37,993 nt of DNA from Noviherbaspirillum sp. Root189 (GTDB lineage Bacteria > Pseudomonadota > Gammaproteobacteria > Burkholderiales > Burkholderiaceae_D), in assembly GCF_001428545.1 (NCBI RefSeq), contig NZ_LMHZ01000032.1, positions 1 through 37,993 on the forward strand, in the 5' to 3' direction. The notes under the pieces were generated by a model, which saw only the letters and a program-made list of their open reading frames with translations, did no database searches and had not been told where the DNA came from. Each line of letters opens with the position of its first letter. The stretch's first letter is position 1. Made by a program: the position numbers and the translations under genes. This document shows positions 1 to 37,993 of this stretch, piece by piece.

Positions 1-119
1 ACTTTGATTATCTAAACCTATGCAAGAAATTGGAAGCATGGCTGAACGTGGGACATGCAGTATATCGCTTGAAAACCGACTTTTTGCACATCCTCGTTAT
101 AAGTACAAAGAGAGTTTAA
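1..119 (+). CDS. C-terminal end of an unidentified protein (partial)
   Basis: An open frame runs in from the left edge (first full codon at 3) and ends with TAA at 117-119; 38 residues are visible, ending in HILVISTKRV. I do not recognise the family. The next gene's ATG follows the stop directly, so the two are probably co-transcribed. Because the next gene encodes an SMI1/KNR4 protein, a family often used as immunity to secreted polymorphic toxins, this tail could be the end of a toxin or of another immunity protein; that is inference from context only. Base composition is lower in GC than the catabolic block. Confidence 0.45.
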   Translation, partial: FDYLNLCKKLEAWLNVGHAVYRLKTDFLHILVISTKRV

Positions 120-512
120 ATGCCGTTCGACCTTAATGAAAGGTACGTTGCTGAAGCAGAAGCAAAGTTGGGTGCTGTTCTTCCGGCAAGCTATCGCAGT
201 GCGATGATGGTAGCTAACGGCGGTGAGATTGCTGTCGGCGCTGAGGACTGGTTTCTCTATCCAATATTGGATCAGTCTGATAAGCGGCGCATCGCTCGTA
301 CTTGCAACGATATCGTTGCTGAGACTAAAACCCAAGCGGAGCAAGCCAACTTTCCTAGCCACGCAGTAGCGCTAGGGAACAACGGCGCCGGCGACCAATT
401 GTTGTTCTTACGCGCAGGCGATGCGTTCGAGCCATCGGTATATGTTTGGTCGCACGAGACGGGTGAGCTGACTCGCGTGGTAGTCGACTTTGGCCGGTTG
501 GAGCGCTTATAA
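120..512 (+). CDS. SMI1/KNR4 family protein, possible immunity protein
   Basis: A 130-residue protein with the layout of the SMI1/KNR4 (SUKH) fold: an N-terminal helix beginning with LNERYVAEAEAKLGAVLPAS, then NGGEI (about residues 33-37), a WFLYPI strand, a central ALGNNGAGDQLLF segment typical of the family, and a C-terminal VYVWSHETGEL strand. In bacteria many members are cytoplasmic immunity proteins that neutralise contact-dependent or type VI polymorphic toxins; others have no known role. The start is the ATG directly after the upstream stop. The family call is firm; the immunity role is inferred from the family and from the tail of an unknown protein just upstream. Confidence 0.8.
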   Translation: MPFDLNERYVAEAEAKLGAVLPASYRSAMMVANGGEIAVGAEDWFLYPILDQSDKRRIARTCNDIVAETKTQAEQANFPSHAVALGNNGAGDQLLFLRAGDAFEPSVYVWSHETGELTRVVVDFGRLERL

Positions 513-566
513 CATGCCAATGAACATAGGTGGCTGCGCCGCTATTTATCCGGAACGTTATACATC

Positions 567-845
567 ATGGATGTGAGGGAACACCAGGGTTCACTCTCAA
601 ACAAAAATCGCAAGGTTCTGGCGCAAGGAGTACTTGTTTTTGGGCTTTCGATTCTGACTTTTGGGATCTATCTACTAGCCTATGGGTTCACGTGGCCATT
701 GGGAGGAAGAGAACGAGCAATCGATACCCTGGTTATGGCTTTATTCGGGCCACAATATGCTCCTATTGCTATGGCTGCATTTTTTATTGGTCTCGGATTC
801 TTTGCAACGTACAAGGGATTACAACTGTGGCGGAGAAATGTATAA
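567..845 (+). CDS. Small two-helix membrane protein of unknown function
   Basis: A 92-residue protein with a short polar N-terminus (residues 1-18), a first hydrophobic segment at about 20-43 (VLVFGLSILTFGIYLLAYGF), a connecting stretch with GGRERAI, and a second segment at about 60-82 (APIAMAAFFIGLGFFATYKG), ending in a positive LWRRNV tail that should face the cytoplasm. No ribosome site is obvious. It lies 54 bp after the SMI1/KNR4 gene on the same strand and may belong to the same accessory locus. I do not recognise a family and assign no function. Confidence 0.55.
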   Translation: MDVREHQGSLSNKNRKVLAQGVLVFGLSILTFGIYLLAYGFTWPLGGRERAIDTLVMALFGPQYAPIAMAAFFIGLGFFATYKGLQLWRRNV

Positions 846-909
846 CACGTCGCTGAACACCGTCACGTCGTGCCGGTTCGCTCAACGTTAAGCCGCTCAA
901 GGAGCGCAA

Positions 910-1263
910 ATGGATGTCATCGCTGTCAAAGAGCATTGCGGCCGTTACCCCGGCTCATCCTCTAAGCTGTTCGGGCCGCCCAGCAACGTACTTGTCTACT
1001 ACGCTGGCGGTAGAAAGTTTGCCTACTTCAAAACCAGTGAACCGGAAAAGTGGCGCTTCAGCATTCGCACCACTCCTGAACGTTTTTTGGAGTTGACCGA
1101 CGTGCCTGGCATCAAGCCAGCGCGTTACATGGCCAGGTTTCACTGGGTCACCATCGTAGATACCAGCGCAGTCCCAATGGACTACCTAGTGGAACTGATC
1201 GATTGGTCTTATGCCAAGGCGATCACCCGTCCGAGAACGGCCGCAGCGCGGCAGCGTAGATGA
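910..1263 (+). CDS. MmcQ/YjbR family protein
   Basis: A 117-residue protein with the MmcQ/YjbR (CyaY-like fold) pattern: VYYAGGRKFAYFKTSEPEKWRFSIRTTPERFLELTDVPGIKPA is rewritten here only in parts: a GRKFAYFK strand, a W-containing strand with RFSIRTTPERF, the P-G-I-KPARY turn, and WVTIVD followed by a C-terminal helix LVELIDWSYAKA. The family is small and cytoplasmic; DNA binding has been proposed but the role is unsettled. A good ribosome site, AAGGAGCG, precedes the ATG. The C-terminal tail is Arg-rich (RPRTAAARQRR). It appears to be the last gene of the left-edge plus-strand set. Confidence 0.8.
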   Translation: MDVIAVKEHCGRYPGSSSKLFGPPSNVLVYYAGGRKFAYFKTSEPEKWRFSIRTTPERFLELTDVPGIKPARYMARFHWVTIVDTSAVPMDYLVELIDWSYAKAITRPRTAAARQRR

Positions 1264-1272
1264 TCGGCCTAA

Positions 1273-1412
1273 CTAGAGCGGATTTCATCGTGTGTACTGT
1301 CGCCTCGGTCCGCCTTGACGCGCAGGACGGCGTTGCTTGTCGCTTGTGTGGCCCGCCACACGGCACTCAGGTCGACCCGATTCTCCGTACACCACGATGA
1401 AATCCGCTCTAG
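1273..1412. mobile_element. MITE-like 140-bp element with perfect 20-bp inverted ends
   Basis: CTAGAGCGGATTTCATCGTG at 1273-1292 is repeated as an exact reverse complement at 1393-1412. With a one-base slip, the match continues inward for five more bases (TGTAC / GTACA). The interior of about 100 bp has no gene, but holds a 7-bp hairpin with a 2-nt spacer (GTGTGGC 1346-1352, GCCACAC 1355-1361). Each end begins with CTAG, which could be part of the inverted repeat or a palindromic target duplication; IS5-type elements duplicate a YTAR target, so a non-autonomous relative is possible. No transposase is present. Confidence 0.55.
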
Positions 1413-1482
1413 GGATTTCTCGGTACGAAGCCCTTCGGCACTCTGCTGTGCTCAAGCCTTTCGGCACTGCCGTTGAAGACCC

Positions 1483-1504
1483 AGCTGATCTGGATCAGCT
1501 TTTT
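1483..1504 (+). terminator. Rho-independent terminator
   Basis: AGCTGATC (1483-1490) and GATCAGCT (1493-1500) form an inverted repeat with a very short centre, so the real loop probably uses the inner bases. A T run (1500-1504) follows on the plus strand. It lies about 220 bp after the MmcQ/YjbR stop and would end plus-strand transcription before it meets the long convergent operon. Confidence 0.6.
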
Positions 1505-1579
1505 CGTTACCTACGGCACAGGCTTGAGGTATTTGCAGTAAGCGCGTCAATGAGAACGGAATACTTGTCAGGGATCTGG

Positions 1580-1601
1580 CTCGTGCCTATACAGGCACGA
1601 G
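1580..1601. other. Perfect 9-bp palindrome past the end of the long operon
   Basis: CTCGTGCCT (1580-1588) and AGGCACGAG (1593-1601) flank a 4-nt ATAC loop. The hairpin starts 30 bp beyond the stop of the minus-strand quinone oxidoreductase gene and could protect or end that transcript. Neither side has a clear U-tract, so I do not call it an intrinsic terminator. Confidence 0.45.
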
Positions 1602-1630
1602 ACTCGCATTACTTGCATAAAAACGGCATG

Positions 1631-2623
1631 TCACCTTTCCCGTGCCGAATCCGGCAACAGCACAATCTTGCCGGTCGCCTTGCGCGCGGCAACTTCGGCC
1701 AGCGCCTGGGCCGCCTGTTCCAGCGGATAGCGCTTCGAGATGTAGGGACGCACCTTCCCCTGGCGAAACCATTCGACCAGTTCGCGTGTCAACGCCGCTG
1801 CGCGTTCCGGTTCACTGCGTAGAAAGCCTCCCCACCACACCCCGACAATGGAACACCCCTTGAGCAGCGTGAGGTTGAGCGCGACCTTGGGAATTTCGCC
1901 GGCTGTGAAGCCGATGACCAGAAAGCGGCCGTTCCAGGCCATGCTGCGCAGCGCCGCCTCGCTAAAGCTTCCTCCCACCGGGTCGTAGACGATGTCCACC
2001 CCGCGTCCTCCGGTGAGCTCCTTCAGGCGCTGGCGCAGGTCTTCCCGGCTATAGTTGATGAGTTCGTCGGCGCCATGCTCGCGGCACAGGGCGAGCTTCT
2101 CGTCGCTGGATGCAGCGGCGATGACGCGCGCGCCGAGCAGCTTCCCCATTTCCACTGCCGACAGGCCGGTGCCGCCGGCGGCACCGAGCACCAGCAGGGT
2201 CTCGCCCGGCCGCAGGGCTGCGCGCTCCTGCAGCGCATAATGGGTGGTTCCATAGGCGATCAGGAACGCCGCCGCATCGGCAAAGTCGATGCCGTCGGGG
2301 AGTGGGAACGTGTCCTCTTCCCGCGCCAGCGTCTGCTCGGCATAGCCGCCGTAGCCCGGTACCGCAATCACCCGTTCGCCGGGACGAAAAGCGCGCACAC
2401 CCTCGCCCACCGCCTGCACCACGCCAGCCACCTCGGCGCCGGGAGAAAACGGCAGATCCGGCTTCAACTGGTATCGGTTTTCAATGATCAGGGTATCCGG
2501 GAAGTTGACGCCGGTAGCGCGCACGGAGATCAGGATTTGACCCGGCCCAGGCTGCAAGGGCTGGACGTCCTCCAGCACCAGCGTCTCGGGCGGTCCATAT
2601 TGCTTGCACAGCACCGCCTTCAT
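1631..2623 (-). CDS. NAD(P)H:quinone oxidoreductase family (zinc-free MDR) protein
   Basis: A 330-residue medium-chain dehydrogenase/reductase. The N-terminal GroES-like domain opens with [15 protein letters not shown] and includes GVNFPDTLI and [11 protein letters not shown] Rossmann domain follows, with [21 protein letters not shown] (about residues 149-169) as the dinucleotide site and [10 protein letters not shown]. The zinc-ligand pattern of alcohol dehydrogenases is absent, as expected for quinone oxidoreductases and 2-enoyl reductases. The start overlaps the upstream acyl-CoA dehydrogenase stop by 4 bp (ATGA), implying translational coupling; a longer frame upstream of this ATG lies inside the dehydrogenase gene and is rejected. 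As last gene of the operon it may reduce an enone or enoyl-CoA intermediate, but the substrate is unknown. Confidence 0.85.
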
Positions 2624-3843
2624 TGCCGGGCCCCGGTCGCAGTACCGTACTGTTTGACCAGTTGTTTGGCCACCGCCGCCAGATGCACCTGATCGGGTCC
2701 GTCGCCGATGCGGATGAAGCGCGCGTACACGTAAGCTTTGGGAAGGAAAGTGTCCTGTGACACGCCCATGCCGCCATGGACCTGGATGGCGCGGTCGATG
2801 ACGCGCGCCGCCATACTGGGCACGACAATCTTGGCAGCGGCGATCAGGTCCTTCGCCGCCTTGTTGCCCTCGCGGTCCATCTTGTCCGCCGCCTTGAGCG
2901 TGAGCAAGCGCGCCTGCTCCAGCTCGCACCAGGAATGCGCGATATCTTCACGCACCGATCCCTGTTCCGACAGCCTGCGGCCGAAGGCCACGCGCGACTC
3001 GGCGCGCGCGCACATGGTTTCAAGTGCGCGCTGTGCAACGCCGACCAGGCGCATGCAGTGATGGATGCGGCCGGGGCCCAGCCGCCCCTGGGCGATCTCG
3101 AAGCCGCGCCCTTCGCCCAGCAGGATGTTGGACGCCGGCACGCGGACGTTGTCATACACGATCTCCGGATGGCCGAGCGGCGCATCGTCATAGCCGAACG
3201 CCGTGATGTCGCGCACGATCTTTACGCCTGGGGTGTCCTTCGGCACCAGGATCATCGACTGCTGCTTGTGCACGTCGGGATTGTCCGGGTCGGTCTTGCC
3301 CATGACGATCAGGACCTTGCAGCGCTTGTTGAGCGCACCCGAGGTAAACCACTTGCGGCCGTTGATCACATACTCGTTGCCGTCGCGCCGTATCTCGCAG
3401 CGTATGTTGGTCGCATCGCTCGATGCCACTTCCGGCTCGGTCATCGAGAACGCGGAGCGGATCTGGCCGCCGAGCAGCGGCTCCAGCCAGGTCTTCTTCT
3501 GCTCGGCATTGCCGAACATGGTCAGGATCTCCATGTTGCCGGTGTCCGGCGCCGAACAGTTGAACACTTCGGACGCCCATTCGACGCGACCCATGATTTC
3601 AGCCAGGGGCGCGTACTCCAGGTTGCTGAGACCTGCGCCGTGATCGCCGGGCAGGAACAGGTTCCACAGCCCTACCTCGCGCGCCTTGATCTTCAGTTCC
3701 TCCATCAGCGCAACGGTGTCGTAGCGGTCGCCGGAAAATACCTGGTCGTAATAGACCTGCTCGACCGGGTAAATGTGCTGTTCCATGAATGCGCCAAGCT
3801 TGTCCTGCAAGTTGCGCACCTTGCTGCTGTGCTGAAAATCCAT
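2620..3843 (-). CDS. Acyl-CoA dehydrogenase, ACAD10/11-like (LvaC-type)
   Basis: A 407-residue FAD-dependent acyl-CoA dehydrogenase of full length. Seen: the helical N-terminal domain, the FAD/substrate motif [17 protein letters not shown] (131-147), [13 protein letters not shown] (158-170), and [11 protein letters not shown] (354-364) in the C-terminal domain. At the usual catalytic-base site (Glu in MCAD, within YEGT) the sequence is GDGPDQVH, so Asp381 takes that place, as in ACAD10/11 relatives. In P. putida LvaC, a member of this group removes phosphate from 4-phosphoacyl-CoA; the APH kinase and DUF6285 genes in the same operon suggest the same chemistry here (inference). The ribosome site GAGGAGACC lies just before the ATG, 14 bp after the SDR gene. 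Confidence 0.9.
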
Positions 3844-3857
3844 TTCGGTCTCCTCGT

Positions 3858-4637
3858 TCAGGACTGTGTTGATTGCGGTTGCTGCTGGTATCGCCGCATA
3901 CCCTTGAGCCAGCGGTCGTAATCAGCGCCCTTGCGGCGCATGAATTCAAGCACCTCGGGATGCGTGAGGATCAGGAAGCGTTCGGCATCGATGCCCTGGA
4001 CAATGGCTTCGGCCGCGTCCTCCGGTTCCACTGCGGCAGCAAGCAGTGCGGGCTGGTCGACCTCGCTCACGCTGCCGAGCAGCATGTTGGTGCGCACCCC
4101 CATCGGACAGAAGCAGCTGACCTTGATGCCACGGTCGCCGTAGGTGATTGACAGCCATTCCGCATAGGCCACCGCGCCGTGTTTCGTCACCGCATAGGAC
4201 GCGTCGGAAATCGACAGCAGGCCGGCCGCTGAAACGGTTTGCAGCAGATAGCCCTCGCCGCGCTCAAGCATGTGCGGTACGACCGCCCGCGCCGCATACA
4301 CATGCGCCATCAGGTTGACCGACCACGCCTTTTCCCAGTCGGCATCGGATGTGTCCAGTCCCTTGCCAATCGATACCCCGGCGTTGGAGCAAAACAGGTC
4401 GATACGGCCGTGCGTTGCGACGGTGCGCTCGACCAGGTCCACAAGCTCCTGCTCCCGTGCCACGTTGACCGCAACCCCCACGCCGCCGATTTCCGAGGCC
4501 ACCCGCCCGGCGGCCGCGCCGTCAAGATCGGCAACCACCACGGCCCGTGCACCCTCGGCCGCGAAGCGACGCGCCATGGCGGCGCCGATCCCGTTCCCGC
4601 CGCCGGTGACGACGGCTACCTTGTCTCTGATTTTCAT
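3858..4637 (-). CDS. SDR family oxidoreductase (LvaD position)
   Basis: A 259-residue classical short-chain dehydrogenase. Seen: the cofactor motif VTGGGNGIG (about 10-18), an acidic D-L-D after the second strand that favours NAD(H), the NAG structural motif (SNAGVS), and the catalytic Ser and YAVTK. The C-terminus is polar (QQQPQSTQS). It sits between an acyl-CoA synthetase and the acyl-CoA dehydrogenase; in the Lva pathway the SDR reduces the 4-oxoacyl-CoA to the 4-hydroxyacyl-CoA, and this enzyme is the natural candidate here (inference). The ribosome site AAGGACAGG precedes the ATG. Just upstream, the 38-bp gap has three near-identical TCTCAGC units. Confidence 0.88.
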
Positions 4638-4675
4638 GTCCTGTCCTTTTCTCCGTATCTCAGCTTCTCAGCATC

Positions 4676-6355
4676 TCAGCCGGCGGCCTGCGCCGTGTCG
4701 GCGCGCACTGCGTCGGCTGCAAACATTTCGCGCAGCCTGAACTTTTGTACCTTGCCCGAAGGCGTGAGCGGAAACTGCTCGACCACGCGCAGATACCTGG
4801 GGATCTTGTAACGGGCGATGCGGTCATGCAGGCGTTCGCGCATCTGTTCGGCGCTCAGCGATGCGCCCGGCTTCAGGCGCACATAGGCGCACACTTCCTC
4901 GCCGTAGCGGGGATCGGGCACGCCGACCACATTGGCATCGGTGATTTCTTCCAGTGTCAGCAAGGCTTCCTCGATTTCGCGTGGCGAGATATTTTCCCCG
5001 CCGCGGATGATCATGTCCTTGGCACGGCCGCTGATCCATAGGTAACCGCGCTCGTCCATGCGGCCGAGGTCGCCGGTATGCAGCCAGCCGTCGTCCGACA
5101 GCGCATCGCGGCTGGCTTGCACATTGCCGTAGTAGCCCTTCATCACCAGCCATCCGCGTGTGCGCACCTCGCCCACCTCTCCCAGCGGAACCCTGTTTCC
5201 GCCGGCATCGACCAGATCCATCTCGGCGCCAGGAAGCGGCTGACCGCAACTGCCCATTTGCAGGTCTTCCGGGTCATACGGCGCGCTCTGGGTGATGATC
5301 GGCGACGCCTCGGTCAGGCCGTAGGTGATGGAAAAACGCGCGCCGTAGCGGGAATGCCAATGGCGCAGCAGTTCCACCGGCACGGTCGAGCCGCCAGTGA
5401 TCACCCTCTCCAGGCTGGCCAGGTCCAAGCCTTCGCGGTCCGCTGCCTCCTCCAGTGCGATCAGCATCGTCGGCACGGCGCTCAGCACGTTGACGCGCTC
5501 GCGGGCGATGGTGCGTGCTACCCGGTCCGGCTCGAAAGTCACGATCGGATATTGCGTGGTTCCGGACGCCAGCGCGCCCAGTGTGGCGATGACGCAGCCG
5601 CCGCAATGGAACAGCGGCATCGGGTTGACCCAGCGGCTGCCCTCTTCCAGGGCTGCGCGCCGGGCGAACAGGCGGCCGTCGTTGACCACGCCGCGGTGGG
5701 TAAGCTCCGCGCCTTTCGGAAAGCCGGTCGTGCCCGAGGTGAACTGTATCTGCACGCTGTCGCCTGCCGACACGCCGGCCCGGCGCTGCTCGAGCGCTTC
5801 CTCGCTCACTGCCGCCGCACCGGCGAGCCAGTCGGCCCAGGCGACTCCCTTGTCATCCGGCGCATTGCCGATCGCCACGCGCAGGCGCAACGAGGGTGCC
5901 TCGCGCGCTGCCTCGTCAAGCATCGCCCAGAGTGACGCACCACGGTTCTCCGGCAACACGAAACAGGCGCCTACGCCGGCGGTACGCAGGATGTAGGCGA
6001 CCTCGGTGCTGCGCAGCAGTGGATTGATCGGCACCAGCACCGCGCCGCAGTAAGCCGCGCCGAATTCCAGCAGCAGCCACTCAGGCAGGTTGGTGGCCCA
6101 GACCGCCACCCGGTCGCCGGGGCCGATGCCCGAGGCCATCAGGGCGCGGGCGACCACGCGGCTGCGCGCGCGCAGCTCGGCAAACGTCCAGCGCAGCGAG
6201 AGCCCGCGATCCTCGTACGCGACATAGGCGACGCCATCCTGATCCGGCCATCTGCGCGCCGCCTCATCGAGCAGATCGCCGACCGTCATTTCCTGCACCA
6301 GCTCGGCCTCATCGGCCGCCGGTATCCAGTGCGATACGCCATTCACCACAGGCAT
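4676..6355 (-). CDS. Acyl-CoA synthetase (AMP-forming), LvaE-like position
   Basis: A 559-residue member of the ANL superfamily that activates a carboxylic acid with ATP and CoA. Seen: the P-loop-like FTSGTTGFPKGAE (205-217), the A5 motif TYGLTEASP, the hinge-region DDGWLHTGDLGRMDERG, GRAKDMIIRGGENISPREIE, and the C-terminal lysine motif LTPSGKVQKF. The ATG overlaps the upstream stop as TAATG; the open frame continues further upstream but only inside the DUF6285 gene, so that extension is rejected. Being inside the kinase/DUF6285/SDR/dehydrogenase block, it likely makes the CoA ester used by those enzymes. Substrate unknown: medium- or branched-chain and oxo- or hydroxy-acids are all possible. 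Confidence 0.9.
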   Translation of the reverse strand: MPVVNGVSHWIPAADEAELVQEMTVGDLLDEAARRWPDQDGVAYVAYEDRGLSLRWTFAELRARSRVVARALMASGIGPGDRVAVWATNLPEWLLLEFGAAYCGAVLVPINPLLRSTEVAYILRTAGVGACFVLPENRGASLWAMLDEAAREAPSLRLRVAIGNAPDDKGVAWADWLAGAAAVSEEALEQRRAGVSAGDSVQIQFTSGTTGFPKGAELTHRGVVNDGRLFARRAALEEGSRWVNPMPLFHCGGCVIATLGALASGTTQYPIVTFEPDRVARTIARERVNVLSAVPTMLIALEEAADREGLDLASLERVITGGSTVPVELLRHWHSRYGARFSITYGLTEASPIITQSAPYDPEDLQMGSCGQPLPGAEMDLVDAGGNRVPLGEVGEVRTRGWLVMKGYYGNVQASRDALSDDGWLHTGDLGRMDERGYLWISGRAKDMIIRGGENISPREIEEALLTLEEITDANVVGVPDPRYGEEVCAYVRLKPGASLSAEQMRERLHDRIARYKIPRYLRVVEQFPLTPSGKVQKFRLREMFAADAVRADTAQAAG

Positions 6356-6744
6356 TACTGTTCTCCTTCCAGATTGTGTTGTTGCAGCCGCAGGTACGTC
6401 GAGTAGCCGGGCTGATCCACCGCGAGTTTGTCCAGACCAGTGCGCAGCAGATGCGGCATCAGCCCGGGAGTGCGCGCATCGGCTTCGCCGCGCGCGATGC
6501 GCTCGCACAGTTCGCGGTTGAGTGCATCGAGGCCGCCTTCGTTGCCGAGCAGGTCCTGCAGGCGGGCACGCTCCTGCGCGTCGGCCTCCGGGCCCAGCTC
6601 AAGTTCGCGCCTGACGATTTCCAGCAGGCTGACGGCCACGCGCGCATGGAAGGCTGTCAGCCCGTCCAGTCGGGGCAGCGCATCGTCGCGCAAGAAGTCG
6701 GCGACGGCCTGGATCAGTTCCGGTGCCGAGGGTTGTTCGCGCAT
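6355..6744 (-). CDS. DUF6285 protein (LvaB-like kinase partner)
   Basis: A 129-residue, mostly helical protein. It matches the DUF6285 pattern: ELIQAVADFLRDDALPRLDG at the N-terminus, FHARVAVSLLEIVRRELELG (32-51), LNRELCERIARGE (75-87) and the end LLRTGLDKLAVDQPGYSTY (99-117). In the P. putida Lva operon the small partner protein LvaB is needed for the LvaA kinase to phosphorylate 4-hydroxyacyl-CoA; proteins of this size next to APH kinases and ACADs are the same arrangement. Its ATG overlaps the kinase stop by one base (TGATG) and its stop overlaps the synthetase ATG (TAATG), pointing to stoichiometric, coupled translation. The family call is from memory of its pattern; the partner role is inferred. 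Confidence 0.78.
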   Translation of the reverse strand: MREQPSAPELIQAVADFLRDDALPRLDGLTAFHARVAVSLLEIVRRELELGPEADAQERARLQDLLGNEGGLDALNRELCERIARGEADARTPGLMPHLLRTGLDKLAVDQPGYSTYLRLQQHNLEGEQ

Positions 6745-7739
6745 CACTGTTCTCCTTCCCGGATCAGGCACAAAAGATCGATTTCCGCCTCCGAGGCGCG
6801 GCGTCCGACCGCCGCACGCTCGACCGTGCGCACGTCGCCGCTCTGGTAGGAGCGCGCCATCGATTCGCAAATGACGCCCCACTTCAGTGTCCCCAGCACC
6901 TCCCAGAAGCGCACCCGCGCGCGGTCGACATGGCCACCAGCCGCCTCGTAGCCGGCGAACAACTCCTCGCGCGTGCCGAAACCGCCCACTGGCAGTTCCT
7001 TGCCGTAACGCCAGGAATTCACGCACATCCAGCCCAAGTCCTCCATCGGGTCACCGAGATGGGCGATTTCCCAATCGAGGACGCCGCACAGTCCGTTTTC
7101 GTCGACCATGATGTTGCCGTTGCGAAAATCGCCGTGGACCAGCGTGCTGCGCACCTTGCTTTCCGGTACGCGCCGCTGCAGCCACTGCAATGCAAGTTCG
7201 AATACCGGCCGCGGCGAGCCGACGGTATCGTGCCTCTTTCGGTAATACGCCACTTCTTCGCGCGCGCCGCTGGCCCGCAGAGGCGGCAATCGCGAAGGAT
7301 CGAGTGCATGGATGCGACCCAACGCCTGCCCGCATTGCCAGGCGAGGCGAGCACGCGCCTGTGCGTAGCGGTCGTCGCGCAAGATGTGCCGCGAATTGGC
7401 CTCGCCCGCGATGCGGGACATCACGTAACCTTCGCCCAGCCCGTCGTCGGGCGTCAGTACGCCTGCCACGCGCGGCACTGGTACGCCGGAATGGACCACC
7501 TGTTCGAGCAGACGGGCTTCCGTCTCCAAGCCGATTGCCTCGGCAGGCGGCGCGGAGCCGGGTGGTGCCCGGCGCAGGATCAGGGGAATGCGGCCGCTGG
7601 CGGTGATTGCGTCGAACGACCAGGTTTCCTGACTGGCGCCACCCGGCAAGGCGCGCAGGTCGGCGATGCCGTCGACCTCCGGGATCAGTCGGCCGATCAG
7701 TGCGCGAAGACGCGGCGCCAGGATCTCATCCTGCCTCAC
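6744..7739 (-). CDS. Phosphotransferase (APH family), LvaA-like hydroxyacyl-CoA kinase candidate
   Basis: A 331-residue protein of the aminoglycoside phosphotransferase/ACAD10-11 kinase fold. Seen: an N-lobe with LPGGASQETWSF (31-42) and a LILRR strand carrying the nucleotide-binding basic residue, the Brenner motif VHGDFRNGN (201-209) with the catalytic Asp, and GVLDWEIAHLGDP (219-231) with the metal-binding Asp. The start is GTG, overlapping the upstream stop by 4 bp (GTGA). A longer frame would start inside the MaoC gene and is rejected. No antibiotic role is suggested; with DUF6285 and ACAD genes in the operon, phosphorylation of a hydroxyacyl-CoA is the best reading (family knowledge plus inference). 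Confidence 0.87.
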   Translation of the reverse strand: MRQDEILAPRLRALIGRLIPEVDGIADLRALPGGASQETWSFDAITASGRIPLILRRAPPGSAPPAEAIGLETEARLLEQVVHSGVPVPRVAGVLTPDDGLGEGYVMSRIAGEANSRHILRDDRYAQARARLAWQCGQALGRIHALDPSRLPPLRASGAREEVAYYRKRHDTVGSPRPVFELALQWLQRRVPESKVRSTLVHGDFRNGNIMVDENGLCGVLDWEIAHLGDPMEDLGWMCVNSWRYGKELPVGGFGTREELFAGYEAAGGHVDRARVRFWEVLGTLKWGVICESMARSYQSGDVRTVERAAVGRRASEAEIDLLCLIREGEQ

Positions 7740-8593
7740 GGCGTGTTCCTCGCCGACTGGCTGCTGAATATGGCTTCCATTGCCAGTCCGCCGGAGCCGG
7801 CTTGCGTCCACATTGTCAGAGTGTCGCCTTCCTGCGACCCGGTGTGGACCGCAACCGGTGTGCCGAGAAACAGCGGGGCGCGCGCCCGAAAAACGGCATG
7901 CGCGAGCGGACGCTCCGGATGCCAGGCACGGTAGCTTTCCGCCAGCAGCGTCGCCTGCAGGGGACCATGCACGACCAGCCCTGGATAGCCGCCGACCTCG
8001 CGCGTGTAGTCGCGGTCGTAGTGAATGCGATGAGAATTGAATGTCAGCGCCGAGTAACGGAAGAGCACCGCCTCATTGACCAGCCAGCTCCGACTGCCCG
8101 CCGACACGGGCGCTTCCGGCACGGCAGCCGTGCCGTCGCTCGCGCCGAGAAAAACTGCGTGCGAACGCTCAATCACCGCCGGCTGCCCTTCCTGCTCGTA
8201 GCGATGTTCCCAGGTGACGAACACCATGGATCCGCGCCGGCCCGATTTGAAGCGCAGGTCGGCGATGGTGGAGCGCTTGCTTGTTTCCACCCCGATGCGC
8301 AAAGGATGGAGGAACTCGAACTCGGCACCGGCCCACATCAGTTGCTCCAGCGGGACCGGGGGCATCAGCGCGCCGGCGCGCGGCGCGCCATCCTCACCCA
8401 GCTGGTCGGAGGGCGTGTTATCGGGGAAGTATAGCCAGTGCCAGAGTGGCGGCAGTGTATCGCCAGGATGCAGCGCCGTGGGCAGGCTGAGCGTGGCGGC
8501 AAGCGAGCTGGCCGGGACCGGGCTGAGCACTTCGACCGCTGTTTTGCTGCGCCCGACCCATGACTGCAGCGCCTGAAGTTCGTGCTCGGTCAT
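7736..8593 (-). CDS. MaoC/FAS1-like acyl-CoA hydratase
   Basis: A 285-residue double hot-dog protein. The N-terminal FAS1-like dehydratase half contains LPPLWHWLYF, typical of mesaconyl-C4-CoA and 3-methylfumaryl-CoA hydratases and of fungal HTD2. The C-terminal hot dog carries the hydratase motif RYSALTFNSHRIHYDRDY (with the catalytic Asn/His region) and GYPGLVVHGPLQATLL. It likely adds water to, or removes it from, a 2-enoyl-CoA in the same pathway. It overlaps the upstream SDR stop by 4 bp (ATGA) and the downstream kinase start by 4 bp (GTGA). The substrate is not determinable. Confidence 0.85.
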   Translation of the reverse strand: MTEHELQALQSWVGRSKTAVEVLSPVPASSLAATLSLPTALHPGDTLPPLWHWLYFPDNTPSDQLGEDGAPRAGALMPPVPLEQLMWAGAEFEFLHPLRIGVETSKRSTIADLRFKSGRRGSMVFVTWEHRYEQEGQPAVIERSHAVFLGASDGTAAVPEAPVSAGSRSWLVNEAVLFRYSALTFNSHRIHYDRDYTREVGGYPGLVVHGPLQATLLAESYRAWHPERPLAHAVFRARAPLFLGTPVAVHTGSQEGDTLTMWTQAGSGGLAMEAIFSSQSARNTP

Positions 8594-9414
8594 GCCTGAC
8601 CTCCGGCGTGTCCAGTGGCGATCGCCAGCCTGCTCTCCACCTCACGGCTGCTGCCCAATACGGTCTGGCACAGGCGCGAGCCGCCGTCCACATCGATCTC
8701 CGCGCCGTTCACATAAGCCGCCTCCTCGCTGCACAGGAAGGCCACGACGGCGGCGATTTCATCGACAGTGCCGGGGCGGCGTGCCGGCGTCATGCTCATC
8801 GTGTAATCCATAATGGCGCGCGGCAGCCGGGCCACCGCGGGGGTGTGGATCAAGCCGGGCAGCACGGCATTGCAGGTGATGCCTCTGGCAGCGTATTCGA
8901 GGGTCACGTTGCGCGTGAGCCCCAGCAGTCCCGACTTGGACGCCGAATAGCCGCCCTGGCGAAACAGGCCGCCACGCGCGGCAGCGGAAGAGATGTTCAC
9001 GATGCGGCCCCAGCCGCGTTGCGCCATTCCCGGCAGCACCGCCCGGATCAGGTTGAACGGTCCGGTAAGGTTGACGCCCATCTCGCGCGCCCACTGCTCA
9101 TCCTCCATGCGTTCCAGCGGCGCAATCGTGGCGGTGAGTCCGGCATTATTGATCAGGCAGTCGATCGCGCCGAAGCGGGCCACGGCAGCCGCGACGGCGT
9201 CGCGCGTCTGCGCGGAGTCGGCCACATCCGCGCGCAGCGCCAGCGTCTGTACGCCGGGGCTGGCAAGCGCAAGGGCGCGGGCCGTCTCGTCCACCGTATC
9301 GTTGACATCAAGCAGCACAAGGTGCGCGCCTTCCGCGGCCAGCCGTCGCGCAATGGCGCCGCCGATCCCGCCGCCGGCGCCCGTCACCAGCGCTACTTTT
9401 CCCTGGAACCGCAT
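8590..9414 (-). CDS. SDR family oxidoreductase
   Basis: A 274-residue short-chain dehydrogenase. Seen: VTGAGGGIGGAIARR (10-24), LLDVND after strand 2 (Asp, favouring NAD), CLINNAGLT, the SSAAARGG segment and the YSASKSG catalytic motif, and VNGAEIDVDGG near the end. A tail of about 35 residues extends beyond the usual C-terminus. Only two bases separate it from the SDR upstream, and it overlaps the next gene by ATGA. It probably oxidises a hydroxyacyl-CoA or an alcohol made in the pathway; a 3-hydroxyacyl-CoA dehydrogenase role is possible but unproven. Confidence 0.87.
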   Translation of the reverse strand: MRFQGKVALVTGAGGGIGGAIARRLAAEGAHLVLLDVNDTVDETARALALASPGVQTLALRADVADSAQTRDAVAAAVARFGAIDCLINNAGLTATIAPLERMEDEQWAREMGVNLTGPFNLIRAVLPGMAQRGWGRIVNISSAAARGGLFRQGGYSASKSGLLGLTRNVTLEYAARGITCNAVLPGLIHTPAVARLPRAIMDYTMSMTPARRPGTVDEIAAVVAFLCSEEAAYVNGAEIDVDGGSRLCQTVLGSSREVESRLAIATGHAGGQA

Positions 9415-9416
9415 GG

Positions 9417-10184
9417 CTACATCAGGCCGACGGTCATGCCACCGTCGACCAACAGGTTGTTGCCAGTGACATACGCGCCGGCGTCAGAGCACAGGTAGGT
9501 CACGGCATAGCCGATCTCCTCCACCTTGCCGAGCCGTCCGAGCGCCGTTTTGTCGAGAATCTTCGCGCGCGTCGGCTCGTCGAAGGCGTCGGCGAGCTTG
9601 GTCGGGAAGACACCGGGGAGTATGGTATTGGCGCGGATGTTGTCGCGCCCGTATTCCAGCGCGAACGAACGGCTCATGCCGATCAGTGCGGTTTTCAGTG
9701 TCGAATACAGGCTGAGCATGCGGTCCGGGTGCAGCGCCGCCACCGAGGCGATATTGACGATGCTCCCGCCACCATGGGTCTTCATCAGTTTGGCCGCCTC
9801 GGCCGACATGAACCAGTAACCGCGCAGCGACACCTCCACCGTCTTGTCGAACAGGCCGACGTCTGTGTCTTCTATCGTGCGCCAGGGGCTCAGCACCGCG
9901 TTGTTCACCAGAATGTCGAGCCGGCCGTAGCGCTCGCGGATATGGCTGTACATGGCGCCGATATCCTCCATGCGGCCGATGTGGCAGGCTTTGCCCTCCG
10001 CCTTTAGCCCCTGCTCGCGGAAACTTGCCGCCACCTGCTCGCATTGGTCCTGCTTGCGGCTGCTGATGATGACCTCGGCGCCCTGTTCGGCCAGCACGCG
10101 GGCGGTGCCCTCGCCGATGCCCATGGTTGAGCCGGTCACCAGCGCGACCTTTCCGGTCAGGTCAAAGGGATTCTTTTTCTGCAT
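9417..10184 (-). CDS. SDR family oxidoreductase
   Basis: A 255-residue short-chain dehydrogenase. Seen: VTGSTMGIGEGTARVL (15-30), ISSRK after strand 2 (Ser/Arg, suggesting NADP), LVNNAVLS in place of the usual NNAG, IASVA and the catalytic YSTLK, and VTGNNLLVDGGMTVGLM at the end. The VDGGM end and NAVL motif resemble SDRs of the dehydrogenase/reductase 4 type. Its ATG lies inside the end of the upstream Cys-rich protein gene (23-bp overlap), preceded by GAGGAGAAC, so its translation is probably coupled to that gene. Confidence 0.87.
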   Translation of the reverse strand: MQKKNPFDLTGKVALVTGSTMGIGEGTARVLAEQGAEVIISSRKQDQCEQVAASFREQGLKAEGKACHIGRMEDIGAMYSHIRERYGRLDILVNNAVLSPWRTIEDTDVGLFDKTVEVSLRGYWFMSAEAAKLMKTHGGGSIVNIASVAALHPDRMLSLYSTLKTALIGMSRSFALEYGRDNIRANTILPGVFPTKLADAFDEPTRAKILDKTALGRLGKVEEIGYAVTYLCSDAGAYVTGNNLLVDGGMTVGLM

Positions 10185-11520
10185 CGTGTTCTCCTCGTGA
10201 TGATGGGTTCGCCCCCGTGTCCGGCAAGCCGACCTGCTCGCGCAGCGCCGGGTCGCAGCGGCGCTGCGCGGCCTTCTTGTACGAGAACTGCCGGCAGGCC
10301 TGGCCGGGCTGCATCTGCGCGTGCCCGTCTACCAGGAAAAACAGCGGCCCGCCCTTGAGCTGGGCCCGGTTCGACGCAGCGCAATGCGTGCAATAGGTTG
10401 GTGCGTTGGAACGGTTGAAATTGATGTTGTGCGGCGACGCCATCTTTGCCGCCAGCGGTTCGCCGTAATGGAACATGTCGCGCCACATTTCACCGCGCAG
10501 CAGGCGCCCGCCACTGCCGCACGGATCGAGCCTGAAGATGAAGCGGTCGTCTTCTTCATGGATGGTGAAGTCGGCGCAGTGGTAGTTCCAGGTGCGCGCG
10601 ATTTCCCGCACCAGTTCCTCGTCGCCCATCGCCTCGTAACGGGGAAAACCCGCCACAAACGCCGGCTCATAAGTCTGGGCCAGCAGTTCATCCAGATAAT
10701 CCGGACCGCCGAGTTCCAGCGCGACGTTATAGAAATATTCCAGGCAAACGACGCCGAAGTCGTGCCATGGCTTCCAGTCCTTGCGCTGGCCGCGCAACAG
10801 TTGTTCGACATCGGTGGTATCGGTGTTATCGGTGGTATCGGTGTTGCCCGAATCCAGGGCCTGCTGGATACGCTGCACCCGCGTCCTGGACAGGTCTGCC
10901 AATTCATCCGGCGCGAACAACTGTTCGTTGCCCTGCTTGCGGATGCGCATCCGGCAGTGCCCGTCGTCGCCCTTTTCCGTGGTCCACACAGGCGCGCCCA
11001 GCTCCTCGTTCAACGCATGCTGGCAGGACTTGCATAGCTGGCAAAATCCCGAAACGCCATCGCTCCAGCCCGCGTACCAGGCGGGATACTTGGCGATGGC
11101 GCCCTGCCGCTCCAATCGGCCGCCACTGCCGCAGGGAGCGAGGTCGACCACGATCTCTTCCGTCGTTTCCGACGCGCTGAGACGGGCGCCGCCCTGATGC
11201 TTGTACACCGCGACCAGATCGGCAATTGCGGCTTTTTCCTCGCCCGCGCGAAACTGGCGTGCCCATGTCTGCATCAGACGTGCTCCGATGCGGCGCAGGG
11301 CGTCGCGTGTTTTTTCCTCGCCGAAGTCCTGACGCAGCTTGCCGACTTTGCGCGCCAGCGTATGGGCCGAAAGCGCGTCCAGCCCCGCTTGGCCCTGCTC
11401 CATGTGGACGAGCAACTCCCGCACCCGGGCAATATCACCTGCTGCCAACGCCTCGATCGCATGTTCCTCAAATGGCCGTGCGATTTCGGCCAATTGTTCA
11501 TCAGTGAATTGCCTTGCCAT
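10162..11520 (-). CDS. Unrecognised 452-residue Cys-rich protein with internal duplication
   Basis: Not recognised as a named family. No signal peptide or membrane segment, so probably cytoplasmic. Two halves show the same plan: a helical stretch, a strand ending in PCGSGGRL (129-136 and 333-340), then clustered cysteines (C160, C163, C166, C189 in the first half; C377, C380, C409, C422 in the second). Cys spacings such as CxxCxxC and CxxC suggest a metal or Fe-S site. Residues 226-237 are a low-complexity NTDTTDNTDTTD linker encoded by a 9-bp tandem repeat, between the halves. It lies between the TRAP binding proteins and two SDRs in the operon, so a redox or acyl-CoA role is likely, but I assign none. 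Confidence 0.8.
   Translation of the reverse strand: MARQFTDEQLAEIARPFEEHAIEALAAGDIARVRELLVHMEQGQAGLDALSAHTLARKVGKLRQDFGEEKTRDALRRIGARLMQTWARQFRAGEEKAAIADLVAVYKHQGGARLSASETTEEIVVDLAPCGSGGRLERQGAIAKYPAWYAGWSDGVSGFCQLCKSCQHALNEELGAPVWTTEKGDDGHCRMRIRKQGNEQLFAPDELADLSRTRVQRIQQALDSGNTDTTDNTDTTDVEQLLRGQRKDWKPWHDFGVVCLEYFYNVALELGGPDYLDELLAQTYEPAFVAGFPRYEAMGDEELVREIARTWNYHCADFTIHEEDDRFIFRLDPCGSGGRLLRGEMWRDMFHYGEPLAAKMASPHNINFNRSNAPTYCTHCAASNRAQLKGGPLFFLVDGHAQMQPGQACRQFSYKKAAQRRCDPALREQVGLPDTGANPSSRGEHDAEKESL
10810..10845. repeat. In-frame 9-bp tandem repeat, four units
   Basis: Units alternate ATCGGTGGT and ATCGGTGTT on the plus strand, giving two 18-bp copies without mismatch. On the coding (minus) strand it encodes a Asn-Thr-Asp-Thr-Thr-Asp type linker of the Cys-rich protein. 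Copy change would shift length by three residues per unit without breaking the frame. Confidence 0.85.
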
Positions 11521-11602
11521 GGAGGGCTCCCGCGACAGATAAACAGGTTAAAGGGCGAGCGCGGCACCGAATCATGACCGCTCGCACATCGGCGCTGTCG
11601 TG

Positions 11603-12760
11603 CTACTGCCCGTGCCGGGCCACGTCGACCTTGGAATAGATTTCCTTCCAGTACAGATCGCCCAGCTGTTCCATGCTGGTCACCGGCTGCACCAGCTTGA
11701 CCCACTTGGTCAGGATGGGCCGGAAGGTGGCGAGCATTTCATCACCGCGCTTGACGCCATGCTTTTCGGCGAAATACTTCGAGATCGTATTCATGTCCTG
11801 CTCGATGAAGGCCTGCGTCTTCTTCACCAGCGCCGGATCGGCGTCATGCAGGCGCACACCCTTCTTTTTGGCTTCTTCGATCAGCTCGTTTTCCTTTTGC
11901 TGATAGATCCATGGCGTGTACGCGCCGCCCTCTGCCGAGGCCCGCAGGAAAGCCTTGCGGTCGTCGACACTCAGGCCCTGCCAAGCCTTGGTATTCATGT
12001 TGAAACCGGCAGTCGTGAAGATGCCGCCGGGGATAGCCATCGTGATGTCCTTGATGGCTTCCATCAGCCCGAAGTTGTGTATTTCGGGAGTGGAAAGAAT
12101 GGCGCAGTCGACCACGCCCTGGGCCAAGGCTTCGCGCATCTCATTGGCGCTCATGGTGATCGGGGTCGCACCGACCGCCGTTGCCCAGCGCGACCAGTTG
12201 GCGGCGCCCGCGCGCAGGCGCTTGCCCTTGAGATCGGCTTCGCTCTTGATCGGCTTGGTGCAGATCAGGCCATAGGAAGAGCCGCCGATATGGCCGGTGT
12301 AGACCGAGTTCTGCTTGGCGAACTCCTGGTGGCATTCCGGACAGTTGAAGAAAATGAATTCGCTGATAGCGCCAACGAAGGCGGACGCCTCCTTGCCGCG
12401 CACTTCGTCGCCCATCAGGCGCAACATCATCGAAGCCTCGCTGATGAGATTGGTATGCGGGTACTCGGCGGGAAAATAGGGCGTGAGCAAAAATCCGATG
12501 TCGGCGATGCCGTCGCGTACTCCTGCGGACGTTTCAGCCATGTTCAGCAGGGTCATCGGATACACCCGTACCGAGTGCCTGCCGTTTGTGTGCTGCTTGA
12601 CACGCTTGGCGTATTCCTGGCCCATCTTCTCGTTGTATGAACCGGGTGGCTGGCCGATTGCATACTTGAAATCCTTGGCCACTGCGGTGCCTGCCAGGGC
12701 GCCCGCCGCGCACAGTATGGCTGTTGCAGCAAGCCGGGCAATGTTTTGCATTGTTTTCAT
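11603..12760 (-). CDS. dctP: TRAP transporter substrate-binding protein (DctP family), second copy
   Basis: A 385-residue periplasmic binding protein. A Sec signal peptide covers about 1-28 with an AVA-K cleavage site. The DctP fold shows in GVRDGIADIGFL, DLKGKRLRAG (with the conserved Arg that binds the substrate carboxylate), MSANEMREALAQGVVDC and GFNMNTKAW. It should bind an organic acid anion and deliver it to the DctQ/DctM permease encoded upstream. It closely matches the preceding SBP over the whole mature protein, so it is a tandem duplicate. Both carry a C-x-x-C-H sequence at 140-144 (here CPECH), the pattern of covalent haem c attachment, which is unexpected in this family. The RBS region is GAGGAGACACGG before the ATG. 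Confidence 0.9.
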   Translation of the reverse strand: MKTMQNIARLAATAILCAAGALAGTAVAKDFKYAIGQPPGSYNEKMGQEYAKRVKQHTNGRHSVRVYPMTLLNMAETSAGVRDGIADIGFLLTPYFPAEYPHTNLISEASMMLRLMGDEVRGKEASAFVGAISEFIFFNCPECHQEFAKQNSVYTGHIGGSSYGLICTKPIKSEADLKGKRLRAGAANWSRWATAVGATPITMSANEMREALAQGVVDCAILSTPEIHNFGLMEAIKDITMAIPGGIFTTAGFNMNTKAWQGLSVDDRKAFLRASAEGGAYTPWIYQQKENELIEEAKKKGVRLHDADPALVKKTQAFIEQDMNTISKYFAEKHGVKRGDEMLATFRPILTKWVKLVQPVTSMEQLGDLYWKEIYSKVDVARHGQ

Positions 12761-12819
12761 CCGTGTCTCCTCGTGTTGAAATACGTGACCCTGTCCCGCG
12801 CCGCGATGACGAAGCAGGC

Positions 12820-12852
12820 GGGCGAAGCGGATGCCATCCGCTCCGATCGCCC
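12820..12852. other. Imperfect hairpin between the two TRAP binding-protein genes
   Basis: GGGCGA (12820-12825) pairs with TCGCCC (12847-12852), and AGCGGAT (12826-12832) with ATCCGCT (12836-12842), leaving a 3-nt loop and a 4-nt bulge. It has no U-tract. In the mRNA it could protect the 3' end of the first binding-protein message or reduce read-through, a common use of such structures in transporter operons. Confidence 0.4.
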
Positions 12853-12890
12853 TTGGTGGCGCGTCAAAAGCTGACTGCCCGGTACGCCTG

Positions 12891-14060
12891 TCAGGGGGCC
12901 GTCTGCATGCCGTGCTTGGTGACGTCGACCTTGGAGTAGATCTCGTTCCAGTACAACTGGCCCAGCTGCTCCTGGCTGCTGACCGGCTGTACCAGCTTCA
13001 CCCATTTCTGCAAGATCGGACGGAAGGTAGTAATCATCTGCTCACCGCGCTTGACGCCGTGCTTGTCAGCGAAGTACTTGGAAATGGTGCCCATGTCCTG
13101 CTCGATGAAGGCCTGCGTCTTCTTTACCAGCGCCGGGTCGGCGTCATGCAGACGCACGCCCTTCTTCTTTGCCTCGGCAAGAATCTCGTTTTCCTTCTGC
13201 TGATAGATCCATGGTGTGTAGGCGCCGCCTTCGGCTGCCGCCCGCAAGAAGGCCTTGCGGTCGTCGACGCTCAGGCTGCGCCATGCACTGGTGTTCATGT
13301 TGAAGCCGGCAGTGCTGAAGATGCCGCCGGGGACAGCCATCGTGATGTCGGTGATCGCATCCATCAGACCGAAGTTGTGGATCTCGGGGGTGGACAGGAT
13401 GATGCAGTCCACCACGCCCTGACTCAGGGCTTCGCGCATTTCGTTCGCGCTCATGGTGATTGGCGAGGCGCCAACGGCAGTCGACCAGCGCGACCAGTTC
13501 GCAGCGCCTGCGCGCAGTCGCTTGCCCTTGAGGTCCGCCTCGTTTTTCACCGGCTTATTGCAGATCAGGCCGTAGGATGAACCGCCGACATGGCCGGTGT
13601 AGACCGAGTTCTGCTTGGCGAACTCCTGGTGGCATTCGACGCAGTTGAAGAAGGTAAACTCGGTCAGCGCGCCGACGAATGCCGACGCTTCCTTGCCGCG
13701 CACCTCGTCCCCCATCAGGCGCAGCATCATCGAGGCTTCGTTGACCAGGTTCGCATGCGGATATTCGGCTGGGAAGTAGGGGGTGAGCAGAAAGCCGATA
13801 TCGGCGATGCCATCGCGCACGCCGGCCGAGGTTTCCGCCATGTTCAGCAGTGTCATCGGGAAAACCCGCACCGTATGCCGGCCCTGCGTATAGGTCTTGA
13901 CCCGCTTCGCGTAGTCCTCCGCCATGACCACGTTATACGACCCCGGCGGAAAGCCGATCGCGTACTTGAACTGCTTCGCCGATGCGCTGCCGGCGACTGC
14001 TGCCGCGCCGCACAGCAGGATGGAAAGGATGGATCTGGTAAAGCGCTTTGACAACATCAT
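12891..14060 (-). CDS. dctP: TRAP transporter substrate-binding protein (DctP family), first copy
   Basis: A 389-residue periplasmic binding protein with a signal peptide of about 28 residues ending SASA-K. DctP features are the same as in its neighbour: GVRDGIADIGFL, DLKGKRLRAG, MSANEMREALSQGVVDC. The C-x-x-C-H sequence at 140-144 is CVECH. An extra cysteine at about 167 (GLIC) might form a disulphide instead. It lies 33 bp after dctM and 130 bp before the second copy. ATG codons occur at two adjacent positions; the first is used here, but the second would work with the same ribosome site (AGGAGAC). Confidence 0.9.
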   Translation of the reverse strand: MMLSKRFTRSILSILLCGAAAVAGSASAKQFKYAIGFPPGSYNVVMAEDYAKRVKTYTQGRHTVRVFPMTLLNMAETSAGVRDGIADIGFLLTPYFPAEYPHANLVNEASMMLRLMGDEVRGKEASAFVGALTEFTFFNCVECHQEFAKQNSVYTGHVGGSSYGLICNKPVKNEADLKGKRLRAGAANWSRWSTAVGASPITMSANEMREALSQGVVDCIILSTPEIHNFGLMDAITDITMAVPGGIFSTAGFNMNTSAWRSLSVDDRKAFLRAAAEGGAYTPWIYQQKENEILAEAKKKGVRLHDADPALVKKTQAFIEQDMGTISKYFADKHGVKRGEQMITTFRPILQKWVKLVQPVSSQEQLGQLYWNEIYSKVDVTKHGMQTAP

Positions 14061-14093
14061 TTTTGTCTCCTGAGAGAATTTTTTCGGAAAGAA

Positions 14094-15404
14094 TCAGCGC
14101 GCCATCACTTGCGGCAGCCACAGGACGAACTGCGGGTAGACCATCATGAACGCGAGCACGATGAAATCCATCACCAGGAACCAGGTGATACCGCGAAACA
14201 GCCGGGCGGTCGTAATCAGGTTGCCGACCACGCCCTTGATGACGAACACGTTCATGCCGATCGGCGGCGTGATCATGCCGATCTCGAGCAGCTTGGTCAG
14301 TATCACGCCGAACCAGATCAGGCTCAGATCGGCGGCGCCGATGATCGGCAGGATGATGGGCAATGTCAGCAGCATCGCGCCGATCGGCTCGAGGAACATG
14401 CCGAGCAGGACGTAGACCAGCACGATCGAGAACAGGATGGCGGCGGTGCTGGCGTTGGTGTCGATGACCAGCGATGACAGGTACTCGCCCGCTCCCGACA
14501 GGGCGAGGAAGCGCACCAGCAGGCTGGCGCCGACCGCAATGATCAGCAGCGCACCGGTGGTCAGCAGCGTCTCGACCACCGCATCACGGAACACTTGCCA
14601 GGTCAGCGAACCTTTGATCAGGGCAACGATGCAGGCCAGGAATGCGCCTACGGCGCCTGCCTCGGTCGGTGTGAAGATGCCGCTGAACAGACCGCCGAAG
14701 ATTCCGGCCATGATCAGGATGACAGGCCACGTTTCCTTCAGGGCCGCGATTTTTTCGCCGGTCGAAGACTTCTCGTCGACGCTCGGCGCCAATGCGGGAT
14801 TGAGCTTGACCCGGATCAGGATGATGACGATGTAACTGAACGCGGTGAGCAGGCCGGCGCTGACACCGCCGAGGAACAGATTCGTTACCGGTACCTGGGC
14901 CACGATGCCGTACAGGATCATGATGATCGACGGCGGGATCAGCGCACCGATGGTACCTGCCGCGGCAACCGTGCCGGTGGCAAGCTCGGCGTCGTAGCGC
15001 GCGCGAATCATCTCCGGTACGGCGATGCGGCCCATCGCCGCCGAACAGGCTACTGACGAGCCGCACACCGCGGCAAAGCCGGACGCGCCGAACACTGCGG
15101 CGATGGCAAGGCCTCCCGGCACGCCGGAGAGCCACATGCGCGCCGCGCGGAACAGGCCGTACGTCAGCTTGGCGTGGTAGCAGACGAATCCCATCAGCAA
15201 AAACATGGGGACTGAACTAAGCACCCAGTTCGACGCGAACTGATAAGGAATGACGCCTAGCGCGCCCCAGGCCACGTTCCAGCCCATCAGCGCCCACAGC
15301 CCGACAAAGGACACCGCAATCAGCGAAATCCCGATCGGTACCCGTATGGCGATCAGGGCAACCAGGGCGCCAAGCCCGAACAAACCAATTTGTACTTCTG
15401 TCAT
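14094..15404 (-). CDS. dctM: TRAP transporter large permease subunit DctM
   Basis: A 436-residue integral membrane protein, the usual DctM length, with about 12 hydrophobic segments. Seen: LFGLGALVALIAIRVPIG at the N-terminus, PMFLLMGFVCYHAKLT, the AAMGRIAVPEMIRARYD loop, GTIGALIPPSIIMILYG (the conserved IPPS motif), FTPTEAGAVGAF, and EIGMITPPIGMNVFVI near the end, all typical of DctM. It carries sodium-coupled acid uptake together with DctQ and a DctP. The start MTEVQIG is chosen because it has a GGAG-type site (GGAGCCAGAC) and fits the family; an extension of 20 residues lacks hydrophobicity. Confidence 0.93.
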   Translation of the reverse strand: MTEVQIGLFGLGALVALIAIRVPIGISLIAVSFVGLWALMGWNVAWGALGVIPYQFASNWVLSSVPMFLLMGFVCYHAKLTYGLFRAARMWLSGVPGGLAIAAVFGASGFAAVCGSSVACSAAMGRIAVPEMIRARYDAELATGTVAAAGTIGALIPPSIIMILYGIVAQVPVTNLFLGGVSAGLLTAFSYIVIILIRVKLNPALAPSVDEKSSTGEKIAALKETWPVILIMAGIFGGLFSGIFTPTEAGAVGAFLACIVALIKGSLTWQVFRDAVVETLLTTGALLIIAVGASLLVRFLALSGAGEYLSSLVIDTNASTAAILFSIVLVYVLLGMFLEPIGAMLLTLPIILPIIGAADLSLIWFGVILTKLLEIGMITPPIGMNVFVIKGVVGNLITTARLFRGITWFLVMDFIVLAFMMVYPQFVLWLPQVMAR

Positions 15405-15420
15405 GTCTGGCTCCTGTCCG

Positions 15421-15963
15421 TCAGTCTGCCGGAACTTCGGCGGGGGTCGCGCGCTGGGTATCAAGTCCCGATTCGTGTGCGAAGAGATAGGCGAAGAACT
15501 TGTGGGCGACGATCAGGAAAATCAGACCGAAGCCGACGGGCAAGATGAAATAGGTCGGCCACAGGATGATGCTGGCCTCGCCCTGCACGATGGAGGCGCC
15601 GATCCGTGCCTTGGACATCGCCTCGCCCCAGGTGCGTACGGTCAGCAGCGCGAAGATCACCGCTGACAGCAGGTAGGACCACCCTGCCAGGTGGTTCTGA
15701 ATCCAGGGAGGCATGCGCTCGGTCGCCACCTCCACCGAAATGTGCGCGCCCTTCTGCTCTGCAAAGGCCAGCGGCACGAAGGCCGCAATCACCATGTAGT
15801 AGTAGGAGACGATGGCGATGGTGCCGGGCAGCGGCAGGTCGAACAGATAGCGCAGCACGACATCCAGCGTGATATGGATCATCATCAACGCAATGCCTAG
15901 CGCGCCAATCACTGTAGCCAGATCCGTTATCCTGGACAGGATCTTGCCGATCTTCTGCATCAT
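15421..15963 (-). CDS. dctQ: TRAP transporter small permease subunit DctQ
   Basis: A 180-residue protein with four membrane segments at about 15-37, 46-66, 90-110 and 130-155. The family signature is in the first loop: ITLDVVLRYLFDLPLPGTIAI, followed by EQKGAHISVEVATERMP. It partners DctM. The ATG overlaps the stop of a 28-codon leader ORF (ATG at 15961-15963, TGA at 15960-15962), so the leader may drive its translation. Confidence 0.92.
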   Translation of the reverse strand: MMQKIGKILSRITDLATVIGALGIALMMIHITLDVVLRYLFDLPLPGTIAIVSYYYMVIAAFVPLAFAEQKGAHISVEVATERMPPWIQNHLAGWSYLLSAVIFALLTVRTWGEAMSKARIGASIVQGEASIILWPTYFILPVGFGLIFLIVAHKFFAYLFAHESGLDTQRATPAEVPAD

Positions 15964-16046
15964 GCGCTCCTCGTTTTAAAATTCGGTACCGGCACACGGT
16001 GGTTCGCCGTCCCGGCCGCAGCGATCCGCTGGGTGAAAGTTTTCAT
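15960..16046 (-). CDS. 28-residue leader ORF, translationally coupled to dctQ
   Basis: A short frame starting MKTFTQRIAAAG and ending FKTRSA, with its own ribosome site (GGAGAGACATTC before ATG) and a stop that overlaps the dctQ start. The N-terminus (basic, then AAAG) resembles the first residues of an exported binding protein's signal peptide, so it may be the remnant of a deleted TRAP binding-protein gene. A genuine leader peptide for coupling is the alternative. No homology can be judged at this length. Confidence 0.4.
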   Translation of the reverse strand: MKTFTQRIAAAGTANHRVPVPNFKTRSA

Positions 16047-16128
16047 GAATGTCTCTCCTGTCTCTGTTTTGGTTTCAGCGTCTATTACTTCGTTATCTGC
16101 TTGCCAGTGGCGATAAACGCCGCCCGGC

Positions 16129-17700
16129 TCAGACTTTCTCCGCGGTCTGCGCCGGTCCGGGTTCTGTCTGGCGCCCAATCTGATCGCGCAGCTGATACTT
16201 CAACACCTTGCCGGTGGGATTGCGCGGCAGCGCACTGACAAGATGCAATACACGCGGCACCTTGTAGCGCGCCAGCCTGGCACTGGCGAATGCCTGCAAT
16301 TCCTCCAGTTCCAGTTTCGCGCCCGGCTTCAGCGCCACCACCGCGACCACGGTCTCGCCCCACTTTTCGTCCGGTTGCCCGACGACGGCGACTTCGGCGA
16401 TCGCCGGATGTTCGTACAGCACGCTCTCGACTTCGGCCGGGTACACGTTCTCGCCCCCGGAAATCACCATGTCCTTGACCCGGTCGCAGATGGTGTAAAA
16501 GCCGTCTTCGTCCATGTAGCCGATGTCGCCGGTGCGGAACCAGCCGTCATCATCGATCGCGTCGCGGGTAGCGTCGGGACGGTTCCAGTAGCCGAGCGTC
16601 ACATTCATGCCGCGCACGCATACCTCGCCCCTGACATGCGGTTCGGTGATGGGCTTGCCTCCGGCATCGACCAGACGCATGCGGGTGAGTATCGGCGGCT
16701 TGCCGACCGATCCCATTTTTTCCCAGCACCATTCCGGTGTGAGAAAGCAAGCCATGGCGGCGGTTTCGGTCAGCCCATAGCCTTGATTGACTGCGATGCC
16801 CCGCTCGTTGAACAGGCGCAACAGGGCTTCCGGACAGGGTGCTCCGCCAACCATCACAGAACGCACGGTGGACATGTCGGCCTTGTCGAAGTCCGGATGC
16901 TGGCTGATGAACAGCAGCATCGCCGGCACCGCAAACATCAGGTTGACCTTGTAACGGCCCACATCCGCGATGACCCTGGCCGGATCGAAGGTCGGATGCA
17001 GCACGACATGGACGCCCTTGAGCAGACAGCTCAAGGTCAGAACGTTGAGTCCGCCGACATGAAACAATGGCGCATAGGTCAGCAGCACGTCGTTGCTCAT
17101 GATGTCGAGGGCGAGCAGTTCGTTGACGTTGTTCCACCAGATGTTCCCGCAGGTCATCATCGACCCCTTTGGGCGGCCGGTCGTGCCGGAGGTATACATC
17201 AGGATGGCAATGTCGTCTTCGGCGAGCTCCGCCGCCTCGCGCAATGGCGCTGTTTCTTCCATGGCGGGCCTGACGTCCGGCCAGGCTGCAGCTTCGCTAC
17301 CGAAGCCGTAGAAGCGCTTGCATCCGAGTCCTTGACGCACCGGATCGATGACTGCCTGGTGCTCGGAGCCGACGATGAGGGTATGTACGCCGGCGTCATT
17401 GATGATGAATTCGAGTTCGGCGCCGGTGAGCCTGAAATTGAGCGGCACGAAGATCGCGCCGAGCCTGGATGTTGCAAACAGGGTGACCAGGAACAGCGGG
17501 TGATTGAATGCGAGGAATCCGACCCGGTCGCCCCGACCGATGCCACCCTGCCGCAGGACCGCCGCCAGCCGATCGATCTCGTCGACGAATTCGCCATAGG
17601 TCCACGTTCGTTCCTGGAATGTCAGGGCCTTGCGCTGCGGAGCGCGGTCTGCTCTCTCGGTGATCCATTGGCCAAGCGCTATGGCGGGTTTCACTTGCAT
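16129..17700 (-). CDS. Acyl-CoA synthetase (AMP-forming), first gene of the long operon
   Basis: A 523-residue ANL-superfamily ligase. Seen: MYTSGTTGRPKGS (168-180), the NQGYGLTETAA A5 motif, DDGWFRTGDIGYMDEDG, ICDRVKDMVISGGENVYPAEVES, and the C-terminal catalytic lysine motif LPRNPTGKVLKYQL. It resembles fatty-acyl or aryl-propionyl CoA ligases. It stands at the head of the operon, just upstream of the TRAP genes, suggesting that acid taken up by TRAP is activated here. The gap to the leader ORF is 82 bp. A strong terminator lies about 210 bp upstream, so a promoter should lie in 17701-17910. Confidence 0.92.
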   Translation of the reverse strand: MQVKPAIALGQWITERADRAPQRKALTFQERTWTYGEFVDEIDRLAAVLRQGGIGRGDRVGFLAFNHPLFLVTLFATSRLGAIFVPLNFRLTGAELEFIINDAGVHTLIVGSEHQAVIDPVRQGLGCKRFYGFGSEAAAWPDVRPAMEETAPLREAAELAEDDIAILMYTSGTTGRPKGSMMTCGNIWWNNVNELLALDIMSNDVLLTYAPLFHVGGLNVLTLSCLLKGVHVVLHPTFDPARVIADVGRYKVNLMFAVPAMLLFISQHPDFDKADMSTVRSVMVGGAPCPEALLRLFNERGIAVNQGYGLTETAAMACFLTPEWCWEKMGSVGKPPILTRMRLVDAGGKPITEPHVRGEVCVRGMNVTLGYWNRPDATRDAIDDDGWFRTGDIGYMDEDGFYTICDRVKDMVISGGENVYPAEVESVLYEHPAIAEVAVVGQPDEKWGETVVAVVALKPGAKLELEELQAFASARLARYKVPRVLHLVSALPRNPTGKVLKYQLRDQIGRQTEPGPAQTAEKV

Positions 17701-17910
17701 GCTCGTCTCCAGTGTGATGCGGCATTGCAGCTGATGGTGCGGCTTGCTGTGCCGCTTATGTGTTGCTGTCGTGAAGGCAGGTTACCGATGCTTGCGCGCG
17801 ACTGTCTTGCGTAAACGTGCTAAACACCGAAGTGGTTTTTGTTGCATCGAACCGCTCACGGGGTGATGCTGTTTCCTATCAATCCTCCGGCGTCACGCGT
17901 TCAACCGCCG

Positions 17911-17943
17911 AAAAAAGACCCGCTCGCACGACGTGCTAGCGGG
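17911..17943 (-). terminator. Rho-independent terminator of the fadJ-like/thiolase/synthetase unit
   Basis: On the minus strand, the stem is formed by CCCGCT (17919-17924) with AGCGGG (17938-17943) and GCAC (17926-17929) with GTGC (17933-17936), one mismatch between and a GAC loop. Six U residues follow (A run at 17911-17916 on the plus strand). It lies 83 bp past the acyl-CoA synthetase stop at 18026, and separates that unit from the long operon. The rest of 17701-18025 holds no gene; the long-operon promoter should be here, including a CTTGCGTAAAC at 17806-17816. Confidence 0.85.
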
Positions 17944-18025
17944 CCAAGAGACAAACACTGTGATGGCACCGGCCCTGGACGCCTGGCGGGCATGACAGGT
18001 CCGGTGCCTCGATCCGATCAGCCGA

Positions 18026-19597
18026 TCAGCCAACCTGCCGTTCCGCCGCCTTCCAGTAAGGCTCGCGCAGGATGCGCTTGAGCAGTTTCCCCGAGGGATT
18101 GCGCGGCAGCGAGGACATGATGTCAACCGACTTCGGGCACTTGTAGTGCGCGAGGCGCTCGCGGGTGAAGTCGATGATGTCACGGGCATCGGCAGTCATC
18201 CCCGGCTTCAGCACCACGCATGCCTTGACGGCCTCGCCCCATTTTTCGTCCGGCACGCCAATCACTGCGCACTCGGCCACCGCCGGGTGAAACGACAGCG
18301 CGTTTTCCACTTCGGCGGGATAGATGTTTTCCCCGCCAGAAATGATCATGTCCTTGATGCGATCGTGGATGTACAGGTAGCCGTCCCGCAGATAGCCGGC
18401 GTCGCCCGTGCGCATCCATCCGCCGCGCTCGTCGCGCCCCTTCGGAAAGACGTCTTCGGTCGCCTTGCGATTGCGCCAGTAGCCCTTCATGTTGTGCAGG
18501 GCGCGCACCCAGATCTCGCCAACCTCGCCTTCCCTAACGTCTTCCATCGTGCCCGGGTCGACGATGCGCAGGTCCACGCTGCGAATTGGCTTGCCCGCCG
18601 AGCGCAGCAGATCCGCGCGCGGGCCGCCCGGGTCATGATCTTCGGGGGACAGCGCGGTCAGCGTGCCGGCCGCCTCGGTCATGCCGTATATCTGCAGCAG
18701 CTCGCAGCGGAAAATGCGCTGCGCGTCGATCAGCAGTTTCTCGCCGGCCGGCGAGCCGCCGTAGGCAATCCGCCTGAGCGAGGAAAAATCGGCCTTCTCG
18801 ACGCCAGGAACCTGCAGCATGAATAGCATCATGGCTGGTACCAGGAAGGTATGGCTGACCCGGTGCTCGCCGATGGCAGCGATCACTCTGGCCGGGTCGA
18901 AGTCAGGCAGCAGTACGTTGCGCCCGCCTTCGATCAGCGGCATCAAGGCGCTGTTGATTCCGGCGATATGGAAGACCGGCAAGGCATTGAAAAATACCGA
19001 ATGCTCGCCATCGAACCCGGTGTTCTCGGCATACATCGCATTCATCAGGATCAGGTTTGCGTGGGTCAGTTCGATCCCTTTGGGCAGACCGGTGGTCCCC
19101 GACGAAAACAGTTGTAGCGCGGTGTCCTCCGGGCGTCCGTCGGAGCCGGTGTCCTCCGGGCTGAATCCGGCGCGCCAGTCGGCAAAGACAGGCAGCCCGG
19201 CGCCGGCATCGGTGGCGACAGTCAGGCGCAGCCCCGGCACGGAAATACGCGCGACGGCGTCCTGGAAAACCTGGTCCACCATCAGGAACTTTGCGTCGCC
19301 ATTGTTCAGCACATATTCGATTTCCGGCGGCGCCAGGCGCCAGTTGACCGGCATGCCGACGGCGCCGATCTTGCAGGCGGCCATCAACAGCACGACCGCT
19401 TCATCGGTATGCCTGGTCAGGCAGGCCACGCGGTCGTCGGGGCCAATGCCGAGGCTGGCGAGCCCCTGGGCTACCCGATTGGATTCGACATGGATGTCGG
19501 CAAATGTCCAGGTGCGTTGCGGTGTGATGAAGGCGGTGGCGTCCGGGCGTTCCCTGTACTGCCGGCGCACCGCTTCCGTAAGCGTCGTATCGCGCAT
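18026..19597 (-). CDS. Acyl-CoA synthetase (AMP-forming)
   Basis: A 523-residue ANL-superfamily ligase. Seen: LFSSGTTGLPKGIELTH (163-179), LLQIYGMTEAAG, GGWMRTGDAGYLRDGYL, IHDRIKDMIISGGENIYPAEVENALS, and LPRNPSGKLLKRILREPYW, an ending common among fatty-acyl-CoA and 3-oxo-steroid-acid ligases. It is the last gene of the unit with the thiolase and bifunctional beta-oxidation protein, 82 bp after the thiolase. The ribosome site is GAGGAGACAAT before the ATG. It has the same length as the ligase at 16129-17700 but only moderate similarity, so they are not a recent duplication. Confidence 0.92.
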   Translation of the reverse strand: MRDTTLTEAVRRQYRERPDATAFITPQRTWTFADIHVESNRVAQGLASLGIGPDDRVACLTRHTDEAVVLLMAACKIGAVGMPVNWRLAPPEIEYVLNNGDAKFLMVDQVFQDAVARISVPGLRLTVATDAGAGLPVFADWRAGFSPEDTGSDGRPEDTALQLFSSGTTGLPKGIELTHANLILMNAMYAENTGFDGEHSVFFNALPVFHIAGINSALMPLIEGGRNVLLPDFDPARVIAAIGEHRVSHTFLVPAMMLFMLQVPGVEKADFSSLRRIAYGGSPAGEKLLIDAQRIFRCELLQIYGMTEAAGTLTALSPEDHDPGGPRADLLRSAGKPIRSVDLRIVDPGTMEDVREGEVGEIWVRALHNMKGYWRNRKATEDVFPKGRDERGGWMRTGDAGYLRDGYLYIHDRIKDMIISGGENIYPAEVENALSFHPAVAECAVIGVPDEKWGEAVKACVVLKPGMTADARDIIDFTRERLAHYKCPKSVDIMSSLPRNPSGKLLKRILREPYWKAAERQVG

Positions 19598-19679
19598 ATT
19601 GTCTCCTCGTCTCTATAACCGGTCTTCCTGCATCTGTGCGCAGGTGGGCTCCGCCGGGTCAGGCATTAAGCCATGCCCG

Positions 19680-20864
19680 TCAGGCGACTTCGAACAGTCC
19701 GGCCGCGCCCATGCCTCCGCCGACACACATGGAGACCACCACGTAGCGCACGCCGCGACGCCGGCCTTCGATCAGCGCATGCCCCACCAGACGCGCGCCG
19801 GTCATGCCATACGGATGGCCGATCGAAATGCTGCCGCCGTTGACGTTGTACTTGTCGGGGTCGATGTCGAGCTTGTTCCTGCAGTACAGCACCTGGCAGG
19901 CGAAGGCTTCGTTCAATTCCCACAGGCCGATATCCTTGACCGACAGGCCGTGCTGGCTGAGCAGCTTGGGAATCGCGTACACCGGACCGATGCCCATTTC
20001 CTCGGGAGCGCAACCGGCCACGGCCATGCCACGATAAATGCCCAGCGGCGCGAGTCCCCGCTGTTCGGCGAGCTTGCGGTCCATCAGCACGCAGGCGGAA
20101 GCGCCGTCCGATAACTGGCTGGCGTTGCCCGCGGTGACCACTCCGCCGTCGATCACCGGCTTGAGACCGGCCAGACTTTCCAGCGTGGTTTCGGGGCGAT
20201 TGCCTTCGTCGCGCGCGAGGGTGACTTCCTTGTAGCTGACAGCCTTGGTTTCCTTGTCGACCACTGCCATGGTGGCGGCGATCGGCACGATCTCGTCGTC
20301 AAACAGACCGTTTTGCTGCGCCTGCGCCGTGCGCCGCTGCGATTCGGCCGAGTAGCGATCCTGCTCTTCGCGCGAAATCCCGTACTTCTTCGATACCAAT
20401 TCCGCGGTTTGCAGCATCGGCATGTAGGCATGGCGCGCCGCGGCCACCACGTTGGGATCGAGCTCCTCCGCCGTCCACGCCATGTAGCGGTTCTGCACCG
20501 CCGAGATGTTGTCCTGGCCTCCGGCGACCGCGATCCTCATTCCGTCCACCATGATCTGCTTGGCGGCGGTTGCGATGGCCATCAGGCCCGACGAGCACTG
20601 ACGGTCCAGCGTCTGTCCCGAGACGGTGTCGGGAAGACCGGCGGCCAGCGCGGCAGTGCGGCCGAGATTGCCGCCTGCGGTTCCCGCGGTCAGCACGGTG
20701 CCGATCACCACGTCGTCGATTTCGCCGCCTTCCACGCCGGCCCGCGCGACCGCATGCCGGATCGCATGGCCCATCAGCGTGGGTGACTTGATGTTGTTGA
20801 GCGAGCCGCGAAAGGCACGGCCGATTGGCGTGCGTGCGGTGGAAACGATGACTGCTTCATTCAT
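19680..20864 (-). CDS. Acetyl-CoA acyltransferase (thiolase)
   Basis: A 394-residue thiolase, full length. Catalytic residues are all present: Cys90 in [11 protein letters not shown], His350 in [10 protein letters not shown], and Cys380 in [11 protein letters not shown]. It cleaves 3-oxoacyl-CoA to acetyl-CoA plus the shortened acyl-CoA, the last step of a beta-oxidation round. [12 protein letters not shown] differs from the more usual LGHPLGASG, as in thiolases acting on bulky or branched substrates. The start [15 protein letters not shown] is the family start, 22 bp after the fadJ-like gene; the longer frame upstream is rejected. Confidence 0.93.
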
Positions 20865-20886
20865 GTCGAACTCCGGTGGATGTAAT

Positions 20887-23022
<2,136 letters not shown>

Positions 23023-23071
23023 GTCATACCGTTGTTTGGTGAAAGCCTCAAGCTAACAGGGTCGGTATTGC

Positions 23072-23135
23072 CGGGCTTGCGTTAAGTAGCTGAAAGACGA
23101 GAGAGAACGCCCGATGACAGGTTGACGCAAGCCCG
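23072..23135. promoter_or_regulatory. Inverted repeat upstream of the fadJ-like gene
   Basis: CGGGCTTGCGT (23072-23082) and its exact reverse complement ACGCAAGCCCG (23125-23135) are 42 bp apart, in the gap between the divergent fadJ-like and EamA genes. The pattern extends to CTTGCGTNAA on both arms. The same CTTGCGTNAA occurs at 17806, in the probable promoter region of the long operon. This fits a shared regulator site, perhaps for a looping dimer. No protein can be assigned. Confidence 0.45.
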
Positions 23136-23291
23136 CGCCAGCCTTCCGGCGCATCATGCATCGGAGAACAGCTTCCGGAAAGCACACCATGTCCGTTCGT
23201 CCCGCCCAGCGCCGTGCATTGTCGGCGTGCGCCGCTCCCGCCGCCTGATGCGCCCGCCTCCAGCATTGCCCTCCCGGGCCGGAGAAGGGCG

Positions 23292-24194
23292 TTGACCGCG
23301 CTCGTCTCCGGCCCGGACGTTCGACTTTTGCTGCTCGGCACTGCGGTGCTTTGGGGCGGTAACCTGGCCGTCATCAAGCTGCTGGGCGAGCACTTCGACC
23401 CGATCTGGCTGTCCGGCGTGCGCATTGCATGCGCCTGCATCCCTCAGTGCCTGCTGCTCCTGCATCTGCGGCCAACGGACTGGCGCCTGACACGCATGGA
23501 AGTCGGGGCACTGATGCTGTGCGCATTGTTAATGGTCTATCTGAATCAGTGGCTGCTGGCGGCCGGGATTGGCCTGAGCAGCGCCACCAATGCTTCCCTG
23601 ATCACCGCGCTGACGCCGCTGACGGCAGCCACCCTCGCACTCTGCCTCATGCGCGAACGCCCCGGTCCGCACCGCCTGGTCGGGTTGGGACTGGGCCTGG
23701 CCGGCGTGGCACTGGTCATCGTCAATCGTCCATCCGCCGAACTGACACGCGCGGGCTTTGGCGACCTGCTTTTACTGGCCGGCGTTTTCGCCTTCACGCT
23801 GGGGGCGGCCCTGGTGCAGCGGCTCACTCGCCGCCTCGATGCATTGCGCATCAGCCTCTTCATTCACGCCGCCGGCGCAGTTTTTCTGATCGGCCACGCT
23901 GCCGCGCTCACCTTCACCCGTGACGCGCCCGTCCGTCTCCCTACCGATATCCACTGGTGGTGGATGGCGGCGCTGTCAGGTGCGATTTCCACCGGCATTG
24001 GTGGCTTGCTATGGAATATGGCCGTTGGACGGGTCGGGATCGGACGCGCCTCGGTCTGGCTGTACTGGGTGCCGGTATTCGGGCTGGCAGGTGCTGTCCT
24101 CTTCGTCGGAGAACCGCTGACCGTCTGGCATCTGCTCGGGCTGGCGCTGATACTGGGCGGCACCCAGCTGGGCACGCGCGGCAGGTCGGGCTAA
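23292..24194 (+). CDS. EamA/DMT family transporter
   Basis: A 300-residue membrane protein with ten hydrophobic segments in two EamA repeats (first about 10-145, second about 155-295). Seen: LLGTAVLWGGNLAVIKLL, LTALTPLTAATLALCLMRERPG at the end of repeat one, and YWVPVFGLAGAVLFVGEPL with LGLALILGGTQLG in repeat two. It probably exports or imports a small metabolite. The start is TTG at 23292: it has a GGAGAAGG site 8 bp upstream and gives the family length. A GTG at 23214 extends the frame by 26 residues but has no ribosome site. It is divergent from the beta-oxidation unit. Confidence 0.87.
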   Translation: MTALVSGPDVRLLLLGTAVLWGGNLAVIKLLGEHFDPIWLSGVRIACACIPQCLLLLHLRPTDWRLTRMEVGALMLCALLMVYLNQWLLAAGIGLSSATNASLITALTPLTAATLALCLMRERPGPHRLVGLGLGLAGVALVIVNRPSAELTRAGFGDLLLLAGVFAFTLGAALVQRLTRRLDALRISLFIHAAGAVFLIGHAAALTFTRDAPVRLPTDIHWWWMAALSGAISTGIGGLLWNMAVGRVGIGRASVWLYWVPVFGLAGAVLFVGEPLTVWHLLGLALILGGTQLGTRGRSG

Positions 24195-24237
24195 GCGGCT
24201 GCGTGCGCGTCACAGAGGCGCAGAGGCTCGTTGGCGG

Positions 24238-25002
24238 TCACATCCAGGTCAGTGTCTGCCCGCCATCCACCGGTATGGCGGCGCCAGTGATGTAGCGTCC
24301 GGCGTCGCTGGCAAGAAGCAGCGAGACACCATCCAAGTCGTCCGGACGGCCAAAGCGGCGCATCGGCGTGCGCTTGACCAGTGCCTGCTCGAAATCCTTC
24401 AGCGCATCCTGCATGTCGGTTTCAATATTGCCGGGGCAAATGGCGTTGACGCGTATCCCCTTGCCCGCCAGTTCCAGGGCCATCACGTGCGTGAGGTGAA
24501 TCAGGCCGGCCTTCGACGCGCAGTAGCTGGACATGGTACCGCCAGCCCGCAGCCCGGCCGTGGAAGCGATATTGATGATGTTTCCGCTGCGCCGCGCCAC
24601 CATGCGCCGTGCCGCTTCCTGGGCGACCAGCATCGCGCCCTTCAGGTTGGTGTCGAATACGCGCGCGATCTCGGCTTCCTCCTGCTCGATGAAGGGCTTG
24701 CTGTAGATGACGCCGGAATTGTTGTAGAGGATGTCCAGCGGTGCACCAGCCGCCTGCTCCGCAGCGTCGAAAGCGGCGGCGATAGTCTCACTGCGCGTCA
24801 CGTCGAGGTAGACACCGCTGGCGGCGCAACCCTTCGCGCGCAGCGCGGTCACCGCCTCTTCGACCCGCTCCATGCGACGCGCGGCCAATACTACGTGGGC
24901 GCCCGCGTCGGCATACACGCCGGCCACGTGCAGGCCGATGCCGCTGGAAGCACCGGTCACCAGAACTGTCTTGCCGCGCAGACTGAACAGGGTGTCAATC
25001 AT
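24238..25002 (-). CDS. SDR family oxidoreductase
   Basis: A 254-residue short-chain dehydrogenase. Seen: VTGASSGIGLHVAG (15-28), AARRME after strand 2 (Arg, suggesting NADP), LYNNSGVI in place of NNAG, the SSYCASKAG catalytic motif and ITGAAIPVDGGQTLTWM at the end. It is the third gene of a unit led by the AraC and TetR genes, two bases after the TetR stop, so its expression follows its own regulators. It is convergent with the EamA gene, 43 bp apart. Confidence 0.88.
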   Translation of the reverse strand: MIDTLFSLRGKTVLVTGASSGIGLHVAGVYADAGAHVVLAARRMERVEEAVTALRAKGCAASGVYLDVTRSETIAAAFDAAEQAAGAPLDILYNNSGVIYSKPFIEQEEAEIARVFDTNLKGAMLVAQEAARRMVARRSGNIINIASTAGLRAGGTMSSYCASKAGLIHLTHVMALELAGKGIRVNAICPGNIETDMQDALKDFEQALVKRTPMRRFGRPDDLDGVSLLLASDAGRYITGAAIPVDGGQTLTWM

Positions 25003-25004
25003 GG

Positions 25005-25658
25005 CTAGTTTTCCTTATCGTTGTTGTGGACCGTAACCAGTGCGGTCAGGATGTCGCCGAATTCCTCGGTGCTATAGCGGCCGTTCGGCCTGAACCAGGT
25101 CATCGCGCCGCGTACTGCGCCGTGCAGGATCAACACGGCGGCCTCCGCTTCGCAGCGCAGCAATCCGGCGGTATGACAAGCTTGGGCGGCCTGCCGCCAA
25201 CTGCGGTTGTAGCGCTTCTGCATGCGGGTCAGCTCCGGTTTGGCCGACTCCGGTACATCCCGCCATTCAAAGAACAGCACGGCGTGGTAATCCTTGCGTG
25301 CGCCGCCCACGATCGCGTCCAGCTCCAGCCGGACCAGCTCGCGCAGCTGCTGCACCGGTGCCGGTACGTCTTCCAGGATTTTTTCGGCGCGCACACAGAT
25401 GGTGAACGCGGCTTCCCGCATGATCTCCAGAAGTATCTCTTCCTTGGACTGGAAATGGTGGAACAGGCTGCCGGACAAGATGCCGACCTCACCGGCGATG
25501 TCGCGCACCGTCGTTCCCTTGAACCCCCGCTGGCGGAACATGGACGCCGCGGAATTGAGTATGCGTTCGCGCGGCACGGCCGGGTCGACCGCCCGGCGCT
25601 GGGTACGGGCATTGCGCCGGGCCTTGCGGGCCTCGTCGGTGTCAACTTTCAGGTCCAT
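25005..25658 (-). CDS. TetR family transcriptional regulator
   Basis: A 217-residue regulator. The N-terminal HTH domain is at about 30-77: RERILNSAASMFRQRGFKGT, TVRDIAGEVGILSGSLFHHF, then QSKEEILLEIM. The C-terminal ligand domain is typical in size. An N-terminal arm rich in Arg (RKARRNARTQRR, 11-22) precedes the HTH and may contact DNA. The start ATG overlaps the AraC stop (TAATG), so both regulators are made together. TetR proteins in such clusters usually bind an acyl-CoA; a CAAGTGCTTG palindrome 1.1 kb away between the AraC and synthetase genes is a candidate operator. Confidence 0.92.
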   Translation of the reverse strand: MDLKVDTDEARKARRNARTQRRAVDPAVPRERILNSAASMFRQRGFKGTTVRDIAGEVGILSGSLFHHFQSKEEILLEIMREAAFTICVRAEKILEDVPAPVQQLRELVRLELDAIVGGARKDYHAVLFFEWRDVPESAKPELTRMQKRYNRSWRQAAQACHTAGLLRCEAEAAVLILHGAVRGAMTWFRPNGRYSTEEFGDILTALVTVHNNDKEN

Positions 25659-26506
25659 TAGTGTGCCGTTGAAACGAAGCTGCCGTCGTTGATGACGGCA
25701 AGGCTGCGGGAGCCCGCGATGATGTCGCGCGGCGTCAGGCCCCAGTAGCGGCGCACGGTATGGCTGAAGTGCGACGAATCGGGGAAGCCGGTTTCCAGTG
25801 CGATATCGGTCAGATTCAGATTGGTGTTCACATAGGACATGAAATTGCGGGCTCGCTTCCAGGCACGGAAGCGCCTGAATGTGGTGCCGACCTCGTCCTT
25901 GAACAGGTGCAGGAAGCGTGAAAACGACAAATCTACCTGTTCCGCGTATTCCTCCGCGCCAACGCTATCGGAAGGGTTGCGCTTGATGCGGTTGACCACC
26001 GTGGCCATGCGCCACTCCAGGCGGCGCGGCGGCAAAATTTCACCGAGCAGGAAATCGTCCAGCCGGGACCGCACTGTGTTGACGTGAACCGTACCGTCGG
26101 TGAGCGACAGGAAGCCATCACGCAGACGCGGCAACAGCGCCGCCGAACCGCCGGCGCTTTCCGGGGACAGCCAGTCCGGCAACCGTGTCATGTCTATGCT
26201 CTCCGGCTCGATCATGTAGACACCGATCCTGCGATCGACGGTCGCGATCTGGTGCGGGGTATCCGGGGGCACCACGCACATCTCCATGCTCTGCCAGCCG
26301 CCGTTACCAATCATGACGTGCAGCGGCGCACCCAGCGATGCATAGATGGTCAGCGCGCCAAACTCTCTGGTGAGCGGACGCCCGAGCAGACCCGCGTAGC
26401 AGATCCGGTCCGGAGTGATGAGCATCAGCTTGCCGCTGCCGGCAGCCGCAATGCCATCGCTTGGTTGGGAAGATTTCTCGCCGCAAAATACCGATTCAAT
26501 CGCCAT
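25658..26506 (-). CDS. AraC family transcriptional regulator
   Basis: A 282-residue regulator. The C-terminal AraC DNA-binding domain is at about 180-275: a first HTH ending FSRFLHLFKDEVGTTF, the linker RFRAWKRARNFM, and the second HTH LTDIALETGFPDSSHFSHTVRRYWGLTP. The N-terminal part (1-165) has a cupin-like sensor pattern with IYASLGAPLHV and VPPDTPHQI. The ATG with AAGGAGACTGGCG upstream is the start; a longer frame lacks support. It is divergent from the synthetase at 26942, so it may control that unit as well as its own. Ligand unknown. Confidence 0.9.
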   Translation of the reverse strand: MAIESVFCGEKSSQPSDGIAAAGSGKLMLITPDRICYAGLLGRPLTREFGALTIYASLGAPLHVMIGNGGWQSMEMCVVPPDTPHQIATVDRRIGVYMIEPESIDMTRLPDWLSPESAGGSAALLPRLRDGFLSLTDGTVHVNTVRSRLDDFLLGEILPPRRLEWRMATVVNRIKRNPSDSVGAEEYAEQVDLSFSRFLHLFKDEVGTTFRRFRAWKRARNFMSYVNTNLNLTDIALETGFPDSSHFSHTVRRYWGLTPRDIIAGSRSLAVINDGSFVSTAH

Positions 26507-26941
26507 CGCCAGTCTCCTTGTCTTGGACCACGACGCTAGTGCGCCGGGCACACGCTTTTTTTCGCCAGGCGTCTGCTGCCCGGCTCTTTTTCAGCATGCC
26601 ATGACACGGCTTACAAAGCAACCGCTTGGTTTTGGATAAGGATTGAGAAATATCAAAGACATAGCTTTTGGGAACGATATCGCCCCAAATGCAGGAGAAC
26701 TCGAGAGGCAGGAGGAGAAAGGTCCGGATGTAGGGCGTAGAACCACATGGATCGTTCCTCCGTACCAAACAAGTGCTTGGTTTCGTTGTGCTGTCCGGTT
26801 CTCATCGTCGCCGGGCTGGAGATAGCATGTTTTCACAAGTCCGTTTCTGACGGCCATGTTAGATTGCCCTGAAATAAGTGACGCCGGAATGATGTAATCG
26901 GGAAGTCCACCGCAACCGTCCAATCCAATTTAGGAGATCTG
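26507..26941. promoter_or_regulatory. Divergent promoter region with two related operator-like sites
   Basis: This 435-bp gap between the AraC gene (minus) and an acyl-CoA synthetase gene (plus) has no gene. At 26764-26783 there is ACCAAACAAGTGCTTGGTTT, with a perfect CAAGTGCTTG core; at 26614-26633 a related site contains GCTTGGTTTT with a weaker left half. CAAG-NN-CTTG cores are typical of TetR-type operators, for example KstR2. The TetR gene in the divergent unit is the obvious candidate binder. An AGGAG site stands 8 bp before the synthetase ATG. I could not fix -10 and -35 elements. Confidence 0.55.
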
Positions 26942-28531
26942 ATGGAGACTACAACGCGAGCCGGCGAGCTGGTCCGACGCGCCGCCAACCCGTGCCTTCC
27001 CGAATTCCTTGAGCAGCAGGTCGCGCGCCACCCGGACCGTGTCGCGCTAAAGGATGACAGCCGTACCTGCACTTACGCCGAGCTCGACCAGCGCACCAAT
27101 CGCCTGGTCAATGCACTCGCCCAGCGCGGTGTCCGTCACGGTGACCGTATCGCCATCCTCGCGGAGAACCGCCTGGAGTACATCGAACTTGAAATCGCCG
27201 CCGCCAAGATGGGTGCCATCCTCGCCTGCCAGAACTGGCGGCAGGCCGACAGTGAACTGGAACATTGCCTGCGGCTCGTGTCTCCGCGCCTCGTGATCGC
27301 CTCAGCGCGGCACGCACCAGCCCTTGAGAGGATCGCACACGGTATCGACACGGTGATCCGGTTCGAAGATGCGTATGAGGCCATGCTGGCACAGGCATCT
27401 CCGGACGCCCGTGCGCCGGATCGACCGCTGGACCCGGAAGACGGCATGATCATCCTCTATACGAGCGGCACGACGGGCTTGCCCAAAGGCGCCCTCATCA
27501 GCCAGCGGGCCATGATTGCGCGCATGACCGTTGCCCGGATCGACGGACTGCTACAGCCGGCGGATACCTTCATTGCCTGGGCTCCGTTATTCCACATGGT
27601 ATCGACCGACCAGGCGCTGGCGACGCTGATGACCGGCGGTACCGTCATTGTGATGGACGGCCTGAATGTGCCGGCGCTCGTGTCCTGCCTCGCGCAGGAA
27701 AAAATCGGCCATCTCACCCTGATCCCCGGCATGATCGACCTCGTGATCGAAGAGCTACAACGCAGCGGCATCGCGGCGCGGGGCGTACGCACGCTGGGTT
27801 GCATGGCTGACCTCGTTCCACGTGAACAGATCGCCCGTATCACCACGCTGCTGCAGGCACCCTTCCTGAATTCGTTCGGCGCCACCGAAACCGGAGCGCC
27901 TCCCGCCAGCCGTGCAATGATTCCGGTCGGCGTCACGCCGACCGCGTTGCCAAAGGAGCAGAGTTCGCACTGCATCGTCCGCCTGGTCGATGCTGACGGC
28001 AAGGAAGTGCCGGACGGGATGCCCGGCGAGATGGCGGTGCGCGGCCCCACCCTGTTCAGCGGCTACTGGGGCTCGCCGAAGGAAACCGCGGAGGATTTCC
28101 GGGACGGCTGGTTTCACATGGGCGACGTCTTCGTGCGCAATCCGGACGGCAAGCTCGATTACGTCGATCGCCGGAAGTACCTGATCAAGTCCGGCGGCGA
28201 AAATATCTATCCGGCGGAGATCGAACGCGTCCTGCTGTCCCAGCCCGGCATCGCCGATGCCGTGGTCGTACGCAGGTCCGATCCGAAGTGGGGCGAAGTG
28301 CCGGTCGCCTTCGTGGTCAAGTCCGACCCTTCGCTGCAGGCTGCCCAAGTCATCGAGGCTTGCCGCGGCAAGATCGCGGGGTACAAGCTTCCGAAAGACA
28401 TTCTGTTCGTGCGCGACGATGAGCTGCCGCGCAGCACCACCGGAAAGATCAAGCGCCACGAACTCGAACAAGCCCTGGCTGAGCGGCGCGTCAGCCAGGC
28501 CAACTCCCCCGTTTCTTCCATCGAAGGATAA
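26942..28531 (+). CDS. Acyl-CoA synthetase (AMP-forming)
   Basis: A 529-residue ANL-superfamily ligase. Seen: ILYTSGTTGLPKGALIS (171-187), LNSFGATETGAPP in the A5 region (Phe-Gly-Ala where most have Tyr-Gly-Leu), DGWFHMGDVFVRNPDGKLDY (usual T of HTGD is M), YLIKSGGENIYPAEIERVLL, and LPRSTTGKIKRHEL with the catalytic lysine. The altered A5 and HTGD motifs set it apart from the other ligases here. First gene of the plus-strand unit, 4 bp before the first LivK-type gene. The ribosome site is AGGAGATCTG. Confidence 0.92.
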   Translation: METTTRAGELVRRAANPCLPEFLEQQVARHPDRVALKDDSRTCTYAELDQRTNRLVNALAQRGVRHGDRIAILAENRLEYIELEIAAAKMGAILACQNWRQADSELEHCLRLVSPRLVIASARHAPALERIAHGIDTVIRFEDAYEAMLAQASPDARAPDRPLDPEDGMIILYTSGTTGLPKGALISQRAMIARMTVARIDGLLQPADTFIAWAPLFHMVSTDQALATLMTGGTVIVMDGLNVPALVSCLAQEKIGHLTLIPGMIDLVIEELQRSGIAARGVRTLGCMADLVPREQIARITTLLQAPFLNSFGATETGAPPASRAMIPVGVTPTALPKEQSSHCIVRLVDADGKEVPDGMPGEMAVRGPTLFSGYWGSPKETAEDFRDGWFHMGDVFVRNPDGKLDYVDRRKYLIKSGGENIYPAEIERVLLSQPGIADAVVVRRSDPKWGEVPVAFVVKSDPSLQAAQVIEACRGKIAGYKLPKDILFVRDDELPRSTTGKIKRHELEQALAERRVSQANSPVSSIEG

Positions 28532-28535
28532 ACCT

Positions 28536-29780
28536 ATGCCCACCTTTGCCCGCAGCCTCCGCGTTGTGCTCTCCGCAGCTGCCCTGTCCGGTGCGTCGAT
28601 CGCCGTCGCCGACACCGTCAAGATTGCCTACATCGACCCGCTTTCCGGCAGCTTTGCCACGACCGGGCAGAACGTGCTCAAGAGCTGGCAGATGGTGGCG
28701 GAGATCGCCAACCGGGAAAAATGGGCCGGCGCGCATACCTTCGAGGTGGTCGGGTTTGACAACAAGGCGAGTCCGCAGGAAACGCTGGTCATGCTCAAGA
28801 CTGCGATCGACCAGGGTTATCGCTATGTGGCACAGGGTTTCGGTTCGGGCGCCGGGCTGGCGCTGATCGATGCGATCAATAAACACAACGAGCGCAACCC
28901 TGGCAAGGAAGTGGTGTATCTGAACACCTCGGCGGGCGATCCGGACATGACGAACAGCAAATGCAGCTTCTGGCATTTCCGTCTCGATGCCCACTCCGAC
29001 ATGCGCATGGAAGCGCTGAGCTCCTTCATTGCGGAGGACAAGAGCATCAAGAAGGTCTATGTCATCAATCCCAACTACGCCTTCGGGCAGCAGGTAAGCC
29101 GCGCGGCCAAAGAGACGATCAAGCGCAAACGGCCGGATATCGAGATTGTCGGCGACGACCTGCATCCTTTCGGACAGGTAAAAGACTTCACCCCTTATAT
29201 CAGCAAGATTGCCGCTTCGGGCGCAGATGCGGTCATCACCGGCAACGCCGGCTCCGACCTTGCCCTGCTCATCAAGGCATCCAAGGAAGGCAACCTGAAC
29301 TCAATGTTCTTCACCTATTTCGCCAGCAGCCCCGGCACCCCCTCTGCCCTCGGCTCCGCCGGCGCAGGAAGAGTCAAGTCCCTGCCCTACTGGCACCCGA
29401 ACAACGAGACTTTTGCCGGCAAGGAGATCGTCGAAGGTTTCAAGAAGAAATACAACGACGACTTCTTCTCATCGGCCACCTATGCCGGCATCGCGCTGCT
29501 CGCAAAGGGCATCAAGGCGACCAGCTCGACCGACCCCGTGAAACTCGCCTTTGCCCTGGAAGACATGAAGGTGCAGAGCCTGAATGGCGAGGTCGAAATG
29601 CGCAAGCAGGACCACCAGCTCTTGCAGCCCCTTTACATGGTGACCTGGACCAAGGTAAATGGCCAGGACGTTAAGTACGATCACGAGAATACCGGCTACG
29701 GCTGGAAGACGGACGCCAAGTTGGAGCCGCGCGTCTCGGCGCTGCCGACCTCGTGTCAGATGAAGCGTCCCAAGCTCTGA
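28536..29780 (+). CDS. ABC transporter substrate-binding protein (LivK/HAAT type), first copy
   Basis: A 414-residue periplasmic protein. Signal peptide about 1-25, ending IAVA-D. The mature part starts DTVKIAYIDPLSGSFATTGQN, typical of the Leu/Ile/Val-binding (peripla_BP_6) family, and shows FDNKASPQETL, the hinge region with FTPYISKIAASGADAVITGN, and C-terminal TSCQMKRP. The ligand is probably an acid or aromatic or branched compound rather than an amino acid, given the context. The start is the ATG 4 bp after the synthetase stop (GAAGG site); the longer frame is inside the synthetase gene. No LivHMGF genes are nearby. Confidence 0.92.
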   Translation: MPTFARSLRVVLSAAALSGASIAVADTVKIAYIDPLSGSFATTGQNVLKSWQMVAEIANREKWAGAHTFEVVGFDNKASPQETLVMLKTAIDQGYRYVAQGFGSGAGLALIDAINKHNERNPGKEVVYLNTSAGDPDMTNSKCSFWHFRLDAHSDMRMEALSSFIAEDKSIKKVYVINPNYAFGQQVSRAAKETIKRKRPDIEIVGDDLHPFGQVKDFTPYISKIAASGADAVITGNAGSDLALLIKASKEGNLNSMFFTYFASSPGTPSALGSAGAGRVKSLPYWHPNNETFAGKEIVEGFKKKYNDDFFSSATYAGIALLAKGIKATSSTDPVKLAFALEDMKVQSLNGEVEMRKQDHQLLQPLYMVTWTKVNGQDVKYDHENTGYGWKTDAKLEPRVSALPTSCQMKRPKL

Positions 29781-29907
29781 CGACAGGGGAGGCAGCGGAA
29801 AGCCCAGCCAGTTGACACAAGACATCCGTCGCCAGCCACGCTAGTTTTCTGTAGTGGACGCAAAACACCCACTCAATACAACACGCCGTCAGGCGAAGGA
29901 GACAACT

Positions 29908-31152
29908 ATGAAAAAACCCTTTCGATACCTCGTTCCCGCCAAGGTCGCGGCCCTTGCCCTCGTCGCAACATCCGCAATGGCGGATACCGTGAAGATCGCC
30001 GTCATCGACCCGCTTTCCGGCCCCTTCGCCGCGCTCGGTGAAAACCAGCTGAAAAGCTGGCAATTCATGGGAGAGGTCGCCAACAAAGAAAAGTGGGCAG
30101 GCGAACATACGCTGGAATTCGTCGCCTTCGACAACAAGGCCAGCCCGCAGGAAAGTCTGAACCAGCTTAAGCGCGCAATTGACGGTGGATTCCGCTATAT
30201 CGCGCAGGCCAACGGCTCGGGCGCGGGGCTGGCACTGATCGATGCCATCAACAAGTACAACGAGCGCAATCCCGGCAAGGAAGTCATCTATATCAATCAT
30301 GGCGCGGTGGACCCCGAGCTTACCAACGGAAAATGCAGCTTCTGGCACTTCAGCTTCGATTCGAACTCGGATATGAAGATGCAGGCCCTGGTCGAGCATA
30401 TGTCGCAGAACAAGAGCATCAAGAAGGTCTACATCATCGGCCAGGACTACGCGTTCGGCCGGTCGGTGAGCCGGACCGCGAAGGAGTACCTGAAAGGAAA
30501 ACGGCCGGATGTGGAGATTGTCGGCGATGACCTTCATCCGATCGGGCAGGTAAAGGACTTCGCCCCCTATGTCAGCAAGATCAAGGCGTCGGGCGCGGAT
30601 ACCGTCATTACCGGCAACTGGGGAGCCGACCTTTCCCTGCTGATCAAGGCGTCCAAGGACGCCGGCGTTGACGCCAATTTCTATACGTATTACGCGGTTC
30701 TCAAGGGCGCGCCCACCGCAATGGGTAGCGCGGGCGCAGGCAAAGTCAAGTATGTCGGCGTATGGAACGTCAACAATGAATCCGGTGCAGGAAAGGACAT
30801 CGTCGAGGCATTCAAGGCAAAGTTCAACGATGACTACACCTGGATGCAGACCCACTCGGCAGTGACCATGCTGAGCAAGGCAATACGGGAAGCAAAAACG
30901 ACCGACCCGGTGAAAGTGGCGCTGAAGATGGAAGGCATGACCGTCAAGAGCCTGAACGGCGATGTCACCATGCGCGCCGCCGACCATCAGTTGCAACAAC
31001 CGCTGTACATCGCGGTATGGTCGAAGGCGGGCGACAAGGACGTCAGGTTCGATCAGGAGGGAACCGGGTTCGGATGGAAGACGGAAAAGAAAGTTCCGGC
31101 CGAGGTTGCTACACAGCCGACGGCCTGCAAGATGAAGCGCCCAGCGTCGTAA
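29908..31152 (+). CDS. ABC transporter substrate-binding protein (LivK/HAAT type), second copy
   Basis: A 414-residue periplasmic protein, equal in length to the preceding one and clearly its paralogue over the whole mature sequence (DTVKIAVIDPLSGPFAALGEN, FDNKASPQESL, SGAGLALIDAINK, VKDFAPYVSKIKASGADTVITGN). The signal peptide covers about 1-25, ending SAMA-D. A good ribosome site (GAAGGAGACAACT) precedes the ATG. Differences cluster in segments that could face the ligand, so the two copies may bind related ligands. No permease or ATPase gene occurs in the window. Confidence 0.92.
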   Translation: MKKPFRYLVPAKVAALALVATSAMADTVKIAVIDPLSGPFAALGENQLKSWQFMGEVANKEKWAGEHTLEFVAFDNKASPQESLNQLKRAIDGGFRYIAQANGSGAGLALIDAINKYNERNPGKEVIYINHGAVDPELTNGKCSFWHFSFDSNSDMKMQALVEHMSQNKSIKKVYIIGQDYAFGRSVSRTAKEYLKGKRPDVEIVGDDLHPIGQVKDFAPYVSKIKASGADTVITGNWGADLSLLIKASKDAGVDANFYTYYAVLKGAPTAMGSAGAGKVKYVGVWNVNNESGAGKDIVEAFKAKFNDDYTWMQTHSAVTMLSKAIREAKTTDPVKVALKMEGMTVKSLNGDVTMRAADHQLQQPLYIAVWSKAGDKDVRFDQEGTGFGWKTEKKVPAEVATQPTACKMKRPAS

Positions 31153-31239
31153 GCGCTTAACGCATTATCTTCAGCCTTCATTCCGGGAGGGTGCTTCGGC
31201 ATGAACACCCTCCCCGCTTCCCTGCCTTGACGAGCCTGT

Positions 31240-32886
31240 ATGACCGACAATCTGCCACGCCCGTGGCTTTCGCTGTATCCGCCCGCAGACCTGCAACATC
31301 CCTTTATCGCCCGCTACACCGACGGACTTTCGTTGTTCCGGCATGCATTGCAAGCTGGCGGTGACCGCGCTGCGATTCACTATTTCGATCGCACACTGAG
31401 TTACACGGAACTCGATCGCCTTTCCGACGCTTTTGCCGGCTTCCTGCTCGGCCAGGGTATTGTAGAAGGTGACCGGGTCGGGCTTTATCTGCAAAACGTG
31501 CCGCAATTCCTGATCGGCCTGCTGGCGACATGGAAGATCGGCGCCATTGGCGTCAGCATTAATCCGATGAATCGCGCCCGGGAGCTGAAGCTGCTACTGG
31601 AAGATAGTGGTGCCCGCGTCCTGTTGACGCACCGCGACCTATACCAGGAGGTGGCAAGCGGGGTATTGCAGGACTTCCCTGACATGTGTGTGGTGACGAC
31701 TTCCGCACGCGACTTCCAGAACCGGAACGACCCACGCGTATTGGGCGATTTGGAACCGGAACGCTGCGACGGCACCCACGATTTGCTGGAAATTCTTGGT
31801 TCCAAGATTGCGCCGCCGCAGCTGCGCACGCAAGTGGATGGAGAGAAGCCGGCCATCATTGTCTACACGTCGGGCACCACCGGTGTGCCAAAGGGTGCGG
31901 TCGTCTCTCACCGCAACTTCTCCTTCGACGCGGACCTCTGGCCGGCCTGGATGGATCTGAGAGACGGTGGCCCTATCCTTGGGATCGCACCGCTATTCCA
32001 CATCACCGGCCTGGTCGGCCACATTGGCGCAGCTTTCGCAACCGCCGCTCCGTTGATACTGTCAAAGCGCTTTCATCCGGCCGTGGTAGCGGAAAGCGCG
32101 GCAGAGTATCAGGCGGAATTTGCGGTGGGCGCCATTACCGCCTTCATTGCCATCATGAATTCGCCTGATGTCCGGACGGAACACTTGCGAAGCGTGAAGA
32201 AAGTTTACACCGGCGGCGCTCCGGTCCCGGCGACCGTCGTCGAGCAGTTCGACCGGAAATTCGGCATCGCCATTCGCAGCACCTACGGACTCACCGAAAG
32301 CACTTCCCTTGCAGTGGCGGTACCCCGCGATCGGATGACGCCAGTGGACAAGAACGGTGCCTGTGCCATTGGCGTGCCCGTATTCGGCACGGATGTGTAC
32401 ATAGCCGACGAAGCGGGCAGGCTCTTGCCGCCAAACGAAGTCGGCGAGATTTTTTTGCGCGGACCACAGGTTGTTGCCGGATACTGGCAACGCGAGGACG
32501 CGACCAAGGAAGCGTTCTTTCAGGACTATCTGCGTACCGGAGATGTAGGCTACATGGACAGCGAAGGATGGCTTTTTATCGTGGACCGCAAGAAGGATAT
32601 GATCAATGCCTCCGGTTATAAAGTCTGGCCGAAGGAAGTGGAAGATGTGATTTACACCCACGAGGCAGTCCGCGAAGCGGCGGTGGTGGGCGTCAAGGAC
32701 GACTATCGCGGTGAGACCGTGAAGGCGGTGGTCTCGCTGAAACCGGGCATGTCACTTGACCCGGCCGAGCTGGTTTCCTTCTGCAAGGAAAGGATGGCGG
32801 CTTACAAGTATCCACGGAAGGTAGTCATCGTGGACGAACTGCCAAAGACGGCTACCGGAAAGATCCTTCGGCGTGAGCTTCGGTAG
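31240..32886 (+). CDS. Acyl-CoA synthetase (AMP-forming)
   Basis: A 548-residue ANL-superfamily ligase, long-chain fatty-acid type. Seen: IVYTSGTTGVPKGAVVSH (207-224), the A5 motif STYGLTESTS, DYLRTGDVGYMDSEGWLF, VDRKKDMINASGYKVWPKEVEDV and LPKTATGKILRREL with the catalytic lysine. The last gene of the plus-strand unit, 87 bp after the second LivK-type gene. The A8 motif is INASGYKVWP rather than the ISGGENIYP of the other ligases in the window, so it belongs to a different subfamily. Confidence 0.92.
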   Translation: MTDNLPRPWLSLYPPADLQHPFIARYTDGLSLFRHALQAGGDRAAIHYFDRTLSYTELDRLSDAFAGFLLGQGIVEGDRVGLYLQNVPQFLIGLLATWKIGAIGVSINPMNRARELKLLLEDSGARVLLTHRDLYQEVASGVLQDFPDMCVVTTSARDFQNRNDPRVLGDLEPERCDGTHDLLEILGSKIAPPQLRTQVDGEKPAIIVYTSGTTGVPKGAVVSHRNFSFDADLWPAWMDLRDGGPILGIAPLFHITGLVGHIGAAFATAAPLILSKRFHPAVVAESAAEYQAEFAVGAITAFIAIMNSPDVRTEHLRSVKKVYTGGAPVPATVVEQFDRKFGIAIRSTYGLTESTSLAVAVPRDRMTPVDKNGACAIGVPVFGTDVYIADEAGRLLPPNEVGEIFLRGPQVVAGYWQREDATKEAFFQDYLRTGDVGYMDSEGWLFIVDRKKDMINASGYKVWPKEVEDVIYTHEAVREAAVVGVKDDYRGETVKAVVSLKPGMSLDPAELVSFCKERMAAYKYPRKVVIVDELPKTATGKILRRELR

Positions 32887-32986
32887 CCTTGGTTACTAAG
32901 TAAGGGCCGACTAAGGGCCGACAAAGGAAGGCGTACCGCAGTCCTCCCGTGTCGAGCACACCAGCGGCATCAAATAAAAAGCAAGA

Positions 32987-33754
32987 TCATAGCAACGGAA
33001 ATTTCACGCGCCCGCTATCAATAAGGATGAACTCGCCAGTCGTCTTGCGCGCGCCGTCGCATAACCAGAAACAGATATCGGCGACGTCCTCAGGTTGTAT
33101 GGTGGCATGCAGGGGCGCCGACTTCATATACAACTGGCGCGTCGCCTCGTAACGCTCCGCGCCAAGGCCATTCTGTAACCAGGGCGTCTCCACCATACCG
33201 GGACCGACGGCGTTGATGCGGATTTCCGGCGCAAGTGCACGTGCCAAGCCAAACGTCATCGAATTGAGCGCGCCCTTCGACGCCATATAGGCAACGCTGG
33301 AACCAATCCCCGAGACCGCAGCCGTCGAGGATACATTGACAATGCCAGCGCCTGGATTGCGTTTCATCAGCGGGGCCAGGGCCCGGATCATTTGGTACGC
33401 GCCAATGACATTGACCGAATAGATATCATGGAAATCCTGGGCATCCAGTCCCTCCAGGTTATTGGCCGCGACGAACTTGGTGGTGCCGGCGTTGTTGACC
33501 AGCGCATCGCATCTCCCCCACTTTGCTTCCACTGCCTGCGCAAGCGCCCGGCAGTCGTCATCTACCGCAACGTTTGCCTGTTGCAGCAGTACCTCAGCGC
33601 CAAGTGCAATGCATTCATCAGCCACCACCTGCGCTGGCTCCGGGTTGCGCGAGAAATTGATGACGACGTTGTAGCCGTTTCTGGCAAACAGTTTGGCGGT
33701 GGCCGCACCAATACCTGACGAAGAACCCGTGACGATCGCTACTTTCTTGCTCAT
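32987..33754 (-). CDS. SDR family oxidoreductase
   Basis: A 255-residue short-chain dehydrogenase of FabG-like type. Seen: VTGSSSGIGAATAKLF, NFSRNPEPA after strand 2, LVNNAGTT, NVSSTAAVSG with the catalytic Ser, AYMASKGALNSM, and a C-terminus TTGEFILIDSGRVKFPLL in which the usual VDGG is IDSG. The start is MSKKVAIV, with GGAGACAAAC before the ATG; another ATG four codons earlier overlaps this ribosome site and is less likely. The gene is convergent with the synthetase; the 100-bp gap holds an 11-bp tandem repeat (32901-32922). Confidence 0.88.
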   Translation of the reverse strand: MSKKVAIVTGSSSGIGAATAKLFARNGYNVVINFSRNPEPAQVVADECIALGAEVLLQQANVAVDDDCRALAQAVEAKWGRCDALVNNAGTTKFVAANNLEGLDAQDFHDIYSVNVIGAYQMIRALAPLMKRNPGAGIVNVSSTAAVSGIGSSVAYMASKGALNSMTFGLARALAPEIRINAVGPGMVETPWLQNGLGAERYEATRQLYMKSAPLHATIQPEDVADICFWLCDGARKTTGEFILIDSGRVKFPLL

Positions 33755-33979
33755 GTTTGTCTCCATTGGTTTTTAACTGCTTAACTTAAGCTACTGTGCC
33801 GACGCACCCATTGTGGTGGAAAAGGACAAATGTACAGGTCCTTGCAAATCGGCATCGGGGAAGATTTTTTGCAAGCTTCTCGCGCCTTGGTTCATTGAGC
33901 GGCATCGACTTCGGGAGGAAATGTTTGGATATTATCGCAAGACAGGATCTGGGGTGTTGTCAAGCCCGTAAAACCAGTT

Positions 33980-34008
33980 TTGACATGCTTGCAAAACCAA
34001 TATTTAAT
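33980..34008 (+). promoter_or_regulatory. Sigma-70 type promoter of the Tae4 locus
   Basis: TTGACA (33980-33985), a 17-bp spacer and TTTAAT (34003-34008) form a near-consensus promoter 35 bp upstream of the Tae4 ATG. The wider gap 33755-34043 is AT-richer than the catabolic block, has no gene, and contains three copies of CTTGCAAA (33841, an inverted one near 33872, and 33988 inside the promoter spacer). Confidence 0.6.
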
Positions 34009-34043
34009 TGCATCCTTTATAACTTCACCAAAGCGACAATTTA

Positions 34044-34520
34044 ATGGTGGCATTCTCCGAACTATGGCGCAATCACCCTAAGGTCAAAGGTGATGCACCG
34101 GTGCTTGACCCAACTGCCTATCCGAATCAATGTGCCATAAACCTATATGCCGCGCTCGTACGGTCGGGATTTAATGTCAAGACTTTTACCGGTGTGTTCT
34201 CATGGCAGAAAGAAAAACCAAAGTATGCAATCTGTGCACAAGAGCTTGCCAACTGGCTGGCACGGCCAAGCATTCTTAATTCAAAAATGCAGAAGCTTAC
34301 AGGCAAGGATGCATTCGACAGCATGACTTCAAAAGCCGGCATTGTATTCTTCCAGCATTACTGGGGACCCGACGAACAGGGAGGCCATGTCGACTTGTGG
34401 AACGGTTCCCGTCTCACCGACTGGACCTCGTGGATTCGCATTCACGCAAACATGAATATTCCAGGCGTTTGGTCAGACTATAAGAAAGCCAAATCAGTTT
34501 GGTTCTGGCCCATCTTATGA
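34044..34520 (+). CDS. tae4: Type VI secretion amidase effector, Tae4 family
   Basis: A 158-residue protein of the Tae4 family (NlpC/P60-type cysteine peptidases that cut peptidoglycan peptides in rival cells). Seen: FSELWRNHP at the N-terminus, the catalytic Cys30 in PNQCAINLYAALVRSG, a central segment CAQELANWL, the catalytic His115 in GGHVDLWNGSRLTD and the end VWFWPIL. Without a signal peptide, as expected for a T6SS cargo. Its start lacks a strong ribosome site. No T6SS structural gene or VgrG is in the window, so it is an orphan effector locus. The family call is strong, given both catalytic motifs and length. Confidence 0.88.
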   Translation: MVAFSELWRNHPKVKGDAPVLDPTAYPNQCAINLYAALVRSGFNVKTFTGVFSWQKEKPKYAICAQELANWLARPSILNSKMQKLTGKDAFDSMTSKAGIVFFQHYWGPDEQGGHVDLWNGSRLTDWTSWIRIHANMNIPGVWSDYKKAKSVWFWPIL

Positions 34521-34744
34521 TCGCGCGTGTCGTCAGCGTACTGCTTGGAACGGTCCTTGGGGCGCTATGCTCTTACTGCGCGTTTTGGATAGTTGGATGG
34601 GCTTTTGGTCCGCTATACGCCAGCGAAGAAGATATGTCGAGAAACGTAAAAATTTTTTTGGCGTGCGCAGCGATTTTTATGGTCTGCGGTGGATGGCTGG
34701 GAAACTGGATGTTCAAATTATTCAAGCGTCGCTTAGAGCAATAG
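34517..34744 (+). CDS. Small two-helix membrane protein overlapping tae4, possible immunity partner
   Basis: A 75-residue protein overlapping the Tae4 stop by 4 bp (ATGA), so translation is coupled. Two membrane segments at about 3-28 (VVSVLLGTVLGALCSYCAFW) and 46-66 (IFLACAAIFMVCGGWLGNWM), linked by a short acidic loop (YASEEDMSRNVK), and a basic end KLFKRRLEQ. The usual Tae4 immunity protein, Tai4, is a larger periplasmic protein with a signal peptide; this is neither. It may be a different immunity or a membrane anchor with unknown role. No Tai4-like frame follows it within the available 200 bp. Confidence 0.6.
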   Translation: MIARVVSVLLGTVLGALCSYCAFWIVGWAFGPLYASEEDMSRNVKIFLACAAIFMVCGGWLGNWMFKLFKRRLEQ

Positions 34745-34899
34745 GCTGAACACGCGATAATCGGAAAAGACCCTGTTCAGTGCTTTGTCACGCATCGCAA
34801 GAACTGAAACAGCAAATCGGAAGCCGAGCAATCGTGCGGCAAAGCTGATGGCGTGCTTTCGGGAGCGCTTGTTAGCTTAAAAGGCTACCTGGTTTTATG

Positions 34900-34938
34900 A
34901 AAGACAAAGCCCATCGGGATTGGATGGGCTTTGTCTTT
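34900..34938 (-). terminator. Terminator-like hairpin next to the tRNA-Thr end
   Basis: AAAGACAAAGCCCATC (34900-34915) pairs perfectly with GATGGGCTTTGTCTTT (34923-34938) around a 7-nt loop. It lies just 8 bp past the CCA end of the tRNA-Thr fragment, which is read on the minus strand, so it was the tRNA terminator before the element integrated; it may also end plus-strand transcription from the tae4 locus. The interval 34745-34899 shows nothing else. Confidence 0.75.
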
Positions 34939-34946
34939 GAATCCAA

Positions 34947-34992
34947 TGGTGCTGATGAGAGGAGTCGAACCTCCGACCTACTGATTACGAAT
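34947..34992 (-). other. Attachment site: 46-bp 3' part of tRNA-Thr(CGT)
   Basis: Read on the minus strand, the sequence runs from the anticodon loop (ATTCGTAATCAGT) through the T-arm GGAGGTTCGACTCC to the acceptor strand CATCAGCACCA. The matching 5' acceptor strand, D-arm and 5' anticodon stem are absent; upstream sequence (AAGTCG on the plus strand) does not pair. It is therefore a non-functional tRNA end and a junction of an integrative element with the chromosome. The integrase gene begins 200 bp to the right. The intact tRNA gene should be at the other end of the element, to the right of this window. Confidence 0.85.
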
Positions 34993-35110
34993 AAGTCGTT
35001 TTATTCCTTCAAGAATCGAAAATCTCCAACACAATCGCTACCTTCCCTCTATTCATGAGGGTTTTGACATTGTTTTTCCTTGTAAGCATTGTATTCAAAC
35101 CCCATTTTTT

Positions 35111-35190
35111 GTCTACTTGTAGTCTACTTGTTCTTGATTTCACTGGCGCATTAGCTACAATAGATGCTCAACCAAAATAACCAAGTAGAC
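35111..35190 (+). promoter_or_regulatory. Integrase promoter bracketed by three GTCTACTTG repeats
   Basis: A likely promoter is TTGATT (35134-35139), 16-bp spacer, TACAAT (35156-35161). GTCTACTTG occurs at 35111-35119 and again at 35122-35130 (11 bp apart, one helical turn), just upstream of -35; the inverse CAAGTAGAC is at 35182-35190, just before the integrase ATG. Repeats in these positions could be arm-type integrase or excisionase sites, and could give autorepression of the integrase gene. Confidence 0.6.
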
Positions 35191-35194
35191 AGCC

Positions 35195-36673
35195 ATGCAC
35201 TTAACGAACCGAGTTATTGAATCTCAGACCAATAACACCGGCAAGGATCTATTCCTCAGAGATGATGAGCTTAGAGGCTTTGGGCTTCGCATTACCCCCA
35301 ACAACGTCAAATCCTTCTTTGTTGAGACGCGTATCCGGCACGAAGGAAGCAACAGCGCAAAACGAGTAGTTCTCGGAAGATATCCAGAACTGACATTGAG
35401 ATCGGCACGTGAACAAGCTGCAGACTGGCTAACTCGCATGCGCCAAGGCATTGATCCAGTGCGTGAAGCCAAGGTTAAAAATCGGAAAGCAAAGCAGGAA
35501 AGTGAAGCGAACGTTACGTTTGAAAAGCTTTTTGAGAGCTTTATGACGAGTCGAAGCAAGAAGCATAAGCCCACGACAGCAAAGGACTACCGCAGTACCT
35601 ATGCGAATCACTTCAAGTTTTGGGCCAATACTCCAATAACGGAGATTACGCGCAAGGAAGTACAGGATCTGTTTCACCAAATTACTAAGTCGAGCGGAAA
35701 CGCACAAGCTAACAAGTCGATGCGAATCTTGAATGTGGTCTTTAATTACGCTCGCGGGACGATCCATATTGACGGCAGACCTCTTGTAGATAATCCTGTC
35801 AGTGTCATCAAAGACGCCGGTTTACGTCATCACGAAGTAAAGCGAGAAACATACATCCATCCCGATCAGATCGAGGCGTTTGTAAAGGCTGTCATCAAAC
35901 TCGGAGAACATCCTGTTCGCGATTATCTCTTCCTTTTACTGCTAACCGGAATGCGCAGCAGAGAAGCCCTTAGCCTTGAATGGAAGGACGTGGATTTATT
36001 GAATCGTGTTTTTACGGTAACAACAGAGAAGGCAAAGAATCGACAATCCCATACGATTCCAATGTCTTCTTTGGTGTTTCGTCTTTTTGTTTACCGCTAC
36101 CGGAAGAACAAGAATGAAAGCAAATACGTATTCCCAAGCACCACCGGCGAGGGTCACTACAAGGAACCCCGCCCTCAAATTGCAAAGGTCATTAAGAGCT
36201 CAGGGTTCGAGTTCACGCCGCACGATTTGCGACGCACATACGCCAGTATTCTCAATGAGGTTGTAGGCAGTGAAGAAATAATCAAGCGCCTACTGAATCA
36301 CAAGAGCAAGAATATAACTCAGCGATACATTCAGACACGAGCGGAGCAGTTTAGGCCTTATGTCGAGGCCGTGGAATCGTATATTGTGATGGGATACGAC
36401 TGGCAAAATCTTGGGCAAATTAAAGGCTTTAGCGAGCAGTATGCGAATGCAGAGGCACTGGAAAAATTGCTGTATTGGTCTGAGGAAGAAATCGTCGCGT
36501 ACGATTGTGGATCAATGCCAAGCATCGACATCAAGGACCTTCTTGACATAGCGATTCAGAGCGATCCTTCAGAGGAAAAATTGACAACAAAAAACAAAAG
36601 AACGGCCAAGTCTATTAACGCTCCAGAAAGTCAAGTCATATATACCAAAATCTCTTGGCCTCCATCGAAGTAA
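35195..36673 (+). CDS. Tyrosine-type integrase of the tRNA-Thr element
   Basis: A 492-residue phage-type recombinase with an N-terminal DUF4102 arm-binding domain (LRDDELRGFGLRITPNNVKS, VLGRYPELTLRSAREQA), a core-binding SAM-like domain (about 108-200), and a catalytic domain with Arg254 (LTGMRSREAL), Lys near 279-281 (TTEKAKNRQ), HDLRR (His343, Arg346), His369 (LLNHKSKN) and Tyr378 (TQRYIQ). All catalytic residues are present. About 90 residues follow the usual end, longer than P4-type enzymes, with no recognised domain. It inserts and excises the element at the 3' end of tRNA-Thr. AT-richer codons than the catabolic block support horizontal transfer. Confidence 0.93.
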   Translation: MHLTNRVIESQTNNTGKDLFLRDDELRGFGLRITPNNVKSFFVETRIRHEGSNSAKRVVLGRYPELTLRSAREQAADWLTRMRQGIDPVREAKVKNRKAKQESEANVTFEKLFESFMTSRSKKHKPTTAKDYRSTYANHFKFWANTPITEITRKEVQDLFHQITKSSGNAQANKSMRILNVVFNYARGTIHIDGRPLVDNPVSVIKDAGLRHHEVKRETYIHPDQIEAFVKAVIKLGEHPVRDYLFLLLLTGMRSREALSLEWKDVDLLNRVFTVTTEKAKNRQSHTIPMSSLVFRLFVYRYRKNKNESKYVFPSTTGEGHYKEPRPQIAKVIKSSGFEFTPHDLRRTYASILNEVVGSEEIIKRLLNHKSKNITQRYIQTRAEQFRPYVEAVESYIVMGYDWQNLGQIKGFSEQYANAEALEKLLYWSEEEIVAYDCGSMPSIDIKDLLDIAIQSDPSEEKLTTKNKRTAKSINAPESQVIYTKISWPPSK

Positions 36674-36758
36674 AATTATTGGCTTACAGTGAAGCATGGT
36701 TGGTCGCGCCCATTCACTGCAACTCCACACGACATCTTCATAGATTGCGGAAAGCGTT

Positions 36759-37826
36759 ATGAGCTTGACAAACATTGCAGAGCACAAGGAAACAGATAAA
36801 GAGACTTACTACAAAAATGTCTTTTTCTCAGAATGGTTTGAACCTGACCTAAATTCAGAAGATGGTCGCGTTGACTCAGTCGTTCATGAGGTGAATAACA
36901 CCTATCGAATTGCGACCGTACCTAATCAGCTTCGCGCCCTAAGGCTGGTACTCTTGAACTTGCTGCATGTTGCAAAGCAGTCTTCTGAGATGTGGCTCGC
37001 ATATTCAAGGGACAGAAATGAATACACGCATATTGCTCGTTATCGTACTGTACGCATAGGTTATCGACCGATGATTGAAGCAGTGGTGGATAGACTTATC
37101 GGAGCGAACTTAGTAGATGATTTGCCCGGCTATCATCATCGTGGGGGAGATGGAAACTCACGTGTCTCTAGGATGCGAACGAGCGACAGTTTGCGCTCAG
37201 TCTTTGCCAAGCACAATGCGTACAACGTAAAATTTGAAAAACAGCAGCCAAAGGAAATAATCCTCAAAAAAGACGCAGAGAAACGATTTGTTGATTATGC
37301 AGACACAGCCGAAACGAATCGTTGGCGAGATGAATTGGCAACATACAACGACTTCATTTCAGCTACTGACCTTCGCATTGCAAATACTCCTGTACCCGTA
37401 CAATTTCGTGGCCTTGTCAGAATTTTCAACAATAACAGCTTCTCTCAAGGAGGAAGGTTCTATCGTGGCTGGTGGCAAAACATGGAATCAGAGTATCGAC
37501 CGTTCATTTCTATTAACGGCAAACAAACGGTCGAAATCGATTTCAGTGGCCTGCACATTCGAATGCTATATGCAAAGCTTGGAATAGATTACCAAGACGA
37601 CCCTTACATCATTGACGGTGTTGCAAAGAACAGCCCTCAGCGGAAAATGCTCAAGACAGCATTGTTAACGATGCTTAACGCGAACTCCGAGCGATCGGCA
37701 TTGCTATCGATTCAAAACGAAATTAGTGAACAATCAGACATTCAACCCAAGCCAAGCTATCAGGAACTTAAAAGCTTGATATCTCGATTTTGTGTACACC
37801 ATAAGCCATTAAAGGATGCAGAGTAA
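36759..37826 (+). CDS. Family A polymerase-like element protein, cut short by an IS66-type end
   Basis: 355 residues are readable. The N-terminal part (1-200) has no clear match. At 217-240 it has FRGLVRIFNNN and GGRFYRGWWQ, then TVEIDFSGLHIRMLYAKLG (257-275), like motif A of family A DNA polymerases (DYSQIELR), with Asp261 as metal ligand; QRKMLKTALLTMLNA (294-308) resembles motif B. A motif C (His-Asp) is not reached: the TAA stop is supplied by GTAAGCGCC, the terminus of an IS66-type element, so the gene is interrupted. GGAAAG precedes the ATG. Such proteins occur in integrative elements near the integrase; a replication or repair role is inference. Confidence 0.6.
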   Translation: MSLTNIAEHKETDKETYYKNVFFSEWFEPDLNSEDGRVDSVVHEVNNTYRIATVPNQLRALRLVLLNLLHVAKQSSEMWLAYSRDRNEYTHIARYRTVRIGYRPMIEAVVDRLIGANLVDDLPGYHHRGGDGNSRVSRMRTSDSLRSVFAKHNAYNVKFEKQQPKEIILKKDAEKRFVDYADTAETNRWRDELATYNDFISATDLRIANTPVPVQFRGLVRIFNNNSFSQGGRFYRGWWQNMESEYRPFISINGKQTVEIDFSGLHIRMLYAKLGIDYQDDPYIIDGVAKNSPQRKMLKTALLTMLNANSERSALLSIQNEISEQSDIQPKPSYQELKSLISRFCVHHKPLKDAE

Positions 37827-37874
37827 GCGCCTAGCCAAGTCACCTTGAATCACACCGAATGGATCAGGAAGATG

Positions 37875-37903
37875 GCGTCCACCAAACTTACTTAGGTGGA
37901 CGC
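37875..37903. other. Subterminal 9-bp hairpin within the IS66-type end
   Basis: GCGTCCACC (37875-37883) and GGTGGACGC (37895-37903) form a perfect stem with an 11-nt loop. It lies 52 bp inside the terminus and just upstream of the ATG at 37905; it could block read-in translation from outside promoters, as hairpins near IS ends often do. Confidence 0.6.
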
Positions 37904-37993
37904 TATGGAACATAAGACAGTATCGCCTTTGCCGATCGCGCTGCGCGGCAGCACATCGGTGATCTGGACCGCCGCCAGCCGCTGCGTCTTGCC
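37892..37993 (-). pseudogene. Possible C-terminal remnant of an acyl-CoA synthetase at the edge
   Basis: The minus-strand frame at the right edge reads QRLAAVQITDVLPRSAIGK, close to the catalytic-lysine region of ANL-superfamily ligases (compare LPRNPTGK and LPRNPSGK in this window). Codons up to 37928 have the GC-rich third positions of the local genes. After that, codons and residues lose this character and the frame stops at TAA (37892-37894). If real, a ligase gene was cut at this point by the element or IS. A chance likeness over about 20 residues cannot be excluded, and it conflicts with an intact IS66 reading of the same bases. Confidence 0.3.

Follow-up and report, generated by a model that had tools for sequence, protein, structure and literature searches.

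Gene content of the locus

The window, the whole stretch of 37,993 nucleotides from Noviherbaspirillum sp. Root189 that was analysed, contains an APH-fold kinase, a DUF6285 protein, an AMP-forming ligase, a short-chain dehydrogenase (SDR), an acyl-CoA dehydrogenase (ACAD) and a quinone-reductase-like gene (QOR) as one run. The 16S of this genome tentatively resembles Burkholderiales/Alcaligenaceae. The original prediction had named the first five protein families in a row, and all five were matched by Pfam on the minus strand (PF01636, E 4e-37; PF19802, E 3e-33; AMP-binding, E 6e-84; SDR, E 1e-36; Acyl-CoA_dh, E 5e-38). Both motifs attributed to the kinase, HGDFRNGN and LDWE, are present, as are the neighbours listed with it, namely a MaoC-type hydratase, further oxidoreductases and a TRAP system (two DctP, DctM and DctQ).

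1631..2623, minus strand: QOR, MDR/quinone-oxidoreductase-like reductase (Pfam ADH_zinc_N/ADH_N); its start overlaps the ACAD stop (ATGA)
2620..3843, minus strand: ACAD10/11-type acyl-CoA dehydrogenase (R-x4-R-x2-HCMR helix and Asp base; PDB ACAD11 match; tree)
3858..4637, minus strand: SDR3, short-chain dehydrogenase, not LvaD-like (Pfam adh_short)
4676..6355, minus strand: AMP-forming acyl-CoA ligase (Pfam AMP-binding)
6355..6744, minus strand: DUF6285 protein, 129 aa, LvaB family (PF19802)
6744..7739, minus strand: APH-fold kinase of the DUF6285-linked branch, GTG start (PF01636; tree)
7736..8593, minus strand: HTD, MaoC-type hydratase, itaconyl-CoA hydratase relative (FAS1_DH_region; PDB 8khg, E 2e-53)
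8590..9414, minus strand: SDR2, FabG-like (NCBIfam FabG-type, 238 bits, below the cut-off of 296)
9417..10184, minus strand: SDR1, of the three SDRs the nearest to LvaD (NCBIfam scan; BLASTP against LvaD)
10162..11520, minus strand: P0008, 452-aa cysteine-rich orphan protein (coding shown by protein conservation)
11603..12760, minus strand: DctP2, TRAP substrate-binding protein (PF03480)
12891..14060, minus strand: DctP1, TRAP substrate-binding protein (PF03480)
14094..15464, minus strand: DctM, TRAP large permease (PF06808)
15421..15963, minus strand: DctQ, TRAP small permease (PF04290)
16129..17700, minus strand: LIG2, AMP-forming ligase (Pfam)
18026..19597, minus strand: LIG3, AMP-forming ligase (Pfam)
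19680..20927, minus strand: thiolase (Thiolase_N/C)
20887..23022, minus strand: FadJ-like enoyl-CoA hydratase/3-hydroxyacyl-CoA dehydrogenase (ECH_1, 3HCDH)

Start and stop codons overlap at the HTD/kinase (GTGA), kinase/DUF6285 (TGATG), DUF6285/ligase (TAATG) and ACAD/QOR (ATGA) junctions. The overlaps ascribed to the five-gene run are true for part of it only, because ligase and SDR3 are separated by 38 bp, and SDR3 and ACAD by 14 bp. Three further species of the genus (G003, G008 and G009) keep the genes from QOR to the kinase, together with SDR1, with protein identities of 73-98%, so the run is not a product of chance. In G008 and G009 a single run comprises P0008, SDR1, SDR2, kinase, DUF6285 and ACAD. 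In G003 SDR1, kinase, DUF6285 and ACAD are kept, and SDR2, HTD and P0008 were not found in the stretch examined. The interval first proposed, 1631..7739, was too narrow, as the unit continues upstream and includes the conserved P0008 and a further two SDRs. Relatives of SDR1 (68-70% identity; L094, L189, L208 and L209) and SDR2 (53-60%; L094, L189 and L208) were found, and QOR relatives (59%, 51% and 42%) lie beside other kinase or ACAD11-type genes (L083, L159 and L166).

The dehydrogenase belongs to the ACAD11 branch

The best PDB match of the window ACAD is ACAD11 (2wbi, E 3e-129; also 8v3u), and it is 53% identical to mouse ACAD11 versus 34% to LvaC. In the ACAD tree, for which 74 HCMR-type ACADs were thinned at 80% identity to 27, it falls in a 17-row ACAD11 branch (98/94) and clades with mouse ACAD11 in a 14-row group (97/95), whereas LvaC lies in a 12-row branch (99/95). 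Our ACAD11 to LvaC identity of 34-36% is at odds with the 56% given for the ACAD11 domain in PMC11342911; the LvaC used here was trusted because four published lva identities matched.

Alignment to ACAD11 revealed equivalents of R626, R631, H634, R637 and D753, the residues named in PMC12440821, according to which non-conservative substitutions of R626, H634 and R637 are the most disruptive and cause the phospho-intermediate to accumulate. By this alignment, the window ACAD carries the residues shown to be necessary for 4-phosphoacyl-CoA turnover in ACAD11. Among the 74 HCMR-type ACADs from the 131 stretches scanned, R626 is kept in every one and 62 show the Asp base; the pattern does not hold in the remaining 12. 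The window ACAD thus shares both branch and catalytic motif with mammalian ACAD10/ACAD11 and their two-gene bacterial relatives. Those systems do without DUF6285 and rely on a kinase, stand-alone or a fused domain, that has two CoA-contact arginines, whereas the window kinase is of the DUF6285 type.

Relationship to the levulinate operon

Rand et al. reportedly described the levulinate pathway LvaABCDE of Pseudomonas putida KT2440 in 2017. The pathway is covered in PMC6692424, PMC12440821, PMC11342911 and PMC9399607. KT2440-type operons were located in three Pseudomonadaceae loci (L136-L138) in the order kinase-DUF6285-ACAD-SDR-ligase, L137 also having an SSF symporter and a divergent sigma-54 PrpR-type regulator. 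Compared with six P. citronellolis-type clusters, L137 and L138 gave identities of 55-59% for A, 77-79% for C, 62-68% for D (five with a match) and 32-36% for E; the values printed for KT2440 versus P. citronellolis in PMC6692424 are 59/78/67/35%. Since the gene set and these identities agree, LvaB can be equated with the DUF6285 protein.

The window unit is not an lva operon. A plain levulinate operon with rearranged genes would explain the occurrence of all five protein families and the position of DUF6285 directly after the kinase, as LvaB in lva operons, but we consider it very unlikely, given that the kinase is outside the Lva clade, the ACAD is in the ACAD11 branch and an LvaD-like SDR was not found in the interval. 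SDR3, the SDR beside the ACAD and thus a candidate LvaD, had no BLASTP match to LvaD of L137 or L138 at E 1e-8 and was rejected. SDR1 is 33% identical to LvaD and the ligase 36% to LvaE of L137, levels regarded as ordinary for SDRs and for the ligase superfamily, respectively. Uptake in the window is by a TRAP system (ABC in G003), whereas lva uses a sodium:solute (SSF) symporter; neither this symporter nor a sigma-54 LvaR-like protein was found among the window ORFs scanned with Pfam. The two systems share the kinase and DUF6285 pair, an HCMR-type ACAD, an SDR, a CoA ligase and the predicted logic of 4-hydroxyacyl-CoA to 4-phosphoacyl-CoA to enoyl-CoA. They differ in the clades of kinase and ACAD, in gene order (A-B-E-D-C in the window) and in the extra QOR, hydratase, SDRs and P0008 of the window.

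Of the proposed equivalence with the Lva families, DUF6285 as the LvaB family and an ACAD signature as in ACAD11/LvaC hold up; orthology with LvaA to LvaE is not supported. Neither the kinase nor the dehydrogenase fell in a family unrelated to LvaA or LvaC, so the claim of a phosphorylation module survives. Because the DUF6285 protein is of the LvaB family and the ACAD has the helix and Asp base, phosphorylation followed by elimination is the best reading. Taken as "Lva-like", the module is a cousin of the lva operon and not that operon itself.

The kinase groups with class II cassettes

For the kinase tree, 134 rows were thinned at 75% identity to 73 and three PDB sequences were added. The window kinase is in a 44-row non-Lva branch (98/88), inside a 34-row clade of class II cassette kinases (99/99), and is 34% identical to LvaA; the base of the Lva kinase clade is supported at only 86/62. 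Class II cassette is a name coined here for the arrangement kinase-DUF6285-"Sulf-type" ACAD, which occurs in Sulfitobacter, Bradyrhizobium, Variovorax and Caulobacteraceae. These cassettes share the kinase clade, DUF6285 and TRAP transport with the window, whose DctM is 68-69% identical to those near a kinase-DUF6285 cassette in Sulfitobacter (L008; 68%) and near an HCMR-type ACAD in Tistrella (L164). Their ACAD has no R626, H634 or R637 and uses Glu as base; in the window genus its place is taken by an ACAD of the ACAD11 type. The window cluster joins a kinase of one branch with a dehydrogenase of another, plus an orphan protein.

It is highly improbable that this is an ordinary APH-type kinase whose target is a small molecule or protein and which has no part in CoA thioester chemistry. 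The APH fold is in wide use and the top NCBIfam match is an aminoglycoside kinase family, all 14 matches being far below cut-off; however, the ACAD11 kinase domain is among its relatives in the PDB (E 6e-12), and ligases, ACADs and thiolases often keep company with such kinases.

A Sulf-type ACAD lies beside 18 of the 44 tree rows of the window kinase branch, and an HCMR ACAD is close by on the same strand in four, so the window pairing is not unique. Since most classifiable neighbours are Sulf-type ACADs without the phosphate-binding residues, the branch may act on something else. Across the 80 kinase-anchored loci L020-L099, the idea that an HCMR ACAD is the partner of all DUF6285 kinases was rejected (Sulf-type in 58, HCMR in 37, both in 36, neither in 21). 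In 31 kinase-ACAD pairs of these loci, the HCMR ACAD is about 2-3 kb off on the opposite strand.

DUF6285 and the CoA-contact arginines of the kinase

The DUF6285 protein, single-copy in the window genome, scores 114.7 bits against a gathering cut-off of 28.1. R35, R46, H98 and K106 are conserved basic positions in it. Its best PDB match was at E 0.11, to repeat proteins, and the term DUF6285 was not found in the literature searched. A DUF6285 gene lies at most 800 bp downstream on the same strand in 118 of 120 DUF6285-branch kinases versus 0 of 14 in the ACAD11-like branch, in a sample drawn partly through DUF6285. The catalytic D, N and DWE are kept in all 134 kinases, the window kinase included. 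Both arginines proposed for CoA, a role that rests on modelling of the ACAD11 kinase (PMC12440821), are present in 14/14 kinases without DUF6285, and the first, beside the alphaC Glu, is found in 0/120 DUF6285-branch kinases. Only this first arginine is a firm contrast, as two alignments differ at the second (R176): one has Arg in 2/16 Lva and 4/44 class II rows, the other a gap in 118/120. The window kinase has Thr and Glu at these positions, the second being unsure. The contrast maps on one split of the kinase tree and hence counts as one evolutionary event.

According to PMC6692424, LvaB binds LvaA and is needed together with it. Because the first arginine is missing in kinases that have DUF6285 next door, DUF6285/LvaB may be a substrate-recognition subunit. 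In the pathway proposed below it would most likely provide the hold on CoA/substrate for which stand-alone kinases of the ACAD11 type use two arginines of their own.

Eight loci from Pseudomonadaceae, in which the kinase precedes a histidine phosphatase and then an ACAD (L131, L132, L133, L135, L140, L143, L144 and L147), have a DUF6285 frame between kinase and phosphatase. The P. citronellolis cluster, from which the small partner is reported to be absent, may thus contain one that has simply escaped annotation.

P0008 accompanies the ACAD11-type dehydrogenase

In P0008 a unit of ~200 aa with the cysteine pattern PCGSG..CxxC..C occurs twice in tandem. Pfam and NCBIfam scans reaching to E 0.1 found no family for the protein, its best PDB match was at E 0.026, and no relevant title on the motif appeared in the literature searched. 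Protein identities of 87% in L012/L014 and 65% in L094 demonstrate coding. All seven genomes having a close homologue have the same ACAD type in one cluster with it. The orphan family that it represents accompanies one ACAD11-type dehydrogenase, and does so in two or more bacterial classes.

These clusters bear on whether two unlinked functions share one operon, with ACAD-P0008-SDR1-SDR2 forming one pathway, whose ACAD is supplied by an ACAD11-like kinase encoded at another place in the genome, and kinase plus DUF6285 serving Sulf-type cassette chemistry on another acyl substrate. Consistent with this, G841, G1109 and G1079 have ACAD-P0008-SDR1 and no kinase match in the stretch examined (the L208 contig ends 2.2 kb past SDR2, that of L209 8.4 kb past SDR1); the G841 block extends to SDR2, and the DUF6285 kinase of that genome is part of a Sulf-type cassette on a different contig. 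Cross-supply is also possible because the window genome has ACAD11-like kinases, on C43 and C56, adjoining two other HCMR ACADs. Against it, the ACAD-P0008-SDR block is contiguous with the kinase-DUF6285 pair in L094, a Bradyrhizobium MAG, the single runs of G008 and G009 contain both parts, and G003 holds SDR1, kinase, DUF6285 and ACAD, though not P0008 or SDR2. We judge this division unlikely.

Proposed pathway and significance

The phosphorylated acyl-CoA route has been known from bacteria since 2017, and its connection to mammalian enzymes dates from 2024-2025. With a probability of roughly 0.7, the window unit is a catabolic operon that would carry a 4-hydroxyacyl-CoA past the C4 block via a phosphorylated intermediate. 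Seen directly were the genes present, the active-site signature of the ACAD, the clades and the partnerships that are conserved; every reaction we infer. The TRAP system would import a 4-hydroxy- or 4-oxo-acid, probably larger than levulinate, and a ligase would form the CoA thioester. An SDR, with SDR1 the best candidate, would reduce any 4-oxo group, after which the kinase and DUF6285 protein together would phosphorylate the 4-hydroxyl and the ACAD11-type dehydrogenase would remove the phosphate to yield a 2-enoyl-CoA. A hydratase (HTD or FadJ), SDR2 or FadJ, and the thiolase could finish the degradation.

More tentatively, and at somewhat less than even odds, DUF6285/LvaB proteins may be the CoA-recognition subunits of a large hydroxyacyl-CoA kinase branch that lost (or never had) both arginines. 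The window would then combine a kinase of this two-part kind with an ACAD11-type dehydrogenase and with the undescribed P0008, dedicated to that dehydrogenase branch, and the result would be a new pathway whose substrate is a hydroxy-acid and not levulinate. The pattern of arginines and DUF6285 makes the molecular role of LvaB directly testable, by swapping the arginines and DUF6285.

Gene organization and conservation of the cluster

Every gene discussed here lies on the minus strand of the 37,993-base contig. The order of transcription, with domains assigned by Pfam, is FadJ-like, thiolase, two ligases, DctQ, DctM, DctP1, DctP2, P0008, SDR1, SDR2, HTD, kinase, DUF6285, ligase, SDR3, ACAD and QOR, of which the following recur below:

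10162-11520 (-), P0008, a 452-aa protein
9417-10184 (-), SDR1
8590-9414 (-), SDR2
7736-8593 (-), HTD, a MaoC-type hydratase
6744-7739 (-), APH-fold kinase
6355-6744 (-), DUF6285 (PF19802) protein
3858-4637 (-), SDR3
2620-3843 (-), ACAD
1631-2623 (-), QOR

Direct inspection of the junctions revealed start/stop overlaps at HTD/kinase, kinase/DUF6285, DUF6285/ligase and ACAD/QOR, while ligase and SDR3 are separated by 38 bp and SDR3 and ACAD by 14 bp. The kinase and DUF6285 genes both end (approximately 6742-6758 and 6353-6369, minus strand) in a GAAGGAGAACAGT(G/A)ATG stop/start and a GEQ C-terminus, as if the kinase/DUF6285 and DUF6285/ligase junctions were copies of one another.

The genome has one DUF6285 copy, and the family is present in 5/60 genomes of a sample of relatives and 9/369 of a class sample, own genome included in each. 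The cluster also occurs in three further species of the genus (G009, G008 and G003). In G003, SDR2 and HTD are absent between SDR1 and the kinase, a search of the genome did not find P0008, and the four ORFs scanned between SDR1 and the upstream ligase hold branched-chain-type ABC transporter genes rather than TRAP genes, which we read as the replacement of one uptake system by another.

Elsewhere in the window, positions 26942-32886 (+) encode two ABC substrate-binding proteins of Peripla_BP_6 type together with two more AMP-forming ligases, and these may be a second set for acid uptake; TetR and AraC regulators adjoin them at 25005-26551 (-). A phage-type integrase (Pfam Phage_integrase; 35195-36673, +) lies near the contig end, and the catabolic region may be on a mobile island. 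On the genome's own 16S contig (L117), two stretches upstream of the 16S gene (about 840-1400) recur immediately behind single N's, a pattern suggestive of a scaffolding artefact.

Identity of LvaB

Comparison genes for the lva pathway were obtained by searching PF19802 in the family to which G221 belongs, its genome having matched a Pseudomonas 16S signature; 26 of 248 genomes were positive, and 18 stretches were fetched. L136, L137 and L138 share the order kinase-DUF6285-ACAD-SDR-ligase, to which L137 adds an SSF symporter and a divergently oriented PrpR-type sigma-54 regulator, and loci such as L132 are arranged as in P. citronellolis and include a histidine phosphatase. Against L132, L133, L135, L143, L144 and L147, identities of L137 and L138 are 55-59% for LvaA, 77-79% for LvaC and 32-36% for LvaE; for LvaD they are 62-68% with the same loci except L132, for which no LvaD match was reported. 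These values agree with those published for P. putida KT2440 against P. citronellolis (A 59, C 78, D 67 and E 35%; PMC6692424). LvaB is a DUF6285 protein. The same paper reports P. citronellolis as lacking lvaB (PMC6692424), but a DUF6285 frame lies between kinase and histidine phosphatase in the P. citronellolis-type loci L131, L132, L133, L135, L140, L143, L144 and L147, so lvaB may have been overlooked in the published cluster.

Placement of the kinase and the ACAD

The original prediction described the window genes as an Lva-like module, but to class them as an lva module is incorrect: DUF6285 is indeed present, yet neither the kinase nor the ACAD falls in the clade of its Lva counterpart. 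For the kinase tree (n=76), 134 sequences were thinned at 75% to 73 and three PDB sequences were added. A fully supported split sets 16 rows of ACAD11-like kinases apart from 60 rows of DUF6285-linked ones, and the window kinase sits in a 34-row clade (99/99) within a non-Lva branch of 44 rows (98/88). Within this branch, 18/44 rows have within 2.5 kb an ACAD of another type (Sulf-type), which by alignment has a Glu base and no phosphate-binding residues, and four (the window, L094, L157 and L010, the last with no DUF6285 adjacent to its kinase) have on the same strand within 3.5 kb an ACAD with the R-x4-R-x2-HCMR helix (HCMR ACAD). Among 80 kinase-anchored loci, 31 kinase-ACAD pairs, mostly in Bradyrhizobium, carry the HCMR ACAD on the opposite strand at a distance of about 2-3 kb; co-location is thus not unusual, but kinase and HCMR ACAD in one run are rare.

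L008 (7042-12648) and L199 (8052-12933) carry the same cassette of kinase, DUF6285, Sulf-type ACAD (72% identical between the loci), enoyl-CoA hydratase and thiolase. L091, on a contig labelled as a Bifidobacterium breve MAG, has a DUF6285 kinase 52% identical to that of the window; the label is probably a binning error.

Among solved structures, those of ACAD11 come closest to the window ACAD (E about 1e-129). A tree built from 32 ACADs puts it within the ACAD11 branch (14 rows including mouse ACAD11; 97/95), outside a separate LvaC branch (12 rows; 99/95), and its identity is 53% with mouse ACAD11 against 34% with LvaC. According to PMC12440821, phosphate binding and catalysis in ACAD11 depend on R626, H634, R637 and D753; residue-by-residue alignment showed that the 12-residue motif stretch and the Asp base are both kept in the window ACAD. 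Structure 8v3v aligns an Asn with the base, consistent with the inactive mutant described there. The genome has three additional HCMR ACADs, two of them adjoining an ACAD11-like kinase. In L158, automated resistance prediction tagged a 34-codon piece opening an ACAD11-type match (6001-6102; AP027374.1 85182-85283) as a vanG ligase, likely a false call.

P0008 and accessory functions

The 10162-11520 frame is protein-coding: its counterparts in L012 and L014 are 87% identical at the protein level. P0008 had no match in Pfam and NCBIfam up to E 0.1 and no convincing relative in the PDB (best E 0.026). It is built from two tandem copies of a unit that bears a PCGSG..CxxC..C pattern, and two Rhodococcus plasmids encode distant relatives, one of which is a single unit. 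P0008 is rare, being found in one genome besides its own in a phylum sample of 398, in 3/15 genomes of the genus (own included) and, as strong matches, in 3/149 of the family of G841. Close homologues occur in seven genomes (window, G008, G009, L094, G841, G1109 and G1079), and in 7/7 an ACAD at least 73% identical to the window ACAD belongs to the same cluster. The order is ACAD-P0008-SDR1-SDR2 in L094, G841 and G1109 and ACAD-P0008-SDR1 in G1079; in the window genus the ACAD lies at the opposite end of the run from P0008. Within the extent of the fetched stretches, L094 is the only locus outside the genus in which a kinase adjoins this block.

Window DctM is 68-69% identical to its counterparts near the Sulfitobacter kinase-DUF6285-Sulf-type ACAD cassette (L008) and in Tistrella (L164), where a ligase and an HCMR ACAD lie close by, so this TRAP type accompanies such genes in three lineages. 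QOR relatives adjoin kinase or ACAD11-type genes in L083 (59%), L159 (51%) and L166 (42%), and the closest relative of HTD is an itaconyl-CoA hydratase. QOR would saturate an enone or act at a dienoyl step, and HTD with SDR2 would provide a (3R) route.

The unit is a putative new version of the phosphoacyl-CoA route and includes one orphan component, P0008. The phosphoacyl-CoA chemistry originally predicted remains likely, at a probability of roughly 0.7.

A possible role for DUF6285

On the basis of modelling, PMC12440821 proposed that the ACAD11 kinase holds CoA with two arginines, one next to the alphaC Glu and the other R176. All 134 collected kinases keep the catalytic Asp, the Asn and the DWE Asp. 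The arginine next to the alphaC Glu occurs in 14/14 ACAD11-like kinases and 0/120 of the DUF6285 branch, two groups that are two clades and hence record one evolutionary change. Of the DUF6285-branch kinases, 118/120 (all but L010 and L086) have a same-strand DUF6285 gene no more than 800 bp downstream, against 0/14 ACAD11-like ones, in a sample partly drawn through DUF6285; the 80 loci drawn by kinase similarity, from DUF6285-linked seeds, are the freer test. The 44 DUF6285 sequences compared all keep R46, and nearly all keep R35, H98 and K106. From the kinase patterns we infer that DUF6285 may supply the CoA grip, a testable idea about LvaB.
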